64,000 nucleotides of DNA from a virus: positions 205,731 to 269,730 of the IMG/VR virus record IMGVR_UViG_3300017917_002434; one strand, 5' to 3'. The first letter of the stretch is position 1, and the number at the start of each line of letters is the position of its first letter. The notes below the pieces were generated by a model that saw only the letters and a list, made by a program, of their open reading frames with translations, was not told the origin of the DNA and made no database searches. The translations under genes were made by a program, and so were the position numbers. Shown one piece after another: positions 1 to 64,000 of the stretch.

Positions 1-1167
1 ATAGTTAAAACCTACGAGGCTGTCACCGAATATTGTGGGTTCTCGGCTATCGAAGCAGGGAAAACCATGGGATTATTTCCCTATGGTAAACCTAACGATA
101 AAATTCCTAAGTTGTTCGATTTTACTTCGAAGGTTCCGTTGTCTAATAGGAATCTAATCGTGCCTGCCTATCCATCTTCTTCTATAGTTAACAGTGCTTT
201 GTTTGACTATCTAGATGAAGTACCTGTAGAAGGTGAAGATGTTACTAAATTACAGAGTCGTAGAGACCTAGCCTACGCTTGCCAGACTCAAACACAAGAA
301 CAGGTAGTTCGTTTAATTCGTAAAGCAGTTGAAATAAGCGGAAAGAAGAATGTAGTAATCAGCGGAGGCTACGGATTAAATTGTGTAGCAAATTATCATT
401 ATCTAGAACAGCTAAAAGATGAAGGCATCAAGATTTATGTTGAGCCTATCAGTAATGATGCTGGTACTGCTATGGGTGCTGGAATGATGTTCTGGAGAGC
501 TTTGTCGGATAGCAGAGAAAAACAAAAATTGGATACTCTGTATCTAGGTCCTGAGTATACATATTCTGATAGAGAAATCCAAGAAAAAGTTAATTATGCT
601 GGCGGAGAAGTTGTAGATGCTACTAATAAAGATGTTGTAAAACTACTCCGTGAAAAGAACATTGTGACGATCTTTCAAGGCCGTTCAGAAAATGGTCCAC
701 GTGCTCTAGGAAACCGTTCTGTGCTGTTTGACCCAACATTCGAAGACGGTAAAGATTTTGTCAATACTGTAAAACGTAGAGAGTATTTCCGCCCATTTGC
801 CGGTAGTATTATACACGATCACGTACATGATTGGTTCGATCTCAGAGGCATGGACGAAACCCCCCATATGATGTACGCTGTAAATTGTAAGCCCGGGGTA
901 GCAGAAAAAATTCCTAGTATTATACATGTCGACGGCACATGTAGAATACAGAGTGTAAAACGTGATCAAAATCCTCACTACTACGATCTTATCAAAGAAT
1001 TCTACGATCAAACAGGAATTCCTATCATTTTTAACACCAGCTTTAATCTAGGCGGCGATCCACTAGTTGAAACGCTAGACGATGCTATCGAGACATTGGT
1101 TAAGAGTGATATCGAGTATCTGTTTTTACCTGAATACGGTAAGCTGATCAAGATCGCTAATAGCTAA
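1..1167 (+). CDS. NodU/TobZ-family carbamoyltransferase, 5' end outside window
   Basis: The frame is open from base 1 and joins the internal Met at 67 without a stop (it reads EAGKTMGLFPYGK, a typical mid-protein NodU stretch), so the gene starts upstream of the window. The visible 388 residues hold the end of the ASKHA (Kae1-like) domain, with SGGYGLN and an NDAGTAMGAG segment. The complete C-terminal YrdC/TsaC-like domain follows, with FQGRSENGPRALGNRSVL, REYFRPFAGS and FNTSFNLGGDPL. This family makes carbamoyl-adenylate and moves the carbamoyl group to a sugar or other hydroxyl. A terminator follows directly and tail-fibre genes come next. A second, C-domain-less copy lies at 52055-52981. 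Family is certain; substrate is unknown. Confidence 0.9.
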   Translation: MVKTYEAVTEYCGFSAIEAGKTMGLFPYGKPNDKIPKLFDFTSKVPLSNRNLIVPAYPSSSIVNSALFDYLDEVPVEGEDVTKLQSRRDLAYACQTQTQEQVVRLIRKAVEISGKKNVVISGGYGLNCVANYHYLEQLKDEGIKIYVEPISNDAGTAMGAGMMFWRALSDSREKQKLDTLYLGPEYTYSDREIQEKVNYAGGEVVDATNKDVVKLLREKNIVTIFQGRSENGPRALGNRSVLFDPTFEDGKDFVNTVKRREYFRPFAGSIIHDHVHDWFDLRGMDETPHMMYAVNCKPGVAEKIPSIIHVDGTCRIQSVKRDQNPHYYDLIKEFYDQTGIPIIFNTSFNLGGDPLVETLDDAIETLVKSDIEYLFLPEYGKLIKIANS

Positions 1168-1169
1168 TA

Positions 1170-1194
1170 AAACCCCCGTTTTAGGGGGTTTTTA
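1170..1194 (+). terminator. Rho-independent terminator
   Basis: Stem AACCCCC (1171-1177), loop GTTTTA, stem GGGGGTT (1184-1190), then a T run. It sits just after the carbamoyltransferase stop and separates it from the fibre genes. Confidence 0.85.
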
Positions 1195-1239
1195 GTTTCT
1201 CCAAAAATCAGTTAAATATAAGATACAACGAGCGTAACT

Positions 1240-2814
1240 ATGACTGATTTTACCAAGTACTTTGGCAGTGGTGTAAAAAATACTCTGTTTCTTAAAAACG
1301 GAGTAAACTTCTTTAATAGAGGGCCATGGCGTCAAATCTTTGCCGACACAGAAATTGATCGCTGGTATGTGGGTGATTTTGCCGCAGCACAGTATATTAT
1401 TTCTGTGGAATTCGATTCACAGAAAAAAGAAACAATGTCAATACTGGTGGTTGCTAGACCTGACCAAGCCAGCTATACGATATACGGGCGTGCCTCTATA
1501 GATGATCCATTGATTACTGTTTCGGCTACAGTCAATGACAGTTATCTCAGTCTAAAATTATCTCCAATAATCGACGATTACGAAGGCGTTCGTGCGATCT
1601 ATTTTGCTCAATACTTCGCTACATTGACTGATCTAGAAAGACCCACACCTTTAACTTATCTAGTAGATGAAGGAAATATAGGTGGCGGTGGTGGTGGCGG
1701 TGGACAAATACCCGACGGCGGAGGATCTGGAGGAAGCAATGCTAATCTCTCCGCTATAGATAGAACTTTAACTCCTACTTCAGACGGAACATTTGATGTA
1801 GGTATTGCTTTAAAAAGATTCAGAGATCTCTATCTTAAAAATACAATAAATCTAGACGGTGCTGTAATTTCTAAAAACATAGGCGGTAGCATTGAGTTAC
1901 CAGAAGGAACTACTGTTGGCGGAAATGAGTTAAAATCTTTTGGCACTATTTCTGTAGCAGGCGAAAACGACGTTGACAGTATATCGTTAAATGATAATCT
2001 AACTTTGATAGCCGGCTCTGGCATGACTATCACTACAAATTCGTCAAATAGAAGTATCACACTTTCTAGTTCAGGTGGTGGCGGTGGAGGTGGGGGCGTA
2101 TCGGCTAACGCTTTCGGAGTGATAAGTGTAGCAGGTCAATCAACTATCAGAGCCGACTCCGCCTCGGATACTCTAACTTTTGTAGCAGGTTCAGGAATAT
2201 CTATAACAACCAACGCAACCAGCGATAGAATTACTATTACCAACACAGGCGGATCTAGTGGTGGCGGTGGTGGTGGCGGAACTGCTACAGATATTATAGT
2301 ATCTGAAGTTCTCGATGGCGTATATCCGATGGTGATCGCCGAAGGAACAGATCCTATATCCGGACAAAGTTTATACGCTAGCTCTGGAGTGACTTTAGAA
2401 GTCACGACCAGTACATTAAATGTTACAGCAACAACAGCTAAATGGGCTGACTTAGCAGAAAAATATTTGGCTGATCGTGCCTACGAACCAGGGACTGTAC
2501 TAGAGTTCGGCGGAGACAAAGAAGTCACACTAGCAGAAGATTCTACACGTAGAGTAGCAGGAGTAGTTTCGACCAATCCAGCATTCGTAATGAATGAAAA
2601 CCTCCAAGGTGAAACAGTAGTAAAATTAGCATTACAGGGTCGTGTTCCTTGTAAAGTCAGAGGAAAAATACGCAAGGGAGACATGTTAGTAAGTGGAGGG
2701 GGTGGTTATGCCAGACCATGTAATGACCCAATGCTAGGTACGGTAATAGGAAAAGCTCTAGAAGATTTTGACGAAGTGTCGGGAATCATAGAGGTTGTAG
2801 TTGGCAGATTATAA
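1240..2814 (+). CDS. Tail fibre-like virion protein with poly-Gly linkers
   Basis: This 524-residue protein is probably part of the adsorption apparatus. The first ~145 residues form an independent N-terminal domain. Three long glycine runs (around residues 148, 282 and 342) join two copies of a beta-rich repeat (FGTISVAG...TLIAGSG and FGVISVAG...TFVAGSG). The C-terminal module (ADLAEKYLADRAYEPGTVL onward) is of a kind found at the end of many T4-like marine phage structural proteins. A weak late-type box (GTTAAATA) lies 21 nt upstream of the ATG. It is followed by two further fibre genes. Fibre or adhesin role is inferred from composition, repeats and location; the receptor is unknown. Confidence 0.75.
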   Translation: MTDFTKYFGSGVKNTLFLKNGVNFFNRGPWRQIFADTEIDRWYVGDFAAAQYIISVEFDSQKKETMSILVVARPDQASYTIYGRASIDDPLITVSATVNDSYLSLKLSPIIDDYEGVRAIYFAQYFATLTDLERPTPLTYLVDEGNIGGGGGGGGQIPDGGGSGGSNANLSAIDRTLTPTSDGTFDVGIALKRFRDLYLKNTINLDGAVISKNIGGSIELPEGTTVGGNELKSFGTISVAGENDVDSISLNDNLTLIAGSGMTITTNSSNRSITLSSSGGGGGGGGVSANAFGVISVAGQSTIRADSASDTLTFVAGSGISITTNATSDRITITNTGGSSGGGGGGGTATDIIVSEVLDGVYPMVIAEGTDPISGQSLYASSGVTLEVTTSTLNVTATTAKWADLAEKYLADRAYEPGTVLEFGGDKEVTLAEDSTRRVAGVVSTNPAFVMNENLQGETVVKLALQGRVPCKVRGKIRKGDMLVSGGGGYARPCNDPMLGTVIGKALEDFDEVSGIIEVVVGRL

Positions 2815-2818
2815 CACC

Positions 2819-2826
2819 AATAAATA
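2819..2826 (+). promoter_or_regulatory. T4-type late promoter box AATAAATA
   Basis: AATAAATA lies in the 21-nt gap between two fibre genes, 9 nt before the ATG at 2836. It matches the NATAAATA late consensus of T4-like phages. Confidence 0.7.
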
Positions 2827-2835
2827 CTAGGTAAA

Positions 2836-3411
2836 ATGACAGTACAGACAAAACAATTTAGAACTGAATTTGGTTACAGAAGTCCGGGATTCCTCGTAGA
2901 TCAGGAAGGCGATCTAACGGCATTATCTATAACTACCTCAAATGTCAATGCTACTACGATAAGCATAAGTGGTTCGGCAGTGATCGATACTAATCGATTA
3001 ACAGAAACTATAAGAAATAGTAGTTTAGAAACACTAGGAACATTACAAAATTTAACAGTAAACGGTGACGTATTACTGAAAAAGAATAATATAAATCGGC
3101 TGACCCTGATAAATGGCAGATTAGTAATTAACAGTCTAGCCACAGGAGCAATAGATAATGTTGATATAGGTCAAACTACACCTGGTAAAGTAGATACCTA
3201 TCAATTAAATGTGGTAGAAAATAACGGCGTAAATGGTGAATTAGTTGCCGATGGTGCTAACATATCGTTTGATGCTGCTACTATAACCGGTACTGTTACT
3301 TATATAGAAAATATTTCTATCAATGCGGTTCCTACATCAGGTCAACATGCCGCTCGTAAAGATTATGTAGATAATTCAGTCATCGCTTTCGCGGTGGCAT
3401 TTGGAGCCTAA
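2836..3411 (+). CDS. Small fibre-associated structural protein
   Basis: A 191-residue, Thr/Asn/Ser-rich, beta-strand-rich protein without cysteines. Near the C terminus the segment PTSGQHAARKDYVDN resembles the short YVD-type repeats of phage tail fibres. It lies between two larger fibre genes and has its own late box (2819-2826). Probably a fibre subunit or connector. No enzymatic motif is visible and the exact part it forms is unknown. Confidence 0.65.
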   Translation: MTVQTKQFRTEFGYRSPGFLVDQEGDLTALSITTSNVNATTISISGSAVIDTNRLTETIRNSSLETLGTLQNLTVNGDVLLKKNNINRLTLINGRLVINSLATGAIDNVDIGQTTPGKVDTYQLNVVENNGVNGELVADGANISFDAATITGTVTYIENISINAVPTSGQHAARKDYVDNSVIAFAVAFGA

Positions 3412-3420
3412 GGATAAAAG

Positions 3421-6400
3421 ATGGCAAAGAGAAAAATAGACAATTATACATTTAGACCGGGTATCAGTTACCTGGGAAATCTGTATCCAGATGAATGGCA
3501 GAGCTTTTCTGATAACGTGCCGTTTATCAAAGCAGAACTAACAGCCTATTTAAACTATAGGATAGACATCGACACTGAGGTAAATCTGTATCCAAATGCT
3601 GTCCGTATTTTAGAAAACAATATTAATTTTATCAAAGAAGAAGCGACTGCTTGGATAGCTACACAGGTAGCAGGTAACTTTCCTGGATTTGTAGGTTATA
3701 CTTACGATTCAGCCAAATGTAAAAGAGACATTGGATTTGTTTTAACCGCTTATATCCATGATGTTAGATACGGAGGTAATGAAGACACTAGAACCATAGT
3801 CGGAAAATACTGGATCAACAATGAGCCACAGGTCGATGGGGATCGTCAGGCTGAGGTTAAAACTCACGAGTTTATCAGAGATCTTATAACAGATTACATT
3901 TTGCCTCTAGCTTCGTACACACCATTACAGCTTATCGCAACTAGATACACAACAGGACCAGCAGCCGAGGCCAACGCAGCAGCCCGTATAGATACCCTTT
4001 CAGCAATCACGACCACAGTAATCGCTAATGGCTTATCGTCGATGCCAGCGATATCTTATAAATCTGCTCCATACGAAAATTATACATTTAATTCTGAAAA
4101 ATGTCAGAGAGATCTTGGCTACGTACTAGATGCTTACTTACATGACTTGCGTTATGGCGGAAACGAACAGACTCGACTCACGATACAAAAATACTACGAC
4201 AACGGAGTACTACAAGTCGACGGCAGCGGCCAAGCTGAAGTTGAAGGTCATGAATTTGTAAGAGATCTTATTATTAATAATATCATGCAGAATGAAGCCG
4301 GTACGATATTGTATCCTGAAGCTGTGAGATTATTAACGCTGAACAAGGCCTATTTACAAAATGAAATCTTAGGATGGATCGCTAATGAAGTCACTGAAGC
4401 TACTAAATGCGAAAGAGATATTGGATATCTTATCGATGGAGCACAATATGACATAGTACTAGGCACAAATTACAATGCTTTATTTTTAGGCTTAGCAGAA
4501 TTCAACTCTTTAGATAATGATTTTTTCGTTATCGACACTATACAAAGAACTAAAACAGCCATAGCAGCTCTACCTAATGTTGCTGCGAGTACCGCAGCAG
4601 TGGCTAGAAATAATGCTTTCTTCAATGAAGTAGTTGACATAATCCAGAATGGTAGAGGAAGTGCTAATGAATTAGTGTTAGCCGAACCAAGTAATGCTAC
4701 AGTCAGTAGGATCGCAGCTAAAAATCAACTTGTAGCCAATAAAAATTTCTTAGCCGCAGAAGTTAATGCGTGGGTAGCAGAGCAATATCCTACAGCTGAT
4801 CATGATCCTGTAAAATGTTCTAGAGACGTTAAGTATGCTATCGATGCCTTATGCTACGATATCTTATATGGCGGAAACTCGGCTACTTACGATCAGGCTA
4901 GATTTTTCTTTTACGGTTTCTCTAGCGGAGCTCCAGGCATTGATCCTACTCATAGATTACAAACTGTAGCTGCCTATGTACATCTAAAACAAGTTATCGG
5001 TCAAGTGGTACAGAATCAAACGGTTACTAAGACCACAGGCAATACCTTAACACAGAATCAAACATTTCCAGCAGCCAGTTCGTCGGATGCTATTATCTGT
5101 CAAAATCTAGTACAGATCACAGCAGATGTTGTAGCAGCGACAACACAAACACAGGCAAATACGATTTTATCCGGTATTGTAAGATCAGTTCCTAGCATCA
5201 CATTCGCGACTTCTGCTTTACAGACAGCTTTTAATGCGATAACAACAGCTAAAACATCTGTGATAAATTCTGTTGTTGTTTTCAAAGGATATACCTATGA
5301 TTCTGCCAAGTGTATCAGAGATTCTGGCTTTGTCATAGATGCCCTAATCTATGACTTAGAAAATAACGGTAACGAAGAATCAAGACGAATAGCCCAGAAA
5401 TACTATATAGATGGAGTTTTTCAAGTTGACGGATCCCGTATTCCTGAAATAGCCAGCTATAGATTTTTACAAGAAACGATCAAGAATTATATTTTTCCAA
5501 GAGTAAATGCTCCTGATTATCAGATTGTATATCCTCAGATATTAACAGCACCATCTGCTGAAGTAGGTGCCTACGCAAGAATTACTGAACTAACAGATGT
5601 GTTTATTAATTTTCTAAAAGATGGTCCTAGTAGTTTACCAGCACTGTCTCAGAGAACTGTTCCTTATCAAACAGTAGAACAGCAGGTAGTTGACACTACC
5701 AAAGCCTACGATCCTGATGCTGGCACAGCTATTTTAGCACTTTCAAATGCTCTAGTTAACATCATAGAACAAGGTCTCGGAGCATTGCCTGTTAAAGAAA
5801 GTGCTGGATATGGTTTGATCAAATTTCAGGGTGTTGTAAGATTAGAAGACCTTTTACTAATCACAAATACTACAAAAAATGTAGTTATCTATAATTTCTC
5901 TAGCAATACTGCTGGCGGCGAAATTGTGCCAGAGTTTGACGGCGATGACGATTTCATAGCGTTCAAACAGGTTACAGATCGAGTTATTCATCTACGATTA
6001 AATGTTGATACATCGACTATGGATGAAACTGACGAGCTACAGATATTTGCTGAAGCCCCGGAAATGAAAGTTCGTCCGTACGATTTTGGTACAGATGCTA
6101 TCGAACGTCATAGAGTTGCTTCGCCTCAGTCAATGCTTGACGCTGACTTCGAATATGGTCTACAACCAACTAAGTGGCAGGCTATTGGTATCGCCAGAGG
6201 TTATCCATCAGTGTATGAAGTACCAGGATCAGATTTTGAAGTTGTGTCTATAACAACCGATGCGTCATTTCCTAACAACGGTGTAGGTGCTTCGACTATA
6301 ACTGTAACCACAGCAGCACCGCACGGATTATCAGCTGGTACACCGGTTACAGTGGCTGGTCTTGACACAGCGATCTCTGGTATCAGTAGAGCAGAGGGAG

Positions 6401-9400
6401 CGTTTGTCTTAGTAACTATCCCGACTCCTACTACATTTACATATTTTGCCAAGTCTAGAGTAGGTACTACCTCAGGAACCAGTTTAAAAACTACCTATAC
6501 TCAGATTAGAAAAGGCGGATTTTACACAGGGGCATCCATAGGTTTACCGACTATCAACTTGTTATCTAACGGGACATCGGGAACTTTTGTAACACAATTT
6601 GATACTCCGGCTGCGACATCTCGAATAGCTATCGCCAGCGGTAATATTCCAAGCGTAGGATCACCTATGAATGCCGCAGTAGGTATCGGGTTTGGTTCTC
6701 AGGTCACTGCCGTAGTCGGTGCTGGGGGTGTCGTAGTGACTCCCACTGTGTTAGGGGACTATGCTCCAACACTATTAGGTCTTACTACTCTTACCGTAGC
6801 TAGTACCAGCGGTATAGTGATTGGTTTAGGTGCCAATGATCAGACTGGATCGTCGACGTTCGTTGAATCTATAGTAGGAACTAATGTAACATTTACTAGA
6901 CCTTTTTCCGGTGCTGTGATAGGAAATACCACTACCTATACAGAATTAACCGGAACCAACGAAATATCTATCGGTTCAGCAGCAACATTCAATGTCGTTG
7001 GTAGCTCGGCAGGTTACATTTCTGTAGCCGTTAATTCAGGAGGCAGCGATTATCAAGTAGGAGATGTATTAAGAATAGTAGGAACTGATCTTACAGGAAC
7101 AACGCCAGCTAACGATCTATTGATCAAAGTAGCTACAGTATCCGGTGGTGCTATTTTAACTGCCGACGTTATTTCTGGAACTAGTGTAATGTCGTCACCT
7201 AACGAAACTATTAGCGGCATTAATAATAGTTCTTATACTGCTACTAGTCCAGACAGTACCATAGGTTCTGGAGCTACTTTTGACGTAACTAGAAACGGCA
7301 CAGCTTTTACATCAGTAATCAATGCCGGTGGTACTGGATACGTCAAGGGAACAGAGTTTCTAATCTTAGGAACTGTATTTACAAATAACACTACTCCGGC
7401 TAACGATGTAGAAATCACAGTTACCCAGACCACAGCAACATTTACTGGTCTATTACAAGATGCGACTACACTATCTGGTAGCTCGGCACAATTTAGTATA
7501 ACTAGGATCGGTGCTACCTATACCAGTTTGGTAGTTTCATTCGCTGGTAGCGGTTATGCCCTAGGAGAGATCGTTACGATCTACGGAACCCAACTAGGGG
7601 GCAACAATCCTTCAAACGATCTTCAGATCCAGGTTGACAACGTAGGCGGGGGCGGTGAAATTATCGCAGCGTCGCTGGTCAGCGGACTTGTAGCTAATGA
7701 AGATGCTCCTGGTGTAATTTCTCAGATATCTACCGCAGGTACAGGTGATAATAGAACAACTATTAATAATGTCCCAGTTCTAATAGTTCCAGGATCAGGA
7801 ATTAACTGTGAATTTTCTATAACTAGAACCGCCAGCGGTTATACAAACGTAGTAGTAACAGATGGAGGCACTGCCTACCTACCAGGAAATAGAATTAGGA
7901 TCCTAGGCAGCGACCTTGGGGGAGCAAACACAACTAATGATGCTATTGTTTCAGTGACTTCTGTTGACTCTATCACCGGAGCAATTACCGCAGCTACAGT
8001 AACTGGAACTGGTGTAGCAGGTATCAATTTACAGTTATATTCATCTGTGACTCTCAGCGAATTTACTACAGCTACTATAGCTTCGAGTACCAGCCTAGGC
8101 TTTGGTACCCTAGCGACTTTACAGATAATTTTTCAAGAGCCGCATGGTATACCACCCGGGGGATCATTTATCGTTACTGTGAGTTCAGACAACGGATCTA
8201 ACAATCATGCGTTAGCCAATGGATCTTTCTCTGCTACTCAGATACCTACAAGAAACACTATTACTTTCCAGGCTAGATCTCCGGGCGTTATCACAGGAGC
8301 ACCTATTACCGGAGTCGTATACCCAAGACCGGACAGTTTCTTCACACATAGACCGTTTGACGGCGGTGTACAACTAGGTACTGGCGGTCCACAACACGGT
8401 GTACAGGCTATACGACAGAGTAAAAAATATATTCGTTATCAATCTGGTAAAGGTGTAATGTATACAACGGGTGCTCTGTTTGCTCCAAGTTATGATGTAT
8501 TGTCTATATTGGCAACAGATGTCGAAGTTGGAGCTACCATAGAAATCACCTTAGGTGATAATGATCACGGGTTACAGCGTGGTGCTGTGATTAGACTCAG
8601 CGGAGTCTTAACTGGAGGTTACGATGGCGATTATGAAGTAGATGAAATCGTCAGCGAACGTACATTTAGAATAATCGCTACGAAGCGTGTAGGTTCTAGA
8701 AAACCGTCATTGAGCTTCAGCTGTCAAATTTCTACACTACGTTGGAAGGGTGCGGTAGTACGTGCCGGAGTGTTTGATGATCAAAATGGAATATTCTGGG
8801 AATATGACGGACAGACATTATGGGCCGTTCAGCGTACTTCTACTAAACAATTAGCAGGTACGATCTCAGTTAACGCTGGCTCAAACAGGATCACAGGACT
8901 GAACAGTAGATTTAGAGATCAATTAAAAGCCGGTGACGCTGTTACTATCAGAGGTATGACACACATCGTAACTCACGTCGACAGCCAAACTTCGATGACT
9001 GTTAACCCAGATTATCGCGGCGTCAGCAATGTGTCAAACGCTAAGATGAGTTTAATTTCAGAAGTACGTGTACAACAACGAGATTTCAACAAAGATAGAT
9101 TAGACGGAACAGGTCCTAGCGGATACGATCTAGATATTACCAAGATGCAGATGATCGGAATCCAATATTCATGGTACGGTGCTGGTTTTATTGACTTCAT
9201 GTTGCGAGGATCTGATGGAAATTATGTGTTCGCCCATAGAATGAGAAATTCGAATATCAATACCGAAGCTTATATGAGAACAGGTAACTTGCCTGTGAGA
9301 TATGAAGTTTCAAACTACGGTGCGACCAGCAGATTAGTTGGAGACATTGGAAACACATCTACAGAGTTAACTCTCGAAAGCATAGCAGGATTCCCTACTA

Positions 9401-11502
9401 CGGGAATCGTTTATATCGATAACGAAATGATTTCGTACACTGGAGTTAATACCAGCCAGAACAAACTCACAGGGTGTACTAGATCAGCACAGTTAGATCT
9501 ATTCATTGCTGGTGCTAATAGAAATTTTACCGCAGGGGTAGCTGCTAATCACAGCAACGGTACAGGTGTAATTTTAATGAATAACACTACAACACCTTTG
9601 ATTAGCCACTGGGGTAGTGCGTTCTTGACCGACGGATTGTTTGATTTTGACCGTGGATACATTTTCAACTATGCTTCTACCGGTCTAAGTGTAAGCACTG
9701 TTAAATCAACGGCTTTCCTAATTCGTCTAGCACCTAGTGTGTCAAACGCAGTTGTTGGAGATCTAGGCGATAGAGAGCTCCTAAATAGAGCACAATTACT
9801 ATTGAAAGAAATCGCAGTAACGTCAGACACAGGCTCGGGCGGTATTATTGTTGAGGGAGTATTAAATCCTCAGAATTATCCTTCTAATCCTAGCGACATT
9901 GTTTGGTCAGGTTTGTCCGGTGTTGCGGCCGGTGGTCAGCCTAGCTTCGCTCAGATAGCACCAGGAGGATCTGTAAACTGGTCAGGCGGCGTAGCCCAAC
10001 CAACAGCTACAGCCACAGCATTAAACACAGTTACCGCCAATATCACTGTACCAAATAAAACAGCATTCAATAGACCTGCTGGTACATCATTCGTCTATGT
10101 TACACAGACTAGCTGGAATACATCAGGATCCCAGAGTGGTTTCGCTATAGCAGCTTCAGATACTAAATTCCAGTCTGGTACAACAATTTCATCCGTAGCT
10201 TCGAGTCCTAGTCCAGTAGCCACGACATTAGGAATATTAACTTCTAGTATGTCTACATTCTTTAGAAGTATATCGGGTAATAGTATCAGCGGTAACGGTA
10301 TTACTGCCACATTGAACTTTAACAACCAAGGATACGTACCGTTTCCAGTAAATTCGAGAATAACTGTTAGTGGTTTCAGTGCTTATAATGGAACTTATAT
10401 CGTAACTGGAGCAGGAAATAACTTTGTACAGTTTGCCTCTACGTCGACTAACTTCCAAACAAACGGAACAGTCCAGACTGCTTACGTCGCTGGGCAGACA
10501 ACATTGAACATAACAGAAGCTAGTTGGAATAACATGACTAGCCCTGTAACACAGACAGGATTTGGCGTAACATCTTCATTTCCGGCAGGAACAACTGTCA
10601 CTGGAGTTACATCGATACAAGGAACATCGCCGAACAGATACTATACCGTGACATTCAGTCAGGGTCTTACTTCTGATTTACCGTTATCATCTACGACTAT
10701 CAATACCAGTTTTGGTGGAGCAAGAACAAGCACAAATAACCTATTCTTTACCGCAGCTAGTTGGACAGCATTACCAGTAGATGTTCCGGTTAACGGCACA
10801 CTGACTAATGATCCTACCAAATTTACTGGCGGAACTATTATCAACTCTATCAGCGGCCTACAGACATTTGGCGGTACTGGATACTATTCTGTATCATTTA
10901 GTAACAACTGTATAGGAACATTAGCAGGCGGAACAACTGTCACATTTGATACTATACCTTATTTTACTCTGTTCTTGAGTAGAACTTCGGCACAGGCTGT
11001 TAATGCTAATGCCACTATAACTATGTCATTGGCACAAAACTCTGCTGTCACCAACTTTGTGTATTTTACACAGGCCAGTTGGGAAACTCTAGTTTCGACC
11101 TATTCAGCAGGTGCCGGTACAGAAGTAGCAGATACAAAATTTGCTGCGGGTACTCGTGTTGCTACTGTGAGTACTCTAAGAACGTTTGGTGGTTCTGGAT
11201 ATTATGTAGTAACATTTACCCAGACGTCTAATGCTGTTGTGGCTGGCGGAAACACTATTACATTTAGATTTGGACAACCTCCATATGCGTTACCGGGCGA
11301 ACAGGTATTCTCATTCATCAGTTTACCAGGAAGTTCGGACAGTCTTAACCTAGAGGACCTCAAAGAATTAACCAATACTACCTTGGGTGGTAGAGGTACA
11401 TTCCCTAACGGTCCTGACGTTTTGGCTATCAACATCTTCAAAGTATCTGGAGCAGCAGTTAACGCTAACGTAATTCTACGTTGGTCCGAAGCACAAGCCT
11501 AA
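3421..11502 (+). CDS. Giant repeat-containing virion fibre protein (2693 aa)
   Basis: One uninterrupted 2693-codon frame, the largest gene in the window. Three repeat families are visible. (1) Residues ~90-660: five copies of a helical unit centred on Cys100, Cys228, Cys330, Cys466 and Cys631, pattern C-x-R-D ... D-[AG]-x2-x-D. (2) Residues ~1175-1530: four beta-rich units containing a Gly-rich turn and an (A/S/T)ND[LVA] tail. (3) Residues ~2220-2620: four units marked by a central SW (TSW, ASW, ASW, ASW) followed by a GTT or GTR strand. This points to an extended fibre or whisker built from stacked modules. A near-SD (AAGGATAAAAG) precedes the ATG. Related Cys-Arg-Asp repeats occur in large structural proteins of marine T4-like phages. 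Assignment as a fibre is inference. Confidence 0.75.
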   Translation: MAKRKIDNYTFRPGISYLGNLYPDEWQSFSDNVPFIKAELTAYLNYRIDIDTEVNLYPNAVRILENNINFIKEEATAWIATQVAGNFPGFVGYTYDSAKCKRDIGFVLTAYIHDVRYGGNEDTRTIVGKYWINNEPQVDGDRQAEVKTHEFIRDLITDYILPLASYTPLQLIATRYTTGPAAEANAAARIDTLSAITTTVIANGLSSMPAISYKSAPYENYTFNSEKCQRDLGYVLDAYLHDLRYGGNEQTRLTIQKYYDNGVLQVDGSGQAEVEGHEFVRDLIINNIMQNEAGTILYPEAVRLLTLNKAYLQNEILGWIANEVTEATKCERDIGYLIDGAQYDIVLGTNYNALFLGLAEFNSLDNDFFVIDTIQRTKTAIAALPNVAASTAAVARNNAFFNEVVDIIQNGRGSANELVLAEPSNATVSRIAAKNQLVANKNFLAAEVNAWVAEQYPTADHDPVKCSRDVKYAIDALCYDILYGGNSATYDQARFFFYGFSSGAPGIDPTHRLQTVAAYVHLKQVIGQVVQNQTVTKTTGNTLTQNQTFPAASSSDAIICQNLVQITADVVAATTQTQANTILSGIVRSVPSITFATSALQTAFNAITTAKTSVINSVVVFKGYTYDSAKCIRDSGFVIDALIYDLENNGNEESRRIAQKYYIDGVFQVDGSRIPEIASYRFLQETIKNYIFPRVNAPDYQIVYPQILTAPSAEVGAYARITELTDVFINFLKDGPSSLPALSQRTVPYQTVEQQVVDTTKAYDPDAGTAILALSNALVNIIEQGLGALPVKESAGYGLIKFQGVVRLEDLLLITNTTKNVVIYNFSSNTAGGEIVPEFDGDDDFIAFKQVTDRVIHLRLNVDTSTMDETDELQIFAEAPEMKVRPYDFGTDAIERHRVASPQSMLDADFEYGLQPTKWQAIGIARGYPSVYEVPGSDFEVVSITTDASFPNNGVGASTITVTTAAPHGLSAGTPVTVAGLDTAISGISRAEGAFVLVTIPTPTTFTYFAKSRVGTTSGTSLKTTYTQIRKGGFYTGASIGLPTINLLSNGTSGTFVTQFDTPAATSRIAIASGNIPSVGSPMNAAVGIGFGSQVTAVVGAGGVVVTPTVLGDYAPTLLGLTTLTVASTSGIVIGLGANDQTGSSTFVESIVGTNVTFTRPFSGAVIGNTTTYTELTGTNEISIGSAATFNVVGSSAGYISVAVNSGGSDYQVGDVLRIVGTDLTGTTPANDLLIKVATVSGGAILTADVISGTSVMSSPNETISGINNSSYTATSPDSTIGSGATFDVTRNGTAFTSVINAGGTGYVKGTEFLILGTVFTNNTTPANDVEITVTQTTATFTGLLQDATTLSGSSAQFSITRIGATYTSLVVSFAGSGYALGEIVTIYGTQLGGNNPSNDLQIQVDNVGGGGEIIAASLVSGLVANEDAPGVISQISTAGTGDNRTTINNVPVLIVPGSGINCEFSITRTASGYTNVVVTDGGTAYLPGNRIRILGSDLGGANTTNDAIVSVTSVDSITGAITAATVTGTGVAGINLQLYSSVTLSEFTTATIASSTSLGFGTLATLQIIFQEPHGIPPGGSFIVTVSSDNGSNNHALANGSFSATQIPTRNTITFQARSPGVITGAPITGVVYPRPDSFFTHRPFDGGVQLGTGGPQHGVQAIRQSKKYIRYQSGKGVMYTTGALFAPSYDVLSILATDVEVGATIEITLGDNDHGLQRGAVIRLSGVLTGGYDGDYEVDEIVSERTFRIIATKRVGSRKPSLSFSCQISTLRWKGAVVRAGVFDDQNGIFWEYDGQTLWAVQRTSTKQLAGTISVNAGSNRITGLNSRFRDQLKAGDAVTIRGMTHIVTHVDSQTSMTVNPDYRGVSNVSNAKMSLISEVRVQQRDFNKDRLDGTGPSGYDLDITKMQMIGIQYSWYGAGFIDFMLRGSDGNYVFAHRMRNSNINTEAYMRTGNLPVRYEVSNYGATSRLVGDIGNTSTELTLESIAGFPTTGIVYIDNEMISYTGVNTSQNKLTGCTRSAQLDLFIAGANRNFTAGVAANHSNGTGVILMNNTTTPLISHWGSAFLTDGLFDFDRGYIFNYASTGLSVSTVKSTAFLIRLAPSVSNAVVGDLGDRELLNRAQLLLKEIAVTSDTGSGGIIVEGVLNPQNYPSNPSDIVWSGLSGVAAGGQPSFAQIAPGGSVNWSGGVAQPTATATALNTVTANITVPNKTAFNRPAGTSFVYVTQTSWNTSGSQSGFAIAASDTKFQSGTTISSVASSPSPVATTLGILTSSMSTFFRSISGNSISGNGITATLNFNNQGYVPFPVNSRITVSGFSAYNGTYIVTGAGNNFVQFASTSTNFQTNGTVQTAYVAGQTTLNITEASWNNMTSPVTQTGFGVTSSFPAGTTVTGVTSIQGTSPNRYYTVTFSQGLTSDLPLSSTTINTSFGGARTSTNNLFFTAASWTALPVDVPVNGTLTNDPTKFTGGTIINSISGLQTFGGTGYYSVSFSNNCIGTLAGGTTVTFDTIPYFTLFLSRTSAQAVNANATITMSLAQNSAVTNFVYFTQASWETLVSTYSAGAGTEVADTKFAAGTRVATVSTLRTFGGSGYYVVTFTQTSNAVVAGGNTITFRFGQPPYALPGEQVFSFISLPGSSDSLNLEDLKELTNTTLGGRGTFPNGPDVLAINIFKVSGAAVNANVILRWSEAQA

Positions 11503-11506
11503 AAGG

Positions 11507-11534
11507 TTGACAATCAGACTTTTTGCTGTATAAT
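11507..11534 (+). promoter_or_regulatory. Sigma70-type promoter TTGACA-N16-TATAAT, leaderless
   Basis: Perfect -35 (11507-11512) and -10 (11529-11534) with a 16-bp spacer. The ATG at 11541 lies 6 nt past the -10, so the start site should coincide with the start codon. No Shine-Dalgarno is present. It drives the heptose cassette. Confidence 0.85.
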
Positions 11535-11540
11535 TACAGC

Positions 11541-11936
11541 ATGAGTCTGATTTTTGTTAACGGTTCTTTTGATATACTTCATCCAGGACACATCGAACTG
11601 CTAAACTATGCCAAAAGTTTAGGATCTCATCTCATGGTTGCCATAGATTCGGACGCTAGAATTACTAGTTTAAAAGGACCGACTCGGCCTATTAACAATC
11701 AACGTTATAGAGCGTTCATGTTAAAAAATCTTAGAGCAGTGGACGAAGTAGTAATTTTTGATTCTGACCAAGAATTAATAAACTTGATCGCTGCCTGTGA
11801 TATAATGGTAAAAGGCAGCGACTATATGGGTAAACCTATCGTAGGCGAAGAAGTCTGCGATGAAATTATATTTTTTGATAGATTATATGACTATTCAACA
11901 ACAAAAATCATTCAAGATATTGTTAATCGGAGATGA
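11541..11936 (+). CDS. ADP-heptose-type nucleotidyltransferase (HldE C-domain-like)
   Basis: A 131-residue cytidylyltransferase-fold protein. The N terminus has VNGSFDILHPGHI with the HxGH catalytic signature (His14, Gly16, His17), followed by a KGPTRPI loop and a VKGSDYMGK segment, as in the RfaE2/HldE adenylyltransferase domain that converts heptose-1-phosphate to ADP-heptose. The start at 11541 is the first ATG and lies 6 nt after the -10 box. The 3' end overlaps the next (kinase) gene by 50 nt in another frame. In E. coli the kinase and this domain are fused in the opposite order; here they are separate. Other CTP-transferase substrates cannot be excluded. Confidence 0.82.
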   Translation: MSLIFVNGSFDILHPGHIELLNYAKSLGSHLMVAIDSDARITSLKGPTRPINNQRYRAFMLKNLRAVDEVVIFDSDQELINLIAACDIMVKGSDYMGKPIVGEEVCDEIIFFDRLYDYSTTKIIQDIVNRR

Positions 11937-12636
11937 TTGTTCTGATGTGTATCAATATGGCACAGTTGAAAGGTTAAGTCCCGAAGCACCCGTGCCGGTA
12001 TTTGTTCCTACCCACAAAGAAACACGGCCTGGAATGGCCGGTAATGTATCTAAGAATCTCGAAGCACTAGGGTGTGAAGTAAATTATATTCATGCTAAAA
12101 CATCCACTAAAACGAGACTGATAGATAAACGCAGTAATCAACATATTGCTAGGATAGATAATGACGAAATGTCTGAACCTATATCGTTCGAAACTGAAAT
12201 ACCTAAAATTTACGATGCTATTGTCGTCAGCGACTACAACAAAGGCACAGTCACATATGAACTCATCGAAGAGTTAATTGATACTAAAATTCCTGTGTTT
12301 ATCGACACTAAAAAAATTGATCTAGAAAGATTCCAGGGCAGCTGGGTGAAAATTAACGCTGCTGAGTATAGACTAATTAAAAGTGAATGTACAGGATTGA
12401 TCGTAACACTAGGTGAGGACGGTGCTCGAGTTATTCATCATGATATTCACTACCCAGCACCTAAAGTAGAAATCAGCGATGTCTGTGGTGCCGGAGATAC
12501 ATTTTTGGCTGCTCTAGCTTATAGATATTGCGAAACAAAAGACATCGACGAAGCTGTTAAGTTTGCTATCAAAGCAGCCAGTATCACAGTCCAGCATCTA
12601 GGTAATTACGCACCAACATTAGAGGAAATAAAATGA
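11887..12636 (+). CDS. Heptose-7-phosphate kinase-like PfkB/ribokinase-family protein
   Basis: A 249-residue PfkB-family sugar kinase. LSPEAPVPVF at residues 30-39 is close to the RfaE/HldE kinase signature (RISPEAPVPV). PGMAGNVSKNL matches the substrate-binding GGAANVA region, and GAGDTF at 201-206 carries the catalytic Asp204 and anion hole. Shorter than the roughly 315-residue E. coli domain. ATG 11887 is chosen over an upstream in-frame ATG at 11860 because homology begins at KILLIGDD. The predicted reaction is phosphorylation of D-glycero-D-manno-heptose-7-phosphate at C1. Confidence 0.82.
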   Translation: MTIQQQKSFKILLIGDDCSDVYQYGTVERLSPEAPVPVFVPTHKETRPGMAGNVSKNLEALGCEVNYIHAKTSTKTRLIDKRSNQHIARIDNDEMSEPISFETEIPKIYDAIVVSDYNKGTVTYELIEELIDTKIPVFIDTKKIDLERFQGSWVKINAAEYRLIKSECTGLIVTLGEDGARVIHHDIHYPAPKVEISDVCGAGDTFLAALAYRYCETKDIDEAVKFAIKAASITVQHLGNYAPTLEEIK

Positions 12637-13013
12637 CAGAAAGACTTACAGGAAAAGTAGATAAAGGATGGGGCTTTGAAATTATATGGGCTACCAACGA
12701 TCACTATTGCGGAAAAATTTTAGTATTCGAAAAGGCAGGAAATAAGTTTTCTATGCACTTCCATAAAACCAAAGATGAAACTTGGTTTGTTAATTCTGGC
12801 AAATTTAAATTACGTTGGATAGATACTAAAGATGCTAAAATCTATGAACAAGAATTAAATGAAGGCGATACTTGGCATAATCCTCCTTTACAACCTCATC
12901 AATTAGAAGCCATGACAGATGGTGCTATGGTGTTTGAAGTCAGCACAGCAGATTCTATAGAGGATAATTATCGATTAGTACCCGGAGACAGTCAAAAGAA
13001 AGCAGAACAATGA
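12633..13013 (+). CDS. Cupin-fold protein in heptose cassette
   Basis: A 126-residue single-domain cupin. MHFHKTKDETWFVNSG supplies the first metal-binding motif (two His plus Glu), and the GDTWHNPPLQPHQLEA segment supplies the second. The N terminus KGWGFEIIWATNDHYCGKIL resembles mannose-6-phosphate isomerase type II-like cupins. It overlaps its neighbours by 4 nt on each side, so it is translationally coupled to the heptose genes. A sugar-phosphate isomerase or epimerase role is plausible (possibly standing in for the missing GmhA step), but this is inference. Confidence 0.75.
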   Translation: MTERLTGKVDKGWGFEIIWATNDHYCGKILVFEKAGNKFSMHFHKTKDETWFVNSGKFKLRWIDTKDAKIYEQELNEGDTWHNPPLQPHQLEAMTDGAMVFEVSTADSIEDNYRLVPGDSQKKAEQ

Positions 13014-13498
13014 ACATATATCTAGACATGGACGATGTTGTAGCTGATTGGTTTGGCTACGCTAGAGAGTATCTCAATGAGCCACTGTTCAAAGATGGTG
13101 ACATATTGCCCGAAGCTACTTGGCAAAAATTAAAAAATGATCAGCGTATGTATAGTAAACTTCCTGTTAAAAAGGGAGCATATGATTTAGTCAACTGGTG
13201 TAGAAATTATAGAGATACAAAAAACGCAGGACTTTATTTTCTCAGTGCTATCCCCAAAGGCAATGATATGCCCTGGGCACCTCAAGATAAAGTTTTTTGG
13301 GCACATGAATATTTTCCTGACATCCCTGTATTTTTAGGTCCATATAGTTTTGATAAGTGGGTTAGATGTTCTCCTGGAGATATCCTAATAGATGATCGTA
13401 GATCAAATTGTGAAGATTGGGAACGTGCCGGGGGCCTATCACACATATACCGCTCTTGGCCGGAATGTAAACTTTGGTTAGAGGACATTCTAAAATGA
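13010..13498 (+). CDS. HAD-family phosphatase, deoxyribonucleotidase-like
   Basis: A 162-residue HAD-fold protein. The N-terminal MNIYLDMDDVVADW carries the nucleophile and acid/base motif DxDxV. A LSAIP segment gives motif II, and GDILIDDR gives motif IV. The closest recognisable type is the 5'(3')-deoxyribonucleotidase (NT5C) group. Within this operon it could instead dephosphorylate heptose-1,7-bisphosphate, the GmhB step, which is also a HAD enzyme. It overlaps the cupin upstream and the epimerase downstream by 4 nt. HAD family is clear; substrate is open. Confidence 0.78.
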   Translation: MNIYLDMDDVVADWFGYAREYLNEPLFKDGDILPEATWQKLKNDQRMYSKLPVKKGAYDLVNWCRNYRDTKNAGLYFLSAIPKGNDMPWAPQDKVFWAHEYFPDIPVFLGPYSFDKWVRCSPGDILIDDRRSNCEDWERAGGLSHIYRSWPECKLWLEDILK

Positions 13499-14385
13499 TC
13501 ATAGTAACTGGTGGTGCCGGCTTCATTGGTTCTAATATTATAAAAGGTCTAAATGATAGATCTATTTCAAATATTATTGTTGTTGATGATATTAATCCCG
13601 ATAAAGAAAAAAATCTAGAAGATTTAAAATTTTCAGATATACTTTCCCCTCAAGATTTCTACGGCATCTGGAATCACTGGCACATCGTTGATGCGGTATT
13701 TCACGAAGGTGCTATATCATCTACCACAGAAAAAGATCAAAATAAGATAGATCAGTATAATCTTCAACCCGGTTATTGGCTAGTAGAGCAGGCTGCTAGA
13801 AACAATTTTTTATTATCTTATGCTAGCTCTGCTTCAGTCTACGGTGACAGCAATACCTTTAAAGAAAAACAGCCACTAAATCCTCAATCGCTTTATGCTA
13901 CTAGTAAAATGCTGTTAGATCAATATGTCTATAGCACATTATTAGATTATCCTGATACTAGAATACAGGGTTGGAGATATTTCAACGTCTATGGAAAAAA
14001 TGAAATTCACAAAAAAGATCAAGCGAGCCCGATAACGAAATTTAGTCAGCAGGCCAAAAATACAGGAAAAATAAAAGTTTTTAAAGGCAGCGAAAATTTT
14101 CAGCGAGATTTTATCTGTGTCAGCGACATAGCCGATATTAAAATAAAATCATTAGACAAGAACTTTAATGGAATTTTTAATCTCGGTACAGGAAAAGCAA
14201 TATCGTTTTTAGAAGTGGCTGAACTGATCAAAGAAAGATATTCGGCGACTATTGAAGAAGTAGAGTTTCCTCAAGAGCTTATCAATCAATACCAAAAATA
14301 TACCTGTTCGGATAATACAGAATTATTGAAGGTGATAGGAAATTATGATTTTACGTCTATTAGATCTTTTCTTTCAACGACATAA
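13495..14385 (+). CDS. hldD: ADP-L-glycero-D-manno-heptose-6-epimerase
   Basis: A 296-residue extended short-chain dehydrogenase very like E. coli HldD (310 residues). It has the NAD-binding GGAGFIG (6-12), EGAISSTTE (HldD has GACSSTTE), SSASVYG, catalytic Y134ATSK138, GWRYFNVYG, IHKKDQASP with the HldD-specific Lys, GSENFQRDF, and NLGTGKAISF. The start at 13495 gives MIIVTGG as in HldD; an upstream in-frame GTG-type extension is not needed. It is the last gene of the cassette, and its 3' end overlaps the convergent gene at 14360 by 26 nt. Interconverts the C6 epimers of ADP-heptose. Confidence 0.9.
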   Translation: MIIVTGGAGFIGSNIIKGLNDRSISNIIVVDDINPDKEKNLEDLKFSDILSPQDFYGIWNHWHIVDAVFHEGAISSTTEKDQNKIDQYNLQPGYWLVEQAARNNFLLSYASSASVYGDSNTFKEKQPLNPQSLYATSKMLLDQYVYSTLLDYPDTRIQGWRYFNVYGKNEIHKKDQASPITKFSQQAKNTGKIKVFKGSENFQRDFICVSDIADIKIKSLDKNFNGIFNLGTGKAISFLEVAELIKERYSATIEEVEFPQELINQYQKYTCSDNTELLKVIGNYDFTSIRSFLSTT

Positions 14386-14617
14386 TTTTCTTTTCTATCT
14401 CTAATCTAATATTTTTTAGTCTAGTTCTTTCTTCAGTCTGTCTCGTAAGATTAGAGATCATGTCGATCGATTCTACAGCAGCATCTAGATTTTTCGCCTG
14501 AGACTTAAATCTCTTATAGAGTTTTTCTAACTCTGTATCTTTAGTTTCTTCGATGAGTTTTTCGTAACGTCGGCAGTCTTCGATAAAATTTTTACTTTTA
14601 GTAATAGATAGTTTCAT
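14360..14617 (-). CDS. Small coiled-coil protein of neck operon
   Basis: An 85-residue, highly charged, almost entirely helical protein with heptad-like spacing of Leu/Ile and a Lys/Glu-rich C terminus. Its ATG overlaps the stop of the Nudix-like gene (ATGA). It is the last gene of a minus-strand operon with gp14 and gp15, and its end overlaps hldD tail to tail. Could be a chaperone or scaffold for neck assembly; function unknown. Confidence 0.75.
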   Translation of the reverse strand: MKLSITKSKNFIEDCRRYEKLIEETKDTELEKLYKRFKSQAKNLDAAVESIDMISNLTRQTEERTRLKNIRLEIEKKIMSLKEKI

Positions 14618-15015
14618 AATGAACTTCCCATTAATAATATTGTGTCGATTTTAGTTTTGATTATTTTATTAGTTAATGTAGTTTTTAAACCCGTGTGTAC
14701 ACCTTTAGGCAAAACGTCGATCATTGACCAACAAAAAGTTTGATTATTTGACGGGACAAATTCTTGATCTACTAAGCAGATGTAAGTAGAAAATTCAAAT
14801 CCGCTGTCTTGACTAAGATATAATTCTACCGGAACTAACCTAGCATCTTTACCATAGTATTCGTAGATGATAGCTTGAGCGTCTTCTACTACAGATTTAT
14901 CTCTAACAAAGCTAGGAACTGTCCATTTGAGATCTTCTAGTATCATTAAGATTCTAGAAGTTTTTTTTGATATAAACAGGATTCCGGCATGTTTCTGCAT
15001 GCCTTTATATATCAT
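14614..15015 (-). CDS. Nudix-fold-like protein with degenerate Nudix box
   Basis: 133 residues. The N terminus KHAGILFISKKTSRILMILED looks like the first strands of a Nudix domain. The following region (VPSFVRDKSVVEDAQAII) sits where the Nudix box (GX5EX7REUXEEXGU) should be, but most catalytic Glu residues are absent. Probably a non-hydrolytic relative. Its start overlaps the gp15 stop (ATGA); Met6 (15000) is an alternative start. Genes of this kind are found beside neck genes in marine T4-like phages, suggesting a structural or assembly role. Confidence 0.65.
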   Translation of the reverse strand: MIYKGMQKHAGILFISKKTSRILMILEDLKWTVPSFVRDKSVVEDAQAIIYEYYGKDARLVPVELYLSQDSGFEFSTYICLVDQEFVPSNNQTFCWSMIDVLPKGVHTGLKTTLTNKIIKTKIDTILLMGSSL

Positions 15016-16442
15016 CCTTCTAAATCAAAGCTCCAATATCCGGCTGTGTATTCGCCTTCGAAAGATTTAAGCCATTGGCCGTCTTCCCATTTATATTGGA
15101 TGCCAGTTTTGAGATTTTTGATATAGTATGGTTGAGAAATTTCAACTGACGGATCAAAGATCACAGTCCAGTCGGTACCGTTCCATTCTACGATAGAATT
15201 AGCGACTGCTACAAAATCTGAATCATCGGAATTTTTCCAAGCATCTGCTCCGTCCGAATTAGCCACCGAACCAATATCTTCTAATATAAGATATTTCATA
15301 CCTACTAATAATCCTGTTGTGGGATCAAATGTTTGAGGATTGATAATAGCATTGATGACTAAATCAGTCTGCGGCTCAGAATCAGAATCAAAGTCTACTA
15401 CTAAAAATTGACTGTCTACTTCGTTGATACTAAATGTGCCTACGAGTTCGTAACCACTAGGTTGTAAAAATCTAATACGACTAATTCCGGGTCTGTATTT
15501 TCCATACTGAGGAATAATTTTATTCCAATCAATCGCCCCAGCGGTTTTCTTAGGTATATCTAGTCCGCTTTCTACTATAGCCTCGTTGACATCTAAGGCA
15601 CTGACATAGTAAGAACCAGTCTCAACACCTGTAACTGTCTTAGAAGACAACAGTAATACTCCGAAATTTCCCGGTGTAGTAATAATAGATGTTGATTTTA
15701 TGTCTTTATTATCAACTGGACTATTAAACGCTAATTCTGCTAGAGGTTTTAACTGCCCATCATCATCAAACATATTCATGATAATGTTCTGTACCACACC
15801 AAGTTTCTTAACCTTAACTGGAGGACTGATATAAATCGGCATCTCAAAATCAAGAGAACAGATGTCTATATCAACTTCTGTGCCTTGAGGTATAGATCGA
15901 GATGTAAAATTTGAAGCGGTTAGTTCGACTACACTTAGGCTGGTCCAATCGATATAATTATCTGTAGTTTGTACCTCTAGACTGGGGTTGAATAATACTA
16001 GTATTTGCTCTAGTAATTGTAATTTTTGATCTGTGTTAGAACTCCAGATGTCTGCCCGCATACTTAATTTAAAAGGTGTAGGCATTAGTCGTTCAACAGT
16101 ATAGCCGCCCCCCTGGGTGTTGTTGTATATTGGCTCGCCGGTCTCGTCATCAAAGGATTCATACGATCTTCCTCGAATACTGACCTTACTAACATAACTA
16201 GCATCGGCTAGTCTATTTCTATCTAATTCTATTCCTGTGATATAACACGCGATCTTTGGAACACTAGGCAGTTTATTTTCTGAATTTTCTCTGATGATCT
16301 GTGCTACTTGCTTGGTAAGATCGCCATAGGCAACAGGGACTTGTTTCAGAGATCCGTCGCCGGCTTGGTACTTAAAACCAATGAAGATTCTCATAAACTG
16401 AGTTACATATCTTCGTATCTGTCCATCATAGAAAAAATCCAT
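15012..16442 (-). CDS. gp15: Tail sheath terminator/stabiliser, gp15-like
   Basis: 476 residues, longer than T4 gp15 (about 272). The N terminus FFYDGQIRRYVTQFMRIF aligns with the T4 gp15 opening (YFYNSSFRRYATLMGDLF). The central region has gp15-like features: TPFKLSMRADIWSSN, EQILVLFNPSLEVQ and the FEMPIYISPP end of the gp15 fold (residues ~1-225). The remaining ~250 residues are an added beta-rich extension not seen in T4. Gp15 caps the contracted-sheath end and links tail to neck. Its ATG overlaps the gp14 stop (TAATG). Confidence 0.82.
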   Translation of the reverse strand: MDFFYDGQIRRYVTQFMRIFIGFKYQAGDGSLKQVPVAYGDLTKQVAQIIRENSENKLPSVPKIACYITGIELDRNRLADASYVSKVSIRGRSYESFDDETGEPIYNNTQGGGYTVERLMPTPFKLSMRADIWSSNTDQKLQLLEQILVLFNPSLEVQTTDNYIDWTSLSVVELTASNFTSRSIPQGTEVDIDICSLDFEMPIYISPPVKVKKLGVVQNIIMNMFDDDGQLKPLAELAFNSPVDNKDIKSTSIITTPGNFGVLLLSSKTVTGVETGSYYVSALDVNEAIVESGLDIPKKTAGAIDWNKIIPQYGKYRPGISRIRFLQPSGYELVGTFSINEVDSQFLVVDFDSDSEPQTDLVINAIINPQTFDPTTGLLVGMKYLILEDIGSVANSDGADAWKNSDDSDFVAVANSIVEWNGTDWTVIFDPSVEISQPYYIKNLKTGIQYKWEDGQWLKSFEGEYTAGYWSFDLEG

Positions 16443-17656
16443 TATTCGTCCGCCTTAGGTCTCAATGCTTTGCTCAAGCTCTGTTTTTCTTTTACTAGCT
16501 TGCCGTCTATCATACGCTCATTGGTATTATTAATGAACGTACCTTTCTGATTTTGTCTTGTTTCTCTACCTTCAAATCTTTCTCCAGATTCGGTATCCGT
16601 AGTTCCGAGATTGCTCATTGTCATTCTTACATTGTCTTCGTACTTGACCCATCTACGTCCATTAAATCTAAATAATCTCTTAGGGAAATAATCTGTTCGT
16701 AGACAGAACTGTCCTTCGACAGGATTTCCAGGAAATGTAATACCACTGGTAAATGGAGCACCGTTAGGAGTAACGCCATCTTCATGATAGTTTTGATAAC
16801 CATCTTTAGTCGGTGTTGCTATGATAACGCTGGCATCAATTCCAGATCCGTCATTACTGGCTTCTATTTCGCCAGCATCGGTAGTAACTAATTTAACATT
16901 GCCTTGTTCATCAAGCGGCACAGTATAATACATAGTAGTGTCATAACCGCTCTTAGGAGAGTCTGATTCTGCTTGATCCAGAACTGCTTCAGTGATACGC
17001 ATTTCTGTTTCATAGGTACTCATGATATCACGCAATGTTGTGTTAGTATCTTCGCCGGTGTCATCGGCTAGACCATCTAAGATTTGTTTAAATTCTTGAC
17101 TGTCAACTAATGGCGTACATTTTGCTCTATAAAGATGAGGATACCATGTAGCTGAAAAACCTTCTGCGGCACGATTAACTTCTTCTATAACATAAAATCT
17201 TTTTAGGGCAAATTTTAAATCATTAAGTGCGTGATAATCTTTGAGGTGAGGCAATTCGATAACATCACCCGCCAGCAATTTTCTACCAAGTTTTTCCACA
17301 GTATCGTTAATATGAAACGTTATGAAAATAGTATCGTTTTGTAAAAATAATCCAAACTGTGTTAGATTAAAATCTAAATCTGTTATATTGTATACACCTC
17401 TTAAAACATAAACATCGGGGTCGTATTTTCTATCTCGATTTTCTAAAAATAACAAATCTTGTATCTGTAGCTCGGGAATTCCGCCAGTATACACGGGTGT
17501 TGTTGGTGTGCTAGCACCGGGCAACGGATCGCCGGGTCCTATATATTTGTGAACCAATACATCAACACCGCCGACTTGAAACATTTCCCAGACGGTTTTG
17601 TCGATAAATTTGTAATCATTGCCCTTTTCTGGGCGATAAAGCGAAAGTCTTGGCAT
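16442..17656 (-). CDS. gp14: Neck protein gp14-like
   Basis: 404 residues from the ATG at 17656 (an ATG at 17662 is 2 codons upstream). The first ~180 residues match the gp14 fold: GVDVLVHKYIG, DLLFLENRDRKYDPDVYVLRG, an LLAGDVIELPHL segment and FYVIEEV. A low-complexity C-terminal part follows, containing an RTDYFPKRLFRFNGRRWV module also seen in neck proteins of marine T4-like phages. Gp14 joins gp13 in the collar that closes the filled head. It is the first gene of the minus operon and is transcribed divergently from gp13, with a GGTAAATA late-type box 7 nt upstream. Confidence 0.85.
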   Translation of the reverse strand: MPRLSLYRPEKGNDYKFIDKTVWEMFQVGGVDVLVHKYIGPGDPLPGASTPTTPVYTGGIPELQIQDLLFLENRDRKYDPDVYVLRGVYNITDLDFNLTQFGLFLQNDTIFITFHINDTVEKLGRKLLAGDVIELPHLKDYHALNDLKFALKRFYVIEEVNRAAEGFSATWYPHLYRAKCTPLVDSQEFKQILDGLADDTGEDTNTTLRDIMSTYETEMRITEAVLDQAESDSPKSGYDTTMYYTVPLDEQGNVKLVTTDAGEIEASNDGSGIDASVIIATPTKDGYQNYHEDGVTPNGAPFTSGITFPGNPVEGQFCLRTDYFPKRLFRFNGRRWVKYEDNVRMTMSNLGTTDTESGERFEGRETRQNQKGTFINNTNERMIDGKLVKEKQSLSKALRPKADE

Positions 17657-17663
17657 AGTCATA

Positions 17664-17671
17664 TATTTACC
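17664..17671 (-). promoter_or_regulatory. Late-type box GGTAAATA for gp14 operon
   Basis: The minus-strand box lies 7 nt before the ATG at 17656 and only 5 bp from the plus-strand gp13 box, forming a compact divergent late promoter. Confidence 0.55.
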
Positions 17672-17676
17672 GCTAC

Positions 17677-17684
17677 GATAAATA
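17677..17684 (+). promoter_or_regulatory. Late promoter box GATAAATA, leaderless gp13
   Basis: GATAAATA with exactly 5 nt to the ATG at 17690 and no Shine-Dalgarno, so the transcript should start at the start codon. Confidence 0.75.
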
Positions 17685-17689
17685 CTAGC

Positions 17690-18454
17690 ATGAGCCAACT
17701 TGACCAAGAAAAACAGAAAGTATTCGACTACTGCCGTTTGATGCTGGGCGACGGTATGATCGACGTAGAATTAGACCCACAACACTACGAAACAGCGTTA
17801 CAGCGTAGTCTAGGAGTTTTTCGCCAACGTGGTGATAATTCTGTAGAAGAAAGTTTCGCATTTTTGACTTTACAAGAAAATCAAAATGTTTATACACTAC
17901 CAGACGAAATTCAAGTAGTTAGGGAAATATATCGTCGAAGTATTGGATCTAGATCGGGTGGTGGAAACGGCGGTACAGTGTTTGAACCGTTTAACTTGGC
18001 CTATACAAACACTTATCTGTTAAGCTCGACTAATATGGGCGGATTACTAACCTATGAATTATTCGCAGGATATCAGGAACGTGTGGGTAAGATGTTTGGT
18101 AGCTTCATTCAATTTACTTGGCATGCTCAAAGTCGTAAATTAACTATACATCAGCGACCTAGAACAAACGAAGAAATTATGCTTTGGTGTTATAATACAC
18201 GACCGGATGTTGCTATTTTAGTCGATACTTACGCCGGTCAGTGGATCAAAGATTATACATTAGCCAACTGTAAAATAATGCTCGGCCAAGCTCGTGAAAA
18301 ATTTGCCAGTATTGCTGGTCCTCAGGGCGGCACAGCACTCAACGGTGCTAGCATGAAAGCAGAAGGTCAAGCAGACATCGATAGGCTTACAGCAGAATTG
18401 GTTAATTATGTTCCAGGACACGCTAACGCCAGTTATACATTTGTTGTGGGATAA
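17690..18454 (+). CDS. gp13: Neck protein gp13-like
   Basis: 254 residues. Recognised by the gp13 core of T4-like phages: QHYETALQRSLGVFRQRG, TLPDEIQVVREIYRR, and the C-terminal AGQWIKDYTLANCKIMLGQA followed by FASIAGPQGGTALNG. Gp13 binds gp14 and the portal after packaging. The start at 17690 is set by the late box 5 nt upstream; the reading frame extends further 5' but would run through the divergent gp14 start. It is followed within 3 nt by a small basic protein. Confidence 0.88.
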   Translation: MSQLDQEKQKVFDYCRLMLGDGMIDVELDPQHYETALQRSLGVFRQRGDNSVEESFAFLTLQENQNVYTLPDEIQVVREIYRRSIGSRSGGGNGGTVFEPFNLAYTNTYLLSSTNMGGLLTYELFAGYQERVGKMFGSFIQFTWHAQSRKLTIHQRPRTNEEIMLWCYNTRPDVAILVDTYAGQWIKDYTLANCKIMLGQAREKFASIAGPQGGTALNGASMKAEGQADIDRLTAELVNYVPGHANASYTFVVG

Positions 18455-18456
18455 TT

Positions 18457-18798
18457 ATGCGAGCTAGCGAATTTATATTTGAGAGTGACGAAGAATTCTA
18501 TACCGAAACTGCTAAAATGGTTTGGGGAGTAGGAAAGAAAACTGCTCGGGGCGGTAAAGCTAAATTAAAATTTCGCTGCTCAACAGGTCCGAGAAAAAGT
18601 CGGCAAGTAAGTCATCCTAGTAAATGCGGTCAGCCTATGGATGTAGCAAAAGCTCAAAAAATGAAAACCACCCGTGCCCGTACAAAAACACAGGCGGCTC
18701 GTAGAACAGACCGTACCAAGTCGATCAATACTGCTAGTGTATTAGCTAATAAGCTAAACAATCCCGGTAAGCCAAAAACACCAAAACCTTATTATTAA
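18457..18798 (+). CDS. Basic protein with capsid-targeting-like N terminus
   Basis: 113 residues, rich in Lys and Arg (strongly basic). The N terminus MRASEFIFES resembles the capsid-targeting peptide of T4 internal head proteins (MKTYQEFIAEA), with I-F-E at the place where the gp21 protease would cut. A central RCSTGPRKSRQVSHPSKCGQ segment has two Cys. The rest could bind nucleic acid. It follows gp13 by 2 nt. A DNA-binding virion or internal head protein is a reasonable guess; function unproven. Confidence 0.7.
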   Translation: MRASEFIFESDEEFYTETAKMVWGVGKKTARGGKAKLKFRCSTGPRKSRQVSHPSKCGQPMDVAKAQKMKTTRARTKTQAARRTDRTKSINTASVLANKLNNPGKPKTPKPYY

Positions 18799-18801
18799 CG
18801 T

Positions 18802-18830
18802 TTGACAATTTAAATATTCTATTGTATAAT
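18802..18830 (+). promoter_or_regulatory. Sigma70-type promoter TTGACA-N17-TATAAT
   Basis: Perfect -35 (18802-18807), 17-bp spacer and -10 (18825-18830). It is followed by a short leader with GGAGG (18840-18844) 5 nt before the ATG at 18850. Gives gene 1 early expression inside a late block. Confidence 0.9.
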
Positions 18831-18849
18831 AACCTTAATGGAGGATATT

Positions 18850-19509
18850 ATGATCATAGGTATTTGCGGTTTTATTGGCAGCGGCAAAGACACCGTCGCT
18901 GACTATCTTGTAAACTTTCACGAATTTCGCAGAGAGAGTTTTGCCAACACCCTTAAAGATGCTGTAGCAGCCGTATTTGGTTGGGATCGTACTATGCTAG
19001 AAGGCCGTACCAAGGAAGCCCGAGAATGGCGAGAGCAAGTCGACCCTTGGTGGGCAGAACGTCTCGATATGCCTACGCTTACCCCGCGATGGATTCTACA
19101 ATACTGGGGTACGGAAGTCTGCCGTAAAAATTTCCATGATGACATCTGGATCGCTTCATTAGAAAATAAACTCCGCAACTCTAAGGACAATGTCGTGATT
19201 TCAGATTGCCGATTTCCTAACGAGATACAGAGTATTCGTAATGCCGGAGGCATTGTAGTTCGTGTGATCCGCGGTGATGAGCCTGAGTGGTATAACGATG
19301 CTGTAGCAGTTAATCGAGGACCTAAACACCTACGCTGGGCACTGAGTAAAGAAAGATTGAATCAATTTAAAATCCATGCGTCCGAAACAGCATGGGTAGG
19401 TACTAAATTTGATGCTGTATTGGATAATAATGGAAGTATCAGTGACTTGTTTGAAAAGATTGAAGAACTGGTTAAAAATCAGCGACAAGATCTCCCTGTT
19501 TCCATTTAA
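18850..19509 (+). CDS. gp1: Deoxynucleoside monophosphate kinase
   Basis: 219 residues, T4 gp1 family. P-loop ICGFIGSGKDTV (residues 5-16). ESFANTLKDAVAAVFGW and RWILQYWGTEVCR are typical of the gp1/dNMP kinase fold, and VVISDCRFPNE forms the Walker B-like strand. It phosphorylates dNMPs for phage DNA synthesis. The start at 18850 is chosen over ATG 18838 because GGAGG lies 5 nt upstream. Own perfect sigma70 promoter; the 3' end overlaps the antisense HNH gene by 38 nt. Confidence 0.92.
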   Translation: MIIGICGFIGSGKDTVADYLVNFHEFRRESFANTLKDAVAAVFGWDRTMLEGRTKEAREWREQVDPWWAERLDMPTLTPRWILQYWGTEVCRKNFHDDIWIASLENKLRNSKDNVVISDCRFPNEIQSIRNAGGIVVRVIRGDEPEWYNDAVAVNRGPKHLRWALSKERLNQFKIHASETAWVGTKFDAVLDNNGSISDLFEKIEELVKNQRQDLPVSI

Positions 19510-19807
19510 TACCCTCTTTAGCTAATACACGCTGACAGTTAGCACACACTGTTTTAAGATTAGCTACTTTACAGTTATTAAGATCTTCATCAACATGATA
19601 TACTGCGAATACCTCGGGATGCAGTGATTTAAAACCGCATCGATCGCAAGAAGTTTTCTTTCTATAACCTGCCCTATACCATCTAGGTATTCCGTGATAT
19701 TTTCCGTGCTTTAAGCATATCTCACAGAGAGATCTGTAATATATCTTTTTTCCTTTTCGATAGTTTATAGCAGCCGGTCTTTGTCCGCATTTACATAGGG
19801 GTCTCAT
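19472..19807 (-). CDS. Zinc-ribbon HNH endonuclease-like protein
   Basis: 111 residues from the ATG at 19807. Four cysteine pairs (CKC, CEIC, CDRC, CANC) flank an H-V-D-E-D-LNN-C segment typical of small phage HNH nucleases. The C terminus WKQGDLVADF is a conserved tail in T4-like marine phages. The start is chosen because a CTTAAATA box lies 5 nt upstream; a longer frame to 19897 would run through the gp18 late promoter. It is antisense to the end of gene 1. Could be a homing-type or DNA-processing nuclease. Confidence 0.78.
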   Translation of the reverse strand: MRPLCKCGQRPAAINYRKGKKIYYRSLCEICLKHGKYHGIPRWYRAGYRKKTSCDRCGFKSLHPEVFAVYHVDEDLNNCKVANLKTVCANCQRVLAKEGIKWKQGDLVADF

Positions 19808-19812
19808 ATATC

Positions 19813-19820
19813 TATTTAAG
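19813..19820 (-). promoter_or_regulatory. Late-type box CTTAAATA, leaderless HNH gene
   Basis: Minus-strand box 5 nt before the ATG at 19807, the same spacing as eight other late genes here. Confidence 0.6.
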
Positions 19821-19881
19821 AAAATTGGACCTTTTCTGCCCCTTTTCCTATGGTTTAAACGCTGTGTTTTTTGGTTAGCCG

Positions 19882-19889
19882 AATAAATA
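19882..19889 (+). promoter_or_regulatory. Late promoter box AATAAATA for gp18
   Basis: AATAAATA followed by a leader of about 29 nt with AGGAG (19911-19915) before the ATG at 19924. Confidence 0.8.
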
Positions 19890-19923
19890 TTATACAAGAT
19901 TCAAACCATCAGGAGATAACGGA

Positions 19924-22900
19924 ATGGCACTTAATTCACCAGGTGTAGAGGTTACAGTAATCGATGAGAGTTTTTATACCCCAGCTGAAAGCAGCACAAC
20001 TCCATTGATCGTAATTGCTACCACAGAAAATAAAGCAAATGCTAGCGGAACAGGTACCGCACAGGGTACACTAGCGACTAACGCAGGTAAAGTTTACAGG
20101 GTTTCAAGTCAGAGAGAACTCGTTGATTTCTTTGGCGTACCATCATTTAAGAGAACTATTTCGGGTTCTCCGCTACACGGCGACGAAAGAAACGAATACG
20201 GTTTACAAGCAGCCTACAGTTTCTTAGGTGCTGCTAATTCTGCTTATGTAGTTAGAGCAGCAGTAAATCTCGACGACCTAACTGCGAAATCAGAAATTCC
20301 TGGTTCTGAAGCAACTAGCGGTCAATGGTGGTTAGACACTCAAAGTACTAACTGGGGTATTTTTGAGTGGGACTCTGCTCCTGCTAATTTATCAGGACAG
20401 AAATTCAATAACAAAGTGCCCGTTGTTATCACAGCAGAAGATACAGAAAGTCTCAGCGGTAATGAACCAGCTACTGGTGTAGGCCGTGTAGGAGATTACG
20501 CTATAGTAACAGCGTCTGATGTTATTAGAATCTATTACAAAGGCAAAGATTATACAACAGTAGGTGAACCAGTTTCTTGGGAACTGTTAGGTACTAAAGA
20601 ATGGCGTAAATTTTGGCCAGCATTTACAGCAGAAATCGACGGCCACTCAGCTAAAGTAAGTTCGTCTACATTCATTATCAATGGTGTACAGATCAACGTG
20701 CCAGCCTACACAACTGTTAGCGGAATGGTAACATTGATCAATAACGCATTAGTTCAAGGTGTTAGAGCAGCTAATGTAAATGGTTTTGTAACCCTATATA
20801 TTACTGATACTACAGACGACATGGTAGGTGATTCCACAGGTAGTAACGCTCTTGTGTTACAAGATGGTTCGGCCACTGTATTGAGTTTGTTTGGTGTTGC
20901 TGCTGGAACATATTACGGACCAGAATTAACTATGGCTCCGCACACTCAAGTTCCTCAGTGGAAATCAAACGCTGCTATTTCAAGACCAAGCGGTTCTATC
21001 TGGGTTAAAACAACTGATCCTAACCTAGGAGCACGTTGGAGAGTAAAACGCTGGAACAGCAGTTCTAAATCATGGTTAGAAGTAGCTGCTCCATTAGCTG
21101 CTAATGCCCAAGGTGCTATTTTCGGTGTTAACAAAACAGGTGGTGGTGCCGGTATTGACAAAGACACAGTTTATGTTCAGTACAATTACACCGAAGATAC
21201 AGGTTACGATAATACTCCACAAACAGCAAGTTTTAAAATTTTTGTAAGAAAGAATAAAGGAGTAACTTCAGCAACATCTGACGTTATCGGAGCAGGAACA
21301 TTTAGCGGCTCTTACACATTTAGTATGAGAGAAAGCCTAGTTAATAGTGCTAGTCTATCAAGTCCTATTTCAATATCATTTACAGCAGCAGGAACTGGTG
21401 CTGACGCAAATACACTCCGTACAGCAATCAACAATGCTGGATTCGTTAATGTCGAAGCTACTGTATTAGACGGTAAAATTACTATTACACACAAACTAGG
21501 CGGAGAGATTAGAATTGTAGACGGTAACGATTTATTCACCGATGCCGGTTTTGTTGAATTTGATGTAACAGACTCTACAGGAACTCCGAACTTTTACGGT
21601 TCTCCGAGTGTCAGCAGCGATTTTGACTATGTAATCAGTAACTATATGCCAATGTCTGGAACATCTACAGGATATGTAGCATCACCAGATGCTCCATTGA
21701 ATGATCCAGCTGACGGTCAAAGATGGTTTAACAGTCTGATCGATCAAGCCGACATTATGATCCATAATGGTTCAGCATGGGTTGGTTACAGATACAGTGG
21801 TTCTGGTGGTATCGCTACTACAGCATCACCAGTATACGCCAACGGTACAGATCCTCTAGGTCCTATTGTTAACAGCACTAGACCTTTGCTACAAAGCGAT
21901 GGAACTGCTCTAGTAACTGGCGACCTATGGATTGATTCTAGTGATTTAGAAAACTATCCAGTCATTTACAGATACCAAGACGGTTTAACTGATCAAGTAG
22001 CTAATAACTGGGTGCTGATCGATAAGAGTGATAGCACATCAGAAGATGGTATTGTGTTTGCTGATGCTCGTTGGGATCTAAACGGAGAGTCTAAAGATCC
22101 TGCGACGATCGTAGAATTGCTATCTAGTGATTTTGTTGATTACGATGCTCCAGATCCGGACTTATATCCAAGAGGCATCCTACTATTCAATACTCGCAGA
22201 AGCGGTTTCAATATCAAGAGATATGTAAGAAATCATGTTGATACATCAGCAGATAATCTACGCTACGGTGACGAATCGATGATAGATTACGAACCAGCAC
22301 GTTGGGTTTCTGATTCTGGTTCAGCGTTTGGAAGAAAAGCACAACGACAAGTTGTTGTTACTGCGTTGAAAGGATTGTTAAATTCTAATACTGAAATCCG
22401 TGAGGACGAAGTACGTAATTTCAATCTAATATCTACTCCTGGATATCCAGAAGTTCTACAAGAAATGATTGCGTTGAACATAGACAGAGGCACTACAGCA
22501 TTTGTTGTCGCAGACGCACCATTTAGATTATTACCAGACACTAATTCATTGAATAACTGGGGTAAAAATCTTGCTAATGCTGCCGATAATGGCGATGTAG
22601 GATTAAGAAGCTCAGACCCTTATGCTGGCATATTCTATCCAGCAGGGTTAACCAGCGATAACAACGGAAACACTATCATGGTTCCACCAAGTCATATGAT
22701 GCTTAGAACTATAGCATTAAATGATCAAGTGTCATATCCATGGTTCGCTCCAGCTGGAATTAGAAGAGGTGGTATTAATAATGCTACGGCGGTCGGTTAC
22801 TTAGAAAGCAAAACCGGAACATTTAAACCAGTATCATTGACCGAAGGGCAGCGTGATACAATGGCTAACATTAAGGTTAATCCTTTAACATTCTTTAATG

Positions 22901-23283
22901 GTGTTGGACTTGTAAATTACGGTCAGAAAACTCTAGCTTCGGGTTCATCGGCTTTAGATAGAATTAATGTATCACGTTTAGTAATCTACCTACGTAGTCA
23001 GTTGAGTAAACTTGCTAAACCTTATGTTTTCGAGCCAAATGATAAGTTAACTAGAGATGAGATTAGACAAGCCGTTGAAAGCCTGTTGTTAGAGCTTGTA
23101 GGTCTACGTGCTATCTATGATTACGCTGTTGTATGTGATGAAACAAACAATACTCCAGCAAGAATCGATCGCAACGAACTATATGTAGACATCGCAATAG
23201 AACCAGTAAAAGCTATTGAATTTATCTACATCCCGTTGAGATTGAAAAATACAGGGGAGATAGCGGCATCGAGAGCAGCATAA
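19924..23283 (+). CDS. gp18: Tail sheath protein gp18, enlarged
   Basis: 1119 residues, against 659 in T4 gp18. The N terminus LNSPGVEVTVIDESFYTP and the YGLQAAYSFLGAANSAYVVRA block are sheath signatures. The C-terminal contractile-sheath core is intact: RGILLFNTRRSGFNIKRY, YPEVLQEMIALNIDRGTTAF, DPYAGIFYPAGLTSDNNGN, a MVPPSHMMLRT segment, NVSRLVIYLRSQLSKLAKPY and a final FIYIPLRLKNTGEI. The extra length is in the middle, in beta-rich insertions that would decorate the outside of the sheath. Strong SD and late promoter fit its high copy number. Confidence 0.95.
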   Translation: MALNSPGVEVTVIDESFYTPAESSTTPLIVIATTENKANASGTGTAQGTLATNAGKVYRVSSQRELVDFFGVPSFKRTISGSPLHGDERNEYGLQAAYSFLGAANSAYVVRAAVNLDDLTAKSEIPGSEATSGQWWLDTQSTNWGIFEWDSAPANLSGQKFNNKVPVVITAEDTESLSGNEPATGVGRVGDYAIVTASDVIRIYYKGKDYTTVGEPVSWELLGTKEWRKFWPAFTAEIDGHSAKVSSSTFIINGVQINVPAYTTVSGMVTLINNALVQGVRAANVNGFVTLYITDTTDDMVGDSTGSNALVLQDGSATVLSLFGVAAGTYYGPELTMAPHTQVPQWKSNAAISRPSGSIWVKTTDPNLGARWRVKRWNSSSKSWLEVAAPLAANAQGAIFGVNKTGGGAGIDKDTVYVQYNYTEDTGYDNTPQTASFKIFVRKNKGVTSATSDVIGAGTFSGSYTFSMRESLVNSASLSSPISISFTAAGTGADANTLRTAINNAGFVNVEATVLDGKITITHKLGGEIRIVDGNDLFTDAGFVEFDVTDSTGTPNFYGSPSVSSDFDYVISNYMPMSGTSTGYVASPDAPLNDPADGQRWFNSLIDQADIMIHNGSAWVGYRYSGSGGIATTASPVYANGTDPLGPIVNSTRPLLQSDGTALVTGDLWIDSSDLENYPVIYRYQDGLTDQVANNWVLIDKSDSTSEDGIVFADARWDLNGESKDPATIVELLSSDFVDYDAPDPDLYPRGILLFNTRRSGFNIKRYVRNHVDTSADNLRYGDESMIDYEPARWVSDSGSAFGRKAQRQVVVTALKGLLNSNTEIREDEVRNFNLISTPGYPEVLQEMIALNIDRGTTAFVVADAPFRLLPDTNSLNNWGKNLANAADNGDVGLRSSDPYAGIFYPAGLTSDNNGNTIMVPPSHMMLRTIALNDQVSYPWFAPAGIRRGGINNATAVGYLESKTGTFKPVSLTEGQRDTMANIKVNPLTFFNGVGLVNYGQKTLASGSSALDRINVSRLVIYLRSQLSKLAKPYVFEPNDKLTRDEIRQAVESLLLELVGLRAIYDYAVVCDETNNTPARIDRNELYVDIAIEPVKAIEFIYIPLRLKNTGEIAASRAA

Positions 23284-23284
23284 T

Positions 23285-23310
23285 TTGATGGGGGAGAAAT
23301 CCCCTATCAA
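23285..23310 (+). other. Stem-loop with GAAA tetraloop between gp18 and gp19
   Basis: An 11-bp stem (one G-U pair) closed by a GAAA tetraloop, right after the gp18 stop. No T run follows, so it looks like an mRNA-stabilising or processing hairpin, not a classic terminator. Confidence 0.65.
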
Positions 23311-23315
23311 CAAAT

Positions 23316-23323
23316 GATAAATA
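23316..23323 (+). promoter_or_regulatory. Late promoter box GATAAATA for gp19
   Basis: Lies 21 nt before the ATG at 23345. The short leader carries CGGAG as Shine-Dalgarno. Confidence 0.75.
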
Positions 23324-23344
23324 ACAATACCGGAGCATAAGAAT

Positions 23345-23974
23345 ATGGCAATTTCAACACTATCAAAATTAACAGTACCTTTAGCAACAGACGCTTCGTC
23401 TAGTGCTCAGGGTTTGTTAATGCCCAAGCTAAAGTATAGATTTAGGGTAGTCTTACAAGGCTTCGGGGCAAACGGAACAGTAGCAACCGAATTAACAAAA
23501 CAAGTAAACGATATTACTCGCCCTAAAGTAAACTTTGAAGAAATAGAACTTCCAGTTTACAACTCAAGAGTGTATCTAGCAGGTAGACATAACTGGGAAC
23601 CAGTAACATTAAATGTAAGAGATGATGCTACAGGGTCTATACAACGTCTTTGCGGCGAGCAAATCCAGAAACAATTTGACTTTTTTGAACAGTCAGGAGC
23701 AGCGTCAGCCCAAGATTATAAGTTTGTTACTTTAATCGAAGTATTAGATGGCGGTAACGGAGCCCAAACACCAAACGTTCTAGAAACTTTTGAATTGTAT
23801 GGTTGTTTTGTACAGAACATCGACTACGGCGATTTAAATTACACATCAAACGAACCAGCAATGATCGCATTGTCTATTCGTTATGATAACGCAATCCAGT
23901 ACAAAGGCGGCGGCGTTGACGGTATCGGTAGAAATATTGGTGCTAGAACAGTCGGTACTTTGGCGACAGGTTAA
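23345..23974 (+). CDS. gp19: Tail tube protein gp19
   Basis: 209 residues. Tail-tube fold signatures: KYRFRVVLQGFG, QVNDITRPKVNFEEIELPVYN, RHNWEPVTLNVRDD, FDFFEQ and a C-terminal FVQNIDYGDLNYTSNEPAMI strand set. Forms the inner tube through which DNA leaves the virion. It directly follows the sheath gene, as in T4, with its own late promoter and a strong terminator downstream, consistent with a very abundant product. Confidence 0.95.
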   Translation: MAISTLSKLTVPLATDASSSAQGLLMPKLKYRFRVVLQGFGANGTVATELTKQVNDITRPKVNFEEIELPVYNSRVYLAGRHNWEPVTLNVRDDATGSIQRLCGEQIQKQFDFFEQSGAASAQDYKFVTLIEVLDGGNGAQTPNVLETFELYGCFVQNIDYGDLNYTSNEPAMIALSIRYDNAIQYKGGGVDGIGRNIGARTVGTLATG

Positions 23975-23992
23975 TAGCCGAAAAAATAAATC

Positions 23993-24018
23993 AAGCCCGG
24001 AATTCCCGGGCTTTTTTT
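23993..24018 (+). terminator. Rho-independent terminator after gp19
   Basis: Perfect 8-bp stem AAGCCCGG / CCGGGCTT, loop AATTC, then a T run (24012-24018). Confidence 0.9.
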
Positions 24019-24021
24019 ATC

Positions 24022-24029
24022 ACTAAATA
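24022..24029 (+). promoter_or_regulatory. Late-type box ACTAAATA, leaderless
   Basis: 5 nt before the ATG at 24035; no Shine-Dalgarno. Confidence 0.6.
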
Positions 24030-24034
24030 ATATT

Positions 24035-25159
24035 ATGTCAGACAAATTCACTAGATTTTTAAAGGGAGTAGGTCAAGGTATTACCAATCCTAAAGGTAAC
24101 CTAGGCGATGCTCGTCACGCGGCTCGATTGTATATAGACAATCAGTATACAAGAGCACCGAGAACAAAATTTTTATATCATGTACAATTTAATATAAATC
24201 GTCCAGCAGTTCTCTCTGCGAATTTTTTAAAGCTTCATCAAAAAACGATTGATATGATGGTTAAACAGGCAGACTTGCCTAAGATAACATTAGAACACGA
24301 AATAAAAAATCAATATAATAGAAAAAAAGTTATCTACAAAGATATAAAATATGAAGGTCTTAATATTGTATTTCACGATGACAACCTCGGTGTGATTAAC
24401 GCTCTCTGGGCACAATACCTATCGTGGTATTCCAATGAAAGATTATTGCCTCCCACATTCTGGACTCAGACAAATGGCCCCTACTCTCCCTTAGATGGGA
24501 CTCAATCCGGAGACGAAAGAATTGCGATAACCGGAGCAGCGGCCGGAGCAGATGATCCTCAATCCGGAACTGTTCGATACGGACTAGATGTGCCAAAAAA
24601 GGCGTTCGTAAGACCGTTTTTTGATTCGATAACCATCTATACATTGAGCAGGAAAAAATTTAATTCTTATACATTGATTAATCCGCATATAACTAGTTGG
24701 AATCATGGAAACGTAGATCAAGCTTCTAATAACGGAACCATCGAAGCAACTATGAACATAGTCTATGAAACTGTGCTATACGGCACCGGCAGCATCGTTA
24801 AAGGAACCTCGGCTACAGCGGCATTACCGAGACAGTTTACTGATCTGTATTACGATAAAACACCTAGCCCATTGACTATACAGGGCGGACAGCTCACTAG
24901 TCTTTTTGGCCCGGGCGGTTTGCTTAACGCAGGATCGAGTATCATCGAGGATGCTCCATTAATATACGGAGTAGGTAATGTTCAAGGGGATATTACAGGC
25001 TCGTCTGGTCTTGAACAGGCCATTAAAGCAATTAATCTTTACAAGAGTTTAGCATCATTACGGCCCGAAAATCTCATAGCTGAAGCCACTAATATTATTT
25101 TAACTCCGGGTGCTGTCGGTAATGCTGTAAGCGGAATCCCCGGAGTCCGCTTCAAATAA
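24035..25159 (+). CDS. Tail-tube-fold baseplate/tube protein (gp54/gp48-like)
   Basis: 374 residues. The core (RTKFLYHVQFNINRPA, MMVKQADLPKITLEHEIKNQ, YNRKKVIYKDIKYEGLNIVF) has the tail-tube fold seen in gp19, extended by a C-terminal Gly/Ser-rich region. In T4 the tube-initiating baseplate proteins gp48 and gp54 share this fold, so a role at the tube base or top is likely. It follows gp19 after a terminator, with its own leaderless late box. Which T4 protein it replaces cannot be settled by eye. Confidence 0.7.
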   Translation: MSDKFTRFLKGVGQGITNPKGNLGDARHAARLYIDNQYTRAPRTKFLYHVQFNINRPAVLSANFLKLHQKTIDMMVKQADLPKITLEHEIKNQYNRKKVIYKDIKYEGLNIVFHDDNLGVINALWAQYLSWYSNERLLPPTFWTQTNGPYSPLDGTQSGDERIAITGAAAGADDPQSGTVRYGLDVPKKAFVRPFFDSITIYTLSRKKFNSYTLINPHITSWNHGNVDQASNNGTIEATMNIVYETVLYGTGSIVKGTSATAALPRQFTDLYYDKTPSPLTIQGGQLTSLFGPGGLLNAGSSIIEDAPLIYGVGNVQGDITGSSGLEQAIKAINLYKSLASLRPENLIAEATNIILTPGAVGNAVSGIPGVRFK

Positions 25160-25174
25160 ATTTAAAATCAACAT

Positions 25175-25552
25175 ATGGATAAAGTTTTAACAAATCTACC
25201 GCAAAGCGAATCGATCGATAGTGCTAATCGTACTAAGACGTATCTTAATAACTTTGGTAACAACGGAGAAGAATACCTTAGTGCCGAAGTAGATGCTACT
25301 ATAGGATTCTTAACTAATAAGGGATTTGGTATCGAAGCTGCTTCAGTTACAGCGATCGTTCTTCTACAACAGGCTAAAAGGGACGGCTTTCCTGTTTTTA
25401 AATTACTAGAAACATTACAATCATTAAATCAACTAGAACTCTCAGGTCTAGTGGCAGAAATATTAAATCTTAATCGTAGCCAAACTTCTAGATTAGGATT
25501 TCGAACAGCTATATCTGCTAATCAAATCAAACTTAGAAATATCAGAGCATAA
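25175..25552 (+). CDS. Conserved T4-like phage protein, probably structural
   Basis: 125 residues. Mostly helical with the pattern YLNNF...EYLSAEVDATIGFLTNKGF and ELSGLVAEILNLNRSQTSRLGF, which I recognise as a conserved small protein of marine T4-like phages found near the tail and head-completion genes. Its stop overlaps the gp4 start (TAATG), so the two are coupled. Function unknown. Confidence 0.75.
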   Translation: MDKVLTNLPQSESIDSANRTKTYLNNFGNNGEEYLSAEVDATIGFLTNKGFGIEAASVTAIVLLQQAKRDGFPVFKLLETLQSLNQLELSGLVAEILNLNRSQTSRLGFRTAISANQIKLRNIRA

Positions 25553-25992
25553 TGGTACGGTTCGCCCAGGGAAAATTCGAGATGAAGAATCCCGACAAAT
25601 ACATCGGGAAAAAAACACCACTGGCACGTAGTTCATGGGAGTTTGTTTTCATGCGTATGTTAGACGAACACCCGGGAGTTGAGAAATGGGCGAGCGAAAG
25701 TATACAGATTCCTTATAGAGATCCACTAACAGGCAAATATACAATATATGTGCCTGATTTTTTTATCGTGTACAACGATAAGGGTGGAAAAAAACATGCC
25801 GAGGTCGTTGAAGTAAAACCGAGCAATCATATGTTCTTAGAAAAAGTAGGAAAAAGTAGATACAATCAAGAGCAGTATGTAAAAAACATGGCTAAGTGGG
25901 AAGCGGCAAACGCTTGGTGTAAACAACAGGGTATAAAGTTTAGAGTAGTCAACGAAGACGATATTTTCCACAAAGGCTCAAAACGCAGATAA
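25552..25992 (+). CDS. gp4: Head completion protein gp4 (nuclease fold)
   Basis: 146 residues, T4 gp4 (50/65) family. TPLARSSWEFVFMRMLD and YVPDFFIVY...HAEVVEVKPSNH give the E...D...ExK arrangement of a TnsA/PD-(D/E)xK nuclease-like fold. RYNQEQYVKNMAKWEAA completes the family pattern. In T4 gp4 is needed to finish DNA-filled heads before tail joining. Overlaps its upstream neighbour by 1 nt. Confidence 0.9.
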   Translation: MVRFAQGKFEMKNPDKYIGKKTPLARSSWEFVFMRMLDEHPGVEKWASESIQIPYRDPLTGKYTIYVPDFFIVYNDKGGKKHAEVVEVKPSNHMFLEKVGKSRYNQEQYVKNMAKWEAANAWCKQQGIKFRVVNEDDIFHKGSKRR

Positions 25993-25999
25993 GTATAGT

Positions 26000-26482
26000 A
26001 TGACGAAAAAACTTGAAGAACTATTCAATTTAGAGGATACTAGGAACGTAGAAGTTAAGGTTCCTGTAATCGAAGAATCTAAGGATGAAGTACGGGATCT
26101 AGAACGTAGTTATAGGGAAGTCGATGCTATAGCTGGACAATTACCGGCTATCGCAGATCTAGAAAATCTCGGAGAAAACGAACTTGATGCGTTAGCAAAA
26201 AAAGCCGAAGAAGCCTATGATGATCTCATGGATTTAGGCATGAATGTAGAAGTACGATACAGCGGAAGAATTTTTGAAGTAGCAGGAACTATGCTTAAAA
26301 ATGCCATAGATGCTAAATCTGCTAAAATTGACAAAAAGCTCAAAGCTATAGATGCTAAATTGAAAAAATTAAAAATTGACAAAGATGCTGGCGACGAGGA
26401 TCCTAATAGTATGCTTAACGGGCAGGCCTTTGTCATAACCGATCGCAACGAGTTATTGAAAAAACTCCAAGGAAAGGAATAA
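26000..26482 (+). CDS. gp16: Small terminase subunit gp16-like
   Basis: 160 residues, almost wholly helical. The central AKKAEEAYDDLMDLGMNVEVRY followed by RIFEVAGTMLKNAIDAKSAK and a Lys-rich coiled coil (KLKAIDAKLKKLKI) matches gp16 of T4-like phages, which forms a ring that recognises DNA and stimulates gp17. It follows gp4 by 7 nt. Gp17 is encoded three genes downstream, not next to it as in T4. Confidence 0.85.
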   Translation: MTKKLEELFNLEDTRNVEVKVPVIEESKDEVRDLERSYREVDAIAGQLPAIADLENLGENELDALAKKAEEAYDDLMDLGMNVEVRYSGRIFEVAGTMLKNAIDAKSAKIDKKLKAIDAKLKKLKIDKDAGDEDPNSMLNGQAFVITDRNELLKKLQGKE

Positions 26483-26485
26483 ATA
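26478..26485 (+). promoter_or_regulatory. Late promoter box AATAAATA, leaderless
   Basis: Overlaps the gp16 stop codon and lies 5 nt before the ATG at 26491. Confidence 0.7.
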
Positions 26486-26490
26486 CTGAT

Positions 26491-27054
26491 ATGAAAACAC
26501 TAAAAGATTACCTAGCTGAGAGTAAAAAAACCTACGGATTTCGCATCAAAGTAGCAGGTCCCTTGCCAGAAGGCTTTGAAGATAGAGCCAAAGCAAAAAT
26601 GGGCAAATACGGCTGCGGCAAATTTGAAAAGGTTGCTACTACTCCTATCCAAAAAACTGCTCTAGAGTTCCTAGACCTATCAAACATTGAAGTTACTGTT
26701 TTTGAGTGTGAGTGTTCATACCCAGTAACACCACAGCAGGTACAGGTAGATATCCATGAGTCTACTGGTATTTCTAATACTCATCTAAGAGTTAGAAATG
26801 TTAATGATCCATTTGAACAAGCAGAACCCCTAGGCGATCCTAGTGGAAAAGCATTGTTAAATGACAGCGAATTAAAAGATGCTGAAAAAATCAAACACAA
26901 AGAAAATTTTGGAAATGAATTTACAGCATCGTTCTTGAAAGATATTGCTAAAGTCAGCAAAGAAAGAACAAAAGAATCAAATCAGGGCGAATATAAGATG
27001 CCCAAAACACCTAAACAAGATAAAGCAGGCATGAAAAGTGCCTTGGGGAGTTAA
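26491..27054 (+). CDS. Putative internal head protein with capsid-targeting-like peptide
   Basis: 187 residues. The N terminus MKTLKDYLAESKKT resembles the T4 capsid-targeting sequence (MKTYQEFIAEA), and L-A-E before Ser would fit gp21 protease cleavage. A compact domain follows (residues ~15-105, with an ECECSYPVTPQQVQVDIHES segment), then a charged, disordered tail. Lies between terminase subunits with a leaderless late promoter. Conserved in related phages as far as I can recognise; biochemical role unknown. Confidence 0.7.
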   Translation: MKTLKDYLAESKKTYGFRIKVAGPLPEGFEDRAKAKMGKYGCGKFEKVATTPIQKTALEFLDLSNIEVTVFECECSYPVTPQQVQVDIHESTGISNTHLRVRNVNDPFEQAEPLGDPSGKALLNDSELKDAEKIKHKENFGNEFTASFLKDIAKVSKERTKESNQGEYKMPKTPKQDKAGMKSALGS

Positions 27055-27055
27055 T

Positions 27056-27598
27056 ATGGATTTTAAAGCTATACTAGAAAAGATGGCCGAACTAGATGCT
27101 AGTAAGGTATCAGAGGAGTGTGGCATGCCCATGACATCCTCAGCACCAAACACAGCACCACCGTCGATGAGTATTAATCTTAATGCTCAGGGACTAGATA
27201 ATATTCAATCGTTAATGCAATTGATTAACAAAGTCAATCCTAGCATGTCAACACCGATGGGAGGAAACAGTTCCGAGCCCACATTGCCGATGGTCAAACC
27301 TGAGCCTTCGATGGCATCTTTAAGAGACAAACTCTTACCTAAAGAGCCGCCAAAATTAGCAGATAACGACATCGATCCAATGGATAACATGGATCGCGAA
27401 GAGGAATCATTTGCTAACGCACCAGACGGAGCATCAGAGCCCGAAATCAAACCTATGAGTGCTGCGGTACCAAATGGGGACGACTTACATCGTAAGAAAC
27501 GACAATTCCCTGCTACACAGCCCGGTGATAATCCAATGGCTGTAGAAAATATCAAAGCACAACTAGAAGCTCTGTTAGCAGAAATTAAATCTAAATAA
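27056..27598 (+). CDS. Disordered virion-associated protein
   Basis: 180 residues from the ATG at 27056 (1 nt after the previous stop). Very rich in Pro, Met, Asn and Ser. The middle is low-complexity. The C-terminal DDLHRKKRQFPATQPGDNPMA followed by a short helix is a motif I recognise from T4-like marine phages. Likely a flexible virion or internal head protein; no enzymatic motif. Confidence 0.7.
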   Translation: MDFKAILEKMAELDASKVSEECGMPMTSSAPNTAPPSMSINLNAQGLDNIQSLMQLINKVNPSMSTPMGGNSSEPTLPMVKPEPSMASLRDKLLPKEPPKLADNDIDPMDNMDREEESFANAPDGASEPEIKPMSAAVPNGDDLHRKKRQFPATQPGDNPMAVENIKAQLEALLAEIKSK

Positions 27599-27613
27599 TT
27601 TCGCAGTTAAACC

Positions 27614-27641
27614 AAATAGGCTCTTCGGAGCCTATTTTTTT
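27614..27641 (+). terminator. Rho-independent terminator before gp17
   Basis: 10-bp stem AAATAGGCTC / GAGCCTATTT closed by a TTCG tetraloop, followed by T's. Confidence 0.92.
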
Positions 27642-27642
27642 C

Positions 27643-27650
27643 ATTAAATA
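27643..27650 (+). promoter_or_regulatory. Late-type box ATTAAATA, leaderless gp17
   Basis: 5 nt before the ATG at 27656; directly follows the terminator. Confidence 0.65.
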
Positions 27651-27655
27651 GTTGT

Positions 27656-29242
27656 ATGGCAAAGTCATTAGATGGTAATCTCATCAAGAAAGCACATGCC
27701 CAGACCAAATATACTTTAGAAGAAGTAAAGCATCTGGAAGCATGTATGGATCCTGTAACAGGACCTTTGTATTTCTGTAGGAATTTTTTAAAGATCCAAC
27801 ATCCTGTTCGTGGAAGTATTCCATTTGAACCTTACGAATATCAAGAAAGATTAATACAGGCCTATCACGAAAACAAGCAGTGTATTGCTATGTTACCTCG
27901 TCAGATGGGTAAGACAACCTGTGCCACAGGTTATCTATTATGGTATACAATGTTTGTACCAGAAGCACAGGTTCTGATCGCTGCTCACAAATATGAGGGT
28001 GCTCAGGATATTATGAATCGTTATCGCTATGGTTATGAAAATCTGCCTGACTTTATACGTGCTGGTGTTTATAGTTATAATAGGAATACAATCGAGTATG
28101 ATAATGGTGCTCGTATCCAAGCAACCACAACCACTGAAAACACCGGTCGTGGTAAATCGCTATCCTTAATTTACTGTGACGAGTTTGCGTTCGTACAGCC
28201 GCCAGAGAAAGCCAAGGAGTTCTGGACTGCCTTATCACCGACATTGTCTACAGGCGGTAAGTGTATTATTACATCAACACCAAACTCAGACGAAGATCAG
28301 TTTGCTCTTATCTGGACAGAAGCTAACAAAAAGTTTGACGAGTTTGGCAACGAACAAAAACTAGGTACCAACGGATTCTACAGTTATTTCGCACACTGGG
28401 CAGAGCATCCAGATCGTGATGAAGAGTGGGCTAAGGTAGAACGTGCCAAGATCGGTGAAGAGCGTTTCCGCCGTGAGTTTGACTGCGAGTTCTTGATCTT
28501 TGACGAAACATTAATCAACGCAGTAAAACTAGCCGAACTCAAAGGTAGCGAACCTGTAATGACTATGGGTCAGACACGTTGGTATAAAGAAATAAATCCG
28601 CAGGCCACATATCTCATAGCACTAGATCCTAGCTTGGGCACAGGCGGCGACTATGCTGCCATAGAAGTTTTTGAGATGCCTGCTATGGAGCAGGTAGCAG
28701 AATGGCGACACAATCTAACACCTATACAAAGTCAAGTAAAACATATGAGAGAAATATTAAAATATATTTCTGAACGATCGATGGAATTAGGTGGACAGCC
28801 CCAGATTTATTATTCTGTAGAAAATAATTCGTTAGGCGAAGCAGCATTGATCGTCATTAATGATATAGGCGAAGAGAATTTTCCTGGACTATTTTTAAGT
28901 GAACCTATACGCAAAGGACATGTGCGTAAGTTCCGCAAAGGATTTAACACAACACACAGGACTAAAGTAACTGCCTGTAGTCAACTTAAAAATATGCTAG
29001 AAACCTATAAGATGAAAATACATAGTAAGCCTCTGATTTCTGAGCTAAAAACATTCGTAGCACACGGTGTGGGTTTTGGTGCTAAAACAGGAGAACACGA
29101 CGATCTAGTTTCGTCCACTCTGTTAATCATACGTATGGCTGGTATCTTAGCAGATTGGGATCCGCACATATATGAAAAAATGACAGAACGACTGTCTGAA
29201 GAACAGTTACCCATGCCCATTTATGTAAGTTCTATATATTAA
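27656..29242 (+). CDS. gp17: Large terminase subunit gp17
   Basis: 528 residues. ATPase domain: Walker A-type PRQMGKTT (81-88), Walker B LIYCDEFAFV with Asp175-Glu176, and the coupling motif TSTPN. RNase H-like nuclease domain: LIALDPSLGTGGDYAAIEVF (first Asp), VENNSLGEAAL (catalytic Glu), and the C-terminal GEHDDLVSSTLL (last Asp). This is the headful packaging motor. Size is a little shorter than T4 gp17 (610). Own terminator-separated leaderless late unit. Confidence 0.97.
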   Translation: MAKSLDGNLIKKAHAQTKYTLEEVKHLEACMDPVTGPLYFCRNFLKIQHPVRGSIPFEPYEYQERLIQAYHENKQCIAMLPRQMGKTTCATGYLLWYTMFVPEAQVLIAAHKYEGAQDIMNRYRYGYENLPDFIRAGVYSYNRNTIEYDNGARIQATTTTENTGRGKSLSLIYCDEFAFVQPPEKAKEFWTALSPTLSTGGKCIITSTPNSDEDQFALIWTEANKKFDEFGNEQKLGTNGFYSYFAHWAEHPDRDEEWAKVERAKIGEERFRREFDCEFLIFDETLINAVKLAELKGSEPVMTMGQTRWYKEINPQATYLIALDPSLGTGGDYAAIEVFEMPAMEQVAEWRHNLTPIQSQVKHMREILKYISERSMELGGQPQIYYSVENNSLGEAALIVINDIGEENFPGLFLSEPIRKGHVRKFRKGFNTTHRTKVTACSQLKNMLETYKMKIHSKPLISELKTFVAHGVGFGAKTGEHDDLVSSTLLIIRMAGILADWDPHIYEKMTERLSEEQLPMPIYVSSIY

Positions 29243-29250
29243 GATAAATA
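29243..29250 (+). promoter_or_regulatory. Late promoter box GATAAATA, leaderless
   Basis: 5 nt before the ATG at 29256; no Shine-Dalgarno. Confidence 0.7.
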
Positions 29251-29255
29251 TAAAC

Positions 29256-30998
29256 ATGGAAGATAATATCAAAAGTGTAAGCACTGACCTTTTTTACAAG
29301 ATTAGAAGCCGATTTTCAGGCCTAAAATTAGGATCTGAATTAGGCGAAATTACCATCAACCCAGAAGAAGCTGTATTCTTTGATTTTGATTACATGGAAG
29401 GACAAAATCCTGTCGGACATGTAAGCATCAGTCTAGCTGAGCCTGGAAACATGAAAGTCTACTATAGTACAGGTATTACTGAAAATATGGATGCTGTACA
29501 GAAAGATACATGGTATGATTTTTTAAGAGGACTTAGAGAATTTGCCAAAAGACGATTAATGAGTTTTGATACACGAGATATTACTAAGGATAATTTAGAT
29601 CAAAGAGACTTTAGTTTCTTGAGTCAATACGCAAATAATACACCTGTCGGAGAGGGAGTTATGAAAGAAGGAATGTACGGTACTGCTAAAACCAGTTACC
29701 AAAAATTAGAAAACACAAGATTGATCATCAAACACGATCAACAGGTAGATGAAACTAGCCCGGGTGCTCGAACCAGACACATCAATGCTATGTTCATAGA
29801 AAACGGCCAAGGTGAGCGATTTAAATATCCGTTCATTCATTTAGCAGGTGCTCGTGCTATGCAGAGGCATGTACAGGAAGGCGGTTTGCCCTACGACGAT
29901 ATTGGCAAACACATCATTGGTATCAGTGAAAAAATCGCACATCTAAAGAATTTTGGAAATTACGTAGTACGAAATGATCTCATGAACTCCGAAACTAATG
30001 AGATCGTCGGTCGTGCTCATGAAACACTAGATAGTCTAAGAGAAACAATTAAAAAATTAGCCAAGAAAAGTCATTATGAACAATTTAAGGCACAGTTCCA
30101 GGCAGAACAGGTAACAGAGGTACCAGAAGAGTTCATCGAAGATCTAACTAATAAATTTACAGTAAAGAATTTCAAAGAAGATATCAAGGCCGCATTCCCT
30201 ATCATTTATAGCCTAATGCAGACCAAAGAAGATATACATTATGACGACATAGTCGCGATGACTCAACCAACTAACGAAGAAGTAGAACTCGACCTCGAAA
30301 GCGTAGAAGAATTTGATGATCCATTTTCAAAATTTGAAGATTGGGCTATGAACTTAGGCGAAGATAATGCTATCACTAGTCAAGACGAAGAAGAAAAAGC
30401 AGCAGCAGTAGAAAAATTACAGGCTCTGGTAGGCGAACATTTTCCCGCAGGTGTTGATGGTCAAAACGCCATCAGCAGCTTAAAAGGCATAATCGACGAT
30501 CCCGAACTAGCACGTGAAATCAAAGATGCTGCTAAAGAAGACGCAGACACTTGCGTTCGACCTTTAGTATATCAATGGCTAGAAAATAATGCTCCAGACG
30601 TAGTGGACGAATTAGATTTTGGTGACATGGATATGCCAGACGAACCTCAATATGATGACGAAGGCGGAGACACAGATGATTCTTACGCTCTAGCATCGGC
30701 AGGTCACGGATCTGATGAGGACTATGGAGACTTTGGCAACGAATACGAAGGAATCGATCCCCAAGAACAAAAAATAAATGTGCAAGAAGTTGCTGAATTT
30801 ATGTTTACAGGCTATGATCCAATCAAAAAAACATTTCCTAAAGGCCCAGAAGGTATGATCACTATGGTAGGCAAAAAATTTGGACCAAAGGCCGAATCCG
30901 CAGCACGTGAATTAGTGATGCGTATGGCACCTAACCAAAATACACAAGTACCACAGGTAAATGAATTATCAAGAATCAAAGAATTATCTGGACTATAA
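29256..30998 (+). CDS. Conserved large structural protein of T4-like marine phages
   Basis: 580 residues. The block INAMFIENGQGERFKYPFIH...GARAMQRHVQEGG.PYDDIGKHIIG is a signature I recognise in large uncharacterised proteins of marine T4-like phages. The N-terminal ~110 residues look like a compact alpha/beta domain. Residues ~330-510 are strongly acidic and probably disordered. It follows gp17 with a leaderless late promoter and ends at a terminator. Likely a virion or internal head protein; no function assigned. Confidence 0.75.
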   Translation: MEDNIKSVSTDLFYKIRSRFSGLKLGSELGEITINPEEAVFFDFDYMEGQNPVGHVSISLAEPGNMKVYYSTGITENMDAVQKDTWYDFLRGLREFAKRRLMSFDTRDITKDNLDQRDFSFLSQYANNTPVGEGVMKEGMYGTAKTSYQKLENTRLIIKHDQQVDETSPGARTRHINAMFIENGQGERFKYPFIHLAGARAMQRHVQEGGLPYDDIGKHIIGISEKIAHLKNFGNYVVRNDLMNSETNEIVGRAHETLDSLRETIKKLAKKSHYEQFKAQFQAEQVTEVPEEFIEDLTNKFTVKNFKEDIKAAFPIIYSLMQTKEDIHYDDIVAMTQPTNEEVELDLESVEEFDDPFSKFEDWAMNLGEDNAITSQDEEEKAAAVEKLQALVGEHFPAGVDGQNAISSLKGIIDDPELAREIKDAAKEDADTCVRPLVYQWLENNAPDVVDELDFGDMDMPDEPQYDDEGGDTDDSYALASAGHGSDEDYGDFGNEYEGIDPQEQKINVQEVAEFMFTGYDPIKKTFPKGPEGMITMVGKKFGPKAESAARELVMRMAPNQNTQVPQVNELSRIKELSGL

Positions 30999-31011
30999 TA
31001 ACTTATAACTC

Positions 31012-31040
31012 GAGATTGGGCACTTAGGTGCCCTTTCTCT
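31012..31040 (+). terminator. Rho-independent terminator
   Basis: GGGCAC / GTGCCC stem with a TTAG loop (31018-31033), extended by GAGA/TCTC pairing, then a pyrimidine tail. Confidence 0.8.
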
Positions 31041-31098
31041 TGATCAATATTACCATTTCACGTTTACCAACCATCGGTTGTCGGCGTTAATATATACA

Positions 31099-31120
31099 GT
31101 TGTCGACGAATCTCGACAAC
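31099..31120 (+). other. 5'-leader stem-loop of exported peptide gene
   Basis: Perfect 8-bp stem GTTGTCGA / TCGACAAC with loop CGAATC. It ends 9 nt before the TGGAGA ribosome site. GTTGTCG also occurs at 31077-31083. Could stabilise the mRNA or be a regulator site. Confidence 0.6.
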
Positions 31121-31143
31121 AAAAATAAAATGGAGATTTTCAT

Positions 31144-31326
31144 ATGAAATCAGTAGTAACTTTATTCGCTACACTCTTCGCAGTTTCTGCTTTTGCCCAA
31201 GCACCTGCAGCTCCTGCTAAGAAAGAAGAAGCAAAGCCTGCTGCCGCAGCACCTGCTAAGAAAGAAGAAGCAAAGCCAGCAGCACCAGCTAAGAAAGAAG
31301 AAAAGAAAGACGCAGCCAAGAAGTAA
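31144..31326 (+). CDS. Exported Ala/Lys/Pro-rich small protein
   Basis: 60 residues. The first ~20 (MKSVVTLFATLFAVSAFAQA) form a typical Sec signal peptide with an A-x-A-type cleavage site. The mature part is a direct repeat of PAKKEEAKPAA units, highly charged and disordered. SD TGGAGA precedes the ATG by 9 nt. It is isolated between two terminators, so it is its own transcription unit. Similar signal-plus-AKP proteins are common in Gram-negative bacterial genomes, so acquisition from the host is likely. Function unknown; periplasmic location is predicted. Confidence 0.8.
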   Translation: MKSVVTLFATLFAVSAFAQAPAAPAKKEEAKPAAAAPAKKEEAKPAAPAKKEEKKDAAKK

Positions 31327-31334
31327 TTGGTCCG

Positions 31335-31368
31335 AAGAAAGGGTTCTGTAATAGAACCTTTTCTTTTG
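31335..31368 (+). terminator. Rho-independent terminator after exported peptide gene
   Basis: 13-bp stem (31335-31347 with 31353-31365, one G-U pair), loop GTAAT, T-rich 3' side. Confidence 0.85.
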
Positions 31369-31400
31369 GCGAAAAAAAATATTGTAAACATCTTGTTTTT

Positions 31401-31408
31401 TATAAATA
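31401..31408 (+). promoter_or_regulatory. Perfect late promoter TATAAATA for gp32
   Basis: The exact T4 late consensus. Predicts a start near 31414 and a leader of about 60 nt before the gp32 ATG. Confidence 0.85.
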
Positions 31409-31413
31409 AATCA

Positions 31414-31474
31414 CGCATAATAACAATATGCGTAAGGCATACATTTTAAGGCATATTAAAGGAGGCAATTTAAA
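31414..31474 (+). promoter_or_regulatory. gp32 mRNA leader with alternative hairpins
   Basis: CGCATA (31414-31419) pairs with TATGCG (31427-31432). The same TATGC can also pair with GCATA at 31437-31441 or 31451-31455; AAGGCATA is directly repeated. The Shine-Dalgarno AAAGGAGG (31458-31465) follows the last copy. In T4 a leader pseudoknot mediates gp32 autoregulation; this leader is a candidate analogue. Confidence 0.55.
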
Positions 31475-32443
31475 ATGGCAACATTAGCAGAAATCCGTGC
31501 GAAACTTCAAGAAGCACAAGCAGGCCAAGGCGGCAAATCAAGCGGCGGCGACAACGCAATCTATCCACACTGGAACATGGCAGAAGGTAAAGAAGCAACT
31601 ATTCGTTTCTTGCCCGACGGTGATTCTAACAACACTTTCTTCTGGATTGAACGAGCAATGATTAAATTGCCGTTTGCTGGAATCAAAGGTGACACATCAA
31701 GTAAACCTGTACAAGTACAAGTTCCTTGTATGGAAATGTGGAATGAAACCTGTCCTATCCTAAGCGAAGTGCGTGGTTGGTTCAAAGATAAATCACTAGA
31801 AGACATGGGTCGTAAGTATTGGAAGAAGCGTTCTTACATCTTCCAAGGCTTCGTTGTTAAGAATCCTATCGCAGAAGATACAACTCCAGAAAACCCAATT
31901 CGCCGATTTATCATCGGTCCTCAAATCTATCAAATCATTAAGAGTGCGTTGATGGATCCTGAGCTAAATGAACTACCAACTGATTTCAACCACGGTGTTG
32001 ATTTCCGTATTGCTAAAACTAGCAAAGGTGGTTATGCTGACTACAGCACATCAAAGTGGAGCCGTGTTGAACGTGCCCTTAGCGATGAAGAACGTGCGGC
32101 AGTCGAAGCACAAGGTCTGTTTAACTTAAAAGACTTCTTACCAAAGAAACCCACAGAAGTAGAACTCAAAGTCATTAAAGAGATGTTTGAAGCATCTGTC
32201 GACGGAGAAGCCTACGATATGGAACGTTGGGGTCAGTACTTCAAACCAGCAGGACTCGGTCAAGCAACAGGTGATCCAGTAGCACGTCGTTCAGACGATG
32301 TACCGGCAGGTGAAGACGATGAGCCGGCAGTAGCCGCTCCGGCCCCTAAGGCAGAGGCAGCACCAGCAACAGCAGCCGCAGGTGCTAACAACAGTAGAGC
32401 ACAAGACATCCTAGCGATGATCCGCTCACGTCAAGGCCAATAA
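31475..32443 (+). CDS. gp32: Single-stranded DNA-binding protein gp32
   Basis: 322 residues. The N-terminal basic/hydrophobic segment and the core NAIYPHWNMAEGKEATIRFLPDG, PCMEMWNETCPILSEVRGWF (Cys85, Cys93) and KKRSYIFQGFVV match gp32 of T4-like phages. The C terminus is acidic and Ala/Pro-rich with a final short helix, as expected for the protein-interaction tail. Coats ssDNA for replication and recombination. Very strong SD and perfect late promoter upstream; uvsX follows. Confidence 0.95.
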   Translation: MATLAEIRAKLQEAQAGQGGKSSGGDNAIYPHWNMAEGKEATIRFLPDGDSNNTFFWIERAMIKLPFAGIKGDTSSKPVQVQVPCMEMWNETCPILSEVRGWFKDKSLEDMGRKYWKKRSYIFQGFVVKNPIAEDTTPENPIRRFIIGPQIYQIIKSALMDPELNELPTDFNHGVDFRIAKTSKGGYADYSTSKWSRVERALSDEERAAVEAQGLFNLKDFLPKKPTEVELKVIKEMFEASVDGEAYDMERWGQYFKPAGLGQATGDPVARRSDDVPAGEDDEPAVAAPAPKAEAAPATAAAGANNSRAQDILAMIRSRQGQ

Positions 32444-32450
32444 AGCGACA

Positions 32451-32476
32451 GGAGGGGGTAATTCCCCTCCATTCCA
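32451..32476 (+). terminator. Hairpin between gp32 and uvsX, weak terminator
   Basis: 7-bp stem GGAGGGG / CCCCTCC with loop GTAATT, followed by ATTCCATTT. The poor T run suggests partial termination, giving more gp32 than UvsX. Confidence 0.65.
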
Positions 32477-32498
32477 TTTCTGTGAGGATTGAATAATA

Positions 32499-33578
32499 AT
32501 GACAAAAGCATTTGATATTAGTAAATTTAGAAAAAGCCTCACCAAGAGTATTGAAGGTCTTGGTATAGGTTTTAATGACCCAACTGACTGGGTCTCAACA
32601 GGCAATTATGCCTTGAATTATTTGATCAGTGGAGATTTCAAAAAAGGAGTTCCACTAGGAAAAGTGACTGTGTTCGCAGGCGAATCAGGAGCGGGCAAAT
32701 CTTATATCTGTTCCGGTAATATGATCAAACATGCTCAAGAACAAGGCATCTACGTAGTATTAGTAGATAGCGAAAACGCACTAGATCAAGCATGGTTAGA
32801 AGCACTAGGTGTAGATACATCAGAAGAAAAACTTCTTAAACTCAATATGGCAATGATTGATGATGTTGCTAAGACTATTGTTGAGTTTATGAAAGAATAC
32901 AAAGCTATGCCGGAAGAAACCCGTCCTAAAGTTTTGTTTGTACTTGACTCCCTAGGCATGTTGCTTACTCCTACAGACGTTAACCAGTTTGAAGCAGGCG
33001 ATTTGAAAGGTGACATGGGTCGTAAACCCAAGGCATTGACGGCACTTGTTCGTAATTGTGTAAACATGTTTGGTAGTTATAATGTTGGCCTAGTAGCAAC
33101 TAATCACACATACGCTTCACAAGATATGTTTGATCCGGATGATAAGATCTCAGGCGGACAGGGCTTTATCTACGCATCGTCAATCGTTGTTGCTATGAAA
33201 AAACTCAAGCTCAAAGAAGACGAAGATGGCAACAAGATTTCAGAAGTCAAAGGTATTCGTGCTGCTTGTAAGATCATGAAAACTCGCTACGCTAAACCTT
33301 TTGAATCAGTACAAGTTAAAATTCCTTATGAAACAGGTATGAATCCATATAGTGGACTGGTCGACCTGTTCGAAGGAAAGTCTTTGTTAAAGAAAGACGG
33401 CAATAGGTTGAGTTTTGTAACCGTCGACGGCGAGATTCTGAAATTCTATCGCAAAGAGTGGGAACGTAACGAAGGTGGGTGTTTAGATAAAATTATGGAA
33501 GAAGTTTCTAAAGGTACGGTAAAATTAGATTCTGAGATAACTAATAATGTTGAACCCCAACCGGAGACTGTAGAATGA
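32499..33578 (+). CDS. uvsX: RecA-like recombinase UvsX
   Basis: 359 residues. Walker A GESGAGKS (61-68), Walker B VLFVLDSLGML, and SGGQGFIYASSIVVAMKKLKLK with a KTRYAKPFESVQVKIPYETG C-terminal part, as in UvsX. Catalyses strand exchange and recombination-dependent replication together with UvsY and gp32. Overlaps the next small gene by 4 nt (ATGA), forming uvsX-small ORF-uvsY. Confidence 0.95.
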   Translation: MTKAFDISKFRKSLTKSIEGLGIGFNDPTDWVSTGNYALNYLISGDFKKGVPLGKVTVFAGESGAGKSYICSGNMIKHAQEQGIYVVLVDSENALDQAWLEALGVDTSEEKLLKLNMAMIDDVAKTIVEFMKEYKAMPEETRPKVLFVLDSLGMLLTPTDVNQFEAGDLKGDMGRKPKALTALVRNCVNMFGSYNVGLVATNHTYASQDMFDPDDKISGGQGFIYASSIVVAMKKLKLKEDEDGNKISEVKGIRAACKIMKTRYAKPFESVQVKIPYETGMNPYSGLVDLFEGKSLLKKDGNRLSFVTVDGEILKFYRKEWERNEGGCLDKIMEEVSKGTVKLDSEITNNVEPQPETVE

Positions 33579-33820
33579 AAGAAGATATGATTGCCGATCT
33601 TTGGCACGTGATGAGCGAGCACATCCCAGAGAAACAGAAAAAGGATGTAGCATTTGATTTTGTAAATGTCCTCCTGGACTACGGCATCAAGGAATCAGTG
33701 TTAAGCAGCATGCAAGGCATTGATCCTCATCTAGATGAAGCCATTGAATATTCCTTAGATTCTGAAGACGAAGCAGAATACGAGGAGTATGACAACGATT
33801 ATAATGAGGACGATGAGTGA
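33575..33820 (+). CDS. Small acidic protein between uvsX and uvsY
   Basis: 81 residues. Helical N-terminal domain (DLWHVMSEHIPEKQKKDVAF followed by LLDYGI) and a C-terminal Asp/Glu/Tyr tail that could mimic DNA. Overlaps uvsX and uvsY by 4 nt each, so it is coupled to recombination genes. Genes of this type sit at this place in related phages. Function unknown. Confidence 0.75.
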   Translation: MKEDMIADLWHVMSEHIPEKQKKDVAFDFVNVLLDYGIKESVLSSMQGIDPHLDEAIEYSLDSEDEAEYEEYDNDYNEDDE

Positions 33821-34272
33821 GTTGGTACGACAAAGTCAGTAAAGATATTTCTTATATTCCAGATGCGGCACAATTCTATGAAAACGAATTACAGGCTGCT
33901 AAACTAGAATGTAAGATTTTTGGAAATATTGAAAAAGTATCAGCATCAATGCCGGGTATAGTCGAGAATCGTTTTAATCAACTACAAGAGATTGAAGCGA
34001 TTCTCGAGTACCTTAATATCGAACTGAGACGTTTAAAAAGCCAACATTTTCGTAAGTATCTAGAAAATTATCAGCGTAGCCTAAGTTCAAGAGACTGCGA
34101 AAAGTTTGTTGATGGTGAAGCAGATGTTGTTGATTTTGAAAAGATCATCAACGAGTTTGCCTTACTTAGAAACAAATGGTTAGGTGTTATCAAAGCACTG
34201 GATCAGAAACAGTGGCAATTGACTAACATCGTTAAATTACGTGTAGCAGGCATGGAAGACGCCTCTCTTTAA
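33817..34272 (+). CDS. uvsY: Recombination mediator UvsY
   Basis: 151 residues, starting at GTG within GTGA, which overlaps the previous stop. Helical protein with IPDAAQFYENELQAAKLECK and LNIELRRLKSQHFRKYLENY followed by SSRDCEKFVDGE, matching the UvsY family. Loads UvsX onto gp32-coated ssDNA. Ends in a 4-nt tail-to-tail overlap with the first glycosyltransferase. Confidence 0.9.
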   Translation: MSWYDKVSKDISYIPDAAQFYENELQAAKLECKIFGNIEKVSASMPGIVENRFNQLQEIEAILEYLNIELRRLKSQHFRKYLENYQRSLSSRDCEKFVDGEADVVDFEKIINEFALLRNKWLGVIKALDQKQWQLTNIVKLRVAGMEDASL

Positions 34273-34904
34273 TAAGACACCATTCCCCATTTATTTTTCT
34301 TAGCACCGGCGTAATGGTCAGCGTAAGCACCAAAGGTCTTTTTTACCGGATTCCATTCTCTGGTATCTAATCCCACATATCGCAGATTGTGATCATTAAA
34401 TAATTTGTTCAATAGGCCTTGTCCTTGAAAATCATATTCATGTTCTAAATATTTGCCTACTGATTTTTTAGTCTTTTCTATGACATACTTTGGCAAATAC
34501 ATAAATCCAGCGTTGAAATAATATTCTCTAGGTACTCCGAGTATCGCTGCTAACCCTTCTACAGATTTTCCAGGATCGGTAACAGCGTAAAATTGATCTC
34601 CACACATTTCGAAAAGATTAGGGGCATTGTCTTTAATAATATAATCAGAATCGAAATAGATGATCTGATCATAATTTTCAAAATCGTAGAACTTTAATTT
34701 CTGATAGTCTATGTGTTTACCTGCGGCAGGTTTATAGTCGTTAGGATCAGTGACCATATAGTAATCAGCACCACAGCGATTAGCATATCTTCTAGCGTTA
34801 CGTTCACTGATAGCATACATTTCTTGATGAAATGAATATGTTGTTAGCCTATCTGTCTGTACGTAATTGGGAATATTGATCTGAAATATAATTCTTTTAG
34901 GCAT
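34269..34904 (-). CDS. GT-A glycosyltransferase (GT8-like)
   Basis: 211 residues. IIYFDSDYIIKDNAPNLFEM carries the metal-binding DxD (FDSD) of retaining GT8-type enzymes, and the FNAGFMYLPK acceptor region follows. It would transfer a sugar from a nucleotide donor in the cytoplasm. It opens the glycan island and is transcribed away from it, with a late-type box on the minus strand (34926-34933). Confidence 0.82.
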   Translation of the reverse strand: MPKRIIFQINIPNYVQTDRLTTYSFHQEMYAISERNARRYANRCGADYYMVTDPNDYKPAAGKHIDYQKLKFYDFENYDQIIYFDSDYIIKDNAPNLFEMCGDQFYAVTDPGKSVEGLAAILGVPREYYFNAGFMYLPKYVIEKTKKSVGKYLEHEYDFQGQGLLNKLFNDHNLRYVGLDTREWNPVKKTFGAYADHYAGAKKNKWGMVSY

Positions 34905-34925
34905 CTTAAATCCGTTTTAAAACGT

Positions 34926-34933
34926 TATTTAGT
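34926..34933 (-). promoter_or_regulatory. Late-type box ACTAAATA (minus)
   Basis: Faces the glycosyltransferase at 34904; back to back with the plus-strand box at 34936-34943. Confidence 0.55.
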
Positions 34934-34935
34934 TA

Positions 34936-34943
34936 GATAAATA
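34936..34943 (+). promoter_or_regulatory. Late promoter box GATAAATA
   Basis: Followed by a 21-nt stretch with an AGAGGT ribosome site before the ATG at 34965. Confidence 0.7.
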
Positions 34944-34964
34944 CTCAGTTAATTAGAGGTTAGA

Positions 34965-35612
34965 ATGAAGAGTCTAAGAGATAAAATTTCAGATCCGCGA
35001 TATGATAACGAATTTAGTCAAGTGTTGTTATCTGCCGAGCACCATTTTTATAATTTACATAAAGCTCATAACGGAAATTGGCATATGGGGTGGGGAGCAT
35101 ATCTATTCGATGGACGTACCTACGAATACTGTATAGATATGTACGACAAACAAAAGTTATTATATGAAGTAGCAAAAAATAACAAGTCAGTCCTTGAGAT
35201 AGGAACGTATGTCGGTCATTCATTATTATTAATGCTTCTTGCTAATCCAAAATTAAGAGCTACTTGTATTGATATCTCAGATGAGTTCGCTGGTCCGTCT
35301 GTCGAATATTTAAGAAAATCTTTTCCTGAAGCAGATATTGAATTCATTCATAAATCTAGTTTAGACGCTCTTCCTCTGATAGACAAAAAATACGATATGT
35401 TCCATATCGATGGCACACATAAAAATAAAATTATTACCATAGAGTTTCATCAGTGTATAGAAAAAAGAAGTTCAAATATTGTTGATGTTGTTTTTGACGA
35501 TATATATTCTTGTCAAAAATTATTAGATCAAATCAAAGAAAATATGAATGTATTGGAATCGTCAATTCCCGGATGTACATTTTCAAACGGATATTTTAAG
35601 TTAAAGGTATAA
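34965..35612 (+). CDS. Class I SAM-dependent methyltransferase
   Basis: 215 residues. Rossmann motif I VLEIGTYVGHSLLLML, motif II ATCIDISDE, and DMFHIDGTHKN plus VVFDDIYS resembling the Methyltransf_24 group. Such enzymes methylate sugars or small molecules in glycan loci. First gene of a three-gene plus operon in the island. Acceptor unknown. Confidence 0.8.
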   Translation: MKSLRDKISDPRYDNEFSQVLLSAEHHFYNLHKAHNGNWHMGWGAYLFDGRTYEYCIDMYDKQKLLYEVAKNNKSVLEIGTYVGHSLLLMLLANPKLRATCIDISDEFAGPSVEYLRKSFPEADIEFIHKSSLDALPLIDKKYDMFHIDGTHKNKIITIEFHQCIEKRSSNIVDVVFDDIYSCQKLLDQIKENMNVLESSIPGCTFSNGYFKLKV

Positions 35613-35615
35613 AGT

Positions 35616-36515
35616 ATGAAATCTTTAGTTACAGGCGGAGCTGGATTCATTGGCTCACACATAGTCGATAGATTAATTCAATTAGGACACGAAGTAGTCG
35701 TAATTGACAACGAAACATCGCAGGTTCATGATAATTTTTATTATAACGATAAGGCACAGTATCATAAGCTCGATATCGTAGATTACGAGAATACAAGAAA
35801 ATTATACGAAGATGTAGATTATGTTTTTCATTGTGCGGCAGAATCTCGTATACAACCTACAATTTTAAATCCACTAGGTGCCATTAAAACCAATACACTA
35901 GGAACAGGAACTGTGCTACAGTGTGCTAGAGAAGCCGGCGTGAAGAAAGTTATGTACAGTTCTACATCATCTGGATACGGATTAAAAAATGAACCTCCAT
36001 TAAGAGAAGACATGCCAGATGATTGTCTTAATCCTTATTCTGTATCAAAAGTGTCTGGCGAAAAACTTTGTTCGATGTATACTCGATTATTTGGTGTTAA
36101 AACAGTGATTTTTAGATACTTTAATGTCTACGGACCGAGAGAGCCCTTGAGAGGTCCTTATGCTCCTGTTGTTGGTCTTTTTATTAGACAGCATCGAGCA
36201 GGAGAAGCATTGACTATCGTTCCTGATGGAACACAGCGTAGGGACTTTACACATGTAGATGATGTTGTAGAAGCTAATATACTAGCCATGTCTAAAGACG
36301 ACCACGATCATTACGGCGAAGTTTTTAATGTAGGTACAGGAACGAATCATTCTGTATTAGAACTAGCGGCTATGATATCAGAAAATACAAAAATGATCGA
36401 ACCTAGGCTAGGCGAAGCATATATCACTTTAGCAGACAATTCAAAATTGCGAAATGTGTTTGGATGGAAACCTACAAAAGATTTAGAAAGTTATGTCAAA
36501 GAACTGAAAAAATGA
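35616..36515 (+). CDS. NAD-dependent sugar-nucleotide epimerase/dehydratase
   Basis: 299 residues, extended SDR. GGAGFIG near the N terminus, FHCAAES, SSTSSGYG, catalytic Y-SVS-K, FRYFNVYGPREPLRGPYAPV, RRDFTHVDDVV and a NVGTG segment give the UDP-glucose 4-epimerase-type fold. Likely converts UDP- or GDP-sugars for the island's glycosyltransferases. Its stop overlaps the next ATG (ATGA). Confidence 0.88.
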   Translation: MKSLVTGGAGFIGSHIVDRLIQLGHEVVVIDNETSQVHDNFYYNDKAQYHKLDIVDYENTRKLYEDVDYVFHCAAESRIQPTILNPLGAIKTNTLGTGTVLQCAREAGVKKVMYSSTSSGYGLKNEPPLREDMPDDCLNPYSVSKVSGEKLCSMYTRLFGVKTVIFRYFNVYGPREPLRGPYAPVVGLFIRQHRAGEALTIVPDGTQRRDFTHVDDVVEANILAMSKDDHDHYGEVFNVGTGTNHSVLELAAMISENTKMIEPRLGEAYITLADNSKLRNVFGWKPTKDLESYVKELKK

Positions 36516-37093
36516 AGAAAAACAAATATGTGATCGACGAAGCAGCACCACATTTAGGCGGAAATTTGCTCTTCGGTGATGCTAATACATGGGCACCATT
36601 GGCCTGGGAATATATTTTAGAAAATTTTGATATAAAGTCCATGACAGATCTTGGATCAGGATTAGGACACGCTGCTAAATGGTTTACAGACAAATCTATT
36701 GTTGTAACAGCAGTCGATGGGCTGTCTTACAATGTAGACAATGCCATATTACCAACAGTGCTTCATGATTTAACTGTTGGTCCATATACTAACGCAGTTG
36801 ATCTAGTTTACTGTGTAGAAGTAGTAGAACACATAGAAGAAAAATATTTAGATAATCTGTTAACTTCATTAACTCAAGGTTCGTATCTTTTTATGACACA
36901 TGCTGTGCCCGGTCAAGATGGATATCACCATGTTAATTGTAGAGACAGTGATTATTGGATCAATCACTTGCTAGACAGAAATTTTATATTACTAGATGAA
37001 GCTTCGGAAAAAATTAGATCTCTAGCAGCAGAAAATAATGCTATACATATTTCAAGAAACGGAATGATTTTTAAAAAATTATTGTCTGTGTAA
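36512..37093 (+). CDS. SAM-dependent methyltransferase
   Basis: 193 residues from the ATG at 36512, which overlaps the upstream stop. TDLGSGLGHAAKWFTD is motif I, VTAVDGLS motif II, and VYCVEVVEHIEEKYLDNLL motif IV/post. Similar to small phage and bacterial methyltransferases in sugar loci. The 3' end overlaps the convergent UGD-like gene by 15 nt. Confidence 0.82.
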   Translation: MKKNKYVIDEAAPHLGGNLLFGDANTWAPLAWEYILENFDIKSMTDLGSGLGHAAKWFTDKSIVVTAVDGLSYNVDNAILPTVLHDLTVGPYTNAVDLVYCVEVVEHIEEKYLDNLLTSLTQGSYLFMTHAVPGQDGYHHVNCRDSDYWINHLLDRNFILLDEASEKIRSLAAENNAIHISRNGMIFKKLLSV

Positions 37094-37849
37094 TTTATTA
37101 ATTTCTTTTACAGACTCTAGTAATCTCTGAGGCGTACCTATATCGAGTCCGTGTTCTACGATAGCAGCGACGTCTTTAGGAAAACAAGCACCGCCATAAC
37201 CAAACTGTCCGTCGGGGCCCGGGACATCCCAATGACTATTTCCTAGTCTAGTATCATTTTTAGCTATCTCTTTTATTTCTTTCCAGTCTACTCCTACGGC
37301 CTTAGCTAGATGAAACAGATCGTTCATAAACGTAACCTTAGTTGCCATAAAAGCATTAGCCATATATTTGAAAAGACTGGCCGAGGCAATGTCTGTGATA
37401 TGATAGTGTTTGGCCTGTATCGTGCTAGATGAAATTATTTGTTTTGCTCTCTCGCAAAATCGAGGATTGCCACCTATCAACACCCATGTTGATGTTTCGT
37501 AATCTTCGGTAGCATTAGCCGCTGTAAGAAATTCGGGAGCATGTACTAGGTTTGGATATTGATCTTGTAATCTTAGATATACCCCTGGAGGAACTGTGCT
37601 TTTACATATAATAACACCGTCGTATCCTTCTAATTCTTTTAACACAGATTTTACATACGAATCATCACAATGCCCATCTTCCAACATTGGCGTTGGTACG
37701 CAGATGTATACAGCATCGCAACTTTTAATATCTTTTATAGTTGCTGATTGATCTCCCAATTTAGGATCTCTAGCAATAAAATGTTGATATCTGTGAGTAT
37801 GGGCCACAGCTGAACCTACATACCCTAATCCAAAAATTCCTATTTTCAT
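37079..37849 (-). CDS. UDP-glucose/GDP-mannose dehydrogenase-like, C-domain missing
   Basis: 256 residues from the ATG at 37849 (SD GAGAGGA). NAD-binding GIFGLGYVGSAVA, VPTPM, KSTVPPG, APEFL, a central-helix FKYMANAF and the catalytic GYGGACFPKD with Cys. Full-length UGD/GMD proteins have about 390-450 residues; the C-terminal nucleotide-sugar-binding domain is absent, ending shortly after the Cys motif. It may still oxidise as a dimer or have a changed substrate. It has a minus-strand late-type box at 37872-37879. Confidence 0.85.
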   Translation of the reverse strand: MKIGIFGLGYVGSAVAHTHRYQHFIARDPKLGDQSATIKDIKSCDAVYICVPTPMLEDGHCDDSYVKSVLKELEGYDGVIICKSTVPPGVYLRLQDQYPNLVHAPEFLTAANATEDYETSTWVLIGGNPRFCERAKQIISSSTIQAKHYHITDIASASLFKYMANAFMATKVTFMNDLFHLAKAVGVDWKEIKEIAKNDTRLGNSHWDVPGPDGQFGYGGACFPKDVAAIVEHGLDIGTPQRLLESVKEINKLHRQ

Positions 37850-37871
37850 CAAGTCCTCTCTAACCACAGTT

Positions 37872-37879
37872 TATTTAGT
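37872..37879 (-). promoter_or_regulatory. Late-type box ACTAAATA (minus)
   Basis: Directs the UGD-like gene; 14 bp from the plus-strand box at 37894-37901. Confidence 0.5.
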
Positions 37880-37893
37880 GGGTATATTATTCA

Positions 37894-37901
37894 AATAAAT
37901 A
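37894..37901 (+). promoter_or_regulatory. Late promoter box AATAAATA, leaderless
   Basis: 5 nt before the ATG at 37907; no Shine-Dalgarno. Confidence 0.7.
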
Positions 37902-37906
37902 GAAAC

Positions 37907-38674
37907 ATGAAAATTGTTTTAGTTACTGGTGGGTTTGATCCGATTCATTCCGGACACATAAGTTATTTTAAGTCGGCACGTACCTTAGGCGATATGCTCA
38001 TAGTCGGATTAAATTCTGATGATTGGTTAGAGCGTAAAAAAGGTCGTGCGTTTATGCCGTGGAATGAAAGATTGTGTATTATCAATAATCTTTCAATGGT
38101 AGACGAAGTTTACACATTCGATGACGAAGATGGTTCTGCTAAACATTTTATTCAGCAGGTCCGAGCTCATTACCCTGATGCTGAATTGATATTTGCCAAC
38201 GGCGGCGATCGCACAGCAAAAAATATTCCCGAAATGGATGTTCAAGATTCTAATCTACGTTTCGAATTCGGTGTCGGCGGAGAAGATAAAAAGAACTCTA
38301 GCAGCTGGATCTTACAAGAGTGGAAGGCTCCAAAAACAGAAAGACCCTGGGGATATTATAGGGTATTACACGAAGTTACTGGATGTAAAGTAAAAGAGCT
38401 AACAGTGAATCCTGGACAGAGTCTAAGTCTACAAAGACATAAAGATAGAACAGAAATATGGTTAGTAGCCAAAGGTCAATGTATGGTAGAACATTATGGT
38501 CATGCTATACAATCTGATGCGTATCTTGTTCAAACCCCCTTACATACTCACAGCGAATATCATGTCAGTAGAACTGCCTGGCATAGATTGTTTAATCCAT
38601 ATAACGAACCTTGTCAGATAGTTGAAATTCAATACGGCGATCGCTGTGTTGAGGAGGACATAGAAAGAAAATGA
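37907..38674 (+). CDS. Fusion: nucleotidyltransferase plus mannose-6-P isomerase-type cupin
   Basis: 255 residues. Residues 1-~130 are a cytidylyltransferase-fold domain (VTGGFDPIHSGHISYF with HxGH, then NERLCIINNLSMVDEVY). Residues ~143-250 are a type II phosphomannose isomerase-like cupin: ERPWGYYRVL, GQSLSLQRHKDRTEIWLVAKG, HTHSEYHV and VEIQYGDRCVEEDIER. In bacteria this cupin accompanies GDP-mannose pyrophosphorylase; here the nucleotidyltransferase partner is of another fold. Probably makes or shuttles an activated sugar. First gene of a five-gene plus operon. Confidence 0.82.
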   Translation: MKIVLVTGGFDPIHSGHISYFKSARTLGDMLIVGLNSDDWLERKKGRAFMPWNERLCIINNLSMVDEVYTFDDEDGSAKHFIQQVRAHYPDAELIFANGGDRTAKNIPEMDVQDSNLRFEFGVGGEDKKNSSSWILQEWKAPKTERPWGYYRVLHEVTGCKVKELTVNPGQSLSLQRHKDRTEIWLVAKGQCMVEHYGHAIQSDAYLVQTPLHTHSEYHVSRTAWHRLFNPYNEPCQIVEIQYGDRCVEEDIERK

Positions 38675-39366
38675 AAGATATAATACCTATCTTTGTAGGT
38701 TACGATCCTAGAGAAGCGATCGCATATCATACCTGTGTAAACAGTATTATTAGAAATTCCAGCCGCCCTGTAAGCATTATTCCCGTGGCACTTAATCTGT
38801 TCAAAGACTATACTGAAACACATACCGATGGCAGCAATCACTTTATCTATACCAGATTTCTTGTGCCATATCTGATGAGCTGGACTGGTCATGCTATATT
38901 CATTGACGGTGATATGATCGTTAGAGGAGACATAGCAGAGCTTTGGGACCTACGTGAAATGGGCAAGGATGTTCAAGTTGTAAAGCACGATTACAAAACA
39001 AAAATGCCTGTAAAATATTTAGGAGCAAAAAATGAAGACTATCCTAGAAAAAATTGGTCTAGTGTTATTCTGTGGAATTGTAATAGTTTTCCTAACCGGA
39101 AACTTACTCCCGAGTTCGTCCAGCGAGCCACAGGTGCCGAGCTCCACCGCTTCTCGTGGCTAGAAGAAGACCGCATCGGAGAATTACCTAAGGAGTGGAA
39201 CTGGCTAGACGTAGAATACGATTACAACCCCGACGCTAAATTAGTTCACTATACTTTAGGCACACCGTGTTTCCATGAATTTGCCACACAGGGAAATTTT
39301 GCTAATGAATGGCATAGAGAGCGAGTATTAACTGAACACTGCCAACAACATGATATTCTTAAGTAA
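38671..39366 (+). CDS. Glycosyltransferase, GT8-like
   Basis: 231 residues. MKDIIPIFVGYDPREAIAYH is a common start of GT8-like phage enzymes, HAIFIDGDMIVRGDI contains the DGD metal motif, and the SSVILWNC and HYTLGTPCFHEFA segments form the acceptor/C-terminal part. It overlaps the upstream stop by 4 nt. Sugar and acceptor unknown. Confidence 0.85.
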   Translation: MKDIIPIFVGYDPREAIAYHTCVNSIIRNSSRPVSIIPVALNLFKDYTETHTDGSNHFIYTRFLVPYLMSWTGHAIFIDGDMIVRGDIAELWDLREMGKDVQVVKHDYKTKMPVKYLGAKNEDYPRKNWSSVILWNCNSFPNRKLTPEFVQRATGAELHRFSWLEEDRIGELPKEWNWLDVEYDYNPDAKLVHYTLGTPCFHEFATQGNFANEWHRERVLTEHCQQHDILK

Positions 39367-40135
39367 GAACGGTCAAGACGAATACATCAATCAATTCTGT
39401 AGAGCATCTAAAGGAACTCTAGTTAACACAGACAATTTTGATTATAATAGTAGTAACGAACCTATCGTATTGAGAGGTATTCTCAAAGACAAGATAATGA
39501 AAAACTGTTGGAGGGATCAACGTGATTTTTATTACGTAGATACTGGTTATTTTGGAAATGAGAAAACTAAATCTAATCCTAATGGTTGGAAACTATGGCA
39601 TAGGATAGTCAAAAATAATCTACAACACGGAGAAATTATTCCTAGACCAGCAGATAGATTTCTTCGATTTAATAAAAAATTTCAACCGTGGAAAAAGACC
39701 GGAACTAAAATTCTCATAGCTGCTCCTGATGAAAAACCTTGTAAATTCTACGGTATCGATAAAGAGCAGTGGGTTAACGAAACCGTTAACACAATCAAAC
39801 AATTTACAGATCGGCCTGTGGTAGTAAGAGAACGAGCTAAATTAAGAATTGATAGGATTAGCACCGACACTTTAGAGCAGGCATTGAATAATGATGTATT
39901 TGCATTAGTTACATTTAACAGTGTCGCTGCTGTTGAGAGTATTTTTCACGGTATACCAGTTTTTACACTAGCACCGTGTAATGCTGCTAGTCCAGTAAGT
40001 TTACAGGACCTCAGCCATATAGAAAAACCGTATTACCCGGACAGCGATAAATTATTTGCGTGGGGCTGTCATCTGGCCTACGGACAATTTAGTTTTACCG
40101 AAATGAGAGACGGATCAGTTTGGAACATTATATGA
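39350..40135 (+). CDS. Putative polysaccharide/capsule-type GT-B-like protein
   Basis: 261 residues. The C-terminal half (KILIAAPDEKPC, a TDRPVVVRERAK stretch, FALVTFNSVAAVESIFHGIPVF) looks like the donor domain of GT-B/capsule polysaccharide transferases. It is paralogous to the protein at 40790 (shared TDRPxVVR, TxNSxxAVxxIxxGIPVF and final W-N-I-I/H-I-K). Overlaps its neighbours at both ends. Confidence 0.7.
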   Translation: MIFLSKNGQDEYINQFCRASKGTLVNTDNFDYNSSNEPIVLRGILKDKIMKNCWRDQRDFYYVDTGYFGNEKTKSNPNGWKLWHRIVKNNLQHGEIIPRPADRFLRFNKKFQPWKKTGTKILIAAPDEKPCKFYGIDKEQWVNETVNTIKQFTDRPVVVRERAKLRIDRISTDTLEQALNNDVFALVTFNSVAAVESIFHGIPVFTLAPCNAASPVSLQDLSHIEKPYYPDSDKLFAWGCHLAYGQFSFTEMRDGSVWNII

Positions 40136-40803
40136 ATCTACACTTTATAACAAGCATATCAAAAGATTATTGGTTTAATACAGCTAAAAAATGTATTAGT
40201 ACATGGGACTTACCAGGAAAAGTTACAATATTTGTTGAACAACGAGAAGGCGATATGAGTTGGACTTCTGAATTACCGTTTCCTTTTCAATTAGTTTATG
40301 CCCCCGATCTTAAAGTAGATAGATTTACAACAACTAGCAAAATTGCTAAATTTTGGGGTAAATCATGTGCCCAGATACAGGCTGTTAGAGAACGCGGAAC
40401 CGATGAAAGAGTTATATGGATCGACGCCGACGTGGAACAAATAGCTCCGGTAACAGCAGATCTTTTTAATTTTGAATTTGTAGAACCTCTAGCCATGTTA
40501 AACAGCGGCGATCATGAAGATTGTTGGGAAACCGGTGTTGTTATCTTTAATCAACAGTTCGATAAACTGAATTTAATCATGAAACGATACGAAAGTGCTT
40601 GGAATAACGAAGAGATTTTATGTAGTCTGTGGAAACCATATGATGCTCAGGTGTTGGGGTACATTGCCGAGGATCGCGGATATAAAAATCTCTGTAAACA
40701 GCCTTGCTCAAATGCCGATGCCTTAAAAAACAGTCATCTCGCAGATTATTTTACTCACTGGATCAATAAAGAAAACAAAGCAAAACTAAATGAACAAGAT
40801 TAA
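40132..40803 (+). CDS. GT-A-type glycosyltransferase
   Basis: 223 residues from the ATG at 40132 that overlaps the previous TGA. MNLHFITSISKDYWFNTAKK at the N terminus and VIWIDADVEQIAPVTADLF with a DAD metal motif mark a GT-A enzyme of the kind common in T4-like marine phages. A frame start at 40120 is possible but lies within the upstream gene. Confidence 0.78.
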   Translation: MNLHFITSISKDYWFNTAKKCISTWDLPGKVTIFVEQREGDMSWTSELPFPFQLVYAPDLKVDRFTTTSKIAKFWGKSCAQIQAVRERGTDERVIWIDADVEQIAPVTADLFNFEFVEPLAMLNSGDHEDCWETGVVIFNQQFDKLNLIMKRYESAWNNEEILCSLWKPYDAQVLGYIAEDRGYKNLCKQPCSNADALKNSHLADYFTHWINKENKAKLNEQD

Positions 40804-41719
40804 GGTTGTTGGTTATCTTTCAGGAATTCCGCCAGGCGTTAAAAATCAACACAAACGCGATATCATCTTACGATTTATAGAAGGCGTTCAGAAATCTGGT
40901 GACGACGGAGTTCTAAACAACAATAGAACAATCATTCCGGCCGACATTGCTTTTATCCAAGGTTGGGTACACGAAGGTAGCGGCGATTCTCCTCATCTGA
41001 TGGTTAGAAAACAAGTAGTCCAACATCAAAAAATTTCAAGAAAACACACGTTAGTAGTAGACAGTAATTTGTTTAATTATGTTGACGGAAATCAAAATAA
41101 ATCTTATCTAAGATATAGTTTCGACGGAGTTTTTCCCACTACCGCAAATTATTTTTGGGACAACGTCGATCCTTCTAGGTGGATACAGATCAGCAGAGAT
41201 CAAAATATATCTCTTAAAGACTGGAGAACCAAAGGCAATCATATTTTAATCTGTACCCAGAGACCAGGCGGTTGGAGCATGAAAGGATTAGATGTTAATC
41301 AATGGTTAAACATGACTATAGGTGAGCTAAAGAAATACACAGACCGACCTATCGTTGTTAGATCACATCCAGGTGCTAAGGGATCTAAGGAAAGTGTGTC
41401 AGTAAACAATCGTCAAGGATTGTATACTGTTAGCAATAATCAGTTTATACGAGATGATTTTAAAAATGCCCATGCTGTAATAACTTACAACAGTTCTCCA
41501 GGGGTAGCTGCGGCTATTGAAGGAATACCGGTATTTGTTACCGATCCTAATCCTCGAATTAGTCAAGCCTACGAAGTAAGCAATCATAGATTAGAGTTAA
41601 TAGAATCACCTAACACACCAGATCGACAAGCATGGGTTGAGAAACTATCTATGAGTCACTGGAATTTAGAAGAAGCTAGATCAGGTCAGGCCTGGAATCA
41701 CATCAAGCAGTACATTTAG
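40790..41719 (+). CDS. Polysaccharide-type GT-B-like protein, paralogue of 39350
   Basis: 309 residues. HILICTQRPGGWSMKGLDVN, a YTDRPIVVRSHPG stretch, AVITYNSSPGVAAAIEGIPV and a final W-N-H-I-K give the same domain plan as the gene at 39350, with a longer N-terminal half. The SHPG segment resembles the nucleotide-sugar site of capsule transferases. The 3' end overlaps a convergent methyltransferase by 17 nt. Confidence 0.72.
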   Translation: MNKIKVVGYLSGIPPGVKNQHKRDIILRFIEGVQKSGDDGVLNNNRTIIPADIAFIQGWVHEGSGDSPHLMVRKQVVQHQKISRKHTLVVDSNLFNYVDGNQNKSYLRYSFDGVFPTTANYFWDNVDPSRWIQISRDQNISLKDWRTKGNHILICTQRPGGWSMKGLDVNQWLNMTIGELKKYTDRPIVVRSHPGAKGSKESVSVNNRQGLYTVSNNQFIRDDFKNAHAVITYNSSPGVAAAIEGIPVFVTDPNPRISQAYEVSNHRLELIESPNTPDRQAWVEKLSMSHWNLEEARSGQAWNHIKQYI

Positions 41720-42254
41720 ATAGCCAATAAACAGCTACCTTACTTTTACTGCTTTTTCTATATGATGTTTTTATAAAAGTACCCCAGGTGTCTAATACTT
41801 CTTGATGAGACCAATCATCTTTAACGTGAACTTCGAAGGGATTTCCTTCGACAGCATCTTGAGGATAGTGAACTACCGGAATACTGATTATAACTGTCTT
41901 ACTGATGTTGAGCAGATGGTCAACAACCTCTAGAGCTTCGTCTTTAGTCATATGCTCTAACACATCTCCAGCTATAGCAACGTCAATATTTCGAAAAGAT
42001 TTCCAATCAATTTTTCTAACATCTTCATTTATTACTTTAGAATACTTTGATCTAAGATTAAATTTTTCTATATATGGTTTCCATGCTTCGATAGCGATCC
42101 ATTCGACATTTTTAGCTATGCCGGCATCAGTAATCAATCGATAATACGTACCACTGCCGGCTCCGATATCTAGTATCCGACTGATATTGTTTTGATTTTC
42201 TTTAAACCAAAACAGAATCTGATCTTTGCCTGCCGAGTTGCTACTTCCGCTCAT
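41703..42254 (-). CDS. SAM-dependent methyltransferase
   Basis: 183 residues. ILDIGAGSGTYYRLI (motif I), EWIAIEAWKPYI (motif II), DVAIAGDVLEHMTKDEAL (motif IV). Typical small sugar or lipid methyltransferase. Last gene of the minus-strand glycan operon (44424 to 41703), overlapping its upstream partner by 14 nt. Confidence 0.85.
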   Translation of the reverse strand: MSGSSNSAGKDQILFWFKENQNNISRILDIGAGSGTYYRLITDAGIAKNVEWIAIEAWKPYIEKFNLRSKYSKVINEDVRKIDWKSFRNIDVAIAGDVLEHMTKDEALEVVDHLLNISKTVIISIPVVHYPQDAVEGNPFEVHVKDDWSHQEVLDTWGTFIKTSYRKSSKSKVAVYWLSKCTA

Positions 42255-42939
42255 CTTTGTTCCATATATGTGTTCGTATCAATGAAGATTTGCCGCCTGT
42301 AGGGTCTCTATCCTCAGCTTTTCCCATCATGTAACTATGTATTTGTATTTTTATCAAATGTTGATTAATAGCATTATCAGCCGGCATATATGTATGCTTA
42401 TATTCATCGATTAAAATTTTAGCAGCATGAGGTTTTATAAGATATCCAGCATTACCGGGCATCGATGATTGGTAGTATGGGGCTGCTTCGGGCTCGCCCT
42501 GGGGATCTAACAAATATTGCCAATATTTTCTCATCTTTTTTTCGTGACTAGAAGCCACAGATAGTACATCATCCCACTCAACCGGAATAAATCTTCGAAT
42601 TATTCTTGCGTCGTCCTCCCATACAAATATAGGTTCGTTTATTTCATGACATTTTTGCCATAATCTGTAATGACTGGAAAAACAACCTATTTCTCCGGGA
42701 GTATTGTGCTCAGGTCTATCTCGATACTCATCAGAAAATATAGTCGATGGACCGTATTTCATGCCCCAGGGGTGATATTTCTTGCCTTCTTTAATAAATC
42801 TTTCTTTAGTTTCGTCACCGTAGGACCCTTCGAACAATTCAACCGGCATATTAAAATTTTCCAGCTGGGATTTTAGTGTAAGTGCTGAATCTAAACTACT
42901 TTTTATTTTAGAAAGATGGATAATGTAAGATTTATACAT
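42241..42939 (-). CDS. GT25-family glycosyltransferase (LPS type)
   Basis: 232 residues. GEIGCFSSHYRLWQKC followed by PIFVWEDDARI is the GT25 signature (ExGCxxSH...EDDA), and YLIKPHAAKIL with a PADNAINQ stretch completes the fold. GT25 enzymes add galactose or related sugars to LPS or protein. Overlaps the neighbouring paralogue by 8 nt. Confidence 0.85.
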   Translation of the reverse strand: MYKSYIIHLSKIKSSLDSALTLKSQLENFNMPVELFEGSYGDETKERFIKEGKKYHPWGMKYGPSTIFSDEYRDRPEHNTPGEIGCFSSHYRLWQKCHEINEPIFVWEDDARIIRRFIPVEWDDVLSVASSHEKKMRKYWQYLLDPQGEPEAAPYYQSSMPGNAGYLIKPHAAKILIDEYKHTYMPADNAINQHLIKIQIHSYMMGKAEDRDPTGGKSSLIRTHIWNKDERK

Positions 42940-43612
42940 TGGAAAACTTCTCTAAATTTTTAGTAAGACTAAATTTTCTAAGATTTTTCATGTTAAAAAA
43001 TTTATGTAATCTTACGACAGGCACATTTGTGATTTTTATGTCAATTATCGCAGTACCTATATGTTTATCTGTAGGTAGTGCTCCACGTTCGTGAGCAAAA
43101 TTTATTAATTTTTTAGCACCAACAGGTTTTATCAAATATCCATATGCTCCTCTGAGGTATCCGCCTGCTTTATCGAAATCGTTTGGAACTACATCTTGGC
43201 ATTTTATAGGAATAGTCAAACTTTTTTCAACTTTTTCATTGTAATCTTCGCTAAACTGATCATAAGGATCTAAATTTAGTACCTCTGTGAAATGTTGTTC
43301 AATATCCTCTGGTAATTTTCTTATAAAAATTCCGTCGTGTTCTAAAATCAAAAATGTTTCCTCTTGTTCTGAGCATTTTTTCCATAATTCATAGTGGCTT
43401 AGGAAGCATCCCTTAACCCCGGGCAACTTTTCTATCTTATCTTGTAGAAAATTTTTGATACCGTACTGATCAAATTTATATTGATCCTTTATGCCATCGC
43501 TGCCTATCCAGCCTCTGAGGTCTATACCGAACTTTTCTGCCTCTGCTACTGCTTCCTGAGCAAATTTTACGCTCATCTCAATCTGATTTTGAAAAATTAC
43601 AAAGCACTTCAT
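42932..43612 (-). CDS. GT25-like glycosyltransferase, divergent paralogue
   Basis: 226 residues. GVKGCFLSHYELWKKC, FLILEHDGIFI (EHD in place of EDDA) and YGYLIKPVGAKKLI with a PTDKHIG stretch align with the GT25 protein beside it. The altered acidic motif may change metal or donor use. Start overlaps the upstream stop (ATGA). Confidence 0.78.
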   Translation of the reverse strand: MKCFVIFQNQIEMSVKFAQEAVAEAEKFGIDLRGWIGSDGIKDQYKFDQYGIKNFLQDKIEKLPGVKGCFLSHYELWKKCSEQEETFLILEHDGIFIRKLPEDIEQHFTEVLNLDPYDQFSEDYNEKVEKSLTIPIKCQDVVPNDFDKAGGYLRGAYGYLIKPVGAKKLINFAHERGALPTDKHIGTAIIDIKITNVPVVRLHKFFNMKNLRKFSLTKNLEKFSNV

Positions 43613-44424
43613 TGCCAGTATGACTCTTTCCTCACCACTCTGAGATCTTTTTTCAAACTTTTACCTTTGTCCTTACGCTCACCTTTGAGATGATCTAGAT
43701 ATGCTCCCCATTCACAATTAATCAGCGGGTGTCCTTCACCTCTTATTAGTCCTTTGCTCCAATTTAACTGTTTCAAAAATGGAAATCTTTTACGGACTTC
43801 GTCGAATACATAACTGTCGTGCCACTCTTCTAATAAAAATATACCTGTCTCGGCACGATCGTACATGCGTTTAAATTCTCTGATAAAATTTTTGGTCATT
43901 TCTGAACGTAGATTTAGAGAATATAAACCACATTCGGAAAATTTGTTGTCTCTACCTAAATAGCAAAGGTCCATGTCCATAGGAATTAGATCTCTGATTT
44001 TGTCCATCGTGATAGGACTGTGACAAACCATGTCGGCATCCATCCATATTAATACATCAGCATCGCAATTTTCGGCACAATGAAAAATACTGTAAACTTT
44101 ATGAGCAAATCTTACCGCATCCCACTTGAAAGGCTTGTGGCTGTCTTTTCTGTGGGCTAATCTTGGTATACCTGATATGTCTCCGTTGGCATGAGGAACA
44201 CCTTTCCATTTGTCTTTGAATGATTTTAAATCAGGAACACCAGTGTCTAAGTCTGTTAGAGTTATCCTTGAATGATCAGGAATCATGGGATTAACTTTTT
44301 CCGGATAGAGATGTAATTTAACTTCACTAGGCCAATTTTTCATATAGGTTTCGATCATCCTACGACCGTATGATCGGTACCCTGCTTCGTGAAACGTAGT
44401 AACTACAGCAAATTTTCTACTCAT
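43609..44424 (-). CDS. GT-A glycosyltransferase
   Basis: 271 residues. DADVLIWMDADMVCHSPITM carries the DxD motif, an N-terminal VVTTFHEAGYRSYGRRMIET segment the nucleotide site. It is the first gene of the five-gene minus operon, with an AATAAATA late box at 44441-44448 and GGAGG ribosome site before the ATG. Confidence 0.8.
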   Translation of the reverse strand: MSRKFAVVTTFHEAGYRSYGRRMIETYMKNWPSEVKLHLYPEKVNPMIPDHSRITLTDLDTGVPDLKSFKDKWKGVPHANGDISGIPRLAHRKDSHKPFKWDAVRFAHKVYSIFHCAENCDADVLIWMDADMVCHSPITMDKIRDLIPMDMDLCYLGRDNKFSECGLYSLNLRSEMTKNFIREFKRMYDRAETGIFLLEEWHDSYVFDEVRKRFPFLKQLNWSKGLIRGEGHPLINCEWGAYLDHLKGERKDKGKSLKKDLRVVRKESYWQ

Positions 44425-44440
44425 ATGAGCCTCCGAAACA

Positions 44441-44448
44441 TATTTATT
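44441..44448 (-). promoter_or_regulatory. Late promoter box AATAAATA (minus) of glycan operon
   Basis: Its transcript would have a short leader with GGAGG before the ATG at 44424. It lies back to back with the early promoter at 44462. Confidence 0.75.
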
Positions 44449-44461
44449 GGTAACAAAAGGC

Positions 44462-44490
44462 TTGATTTTTTATCATGAATCTGTTATTAT
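44462..44490 (+). promoter_or_regulatory. Sigma70-type promoter TTGATT-N17-TATTAT, leaderless
   Basis: -35 at 44462-44467 and -10 at 44485-44490, with exactly 6 nt to the ATG at 44497 and no Shine-Dalgarno. Heads the uvsW operon. Confidence 0.75.
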
Positions 44491-44496
44491 TATAAA

Positions 44497-45696
44497 ATGT
44501 CATATAACACCTATATCGAAGACATTTTTATCGAAGTTGCCGAAAAAATATTAGAAGGCGATATCGCTACTCCGCATCTAGATTGGGGGCCTGTGAGTAG
44601 TTTTTATAGCACTATCACTACCGGTAAGTTATTGACTAGGAAACAGGCAGATTATCTTATACGACTGTTAAACAAATATCAAACTGCCTACCAAACGCTG
44701 ACTGGTAACGATATTTCTCCGTTCCTCATCTCGCCTGTATGGAAGAATCCCTTTAGGACATTAGATAATTCTAAAAGCATATCAGTAGTCAAAGAAGCTT
44801 CGGGGATACACTACCTTTATCTCAAGTTTCCTTATGTCCTCAAAGAGGTTTTTGTGGAAGAATTTACCCACAAAAATGAAAAGTTTCCTGCGATATGGGA
44901 CGACGAATTACGTGTTCAAAAAATCAAAGTCAACGACGTTAACTTGGTCAGATTACATGATTTTGTAAAAAATAATGGTTTTGATATTTCTGAAGATTTT
45001 TTAAATCTCGTGGCGGAAGTAGAAGAAATATGGGACCACGAAGATCAATTTTCGCCTGAGGCTGAAGTAGTGAATGGTTCAGTGGAAATTAAAAATTATA
45101 CCGAGTCGGCAAAAAATTATTTTGAGCAAAACAGATGTCACGACGTCATTAAAGATTTATTTCTAGCTCGCAGCATGGGTTATAAACTGACAAAATTTGA
45201 CCAAAAAAATCGTCTCGATAGACTGTTTTCGTGTCAAGAAACAAATTTCTGGATGAGAGGATTAGCTGAGTGTTTTTCTTTTATTAAGACCATAGACGTC
45301 TATCCTATAGTATTATTTTTGGACAGAGCCAGCAATTTAATAGAAGATGTGAACACTTATATTTCTGCGTTTAAAGACGCAGGTTTTGACGAAAAATCCA
45401 TAAGAATTTGTTTTCGATTTAGTAATGAAGAAGAAGGCGGAAAAAAGTTTAATCAATGGATAAAAAATAATGGCCTAGGCGGATCTGTAAGTACAGGCAA
45501 AATTTTTATCTGTCAACATAAACCTCCGAAATGGATGACCTCACCTGATTTTTCACCGAAAATCCTGATAAGTAATAGTCTCTATCCTGCGACTAGCAAA
45601 CAAACATCATCATTCATCAGACATCATCATACGGTCTTTTATGTTGGCAATGTCAAACCTTCAATGAACAAGGAAAATAAAATTGTCGAGCTGTAA
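44497..45696 (+). CDS. Unknown protein upstream of uvsW
   Basis: 399 residues; not recognised. N-terminal ~90 residues are helical (a LLTRKQADYLIRLLNKY segment). The middle is charged. The C-terminal ~140 residues (YPIVLFLDRASN, a RICFRFSNEEEGGKKFNQWI stretch, PKILISNSLYP, HTVFYVGN) look like an alpha/beta Rossmann-like domain. It overlaps uvsW by 14 nt and has a leaderless early promoter, so an early replication or recombination role with UvsW is likely. Confidence 0.75.
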   Translation: MSYNTYIEDIFIEVAEKILEGDIATPHLDWGPVSSFYSTITTGKLLTRKQADYLIRLLNKYQTAYQTLTGNDISPFLISPVWKNPFRTLDNSKSISVVKEASGIHYLYLKFPYVLKEVFVEEFTHKNEKFPAIWDDELRVQKIKVNDVNLVRLHDFVKNNGFDISEDFLNLVAEVEEIWDHEDQFSPEAEVVNGSVEIKNYTESAKNYFEQNRCHDVIKDLFLARSMGYKLTKFDQKNRLDRLFSCQETNFWMRGLAECFSFIKTIDVYPIVLFLDRASNLIEDVNTYISAFKDAGFDEKSIRICFRFSNEEEGGKKFNQWIKNNGLGGSVSTGKIFICQHKPPKWMTSPDFSPKILISNSLYPATSKQTSSFIRHHHTVFYVGNVKPSMNKENKIVEL

Positions 45697-47140
45697 ATTA
45701 ATTATTCGAGATGAAGTAAATGTAAAATTTGAGGGGCTTTCTCTCGAAACTCGACGCAAACTTGCCAATAAATTTAAGGTCGATGTTCCGTGGGCAAGAT
45801 ATCAACCATCCTATAGATTAGGAAGATGGGACGGTACCGTTGCCTTCTTCAGCATCGGCGGAACTGGCTACATGTGCCATCTAGAAGAGATACTAGAAAT
45901 TGTCACAAATGACGGTTATGACATAGAAGTAGAAGATCAACGACATCCAGTTCAGTTAGAGTTCAAAAAAGTATCAGAAACATATTGGGCCGATCAAGGC
46001 AAGACATGGCCCGAAGGTCACCCCGAGGCAGGCAAACCGATTTTACTAAGAGATTATCAATTTGATGCTATCAATAAATTCTTAGAAAATCCTCAATGTT
46101 TACAAGAAATTGCCACTGGTGCTGGCAAGACAATTACCACTGCTACACTCAGCCATTGTTGTGAAAAATACGGTAGAACAGTTATCGTAGTACCTAATAA
46201 ATCATTAGTAGAACAGACAGAAGAAGATTTTCGAAACGTGGGATTAGACGTTGGCGTCTATTACGGAGATCGAAAAGAATTAGGAAAAACCCATACTATC
46301 TGTACTTGGCAAAGTCTTAATGTGTTAGATAAAAAGAGCAAAGATGATCCCGATTCTATGACTTTAGGAGATTTTTTAAGTGGAGTTGTGGCATTCATCG
46401 TTGATGAGGTACATCAGGCCAAAGCCGAAGTGCTGAAAAACATTCTAACTAGAGACTTAGCATCATGTCCTATACGTTGGGGTCTCACAGGCACAATACC
46501 AAAAGAAAAATTTGAGTTCCAAAGTATTCTTGCCAGTATTGGTCCAGTTATTAACAAGATCTCTGCTCACGAATTACAACAGAAAAATGTTCTAGCACAA
46601 TGCCATGTAGAAGTTCTACAGACTATCGAAATCAAAGAATTTAGAAGTTATGCTGAGGAATTAAAATATCTAGTCACAGACTCTAGCAGAATAGATTGGC
46701 TAGCAGAACGCATCAAAAGTATCTCTAATTCAGGTAACACTTTGGTATTAATTGATCGAATAGAAACTGGTAAGATGTTACAGGAAAGAATGAAAGATAT
46801 TGATTTTATCAGCGGATCAGTAAAAACCAAAGACAGGAAAGAGAGCTATGACGAAATTAAAACTAGTGACAACAAGATTATTGTGGCGACTTATGGTGTG
46901 GCCGCTGTGGGTATTAATATCCCTCGCATTTTTAATCTGGTTCTTGTGGAGCCCGGAAAGAGCTTTGTCCGAGTTATACAATCAATTGGGCGAGGTATTA
47001 GAAAAGCAGAAGACAAAGACTTCGTCCAGATCTGGGACATAACAGGTGGAACAAAATATGCCAAGAGGCATTTGACAGAACGGAAGAAATTTTATAAGGA
47101 TGCTCACTATCCTTTCAATATTAATAAGGTAACAATATGA
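45683..47140 (+). CDS. uvsW: DNA/RNA-DNA helicase UvsW
   Basis: 485 residues. The N-terminal UvsW domain (VPWARYQPSYRLGRWDGTVAF) precedes an SF2 helicase: Walker A ATGAGKT (144-150), DEVH box (241-244), GLTGTIPKE, SGSVKTKDRKE, and QSIGRGIRK motif VI. The start is TTG at 45683 with an AAGGA site upstream; no earlier in-frame ATG exists in the homologous region. Drives branch migration and the switch from origin to recombination-dependent replication. Confidence 0.93.
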   Translation: MSSCKLIIRDEVNVKFEGLSLETRRKLANKFKVDVPWARYQPSYRLGRWDGTVAFFSIGGTGYMCHLEEILEIVTNDGYDIEVEDQRHPVQLEFKKVSETYWADQGKTWPEGHPEAGKPILLRDYQFDAINKFLENPQCLQEIATGAGKTITTATLSHCCEKYGRTVIVVPNKSLVEQTEEDFRNVGLDVGVYYGDRKELGKTHTICTWQSLNVLDKKSKDDPDSMTLGDFLSGVVAFIVDEVHQAKAEVLKNILTRDLASCPIRWGLTGTIPKEKFEFQSILASIGPVINKISAHELQQKNVLAQCHVEVLQTIEIKEFRSYAEELKYLVTDSSRIDWLAERIKSISNSGNTLVLIDRIETGKMLQERMKDIDFISGSVKTKDRKESYDEIKTSDNKIIVATYGVAAVGINIPRIFNLVLVEPGKSFVRVIQSIGRGIRKAEDKDFVQIWDITGGTKYAKRHLTERKKFYKDAHYPFNINKVTI

Positions 47141-47643
47141 GAATTTTAACATTAAAAAATCAAGCATTTGATTTGAACGAATTGCCAGAGGAAGTTGAAG
47201 AAGATACTAGATTTTCTGTATTAGATAATTCTAATACCAGCGATCCGGATTTCTTTTTCGTTCCTCTTATATTTTTAGAATCTTTTAATGCTCCAGCAAT
47301 AGTAATGAACATAGGCGGTCATGAGATACAGATGCCTTTGGATTGGAGTATGGTTGTCGGAGATAAAGAATGTGGCATGGATCCAGAAGTATTGCCGTTA
47401 ACCAGTATCAACGAAAGAGGATTTGAAGCATTCAGTCTTAATCCGATCAGCGGCTTTAGACCAGAATATCTTCCGATTGAAATCGTCAATATCTATCAGG
47501 ATGTTAAGTGGTATTTTCCTAAGATGAAAAATAATCAATTACTAACAGTGCCAGTGAGAGATGGAGAAGCACCTCCGTGTGTGTTCTTTGTTAAAGAGAT
47601 TTCGAGACAGAGCGAAGTCTTACAATTAGACAAATTATTTTAA
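47137..47643 (+). CDS. Conserved T4-like phage protein downstream of uvsW
   Basis: 168 residues. The block ESFNAPAIVMNIGGHEIQM followed by LDWSMVVG, EVLPLTSINERGFEAF and a FRPEYLPIEIVNIYQDVKWY segment is a conserved pattern I recognise from marine T4-like phages, always unannotated. Likely a beta-rich fold. Starts 4 nt inside uvsW and is coupled to the next gene by TAATG. Confidence 0.78.
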   Translation: MRILTLKNQAFDLNELPEEVEEDTRFSVLDNSNTSDPDFFFVPLIFLESFNAPAIVMNIGGHEIQMPLDWSMVVGDKECGMDPEVLPLTSINERGFEAFSLNPISGFRPEYLPIEIVNIYQDVKWYFPKMKNNQLLTVPVRDGEAPPCVFFVKEISRQSEVLQLDKLF

Positions 47644-47888
47644 TGCCAATACCTTTTATGGATAGAGATTGGCAAGAAGAAAGCTTCTGGAGTCATTGTA
47701 TTGGAAAACAATTAAAAATCTCTCTGTGGCCTAGAAAATGTTATTACAGCAATAAATCGCTGTGGTTTAGAACATCTTATAAAGTAGTTGCTATGTGGAC
47801 CGGTCCTGGTGAACCAGTTTTTGAAAGTAGATGGATCGATGCCAATGAATATTTGATTAAAGCTATTAAAGGAGAAACTCGTGGGTAG
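47643..47888 (+). CDS. Small unknown protein
   Basis: 81 residues, with a Trp-rich N-terminal half (DRDWQEESFWSHCIGKQLKI) and a C-terminal ESRWIDANEYLIKAI helix. Its ATG overlaps the upstream stop, and its end overlaps the next GTG start. No family recognised; presumably part of the replication operon. Confidence 0.65.
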   Translation: MPIPFMDRDWQEESFWSHCIGKQLKISLWPRKCYYSNKSLWFRTSYKVVAMWTGPGEPVFESRWIDANEYLIKAIKGETRG

Positions 47889-48177
47889 TCTTACACCGGG
47901 AGCGACTTATATCTATGAAAGAGATGGTAATACAGTTTATGCCAGAGAGATGGGTAAAACAGATCGCACTGTAATTGGTTATTCGTATGAAGGGGAAGCT
48001 AAGTTGAAAGACGTACAGAGAGAGGATACATTTCTAGGCCAACCTATGAGTGAAATTATGTTAATGGCTGCGATTCTAGAAGAATCTAAGACTAATTCGG
48101 CCTTGCGAGAAGAGGTAGAACGTGTTAAAATATTATATCATTTAGGCAAAAAAGATGGCGGACAAACTCGAACTTAA
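47881..48177 (+). CDS. Small unknown protein, GTG start
   Basis: 98 residues. The GTG at 47881 has a good AAGGAGA site 5 nt upstream. An N-terminal beta-rich region (GATYIYERDGNTVYAREMG) is followed by a helix. Overlaps gp62 by 23 nt. The closing VERVKILYHLGKKDGG tail is basic. Function unknown. Confidence 0.68.
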   Translation: MGSLTPGATYIYERDGNTVYAREMGKTDRTVIGYSYEGEAKLKDVQREDTFLGQPMSEIMLMAAILEESKTNSALREEVERVKILYHLGKKDGGQTRT

Positions 48178-48628
48178 AACAGTACTAGCAGCGATAGATC
48201 TTGGTTCTAAAGAATCGTGGGATGAATTTTCAGATGAAGAAAAGAAATCTGTGGGATTCTTTTTACTCAATCGATATGTTAGCAATGTTAAAACTAACAA
48301 CCAAGATCTAGCAGAGCACTATTTGATTTTAGTAAATGAATTTGTAAACAAAAATTTCTATCTTATATCAAAACATCCTAAGTTGATGTGGCAATTGATG
48401 TGTGCGTGTAGTCACGATTCTAAAAAAATTCACTTCCACGAATGGATGGCATTGAAAAGGAAAAAAGACGATGGCGGCAAGAAAAGTCAGTTTCTACAAA
48501 CGATTTATCCTAATTCTAAAATTGATGACATACAGGTCTTGGCAGGTATGATGGATATCAAACAACTAAAACAGTTGGCCAGAGATCACGGGTATACGGA
48601 CAAGCAGATAAATGACCTTAAGCTATAA
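48155..48628 (+). CDS. gp62: Clamp-loader small subunit, gp62-like
   Basis: 157 residues. LKTVLAAIDLGSKESWDEFS followed by EEKKSVGFFLLNRYVS, KNFYLISKHPKLMWQLMC, HEWMALKRKK and a final LKQLARDHGYTDKQINDL match the marine T4-like phage clamp-loader small subunit type. With gp44 (not in this window) it would load the gp45 clamp. Resemblance to enteric T4 gp62 is weak, so the call rests on the marine-phage pattern. Confidence 0.7.
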   Translation: MADKLELKTVLAAIDLGSKESWDEFSDEEKKSVGFFLLNRYVSNVKTNNQDLAEHYLILVNEFVNKNFYLISKHPKLMWQLMCACSHDSKKIHFHEWMALKRKKDDGGKKSQFLQTIYPNSKIDDIQVLAGMMDIKQLKQLARDHGYTDKQINDLKL

Positions 48629-49295
48629 GTGCGGATATTGCGGTAAAGAGTTTACTAAAGAAAAAACTCTAACAGTACATGTCTGCGAGAAAAAAAGACG
48701 TCATCTAAGCAGGAATGAAAAACATGTTCAGGCTGCTCTTATCGCATATCAAAAATTTTATCAGATAGCACAGCGAGCCACAAAACAAAAAACTTTTGAA
48801 GAATTTGTTGACAGTCCCTATTATAACGCCTTTATAAAATTTGGTAGTTTTTTATCAAATGCTAATCCTATATATCCAGAGCAATATATCGAATGGGTGA
48901 TAAAAAGTGGAGTAAAATTAGATCATTGGTGTCGTGACGAATTGTATGATCAGTATCTTGTAGACTTAGTCAAAGGTGAGCCGGCAGACGGTGCCATACA
49001 ACGTACCATGAATACCATGCTGTCTTGGGCTGAGGAAAATAATGCCGAATGGGAACATTATTTTTTGTATGCGAACTTAAACAGAATAACGCAACATATT
49101 AGAGATGGGTTGATTAGTCCTTGGATTGTTTTAAACTGTAATAGTGGTCGAAAGATGTTAACGAAGTTAAATACCGAGCAGATCGAAATAATATCAACAG
49201 TACTAGATCCGGACCATTGGAATCGAAGATTTAAAAGCACACCCGGTGATCTTGAGCTAGTGAAAGAAATCATTAAAGAGGCTAAGATACCATAA
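48612..49295 (+). CDS. C2H2 zinc-finger phage protein
   Basis: 227 residues. The N-terminal YKCGYCGKEFTKEKTLTVHV with a Cys two residues later is a C2H2/C2HC-type zinc finger. The rest is a helical domain with KHVQAALIAYQKFYQIAQ, SPYYNAFIKFGSFLSN and a DPDHWNRRFKS segment, conserved in marine T4-like phages. DNA or RNA binding is likely. Overlaps gp62 by 17 nt; function unknown. Confidence 0.78.
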   Translation: MTLSYKCGYCGKEFTKEKTLTVHVCEKKRRHLSRNEKHVQAALIAYQKFYQIAQRATKQKTFEEFVDSPYYNAFIKFGSFLSNANPIYPEQYIEWVIKSGVKLDHWCRDELYDQYLVDLVKGEPADGAIQRTMNTMLSWAEENNAEWEHYFLYANLNRITQHIRDGLISPWIVLNCNSGRKMLTKLNTEQIEIISTVLDPDHWNRRFKSTPGDLELVKEIIKEAKIP

Positions 49296-49507
49296 TGAAA
49301 AAAGAAGAAATTACAGAAGATTTAGCCGAGAACGAAGAATACATTTCTCGAGACGATATTGACATTGAAGTTCGAGTGGACGAAGAAAATAACAGAGTTA
49401 TGGTATTATTTTCAGGTTTCAACGATGATGAAGATACACAAGAATACGCAGAATTTTTAGCATCAACATTACCTTTACTTCTATTTGAAAGCACGAGATT
49501 ACAGTAA
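49295..49507 (+). CDS. Small acidic protein
   Basis: 70 residues, strongly acidic (about a third Asp/Glu), with a single predicted alpha/beta unit ending in EFLASTLPLLLFES. TAATG overlaps join it to genes on both sides. It might be a partner or inhibitor of a neighbouring nucleic-acid protein; not recognised. Confidence 0.65.
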   Translation: MKKEEITEDLAENEEYISRDDIDIEVRVDEENNRVMVLFSGFNDDEDTQEYAEFLASTLPLLLFESTRLQ

Positions 49508-50085
49508 TGCCAGATATTGATATTGACTTTGAAGATCGTACGAAAGCACTAGCAGTACTCAAGCACATCAAAGCCAGTCGCTTAGATCGAGGAGAATTAG
49601 TTCCTCATAATACCGGTGTTTATCTTCACTCCGTTCCAATAGATGCGGGTAAGAATATATGCTCGATAGATCACGAAACCGCAGAAGAAAAAAATTATTT
49701 TAAGATAGATTTTTTGAATGTCAGTGTTTATAAAGATGTTAGAGATGAAGCACATCTTATTCAACTTATGGAGACAGAGCCACTATGGGATCTACTGGAA
49801 CAGGACGAATTCACGGATTTACTATTCCACGTAAATGGGTACGGGAACTTATTGAGACAGATGAAACCTCATTCTATAGAAGAATTGGCAATGTTGCTCG
49901 CTTTAATCCGCCCAGCGAAGAGACACCTCGTTGGGAAGAGCTGGACGGAGATTGGGACGACGATCTGGGAGAAACCGGAGAACGGTGAGTACTATTTTAA
50001 GAAAAGCCACGCTATAGCTTATGCTACAGCTATTGTGGTACAGATGAATCTAATCTGCGAAAAAGTCAGCTACGAGTTTAGTTGA
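49507..50085 (+). CDS. Miniature DnaE/Pol III-alpha palm-like protein
   Basis: 192 residues collinear with the polymerase core of bacterial DnaE, but far smaller. MPDIDIDF (1-8) matches E. coli MPDFDVDF (catalytic Asp401/403). HNTGVYL matches HAGGVVI. FKIDFLNVSVYKDV (Asp68) matches VKFDFLGLRTLTII (Asp555). LLRQMKPHSIEELAMLLALI then RP matches the KDLI..QP.CFEDMIALVAL then RP region. YYFKKSHAIAYA matches FNKSHSAAYA. All three catalytic Asp positions are kept; PHP, most of the fingers, beta-binding and OB domains are absent. It lies in the replication operon. Active polymerase, primase-like enzyme or regulator cannot be decided from sequence. Confidence 0.8.
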   Translation: MPDIDIDFEDRTKALAVLKHIKASRLDRGELVPHNTGVYLHSVPIDAGKNICSIDHETAEEKNYFKIDFLNVSVYKDVRDEAHLIQLMETEPLWDLLEQDEFTDLLFHVNGYGNLLRQMKPHSIEELAMLLALIRPAKRHLVGKSWTEIGTTIWEKPENGEYYFKKSHAIAYATAIVVQMNLICEKVSYEFS

Positions 50086-50460
50086 TTATTTTGAAGGCTT
50101 TCTAACCAGCGTTATAGATTTTCTTTTAACACGCTTGGTCATAATATCATTAAGACTAGTAACAGGTCCGAACATTACCTTTACATCTTTGGTACTGAAA
50201 TTTCTAATAATATATCTAAACTCTATCATTTCCTTTGATAAGAATATATTAATAGGAATCTGCCTATTTGATTCCCACCACCATATTTCGCCTAGTTCTA
50301 AAAACCTAGTTTTCTCTTTTTCGGAACGTAAAGAACTGTAATCGTAGATGCTGGTGATAGCGGCGTCTTGATTTATTATTATTCCTACATATTCTTGGTC
50401 CACATACGTTATTACGCTTATGAACGGAAAGTTTTCTTGTAAATGTTGACTAATTCTCAT
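50086..50460 (-). CDS. Conserved T4-like phage protein, unknown
   Basis: 124 residues. HLQENFPFISVITYVDQEYV, a FLELGEIWWWESNRQIPINI stretch, FRYIIRNFSTKDVKVMFGP and a basic KRKSITLVRKP tail recur in marine T4-like phages without a function. Convergent with the DnaE-like gene and divergent from the next structural gene. Has a minus-strand sigma70-type promoter. Confidence 0.75.
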   Translation of the reverse strand: MRISQHLQENFPFISVITYVDQEYVGIIINQDAAITSIYDYSSLRSEKEKTRFLELGEIWWWESNRQIPINIFLSKEMIEFRYIIRNFSTKDVKVMFGPVTSLNDIMTKRVKRKSITLVRKPSK

Positions 50461-50461
50461 C

Positions 50462-50469
50462 GATAAATA
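50462..50469 (+). promoter_or_regulatory. Late promoter box GATAAATA
   Basis: 22 nt before the ATG at 50492. It overlaps the start region of the divergent minus-strand transcript. Confidence 0.6.
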
Positions 50470-50473
50470 CTAA

Positions 50474-50502
50474 ATTATAGGGCCACTGAATATGCAGCTC
50501 AA
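50474..50502 (-). promoter_or_regulatory. Sigma70-type promoter TTGAGC-N17-TATAAT (minus)
   Basis: -10 at 50474-50479 and -35 at 50497-50502 on the minus strand. Predicts a start about 7 nt before the ATG at 50460. Confidence 0.65.
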
Positions 50503-50953
50503 TCCGTGTTATTTATATTCGAATCGAATGGACATATATACTAATCTTGGCTCTTGGACAAAGGAGAGGTTTAGAAAAGTGTATCAACGAACAATGAAAA
50601 TCTATAAGGGCGTGGATAATCGTCTAGACTTCCAAGTCCGCAATAACGACAATAAGCCTAAGGATATCACCGATCTAACCAGTGTTACTTTTAATATAGT
50701 AGCAGTAGATACAAAAGGTATCCAATTACAAAAAGCAGTTACTATCGAAACGCCAGCACAGGGTAAAATGTTTGTACTCCTAACTGAAGAAGAAATCCAG
50801 GATTTAGAACGTGGGTACTATCATTTCAGCATGTTTTATATTGATAGTGATGGTAATAGGTTCCCATTATACGGAGACAGCCAGTATGATGCTTTGGGAC
50901 AATTACACGTAATCGATGGTGCTTTTGATATTGACAGCACGACTGTAATCTAG
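50492..50953 (+). CDS. Structural protein with Ig-like baseplate-type domain
   Basis: 153 residues. KIYKGVDNRLDFQVRNNDNK, TSVTFNIVAVDTKG, AQGKMFVLLTEEEIQDLERG and a YHFSMFYIDSDGNRFPLYGD segment look like the BppU-type Ig-like domain of phage baseplate and capsid-decoration proteins. A late promoter precedes it, while its neighbours are replication genes with early promoters. ATG 50528 is an alternative start. Confidence 0.72.
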   Translation: MQLNPCYLYSNRMDIYTNLGSWTKERFRKVYQRTMKIYKGVDNRLDFQVRNNDNKPKDITDLTSVTFNIVAVDTKGIQLQKAVTIETPAQGKMFVLLTEEEIQDLERGYYHFSMFYIDSDGNRFPLYGDSQYDALGQLHVIDGAFDIDSTTVI

Positions 50954-50959
50954 TATAAT
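50931..50959 (+). promoter_or_regulatory. Sigma70-type promoter TTGACA-N17-TATAAT, leaderless gp61
   Basis: Perfect -35 (50931-50936), 17-bp spacer, perfect -10 (50954-50959), 6 nt to the ATG at 50966. The -35 lies inside the 3' end of the previous gene. Confidence 0.9.
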
Positions 50960-50965
50960 TAGTCT

Positions 50966-51973
50966 ATGGCTCTGGTCGTAGACATCTTTCAAAAACATCT
51001 TCCTTATAAAAAGAAGCAAACTCCCAGCGGATGGATCAGTTTTGATGCTCCGTGTTGTCATCATCGGGGTGAAGGCACTGATACTAGACAGCGGGGTGGA
51101 GTGAAATTTTCTGACGGTTTAGTATTCAATTGTTTTAATTGTGGATATACTGCCAGTTGGAAACCGGGTAGACAGATCAGTCAAAAATTACGACAGTTAA
51201 TGATTTGGTTGGGTGCTCCTGACGATGATATCAACATGATGGTGTTTGAAGCACTGAAAACAGAAAGCGGTGCTGAAGATACTACCAAAGATCGAGAATT
51301 AATTGATTTCGTTAATAAAGATCTTCCAGACGGTGCTTTACCCATATCAGAGTGGATTGATCAAGAAATAGGTCACGATCTCGAAATACAGTTAGCTGAG
51401 GTGGTAAGTTATCTAGTAGATCGAGGTTGCGATCCATTAGATGATAGATTTTATTGGACTCCTATTGATATCAAAGATAGAGTTATCATACCCTTTACCT
51501 ATGGTGGCAGAATCGTCGGTTGGACTGCTAGAAAAGTTAAAGAAGGCAAACCAAAATATCTGTCAGACCAACATCCTAACTTTGTTTTTAATCTAGATTC
51601 AATCAAACAAGATCAACGATATCTTTTCGTAGTCGAAGGTCCTTTTGATGCTATGGCTGTCAACGGCGTAGCACTACTACACAACGAAATATCAGAAAAT
51701 CAAGCAAGGCTGATAAACAAGATGGGCAAAGAAGTTATAGTAATTCCAGATCAAGACAAAGCAGGTAGTAAACTTATAGAACATGCCTTGAAGTGGGATT
51801 GGGCTGTGGCATTTCCTACATGGCATGATGATGTTAAAGATTGTTCAGATGCTGTAAGGAGGTATGGTAGTTTGTTTGTAGCTGTAGATGCCATCTCAAC
51901 TGCTCAGCAAGGTGCGATTCGGATAAATTTATATAAGAACAAATTTGATAAAAAGGTACAGGAAAATGTTTAG
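50966..51973 (+). CDS. gp61: DNA primase gp61
   Basis: 335 residues. N-terminal zinc-binding domain (Cys30/Cys31-His32-His33 and Cys56/Cys59 in FNCFNCGY). TOPRIM domain with FVVEGPFDAM (Glu224) and VIPDQDKAG (Asp262, Asp264). Makes RNA primers with helicase gp41. First gene of an early operon that runs to gp41; own leaderless promoter. Confidence 0.93.
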   Translation: MALVVDIFQKHLPYKKKQTPSGWISFDAPCCHHRGEGTDTRQRGGVKFSDGLVFNCFNCGYTASWKPGRQISQKLRQLMIWLGAPDDDINMMVFEALKTESGAEDTTKDRELIDFVNKDLPDGALPISEWIDQEIGHDLEIQLAEVVSYLVDRGCDPLDDRFYWTPIDIKDRVIIPFTYGGRIVGWTARKVKEGKPKYLSDQHPNFVFNLDSIKQDQRYLFVVEGPFDAMAVNGVALLHNEISENQARLINKMGKEVIVIPDQDKAGSKLIEHALKWDWAVAFPTWHDDVKDCSDAVRRYGSLFVAVDAISTAQQGAIRINLYKNKFDKKVQENV

Positions 51974-52058
51974 ATTATATAGAAAATTTAGAGATTGGTT
52001 GCTCTATCGAAAACGTATCAAAGAGCTTCGTAAAAGAGATCCATTTATCTACAAATGA
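51966..52058 (+). CDS. 30-residue basic peptide between gp61 and carbamoyltransferase
   Basis: MFRLYRKFRDWLLYRKRIKE followed by LRKRDPFIYK: a single amphipathic, very basic helix. It overlaps the gp61 stop by 8 nt and the next start by 4 nt (ATGA), which argues that it is really translated. I recall similar mini-genes ending in RDPFIY after primase in related phages. Function unknown; could couple translation or bind nucleic acid. Confidence 0.7.
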   Translation: MFRLYRKFRDWLLYRKRIKELRKRDPFIYK

Positions 52059-52981
52059 TTACCTGGGGAATCAATGCCTTAAATCACGATATCAGCATCG
52101 CGGTCTTTGAAGGCAAACATTTAAAAAAATTTGAAACGGTTAAAGGTAAAGATACCGACCACGATATTATCAAAAGGTCTCTAAATGCCTCTAGCGGTCA
52201 TGGGCCTAGTGTTATCGCATGGTATGAACGACCATGGATAAAGAAGACACGTCAGTTATATGCCGGTCAATATAACGCAGCCTTTGACATGAGCGTAGTA
52301 CCTCGATTATGGCTGAAACGCAATAACTTAGGATATGCCAAAGTAAAATACTTTCCACACCACAAGAGTCACGCCGCAGCTGGTTTTCTAACTAGTCCGT
52401 TTGATAAAGCCACTGTGGTTGTATTAGATGCTATGGGAGAGTGGGAATCTGCTACAATCTGGTATGGGCACGGAACTGAGCTAAAAAAGATATGGAGTAG
52501 AAGTTACCCAAACAGTCTAGGTATATTTTATTCTGCCTTTACTCAACTAATAGGTTATAAACCTGTATCCGAAGAATACTTGTTACAGCAAGACAGCGAA
52601 AAAGGTGATCCAAAAAAATACTACGAGTTAGTTAAAAATTATTTTAATGGCGTTGTTAGTCTTCGATATAATTTACACTGTGGCGTATTAGATTGGCCTT
52701 GGCCTATAGTGACTAATCAAGATAAATGGGATATAGCTGCCGCTGTCCAATGTGTATTCGAAGAACAAGCAGACATGGTGATGTTGATCGCTAGGAGATT
52801 ATCAGAAAGTAGAAATCTCGTTTATATGGGCGGCTGTGCTATGAACAGCAAATACAATAGATATCTCAGCACACAATGGGATAATGTTTGGTCATTACCT
52901 AATACTGGTGATCCTAGCAGTGCTATAGGTGCTGCTCTTTTACATCTCGATACCAGGATAACATTACCCAAAGATCTATGA
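52055..52981 (+). CDS. Carbamoyltransferase N-domain only (NodU family)
   Basis: 308 residues that cover just the ASKHA (Kae1-like) domain of the NodU/TobZ family. WGINALNHDISIAVFE at the N terminus, the metal-binding KYFPHHKSHAAAGF, ATVVVLDAMGEWESATIW, NSLGIFYSAFTQLIGYKP, VYMGGCAMNSKYN and TGDPSSAIGAALL. It stops there, without the YrdC/TsaC-like domain that makes carbamoyl-adenylate. The protein at 1-1167 still has that domain. Sits between primase and radical SAM genes with 4-nt overlaps. Confidence 0.85.
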   Translation: MITWGINALNHDISIAVFEGKHLKKFETVKGKDTDHDIIKRSLNASSGHGPSVIAWYERPWIKKTRQLYAGQYNAAFDMSVVPRLWLKRNNLGYAKVKYFPHHKSHAAAGFLTSPFDKATVVVLDAMGEWESATIWYGHGTELKKIWSRSYPNSLGIFYSAFTQLIGYKPVSEEYLLQQDSEKGDPKKYYELVKNYFNGVVSLRYNLHCGVLDWPWPIVTNQDKWDIAAAVQCVFEEQADMVMLIARRLSESRNLVYMGGCAMNSKYNRYLSTQWDNVWSLPNTGDPSSAIGAALLHLDTRITLPKDL

Positions 52982-54144
52982 CAAAATGTGTAAATGCTTA
53001 TATGAATCTCAGCGTTCATCCAAATGGTGTAGTAAAGCCATGTTGTATGAGCAGAAAGATTTTCGTAACAGATGATAAAAAACAATCACTGGAATCAGCT
53101 AAGATCAAAGATTTTTGGCAGAGCAAGGATCGACAATCTTTTATACAGAGATTAGAGCAAGGCGAACAGTTATCAGAATGTTCTAGTTGCTGGGCCGAAG
53201 AACGAGCAGGAAAAAAATCTAAACGGTTGCGTGACAACGAGCTGTGGGGCGAAAATAATTTCGATGCCAGCAGCCAACCAGTGGTGCTAGATATCAGCAT
53301 GGACAATCTATGTAATCTACGCTGTCGCATCTGTGGGCCTGAAAATTCCAGTCAATGGCAAGCTGAAGAATCTAAAAGACTAGGCGATAAAATGCCTAAG
53401 ATGTTTAAAGTAAAAGACCAATGGCAAGAATTAATAGATTTCAGCAAATCAGTACAGCACATTGATTTCAGCGGTGGAGAACCATTCTATATCGACAACC
53501 ATTGGAAATTATTAAAGCATTTGGTAGAAAATGGTCGTAGCCGCAGTATAAGTCTACACTACAACACCAATGGAACAATATTTCCTAAAGAAAACATAGA
53601 GTTATTAAATCAGTTTAAATCTGTAGATATACAGATCAGTACAGACGGTATTGATAAAAAATTTGAATATCTACGACATCCTGCTGTATGGGATGAACAT
53701 GTGTCTAATATAGAAGAATTTAAAAAGCAAAACTGGAAGATAGGTGTGTGTTTTAGTCTCAGCGTGTTCAATGTCAACGATGTATTTGAAACCTATGAAT
53801 TCTATAGATCCAAAGGACTTAGTTTTTATCTCAACATAGTACACGGCGATCACAGTGTACAGATAATGCCTAGAGACCTAAGAAATCAGATTATTAGAAA
53901 ATTAGAATCCTGCCATAGCAGAGTAGATCAGAAAGATTGGGATGAAAATAAATCGGTGATCGTAGGCTATCTAAACAGTCCCTTTGACCTTAGTTGGAAA
54001 TGGCAGACATTTTGGCAGGCTACTTATAATCGCGATCAATTGCGGCAGCAGAATTATACTGAAGTGTTTCCTGAGACTTGGAAGATGGTAGAGCCTTGGC
54101 TTGCTAGTACTAGAATAAGAGTGTATAATATTAATAATGTATAA
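52978..54144 (+). CDS. Radical SAM enzyme with extra Cys-rich segment
   Basis: 388 residues. The CNLRCRIC motif (Cys112, Cys116, Cys119) binds the SAM [4Fe-4S] cluster; HIDFSGGEPF is the GGE motif. Unusually, the N-terminal segment before it has CVNAYMNLSVHPNGVVKPCC (Cys4, Cys22, Cys23) and CSSC (Cys68, Cys71), resembling a SPASM/twitch-type auxiliary cluster moved to the N terminus. Substrate unknown. Coupled by 4-nt overlap to the carbamoyltransferase and by 8 nt to the SGNH-like gene. Confidence 0.9.
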   Translation: MTKCVNAYMNLSVHPNGVVKPCCMSRKIFVTDDKKQSLESAKIKDFWQSKDRQSFIQRLEQGEQLSECSSCWAEERAGKKSKRLRDNELWGENNFDASSQPVVLDISMDNLCNLRCRICGPENSSQWQAEESKRLGDKMPKMFKVKDQWQELIDFSKSVQHIDFSGGEPFYIDNHWKLLKHLVENGRSRSISLHYNTNGTIFPKENIELLNQFKSVDIQISTDGIDKKFEYLRHPAVWDEHVSNIEEFKKQNWKIGVCFSLSVFNVNDVFETYEFYRSKGLSFYLNIVHGDHSVQIMPRDLRNQIIRKLESCHSRVDQKDWDENKSVIVGYLNSPFDLSWKWQTFWQATYNRDQLRQQNYTEVFPETWKMVEPWLASTRIRVYNINNV

Positions 54145-54829
54145 GTGGAATGATATTGTTGTTGTAGGTGACAGTTTCTGTGCGGCACGAAGTGTGCCTA
54201 ATCACTGGCCCTATAGATTAGCCAATCTAATCACTGGCGAAGATCCCGGCCCTAAGCGACCTGTGAGAGGACACGGATGGGGTGGTGCCAGTTGGTGGGC
54301 AGTCAAAAAACAGTTGCCTTTTTATCTCAAAGCAGGACCTAAGATTCTAGTAGTGTGCCATACAGAGCCTATGAGATTACCCAACGATAGAAACAAACCC
54401 ATAGGATTAGCCACAGCCGAAGCAGATAATCCTGACACCGTAGAGAACACCGATTTCGCTCTGTACGAAGCTGCTAGACAATATTATAGAAATCTGTTCT
54501 GCGAAGACTTTCATCTATGGTCACAGGAGCAATGGTTTAAAGAACTAGACGATCTAGTTGATAGTACTGCTAGCCTTGAACAGGTTTATCACCTACACTG
54601 TTTCCGCGGTAAATGGAACCGGTATCCGTTCAGACGCGGTGTGAGATTTTTAGATAATCTGTTTCACTACGCTGAACCTAGTGACAAAGATTATCAGGGC
54701 AATGAAAATCATAATCATTTTGATTCTGCCAATAATCATAGGTTGGCTCAACAACTAGCAGAGCTGATTAAAAATTATCCCGGGGACGGGCATGTGGTAA
54801 GTAAATTTACTCTCAAAGAAAAACGATGA
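54137..54829 (+). CDS. SGNH/GDSL-hydrolase-like protein
   Basis: 230 residues. The N-terminal DIVVVGDSFCAARS fits the GDS block with Ser nucleophile. GWGGASWWAVK suggests the block II Gly, and the C-terminal HNHFDSANNHRLAQQL could give the D-x-x-H pair. SGNH proteins act as esterases or acyltransferases on sugars. It overlaps radical SAM upstream and gp41 downstream (ATGA). No signal peptide. Confidence 0.72.
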   Translation: MYKWNDIVVVGDSFCAARSVPNHWPYRLANLITGEDPGPKRPVRGHGWGGASWWAVKKQLPFYLKAGPKILVVCHTEPMRLPNDRNKPIGLATAEADNPDTVENTDFALYEAARQYYRNLFCEDFHLWSQEQWFKELDDLVDSTASLEQVYHLHCFRGKWNRYPFRRGVRFLDNLFHYAEPSDKDYQGNENHNHFDSANNHRLAQQLAELIKNYPGDGHVVSKFTLKEKR

Positions 54830-56250
54830 CTAAGAATTACGATTACGACGTACAGAAATTATATCTAGAAATGATGTTGGCAGATGCTGAAACATTCGTT
54901 CGCTGCCAAGGTATTTTCGACAGTACTCTGTTTGATAGAAAACTACAAGAAGCCGCAGAATTCGTACACAAATACGCAGAGCAGTATACAGTATTGCCAG
55001 AGTTTGAGATGGTCAATGCCAGTTGTGGCACAGATCTAAAAGACCCCGGAGAGCTCAAAGATGGACACTTAGATTGGCTCATGGATGAATTTGAACAGTT
55101 TACTCGTCATAAGAGTCTAGAACGTGCTATCATTGAATCGGCTGATCTATTAGAAAAACATGACTATGGTCAGGTAGAAGCTAAGATCAAAGAAGCTGTA
55201 CAGATTGGTCTGGCTCGAGACATGGGCACAGATTATTTCGCTGATCCTAGAGCACGTCTGATGGGACTCAAAGACAAGAATGGGCAGGTCAGTACAGGTT
55301 GGTCCAGCATGGATCGTAAACTGTTTGGCGGCATGAATCGTGGAGAACTGAATATCTTCGCAGGCGGATCTGGTGCTGGTAAAAGTCTGTTCTTAGCCAA
55401 CCTTGGAGTGAACTGGGCGTTGAATGGTATGAACGTGATATACCTAACACTGGAACTTTCAGAAGCATTGGTCAGTATGCGTATCGATTCTATGCTCACA
55501 GGTGTGCCCACTAAAGAGATCTTTAGAAACATCGATGACATCGAGATGAAGGTCAAACTCGTGGGCAAGAAAGCAGGACTATTCCAAGTCAAATACATGC
55601 CATCAGGTAAGACTGTCAACGACATACGTGCTTATATCAAAGAATATGAGATCAAAGTTGGACGTCGTGTAGATGTGTTGTTAGTGGATTATATGGATCT
55701 ATTGATGCCTATCTCTAAGAAGATTTCGCCAGCGGACCTGTTTATCAAAGACAAATTCGTATCAGAAGAACTGCGTAATCTAGCCATGGAGAAACAGTGT
55801 GTGTTCGTTACAGCGGCACAGTTGAATCGTGGGGCTGTTGAAGAAGTAGAATTTGATCACAGCCACATTTCAGGTGGTTTGTCAAAGATCCAGACAGCAG
55901 ACAACGTGTTTGGTATCTTTACCAGCCGTGCTATGCGTGAGCGTGGTCGCTATCAATTACAGCTGATGAAGACTCGTAGTTCAAGCGGTGTAGGACAAAA
56001 GATAGATCTAGAGTACAATATCGAGACACTGAGAATCACTGATCTACCAGAGGATCAGCAGGAACAGGAAAGCCAGATGCGTAGCAGCCAGATCATCAAT
56101 CAGATCAAATCACGCACCAGCACAGTGGTAGACGAAGATGGCGTCATAGATCCCAATCGCGGCAGCAGTCTAACACCCGCACCCAAGGCCATAGTAGAAA
56201 GCACCAAACTCAAACAGTTTATCAATAACCTAACACAAGATGAAGAGTAA
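54826..56250 (+). CDS. gp41: Replicative DNA helicase gp41
   Basis: 474 residues, DnaB-like. Helical N-terminal domain (1-~140), then a RecA-type motor with Walker A AGGSGAGKS (179-187), VDVLLVDYMDLL Walker B, the AAQLNRG segment and a final KTRSSSGVGQKIDL arginine-finger region. Unwinds the lagging-strand template with gp61. Last major gene of the gp61 operon; a small gene overlaps its end by 11 nt. Confidence 0.95.
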   Translation: MTKNYDYDVQKLYLEMMLADAETFVRCQGIFDSTLFDRKLQEAAEFVHKYAEQYTVLPEFEMVNASCGTDLKDPGELKDGHLDWLMDEFEQFTRHKSLERAIIESADLLEKHDYGQVEAKIKEAVQIGLARDMGTDYFADPRARLMGLKDKNGQVSTGWSSMDRKLFGGMNRGELNIFAGGSGAGKSLFLANLGVNWALNGMNVIYLTLELSEALVSMRIDSMLTGVPTKEIFRNIDDIEMKVKLVGKKAGLFQVKYMPSGKTVNDIRAYIKEYEIKVGRRVDVLLVDYMDLLMPISKKISPADLFIKDKFVSEELRNLAMEKQCVFVTAAQLNRGAVEEVEFDHSHISGGLSKIQTADNVFGIFTSRAMRERGRYQLQLMKTRSSSGVGQKIDLEYNIETLRITDLPEDQQEQESQMRSSQIINQIKSRTSTVVDEDGVIDPNRGSSLTPAPKAIVESTKLKQFINNLTQDEE

Positions 56251-56476
56251 AGCAGTAGAGCTATTGAAGTGGTTACCTCAAGAAGAAGAAAACATCGAAA
56301 TTGACTGGCCCAAAGTACACAAGACCATAGGTTTGGATCAGACCCAGTGGTTGCTCAAACAGTCACGATACGACTGCCAGATCATACTGGAACGCAGAGA
56401 CGTTTACTGTCGTTTGATCGCTGAATTTTACAACGAACATACATTATTAAATTATCAGCTAAAGTGGGCTAAATAA
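56240..56476 (+). CDS. Small unknown protein after gp41
   Basis: 78 residues, Trp-containing, helical, with a WPKVHKTIGLDQTQWLLKQ segment and a C-terminal YNEHTLLNYQLKWAK. Overlaps gp41 by 11 nt. Not recognised; presumably co-expressed with the helicase. Confidence 0.65.
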   Translation: MKSKAVELLKWLPQEEENIEIDWPKVHKTIGLDQTQWLLKQSRYDCQIILERRDVYCRLIAEFYNEHTLLNYQLKWAK

Positions 56477-56479
56477 TGG

Positions 56480-56824
56480 ATGCGTGCAAAAGAATTTATC
56501 ACTGAACGTACTTTCCCCCAGCGTAAAAGCTCGGTGATGAGTACCACATTCCATTTTCCTACCATGCCCTCTGCTAACCCCTATGCTGCCTATAGATTTG
56601 GCATGGCCATGGCAGATCACACTCTGACCTACCCGGAAGGCCCTGTGAGCAATCATGCTGTGATAGTAGCATATACTCCTGAAGAGGAAGAGATCATCAA
56701 AGGTGCTACTCGCCAGACTGGGCACAAGGGCAAATTAGCCGCAGATCGTGGCAGTCATGAGCCCCAGGATACCTATACGCAGAGCCCTGTAGCCCAAAGA
56801 AAAAAGAACAAGTACGGAGTCTAG
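56480..56824 (+). CDS. Small protein with capsid-targeting-like N terminus
   Basis: 114 residues. MRAKEFITERTF resembles the T4 capsid-targeting peptide (I-T-E before Arg). NPYAAYRFGMAMA and YTPEEEEIIKGATRQTG followed by a basic C terminus recur in marine T4-like phages. An internal head protein is possible. It lies 3 nt after the previous gene and directly before the nucleotidyltransferase. Confidence 0.68.
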   Translation: MRAKEFITERTFPQRKSSVMSTTFHFPTMPSANPYAAYRFGMAMADHTLTYPEGPVSNHAVIVAYTPEEEEIIKGATRQTGHKGKLAADRGSHEPQDTYTQSPVAQRKKNKYGV

Positions 56825-57523
56825 ATGCTGCTGAGAGAACTGTTAGAGCGTGTGTCAGTTACTGTTAATCGAGAGTTAAATCCTCGACTGTGGCGTGACG
56901 GTGAGTTAGATCCCGAAGTAAAACAGCATCTACTAAAGATCGCTGATCATTTTGAGCGTTTCGTGGGCATAGATCTGCCTGTCAAAGACATCACTGTGAC
57001 AGGATCTAACGCTAACTATACCTGGACCAGCCATTCCGATCTAGACCTACATCTCATAGTTCCCGGCACTCCCACAGACGAAGATCGCGAGCTGTATTCT
57101 GCTAAAAAGAGCCTATGGTCAGAACAGCACAACATCATGATACGGGGACATGAAGTAGAGTGCTATGTCCAGGGCGAAGACGAACCGCATCACTCTACGG
57201 GTGTCTACAGTCTCACCACAGACACATGGGTGATCCAACCCGAAAAAGTAGAACCCACCATAGACGACAATGCCGTAGATGCCAAGTATCAGGATCTTAC
57301 CAGATTGATACAGCTGGCTCTAGACAACTCCAGATTAGATCAGCTGAATCGTGTCAAAGATCGTGTGACCAAGATGCGTAAAGCGGGCCTAGAACGTGCG
57401 GGCGAATGGTCAACAGAAAATCTCGTATTCAAAGAACTACGCAGATCGGGGTTGATAGATCAACTTGCTGAGCGTATCCGTGAACTGGAAGATTCAGAAC
57501 TGAGTCTAGAAAATCGCAAATAA
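56825..57523 (+). CDS. Nucleotidyltransferase (pol beta superfamily)
   Basis: 232 residues. TVTGSNANYTWTSHSDLDLH carries the GS...DxD motif of minimal nucleotidyltransferases, with a third acidic residue in the HEVECYVQ strand. The C-terminal ~90 residues are helical. Such enzymes adenylylate or uridylylate small molecules, RNA or proteins; the substrate is unknown. ATG directly follows the upstream stop. Confidence 0.82.
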   Translation: MLLRELLERVSVTVNRELNPRLWRDGELDPEVKQHLLKIADHFERFVGIDLPVKDITVTGSNANYTWTSHSDLDLHLIVPGTPTDEDRELYSAKKSLWSEQHNIMIRGHEVECYVQGEDEPHHSTGVYSLTTDTWVIQPEKVEPTIDDNAVDAKYQDLTRLIQLALDNSRLDQLNRVKDRVTKMRKAGLERAGEWSTENLVFKELRRSGLIDQLAERIRELEDSELSLENRK

Positions 57524-57534
57524 TAGTAGCAGAT

Positions 57535-57542
57535 TATAAATA
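57535..57542 (+). promoter_or_regulatory. Perfect late promoter TATAAATA
   Basis: 27 nt before the ATG at 57569; an AGGGGA site lies in the leader. Confidence 0.8.
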
Positions 57543-57568
57543 CCTGTATATAACAGGGGAACAGCAAC

Positions 57569-58003
57569 ATGCTACACATCATCAGAGACCTAGGGGACGA
57601 TCTCACAAGATTGATCAAGGACGACCCTGTGAGACCTGAAATTCCCCTAGAACAGAGAATCAACAGCAATTCAGAGATATTCGTGCTGAAATCAGAAGAC
57701 GACACACCCTTGGCCGTGACCTGTGTGAAATTCCTGGAATCAGTGCCCACAGAAGTAGAAGATCTTACCAATACCGCAGTAAACACTACCACAGCAGTGT
57801 TCTACACCATATGGTCATATGCCGCAGGTGCGGGCCGCAGACTCATAGAAGAAGCACAGGCCGAGATCAAGAAAACACATCCAGAAGTCAAAACCTATGT
57901 GACACTGAGTCCAAAGACCGAAATGGCCGAACGCTTCCACCTTAAAAACGGTGCGGAAAAATGGCGAGTCAACGAACGATCAGTGAACTATCTGTATAGA
58001 TGA
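57569..58003 (+). CDS. GNAT-like acetyltransferase-fold protein
   Basis: 144 residues. YAAGAGRRLIEEAQAEIKKT fits the acetyl-CoA-binding motif A helix, and VTLSPKTEMAERFHLKNGAE is typical of GNAT motif B (SP.T.MA.RFH..NGA). The N-terminal half is less typical. Substrate unknown. Late promoter upstream; its stop overlaps the following membrane-protein start. Confidence 0.72.
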   Translation: MLHIIRDLGDDLTRLIKDDPVRPEIPLEQRINSNSEIFVLKSEDDTPLAVTCVKFLESVPTEVEDLTNTAVNTTTAVFYTIWSYAAGAGRRLIEEAQAEIKKTHPEVKTYVTLSPKTEMAERFHLKNGAEKWRVNERSVNYLYR

Positions 58004-58290
58004 ATCTGTTCACAGCTACCAGAGATTTCTGGGTAAGATCTTATCAAAGTGATCGCAGGGCATTTTGGTATGAAACCATATCTGCGATCTGTCTGTTCAC
58101 TTCTACCACCATGCTGGCCATAACAGCACACAGTCCAGAAATGTGGATAATCTATCCCATAAACTTCGTGGGTGCCGTATTCTCTACACTATCCTTCCTA
58201 CGCAGAGGTGCGGGCTGGCCCTTGGTAATGACCATATACTTCATGCACATACATGTGTTTGGATTTGGTCGCAGCTTGGGTTGGTGGTAA
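58000..58290 (+). CDS. Small inner-membrane protein
   Basis: 96 residues with about three hydrophobic segments (~25-45, ~48-64, ~70-90). The N terminus FTATRDFWVRSYQSDRRAFW and the LSFLRRGAGWPLV block resemble small membrane proteins in marine T4-like phages. 4-nt overlap with the GNAT-like gene. Function unknown. Confidence 0.75.
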   Translation: MNLFTATRDFWVRSYQSDRRAFWYETISAICLFTSTTMLAITAHSPEMWIIYPINFVGAVFSTLSFLRRGAGWPLVMTIYFMHIHVFGFGRSLGWW

Positions 58291-58293
58291 TAG

Positions 58294-58313
58294 GCGGAGC
58301 CTCCGCGATTTTT
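58294..58313 (+). terminator. Short terminator hairpin
   Basis: GCGGA / TCCGC with a GCC loop, followed by GATTTTT. Further small hairpins (GCTGC/GCAGC) lie in the roughly 140-nt non-coding stretch to about 58430. Confidence 0.55.
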
Positions 58314-58430
58314 AGAGCTGCGAAGCAGCAGCGGTAGCTAGCGGTTGCAAGCAATTTTTCCTTGGCTGAAATCTACGCATATTATTCATGCTCGCCGACC
58401 CAGTCGCTCACAGTGCCCTACCTTGCCCGA

Positions 58431-58559
58431 ATGATAACTATTAGTATGATCGACGCAATAAAATTCAGTCTAGTAGTCACAGCTTGGACAGTATATCAAC
58501 TACTAAAACCCACAGCAATTATATTGGGAATAGCTGTAGTCTTTGCTCTGGTTTTATAG
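58431..58559 (+). CDS. Possible 42-residue membrane peptide
   Basis: From the ATG at 58431, a short protein with one long hydrophobic segment ending PTAIILGIAVVFALVL. No clear Shine-Dalgarno; the 3' end overlaps the convergent gene. The hydrophobic pattern is the only support. Confidence 0.3.
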   Translation: MITISMIDAIKFSLVVTAWTVYQLLKPTAIILGIAVVFALVL

Positions 58560-58947
58560 CAGAGTTTAAGAACTTCTGTAGTGAATAAAACCAGTTGCCC
58601 AGCTGTGTGAATCTGGGATCTGCGACCATGTCACCCAGTGCATAGTATGTGCTTATGCCCAGAGTAGCATAGTAGTCCATGCTCAGTCCTCTACGCTGTC
58701 CGTACTCTGGTAATAGTGATGTAAAGAACAAGCAGGTATCAGCAAAGTCTTTGAACGCTGCGGAATTGACTTCTTGATATAACAATAAGTAGCGTTCAGC
58801 AAATGAAGGATCGGGGATTAGATCTACACGGCGTAAGCGACTGTCTAGCAATTGACTCAAATACCAATACAGTGACTCGGGACATTCAAAGCCCGTTTCA
58901 GAACTATGATCAACTAACAGCTTAAAGAACTGTGCTTGTGTAGTCAT
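58519..58947 (-). CDS. Conserved protein of unknown function (late, minus)
   Basis: 142 residues from the ATG at 58947. YWYLSQLLDSRLRRVDLIPD, SFAERYLLLYQE, FADTCLFFTSLLPEYGQRRG, a LSMDYYATLGISTYYALGD stretch and a QLGNWFYSLQKFLNSAI end form a helical protein that looks cellular in style. A TGTAAATA late-type box lies 5 nt before the ATG. A longer frame to 59004 would cross the divergent gene start. Confidence 0.7.
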   Translation of the reverse strand: MTTQAQFFKLLVDHSSETGFECPESLYWYLSQLLDSRLRRVDLIPDPSFAERYLLLYQEVNSAAFKDFADTCLFFTSLLPEYGQRRGLSMDYYATLGISTYYALGDMVADPRFTQLGNWFYSLQKFLNSAIKPEQRLQLFPI

Positions 58948-58952
58948 GCAAT

Positions 58953-58960
58953 TATTTACA
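58953..58960 (-). promoter_or_regulatory. Late-type box TGTAAATA, leaderless (minus)
   Basis: 5 nt before the ATG at 58947; pairs with the plus-strand box at 58966-58973. Confidence 0.6.
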
Positions 58961-58965
58961 AAATT

Positions 58966-58973
58966 CTTAAATA
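58966..58973 (+). promoter_or_regulatory. Late-type box CTTAAATA, leaderless (plus)
   Basis: 5 nt before the ATG at 58979; divergent with the minus-strand box 5 bp away. Confidence 0.6.
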
Positions 58974-58978
58974 ACTGT

Positions 58979-59206
58979 ATGCACATAGAGTTCAATTTGC
59001 CCACGGGTGCTGGTGGTCAGAGTGCCCTATATTTCAACACTGTGCTAGACCAACACTTGCTAGAGTGGAGTCTACAGTATCACATTGACTACCGTAAAAC
59101 ACTGACCTACTACAAAGCATGGATTTGGTTGCCCGAGGAACAGGATTACACACTGTTTGCTCTAACGTGGCAGTGGGCTAGCCCGAAATGGGTCCTACAG
59201 GCGTAA
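58979..59206 (+). CDS. Small unknown protein, divergent late gene
   Basis: 75 residues from the ATG at 58979. Aromatic-rich (YYKAWIWLPEEQDYTLFALT segment) with GAGGQSALYF near the start. The start is chosen because of the late-type box 5 nt upstream; an upstream ATG at 58946 would overlap the divergent gene. No family recognised. Confidence 0.6.
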   Translation: MHIEFNLPTGAGGQSALYFNTVLDQHLLEWSLQYHIDYRKTLTYYKAWIWLPEEQDYTLFALTWQWASPKWVLQA

Positions 59207-59346
59207 AAAACTGCGTGCAAATTTTTTAGGGTGAAGTACTTACAGATTCATGGTGGTGATTCTTAACCCCATACCAAGCTATAATACGTTAGTACACACT
59301 AACACTAACGCCCCCCACCCCATGGTGACCCCACCACCGACCACCA
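59207..59346. other. Convergent intergenic region
   Basis: 140 nt between the end of the plus-strand module and the end of the minus-strand early block. It contains an inverted repeat CGTTAGT...ACTAACG and a C-rich run with CACC/GGTG pairings. No gene and no clear T-run terminator on either strand. Confidence 0.5.
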
Positions 59347-59568
59347 CTACCTCAGGCTGTCAATGAGTTCTTTCACGTCCTCAGTGACCTCTTCATACTG
59401 GTCGAAGACCGCAGCGATCATCAGCTGATGTACGGTCTCGGCATCCTTCTTAGTGTCTCCGGGTAGGCTACGCTTGAGCTGCTCTACAGCAGCTTGGCTA
59501 TCGCAGTTCCACAGCAGCTCTGCTAGTGCATGCTGCCGCTTAGTTAGCCCGTGTAGTTGTATAGTCAT
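59347..59568 (-). CDS. Small early protein
   Basis: 73 residues, helical (HGLTKRQHALAELLWNCD then VEQLKRSLPG) with an acidic C-terminal half. Last gene of a three-gene early minus operon, 10 nt after the 40-residue membrane gene. No family recognised. Confidence 0.65.
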   Translation of the reverse strand: MTIQLHGLTKRQHALAELLWNCDSQAAVEQLKRSLPGDTKKDAETVHQLMIAAVFDQYEEVTEDVKELIDSLR

Positions 59569-59578
59569 AAGGGAGCCT

Positions 59579-59701
59579 TTAAGCTATTAGGGTCCAGTAT
59601 AGGGTGAGCACTAGAGCATATATGATCAGTGCGGGCCGTAGCTGCTGCCATGTGTCCCGGAGGATGAACTCTAGGTATTCTTGATCTTGTTGCTTAGTCA
59701 T
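59579..59701 (-). CDS. 40-residue single-pass membrane peptide
   Basis: MTKQQDQEYLEFILRDTWQQ, then LRPALIIYALVLTLYWTLIA: a charged head and one C-terminal transmembrane segment. Starts 8 nt inside the preceding membrane-protein gene, supporting co-translation. Probably acts at the inner membrane early in infection; role unknown. Confidence 0.6.
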   Translation of the reverse strand: MTKQQDQEYLEFILRDTWQQLRPALIIYALVLTLYWTLIA

Positions 59702-59879
59702 AGTATTCTCCATTGCGGATGCCCAGTGTGCCTGCCCACATGATCAGCAAGCCTACTGCTGAGACTGCCACAGAAGTCAACAGCTCACTGTCTGTGATTG
59801 AGTTCTCTACTCCACCTACTCCAAACATGGTCAGGACTAATCCCAGCATGACCAACAACATTCCAGTGTTTGTTTTCAT
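59694..59879 (-). CDS. Small membrane protein, early
   Basis: 61 residues with two hydrophobic segments (MLLVMLGLVLTMFGVGGV and SVAVSAVGLLIMWAGTLGI). Ribosome site AAAGGAGCGAAC. Own early promoter at 59907-59935. Function unknown. Confidence 0.7.
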   Translation of the reverse strand: MKTNTGMLLVMLGLVLTMFGVGGVENSITDSELLTSVAVSAVGLLIMWAGTLGIRNGEYYD

Positions 59880-59906
59880 CGTTCGCTCCTTTGTTTAAGT
59901 GTTTAT

Positions 59907-59935
59907 AGTATATGATCTCTGTGCCAAACTGTCAA
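59907..59935 (-). promoter_or_regulatory. Early promoter TTGACA-N17-TATACT
   Basis: -10 at 59907-59912 and -35 at 59930-59935 (minus). The TGA of the upstream gene lies inside the -35. Confidence 0.88.
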
Positions 59936-60162
59936 CCAAAATGCCGGATTAACCCGCCAGTGCACAGGGCTATTGCCACAGCGTTGATCAGCATCTGCGG
60001 GTAGTTCTTTACCCTCACAGTCCAAGTAAAGTAGGCTACAGCCCCTAGCAGTCCGAATGTGATGTTCCAGGGTGCGAACTCTGGGAAGAAGTTCATCACT
60101 GTGTACATTAGGAGCACGAACACTGTGCCCACCCATTGTATTATGTCATTCGCAGTCTTCAT
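59932..60162 (-). CDS. Small polytopic membrane protein, early
   Basis: 76 residues with about three hydrophobic segments (WVGTVFVLLMYTVMNFF, ITFGLLGAVAYFTWTV, MLINAVAIALCTGGLI). The DIIQWVGT and RVKNYPQM elements recur in marine phage membrane proteins. ATG lies 6 nt past its -10 box, so the mRNA is probably leaderless. Ends Phe-Gly-stop with the TGA in the next -35. Confidence 0.75.
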   Translation of the reverse strand: MKTANDIIQWVGTVFVLLMYTVMNFFPEFAPWNITFGLLGAVAYFTWTVRVKNYPQMLINAVAIALCTGGLIRHFG

Positions 60163-60168
60163 GTTCGT

Positions 60169-60197
60169 ATTGTACGATCTCTAGCCCAAACTGTCAA
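60169..60197 (-). promoter_or_regulatory. Early promoter TTGACA-N17-TACAAT, leaderless
   Basis: -10 at 60169-60174 and -35 at 60192-60197 (minus); 6 nt to the ATG at 60162, no Shine-Dalgarno. Confidence 0.8.
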
Positions 60198-60202
60198 CCA
60201 AA

Positions 60203-60565
60203 TTAAATCCCATACTTCTTTAGCAGTTCTGTACTTTTAATGGCTTGTTGTTCAGCTGATTGTCTTTGTTTGATCATATAAGCTTCATCTAACTGTACGA
60301 TTTCAGCCTCAGTGTACACAACAATCTTACCTGAAATCAAATCGCCTCTCATAGTAGGGAGAGGGCATTCGAGATTGATATACTTGTTGTCTTTACGATA
60401 TAGAAGCAGTCCTGCTCGATGTACCCTTTCTAATCCGGTTAAATTATTCTGTATGTTGATACATTCTTTAATTCCTTGATTAGTTCCGGCAAATACTGTA
60501 ACTGTTTCTGCCTGTACAGTTACCGCAGTTGCTGCGAGGATTATGGTTGCGATTAGTTGCTTCAT
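60203..60565 (-). CDS. Exported early protein
   Basis: 120 residues. MKQLIATIILAATAVTVQA is a clear Sec signal peptide with V-Q-A cleavage. The mature part has two Cys (in IKECINIQN and INLECPLP), which may form a disulfide, and a Gln/Lys-rich C-terminal helix. Ribosome site AAGGAG 7 nt before the second ATG, which is chosen. It lies 10 nt after the upstream gene, so it shares that gene's promoter. A periplasmic role such as exclusion of other phages is only a guess. Confidence 0.75.
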   Translation of the reverse strand: MKQLIATIILAATAVTVQAETVTVFAGTNQGIKECINIQNNLTGLERVHRAGLLLYRKDNKYINLECPLPTMRGDLISGKIVVYTEAEIVQLDEAYMIKQRQSAEQQAIKSTELLKKYGI

Positions 60566-60575
60566 CATCCTCTCC

Positions 60576-60920
60576 TTAATCCAAACGTGAGCCTGAGTAG
60601 GCCTCTACGCCCAGCTCTTCTTTGATCACAGTAGCGTAGGCAGTGGCCCCATGCTCAGCTGCGTCGATGCTCTGTCCTGGCCACCACTTGTTCCACAGCT
60701 GAAGTGTTCCTGAATAGCTCTTGCGGAAGCCCACTTCTGCCAGTGCTTTACCCATCTTTGAGTTTGAGCGGACACCGTAGACGTCGACCCAGGCGAAGCC
60801 ACAGGCACCCCCGTCTCTGCCCGCCATGTGTCGGTCTGCGAATGCACGTGCGGCCTTCTGTGCTGCGTCCATGGCTTTGACGTGGGCCATCTGGACTCGG
60901 ATCGTTTCGAAGTTGCTCAT
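60576..60920 (-). CDS. Conserved phage protein with GRDGGxCGFAWV motif
   Basis: 114 residues. HMAGRDGGACGFAWVDVYG, a GKALAEVGFRKSYSGTLQLW stretch and the closing AYSGSRLD form a pattern I recognise in many unrelated phages, always without assigned function. Own early promoter (60953-60981) and AGGAGCGATA ribosome site. Confidence 0.8.
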   Translation of the reverse strand: MSNFETIRVQMAHVKAMDAAQKAARAFADRHMAGRDGGACGFAWVDVYGVRSNSKMGKALAEVGFRKSYSGTLQLWNKWWPGQSIDAAEHGATAYATVIKEELGVEAYSGSRLD

Positions 60921-60952
60921 ATTATCGCTCCTGTTTGTTTAACTTAGCCTAT

Positions 60953-60981
60953 AGTATAGCAAATTGGCTTGGAGTTGTCAA
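60953..60981 (-). promoter_or_regulatory. Early promoter TTGACA-N17-TATACT
   Basis: -10 at 60953-60958 and -35 at 60976-60981 (minus). Confidence 0.9.
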
Positions 60982-60983
60982 CC

Positions 60984-61009
60984 AAAAAGACCCTTTAGCA
61001 GTCAGGGTC
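60984..61009 (-). terminator. Terminator overlapping the end of the 60995 gene
   Basis: Minus-strand GACCCT ... AGGGTC stem followed by TTTTT. The stop codon lies in the loop, and the -35 of the next promoter starts 3 nt beyond. Confidence 0.75.
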
Positions 61010-61216
61010 AAAGTCGTGCCATTCCTGTGCTTCGTCGGGCTGGCCGTCCCACTCAATGTCCCGGTCGCACTCGTCCAGGATCTCGCGAACTTCGTCCATG
61101 CTGATCTGCAGCTCGGAAGCGATGTACTCCACGGTGCTGTCTTCGAAGCCGAAGTCGTCACCCAGTTGCTGGGCCATCTCTTGTACAGTTATTGCTAGAT
61201 CTTTAATAGCACCCAT
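60995..61216 (-). CDS. Small acidic early protein, HTH-like
   Basis: 73 residues. The EYIASELQISMDEVREILDE stretch could be a small helix-turn-helix or UBA-like helical unit; the C terminus is very acidic. Own promoter (61252-61280) and AAGGAGCGAAC ribosome site. Function unknown. Confidence 0.72.
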   Translation of the reverse strand: MGAIKDLAITVQEMAQQLGDDFGFEDSTVEYIASELQISMDEVREILDECDRDIEWDGQPDEAQEWHDFDPDC

Positions 61217-61251
61217 CGTTCGCTCCTTATTAAGTGTTCTACAGTTTCAAC

Positions 61252-61280
61252 AGTATAGCAAATTGGGCGGAACTTGTCAA
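61252..61280 (-). promoter_or_regulatory. Early promoter TTGACA-N17-TATACT
   Basis: -10 at 61252-61257, -35 at 61275-61280 (minus). The upstream gene's TGA is inside the -35. Confidence 0.9.
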
Positions 61281-61639
61281 CCGTTTTTCAGCAGTTCCGC
61301 ACCATCTTCTTTGTGTACTATAACCCTACAGGGCTTAAGGGTTTCGTTCAGCCTAGCGATCAGGCTCTGGCTGTCAGATCCCTGTCCCAGGAAGGTATCA
61401 TCGTCCTTGCGATAGGCGTAGATCTGTCCCTGATGCTGTTCCAGCTTGATTTCTACGATCTCTGGACCATCTCGTCCTGGTTCTAGGGCCAGTTCTTTGT
61501 CTCTGAGGATACGACGTAGATCCTGCTGGCTCACACCTAGATCTTTGAGGATCTCGCGGAAGGTCAGATGATTCCAGGCGTTGGTCACCGTCTTGCCAAT
61601 CCAGATCCCCACCAGCAGGGCTAGGATGATCTCTATCAT
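61277..61639 (-). CDS. Membrane-anchored early protein
   Basis: 120 residues. The N-terminal IEIILALLVGIWIGKTV is a membrane anchor. A helical segment (FREILKDLGVSQQDLRRILR) and a beta-rich C-terminal part (VEIKLEQHQGQIYAYRKDD) follow, facing the cytoplasm or periplasm. Ends Asn-Gly-stop with the TGA in the next -35. Function unknown. Confidence 0.72.
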   Translation of the reverse strand: MIEIILALLVGIWIGKTVTNAWNHLTFREILKDLGVSQQDLRRILRDKELALEPGRDGPEIVEIKLEQHQGQIYAYRKDDDTFLGQGSDSQSLIARLNETLKPCRVIVHKEDGAELLKNG

Positions 61640-61664
61640 GATCTCTCCTTAACTATATGTGCAA

Positions 61665-61693
61665 ATTATATAGCCAAACGGCACTGCTGTCAA
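61665..61693 (-). promoter_or_regulatory. Early promoter TTGACA-N17-TATAAT
   Basis: -10 at 61665-61670 and -35 at 61688-61693 (minus), perfect consensus. The TGA of the 59-residue gene is inside the -35. Confidence 0.92.
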
Positions 61694-61869
61694 CCGCCCG
61701 TGTAGTATTTTCTGTACTCTACCCCGCCCACAGTGTGGTAAAACACACCGTCTGCCTTCATGTAGTAGCCCTTAGCGTAAAAGCGTCCCACCTGTGCTGC
61801 TATGCTGCGTCGCTGGCTGGGATGCTGGTTTTCTCGTGCTAGCTTGCGGGCTTGTGCTAGTGTAAGCAT
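61690..61869 (-). CDS. 59-residue basic early protein
   Basis: MLTLAQARKLARENQHPSQR and further to a YYTGG end; basic and Tyr-rich (a GRFYAKGYYMKADGVFYHT stretch). Ribosome site AAAGGAG 6 nt before the ATG and its own perfect promoter (61896-61924) support it. Ends Gly-Gly-stop with the TGA in the next -35. Not recognised. Confidence 0.75.
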   Translation of the reverse strand: MLTLAQARKLARENQHPSQRRSIAAQVGRFYAKGYYMKADGVFYHTVGGVEYRKYYTGG

Positions 61870-61895
61870 ACGTGCTCCTTTGTTACAGTTTCTAT

Positions 61896-61924
61896 AGTAT
61901 AAGGCCGCAGTGCCAATCTGTCAA
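61896..61924 (-). promoter_or_regulatory. Early promoter TTGACA-N17-TATACT with tandem upstream -35
   Basis: -10 at 61896-61901 and -35 at 61919-61924 (minus). A second TTGACA lies directly upstream, and a terminator hairpin precedes it. Confidence 0.88.
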
Positions 61925-61932
61925 CCAATTTG

Positions 61933-61958
61933 TCAAAGACCCTACTCTGTGTAGGGTC
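61933..61958 (-). terminator. Terminator hairpin of the 61966 gene
   Basis: Perfect 8-bp GACCCTAC / GTAGGGTC stem with a 5-nt loop, followed by TTTG on the minus strand. The T run is short. Confidence 0.65.
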
Positions 61959-61965
61959 GTTGCTG

Positions 61966-62277
61966 TTAGCAGATAGCCTGCTCAACCATTTTAGCACTTT
62001 GCTTACTACGTCCCCCAACATGCCATTCAGTAATATTTTCTTTATCTAATCCCTGCGAGCCTAGATAATTGCGTCCATCTTTGTAATTATAGATAGTACA
62101 AACTACACCATTAATACAAACGTCCCAAGCACAGTCGCTTTTATAATCATCAATGCTGCCCTCAGGCTCGCCAAATACACGAACTAGCGTAGCATAATCA
62201 GCATTTACATAACCCTGTAAGCTAGTGCCGTCGATTTGCTTCCAGTCAGTTACTTTAGTGATTTTAAGTTTACGCAT
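61966..62277 (-). CDS. Small early protein
   Basis: 103 residues from the ATG at 62277 (ribosome site AAAGGAG). Alpha/beta protein with LKITKVTDWKQIDGTSLQGY and VFGEPEG...KSDCAWDVCINGVVC (three Cys) and GGRSKQSAKMVEQ. No family recognised; it may be a compact anti-host factor. Own promoter at 62304-62331. Confidence 0.72.
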   Translation of the reverse strand: MRKLKITKVTDWKQIDGTSLQGYVNADYATLVRVFGEPEGSIDDYKSDCAWDVCINGVVCTIYNYKDGRNYLGSQGLDKENITEWHVGGRSKQSAKMVEQAIC

Positions 62278-62303
62278 ATCAGCTCCTTTACAACAATGCA
62301 CGT

Positions 62304-62331
62304 AGTATAGCGTCTCTGCTCAATCTGTCAA
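62304..62331 (-). promoter_or_regulatory. Early promoter TTGACA-N16-TATACT with tandem upstream -35
   Basis: -10 at 62304-62309 and -35 at 62326-62331 (minus). Shares a 24-bp block with the promoter at 61896. Confidence 0.88.
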
Positions 62332-62340
62332 CCAATTTGT

Positions 62341-62366
62341 CAAAAGACCCTACTGTGTGTAGGGCC
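62341..62366 (-). terminator. Terminator hairpin of the 62374 gene
   Basis: Minus-strand GGCCCTAC / GTAGGGTC stem with one G-U pair and an ACACA loop, then TTTTG. On the plus strand the same position would be an A-C mismatch, so it is built for minus-strand RNA. Confidence 0.65.
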
Positions 62367-62373
62367 TTTGTGC

Positions 62374-62562
62374 TTATGCATCTAGCGTATACACTTCTAT
62401 GTCTGTGTAAACGTCGTCTGCGTCGCCGCCTTCAGTTTCCCAGCCTGCTATAAGTTTAGCACGTGCAGCTTCTGCTTTGTCTCTGCTAGTGTAAACGCCT
62501 GTGTTATACATAGCGTTCTCATCATCACCCCATCCCAGCACTTGTAGTACGTATACCTGCAT
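62374..62562 (-). CDS. Small acidic early protein
   Basis: 62 residues, MQVYVLQVLGWGDDENAMYN then a SRDKAEAARAKLIAGWE helix and an acidic C terminus. It looks like a short ferredoxin-like alpha/beta unit. Ribosome site AGGAGCGAAC and own promoter. Function unknown. Confidence 0.72.
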   Translation of the reverse strand: MQVYVLQVLGWGDDENAMYNTGVYTSRDKAEAARAKLIAGWETEGGDADDVYTDIEVYTLDA

Positions 62563-62592
62563 TGTTCGCTCCTGCTTTGTTAATATGTGTAT

Positions 62593-62620
62593 ATTATAGC
62601 ACAGTTGTCCAATTTGTCAA
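62593..62620 (-). promoter_or_regulatory. Early promoter TTGACA-N16-TATAAT
   Basis: -10 at 62593-62598 and -35 at 62615-62620 (minus), with an ACCCT/AGGGT hairpin remnant just upstream (62623-62641). Confidence 0.88.
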
Positions 62621-62654
62621 CAACCCTGATAGCTGTAGGGTCTTTTCTTGACAA

Positions 62655-62688
62655 TAAAAAAACCCACTGTACAATGTGTACAGTGGGT
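62655..62688 (-). terminator. Rho-independent terminator of the 62722 gene
   Basis: Minus-strand 11-bp stem ACCCACTGTAC / GTACAGTGGGT, 5-nt loop, followed by TTTTTTT. Confidence 0.92.
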
Positions 62689-62721
62689 GTAAGGGTTACT
62701 GCTGCCGGGAGCGAGTCGGGC

Positions 62722-63024
62722 TTAGGCAGTAACAGTCGCAGCCACGGGAGCTGCTGTCTTCACCGTCTTCCCGACGGGATTCTTCTTGGACAAGTCCTTG
62801 ATAGCTGCTTCTACAGCGGGCTTGCCCTTACCGAAACCGATCTCAACCAAATGAGCGGCGATTTCAGCCTTGGTCATCTCACGTGGAAGATCGACGAGAT
62901 CTACATCAGTGTGACCGTTCTTTGCCAGGATCTTGACACGCATCGCATCGTTCGCGAAACGGATCTTGGTCTTACCATCAAGTGTCGAAACACCAGCTAC
63001 GCTAAAACGCTTATCAGTTGCCAT
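62722..63024 (-). CDS. Conserved early phage protein, basic
   Basis: 100 residues. MATDKRFSVAGVSTLDGKTK, a RFANDAMRVKILAKNGHTDV stretch and LPREMTKAEIAAHL followed by a basic Ala/Val/Lys tail are conserved in marine T4-like phages as far as I can recognise. Likely binds nucleic acid or host protein. Own promoter with a leader of about 63 nt (GAAAGAGG site) and a strong terminator: a self-contained unit. Confidence 0.75.
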   Translation of the reverse strand: MATDKRFSVAGVSTLDGKTKIRFANDAMRVKILAKNGHTDVDLVDLPREMTKAEIAAHLVEIGFGKGKPAVEAAIKDLSKKNPVGKTVKTAAPVAATVTA

Positions 63025-63094
63025 TTTAAATACCTCTTTCTCTGTGTGTAAATGATCCTATTGGACCGGGTTCTGCCTATTTGGCATTATCTAT

Positions 63095-63123
63095 ATAATA
63101 ACACCTAGTTGTCAAACTGTCAA
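63095..63123 (-). promoter_or_regulatory. Early promoter TTGACA-N17-TATTAT
   Basis: -10 at 63095-63100 and -35 at 63118-63123 (minus). The TGA of the 63120 gene is inside the -35; a second TTGACA lies within the spacer. Confidence 0.82.
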
Positions 63124-63314
63124 CCATTCGTTTCTCCAATATCGGCTCGGAGAATTTGGATGGTCACAGCTTCCTTCTCATCTAGAGCATTGACGAATTC
63201 ATCGTCCATGACTAGATCTTTCATGCTGAGATCCAGCATTTCTTCTACTCTGTCTAGATCGGGATTCCCCGACCCAGCACAGACTACATTGAAAACGAAT
63301 CGGTATTCACGCAT
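63120..63314 (-). CDS. Small acidic early protein
   Basis: 64 residues from the ATG at 63314, which lies 8 nt inside the previous gene. MREYRFVFNVVCAGSGNPDL followed by DRVEEMLDLSMKDLVMDDEF: alpha/beta, acidic. Ends Asn-Gly-stop with the TGA in the next -35. No family recognised. Confidence 0.7.
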   Translation of the reverse strand: MREYRFVFNVVCAGSGNPDLDRVEEMLDLSMKDLVMDDEFVNALDEKEAVTIQILRADIGETNG

Positions 63315-63915
63315 TTCGAGCCTCCGCACCTTCTCTGATCCAAGTTGTGAGCTCTTCTTCTTGTTCGGACAGATACTCACGGATAGATTCGGAGATACCA
63401 AACGCTTCATCCAATTCCGGATAGTTGTTTTCAATATCATCGGCACTCAGCCCTTCAAGCGGAACTTCTTCACAGAAGCCATCTTGATAGGAACCAGCAA
63501 AGCACATGCCACTCTCATAGAACAGAGCGTTGACTCGGAAGCCCAGTTGCTCTAACTTCTCGTAGGCATTAACTGGAGGACTCCACGCTGAATCAAAGGA
63601 TGTGTGTAGCATCCGACCATCAGGATGGATATCACTTTGTCCATCACCGCCCACATCCCACTTGGTTCCCCACTCAGCCACGCAGTAGTCATACCAGTTA
63701 GCATAACCATACTTCTCTACATTACGCTTCTGCTGTGCCTCATGGGCCTGACGCTGATCCTCACCCAAGAAACCTGATACAGTGTCCTTGAGTTCTTGCG
63801 GAACAGGAATGAACTCTTGTAGGAACTCTCCACGATCTAGAGCCTCTTTGGCTCGGGTGATCATAGCAGGGTCATCGTGTTCAAGTGTTAGATTGTTATT
63901 ACACCAATTAGGCAT
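63307..63915 (-). CDS. YubB-like ferredoxin-fold phage protein (MPNWC family)
   Basis: 202 residues. The start MPNWCNNNLTLEH and the later WGTKWDVGG, TSFDSAWSPPVNAYEKL, FYESGMCFAGSYQDG blocks mark the DUF1281/YubB ferredoxin-like group found on plasmids and in many phages. Function unknown. Ribosome site ATAAGGAGCGAAC before the ATG. The C-terminal half is acidic. Confidence 0.85.
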   Translation of the reverse strand: MPNWCNNNLTLEHDDPAMITRAKEALDRGEFLQEFIPVPQELKDTVSGFLGEDQRQAHEAQQKRNVEKYGYANWYDYCVAEWGTKWDVGGDGQSDIHPDGRMLHTSFDSAWSPPVNAYEKLEQLGFRVNALFYESGMCFAGSYQDGFCEEVPLEGLSADDIENNYPELDEAFGISESIREYLSEQEEELTTWIREGAEARNA

Positions 63916-63924
63916 GTTCGCTCC

Positions 63925-64000
63925 TTATTGAAAAAATCCGTTTACAAATACCATTACAGCGAAGACCAAAATGCCGACTTGGATAGAAAACAACAGCACA
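63925..64000 (-). CDS. 3' end of a membrane protein gene, partial
   Basis: The minus strand reads VLLFSIQVGILVFAVMVFVN then GFFQ and a stop (63925-63927), a hydrophobic C terminus. The 5' part lies beyond the window. It would share an operon with the YubB-like gene, 9 nt apart. Confidence 0.5.
   Translation of the reverse strand, partial: VLLFSIQVGILVFAVMVFVNGFFQ

Follow-up and report, generated by a model that had tools for sequence, protein, structure and literature searches.

Late-Promoter Boxes Five Nucleotides Before Start Codons Suggest a Conserved Leaderless Late Gene Class in a Giant T4-Like Phage

The late mRNAs made by T4-type phages are usually regarded as being led by a Shine–Dalgarno (SD) sequence. 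Their promoters consist of a TA-rich, −10-like box without a −35 element, and the expected transcription start lies roughly one helical turn beyond this box (PMC2988020). The phage analyzed here appears to share this architecture and also has a gp55 homolog and boxes that would drive virion genes. It differs, however, in the core of the box (NNTAAATA versus TATAAATA, at −13 to −6, in T4), in that profile searches detected neither gp45 nor gp33, and in the position of the box, which in T4, KVP40, S-PM2, and Syn9 is mostly found ~15–40 nt before the ATG, whereas a large class of genes in the present phage has it at 5 nt. Promoters adjoining the coding sequence are known from bacterial leaderless genes, which carry TANNNT ~12 bp before the start (PMC3160421); in Deinococcus-Thermus the −10 element likewise lies beside the open reading frame (ORF; PMC12340547). 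In these genes the −10 element replaces the ribosome-binding site and keeps a fixed spacing to the ATG, a layout that the sigma70-type class of the phage (see below) would reproduce. In contrast to the bacterial cases, the phages mainly employ the box of a phage-encoded late sigma factor, with a spacing of 5 instead of 6 nt. Lambda cI is a single leaderless phage mRNA (PMC9031893), whereas the class described here would be genome-wide and comprise structural, packaging, and replication genes. The late leaderless layout is apparently shared by the Pelagibacter (SAR11) phage HTVC008M (NC_020484) and its relatives, but HTVC008M belongs to the Kyanoviridae lineage, has another leaderless gene set except for gp13, and shows no sigma70 leaderless peak. 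Leaderless genes with a −10 element beside the ORF and T4 late promoters are both known; what appears to be new, judged from sequence, is a class of late genes in T4-type phages that is leaderless and conserved, and no description of leaderless late genes in such phages was found in the open-access literature searched.

Box-to-start spacing in the window and its relatives

The window, a stretch of 64,000 nt, corresponds to bases 205731–269730 of a 269,730-base virus record (G000) that represents an uncultured giant T4-like phage. Nine TAAATA boxes spaced exactly 5 nt from an ATG had been claimed for it in the first-pass annotation, and all nine are present at precisely this distance (d). They are listed here together with two genes that have slightly different spacings.

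17679–17692, plus strand: gp13-like head-tail adaptor (ORF 17690–18454; phrog_211), TAAATA, 5 nt, ATG 17690
19805–19818, minus strand: 111-aa ORF (19472–19807), predicted late box, 5 nt, ATG 19807
23993–24037, plus strand: tail-tube-like protein, terminator 23993–24013 with T-run, box 24024–24029, 5 nt, ATG 24035
26480–26493, plus strand: virion structural protein (phrog_14802, alignment beginning at residue 1), box shared in part with the stop codon of the preceding gene, 5 nt, ATG 26491
27614–27658, plus strand: gp17 (terminase large subunit), terminator 27614–27637 with T-run, box 27645–27650, 5 nt, ATG 27656
29243–29258, plus strand: virion structural protein of 580 aa (phrog_13484), the site originally cited, GATAAATA, 5 nt, ATG 29256
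37896–37909, plus strand: cytidylyltransferase/mannose-6-phosphate isomerase fusion, predicted late box, 5 nt, ATG 37907
58945–58981, both strands: divergent pair of predicted late boxes, 5 nt before each of the ATGs 58947 (minus) and 58979 (plus)
17654–17669, minus strand: divergent partner of gp13, presumably near-leaderless, box 17669–17664, conserved ATG 17656 at 7 nt
56470–56482, plus strand: 114-aa ORF, predicted late box 4 nt before ATG 56480, assigned to the leaderless class

Dinucleotide shuffles of the window (n = 100) contain 1.54 such sites on average and five at most, and 0 of 100 reach nine. In the whole record the exact arrangement TAAATA-N5-ATG occurs 16 times, versus three occurrences of the reversed pattern. 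Fifteen of the 144 TAAATA hexamers lie at distance 5 from the ATG of an ORF of at least 60 aa, and TAAATA precedes such an ATG by 4 nt five times, with a second group of distances beginning at 16 nt; among the remaining 14 hexamers with this base composition, only 29 of ~6,140 occurrences are at distance 5. A scan of box-to-ATG distances across the complete genome, as had been suggested in the first-pass annotation, gave a distribution that is not flat: the distances are either 4–7 nt (23 sites) or at least 15 nt with almost none between (p = 6e-8 for 4–7 versus 8–14 nt). In this phage the consensus of the box reads NNTAAATA. The complete T4 octamer TATAAATA was rejected as the motif because it is not enriched (three sites versus 6.8 expected), and in orthologs the six-letter core TAAATA is kept and the first two letters of the octamer are free.

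Conservation was assessed in 80 IMG/VR loci, out of at least 594, that were retrieved with gp17. In distinct contexts of these relatives the box lies 5 nt before the ATG in 196 cases, 4 nt in 21, 6 nt in five, and 8–12 nt in one. The start codon at 5 nt is ATG 196 times, TTG once, and GTG never, which indicates a strong preference for AUG. For seven of the nine genes the box is conserved in relatives, and orthologs hold the 5-nt distance while spacer and flanks diverge: it is found in 9 of 10 distinct upstream regions of gp13 (the remaining one having 4 nt), in 22/23 of the 111-aa ORF, in 32/33 of the tail-tube-like gene at 24035, in 30/30 of the gene at 26491, in 19/20 of the cytidylyltransferase fusion, and in 34/38 of the gene at 29256, where three more have 4 nt. 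For gp17, 20 of 31 distinct upstream regions have 5 nt, five have 4 nt, and two have 6 nt; a few gp17 relatives are devoid of the box, and several of those carry an SD and start at the same codon. The spacer was analyzed in 127 upstream regions, a set that was selected for a box at 5 nt. It is free to vary except for its last base, where T occurs 109 times and C 18 times, making a pyrimidine in 127/127, in contrast to the −1 base at other genes of the record (A 117, T 74, C 45, G 38). The divergent pair at 58947 and 58979 is the weakest of the nine sites, its proteins having no detected relative in the long records G001 and G002 of related phages. This pair is contained in a region (56000–64000 of the window) where G+C rises to ~0.47 and the GC skew turns negative. 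At the divergent partner of gp13, ATGCCAAGA is retained ~6–7 nt after the box in distinct ortholog upstream regions, and an alternative ATG at 1 nt would fall upstream of the predicted +1.

Among the genes assigned to the leaderless class are gp13 and gp17, along with those of minor virion proteins and of small proteins of unknown function. Intrinsic terminators are located directly upstream of the boxes at 24035 (z −5.3) and 27656 (z −4.3). Terminator, box, and ATG form one compact unit in most gp17 relatives, and such a unit is found again at position 171589 of the record, just after gp23.

Predicted transcription start and competing explanations

We propose that TAAATA serves this phage as its late-promoter box of the gp55 type. 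A gp55 homolog is encoded at 152761–153615 on the plus strand of the record (E 3.9e-50 in a profile search). Despite the presence of gp55, homologs of gp45 and gp33 were not found in G000, G001, G002, or PA5oct with profiles built from T4 and cyanophage members, which remote homologs could escape, and late activation in these phages may involve a different or very diverged clamp.

With a spacer of 5 nt, the sixth base after the box is the A of the ATG. At leadered TAAATA boxes, the base at +6 is a purine in 71% of the cases in T4, 93% in Syn9, 78% in KVP40, and 74% in S-PM2, and this share is at or near the highest among the positions compared. In the full leadered set of the window clade, purines at +6 amount to 47% without a peak; in the SD-bearing subset, A makes up 49% and A or G 57%. 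The lack of a clear purine peak at +6 in the clade is the main weakness of this calibration, and the start site there is placed from the SD boundary and from the data of the other phages. SDs of the clade begin at +6 or later with one outlier (six at +6, eight at +7), and leaders of ~10 nt that open with the SD itself exist, as in TAAATA-CAATT-AGGAGAAATC-ATG. An SD is present in 1 of 20 genes with the box at 4–6 nt and in 31 of 39 leadered genes, counts for which the choice of starts favored both classes; moreover, the box occupies the position of an SD, so that SD absence is partly forced and does not constitute independent evidence.

A polymerase directed by a box 4–7 nt (mode 5) before the ATG would start at, or ~2–3 nt from, the A of the start codon, and the resulting late mRNAs would be leaderless and translated via start-codon recognition without an SD. 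Two layouts can be envisaged on this basis: a leaderless one with a late box 5 nt or a sigma70 −10 box 6 nt before the ATG, and a leadered one with the box at least 15 nt before the ATG and an SD within the transcript. Leaders of intermediate length, which could not hold an SD but would exceed the leaderless limit, would be avoided, and transcription starting at +6 would account for the two distance ranges of the boxes, 4–7 nt and 15 nt or more before the ATG. Conserved spacing, the +6 purine calibration, the SD boundary, the −1 pyrimidine, AUG-only use, and a spacing that depends on the promoter class strongly support the leaderless reading that had been proposed at the outset. We consider it very probable that the late box directs initiation at or near the A of the ATG and that this two-layout scheme yields leaderless mRNAs; what we infer from these patterns is where the mRNAs begin, by which route they are translated, and what the layouts may mean for expression level.

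TAAATA is frequent in this A/T-rich, compact genome, and its position near start codons might be fortuitous. Such chance juxtaposition is, however, contradicted by the shuffles, the hexamer control, and the conservation across many relatives, and the peak is absent from T4 and PA5oct, which are even more A/T-rich; the comparative data have already refuted this explanation, to which we assign practically no probability. Since the gene starts are predictions, translation might really begin further downstream, from an SD that lies within the reading frame as now called. Yet in none of the nine genes (0/9) do the first 50 codons contain an alternative in-frame start that has an SD, the alignments to several family profiles begin at residue 1 or keep the N-terminal register, the SD-bearing relatives agree on the start codon of gp17, and in the first 50 kb of HTVC008M all d = 5 sites (9/9) coincide with annotated gene starts, which makes misplaced starts highly improbable.

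Alternatively, TAAATA at −11 to −6 might be a translational element, such as an unstructured stretch or an S1 site, in transcripts that start further upstream. SD-less initiation can be aided by A/U-rich stretches, and some boxes overlap the end of the upstream gene (26480), so that read-through transcripts are conceivable. This explanation is nevertheless improbable, as TAAATA is also found 15–40 nt upstream of SD genes, whose SDs do not begin before +6 (with the exception noted), no comparable peak is seen for other hexamers with this composition, two of the boxes directly follow a terminator, and the box is retained in nearly all orthologs despite variation in most of the 5-nt spacer. Furthermore, the spacing follows the promoter class (5 nt for late, 6 nt for sigma70), which would not be expected of an A/U-rich element. 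More weight has to be given to the view that the boxes are late promoters from which transcription starts 2–4 nt upstream of the ATG, resulting in very short leaders, or at mixed positions: distances of 4, 6, and 7 nt exist alongside 5, and the divergent partner of gp13 is conserved at 7 nt. The sharp mode at 5 nt, however, speaks for initiation at the ATG itself, and the invariable pyrimidine at −1 of the d = 5 upstream regions fits a −1 pyrimidine/+1 A initiator, and we regard very short leaders as unlikely, if clearly worth considering.

Sigma70-type promoters and leadered genes

Three long records (G000, G001, and G002) were scanned for sigma70 promoters with at least 4/6 matches to the −35 element, a spacer of 16–18 nt, and TATAAT. 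These promoters peak 6 nt before the ATG, with 26 sites at 5–7 nt in the three records, a count that includes the site 18838 discussed below; T4, Syn9, S-PM2, PA5oct, KVP40, and OC have three sites at 5–7 nt together. The −10 hexamer ends at −7 and the late box at −6. The one extra nucleotide in the sigma70 spacing is therefore what the two promoter geometries predict. Accordingly, the label “late” that the first-pass annotation had given to the leaderless genes is too narrow for the class as a whole, in which sigma70-type genes would also be leaderless at a spacing of 6 nt. Two such genes in the window are the following.

50931–50968, plus strand: DNA primase, TTGACA, 17 nt, TATAAT, 6 nt, ATG 50966
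11507–11543, plus strand: nucleotidyltransferase-like protein, TTGACA, 16 nt, TATAAT, 6 nt, ATG 11541

Upstream of DNA primase, G001 and G002 retain a −10-like hexamer at 6 nt, though its letters differ. The site 18838, with a sigma70 box at 7 nt, was rejected as part of the leaderless class because its first ATG overlaps an SD that serves a second ATG shortly downstream. The site falls within 18802–18850 of the window, where a perfect sigma70 promoter, TTGACA-17-TATAAT, has a TAAATA box inside its spacer.

The genes of three high-copy proteins in the window represent the leadered layout.

19884–19926, plus strand: gp18 (tail sheath), box 34 nt before the ATG, SD AGGAG
23318–23347, plus strand: gp19 (tail tube), box 21 nt before the ATG, SD GGAG
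31403–31477, plus strand: gp32 (ssDNA-binding protein), box 66 nt before the ATG, SD AGGAGG

The gp18 box is retained in relatives at a distance that floats over 31–36 nt. The original observation that gp18, gp19, and gp32 have leaders and SDs is correct and extends to gp23, and it holds in 5/5 genomes of two lineages, with the SD-led start of gp19 in the window clade taken from ortholog upstream regions and a profile search. From this observation it had been suggested that the presence of a leader sets the expression level. The pattern at genes of abundant proteins fits this idea, but low-copy baseplate and tail-fiber genes are also SD-led or leadered, and the relationship is only a correlation. 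Still, the pattern raises the possibility that phages grade expression inside one temporal class by the presence or absence of a leader.

Distribution among phages and translation components

The peak at 4–5 nt is present in G000, G001, and G002. HTVC008M has 12 sites at 5 nt and its relative G005 has 10; a peak is absent from T4 (three sites), Syn9 (none), S-PM2 (one), PA5oct (three), KVP40 (none), and OC (two). The wedge gene of HTVC008M has the box at 5 or 6 nt in 37/37 distinct upstream regions. The gp13 box lies near the ATG in 5/5 genomes of both lineages, at 5 nt in four and at 8 nt in HTVC008M. As the leaderless gene sets otherwise differ between the lineages, the two probably acquired this layout largely independently of each other. 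An alphaproteobacterial host was rejected as general cause, since phiM12 and Cr30 are without an exact site and the Ochrobactrum phage OC is without the leaderless peak; host assignment from metagenome bins was discarded as too weak, with two short contigs only. A big share of promoter-proximal genes thus appears to be leaderless in a large uncultured branch and, separately, in SAR11 phages, with spacings tuned to the promoter class, which offers a new signal for gene finding and promoter annotation in such phages. Since HTVC008M has a cultured host, the physiological role of leaderless translation becomes testable.

IF1 and initiator tRNA have been reported to stimulate leaderless translation (PMC9031893), and a link to phage-encoded copies is therefore possible. 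A gene for IF1 is found in G000 (L017 2980–3198), G001 (66599), and G002 (264799), as well as in Phosso, and is absent from most comparator phages; IF2 and IF3 are not encoded. The IF1 gene of G000 itself belongs to the putative sigma70 leaderless class, having a perfect TTGACA-17-TATAAT 6 nt before its ATG. A mismatched 1:72 pair is a hallmark of initiator tRNAs. An initiator-like tRNA-Met(CAU) with a C1·A72 or A1·A72 mismatch is encoded in G000 (L017 2144–2217), G001 (64155), and G002 (232836); in G000 it is one of only three tRNAs, the others being Ser and Gly. As a specific cause of the layout this tRNA was rejected, because PA5oct, S-PM2, KVP40, and OC, all of which are without the peak, likewise encode a tRNA-Met(CAU) whose 1:72 pair is mismatched. 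A bS21 gene is present in G001, G002, HTVC008M, PA5oct, and Atu_ph07. One could speculate that sigma70-type and late genes together form a genome-wide leaderless program for which host translation is shifted by phage IF1, the initiator-like tRNA-Met, and, in two relatives, bS21, but we consider so comprehensive a scheme rather doubtful. Genes for tmRNA are predicted in G001 (L136 4882–5318) and G002 (L167 18488–18862), beside near-complete tRNA sets.
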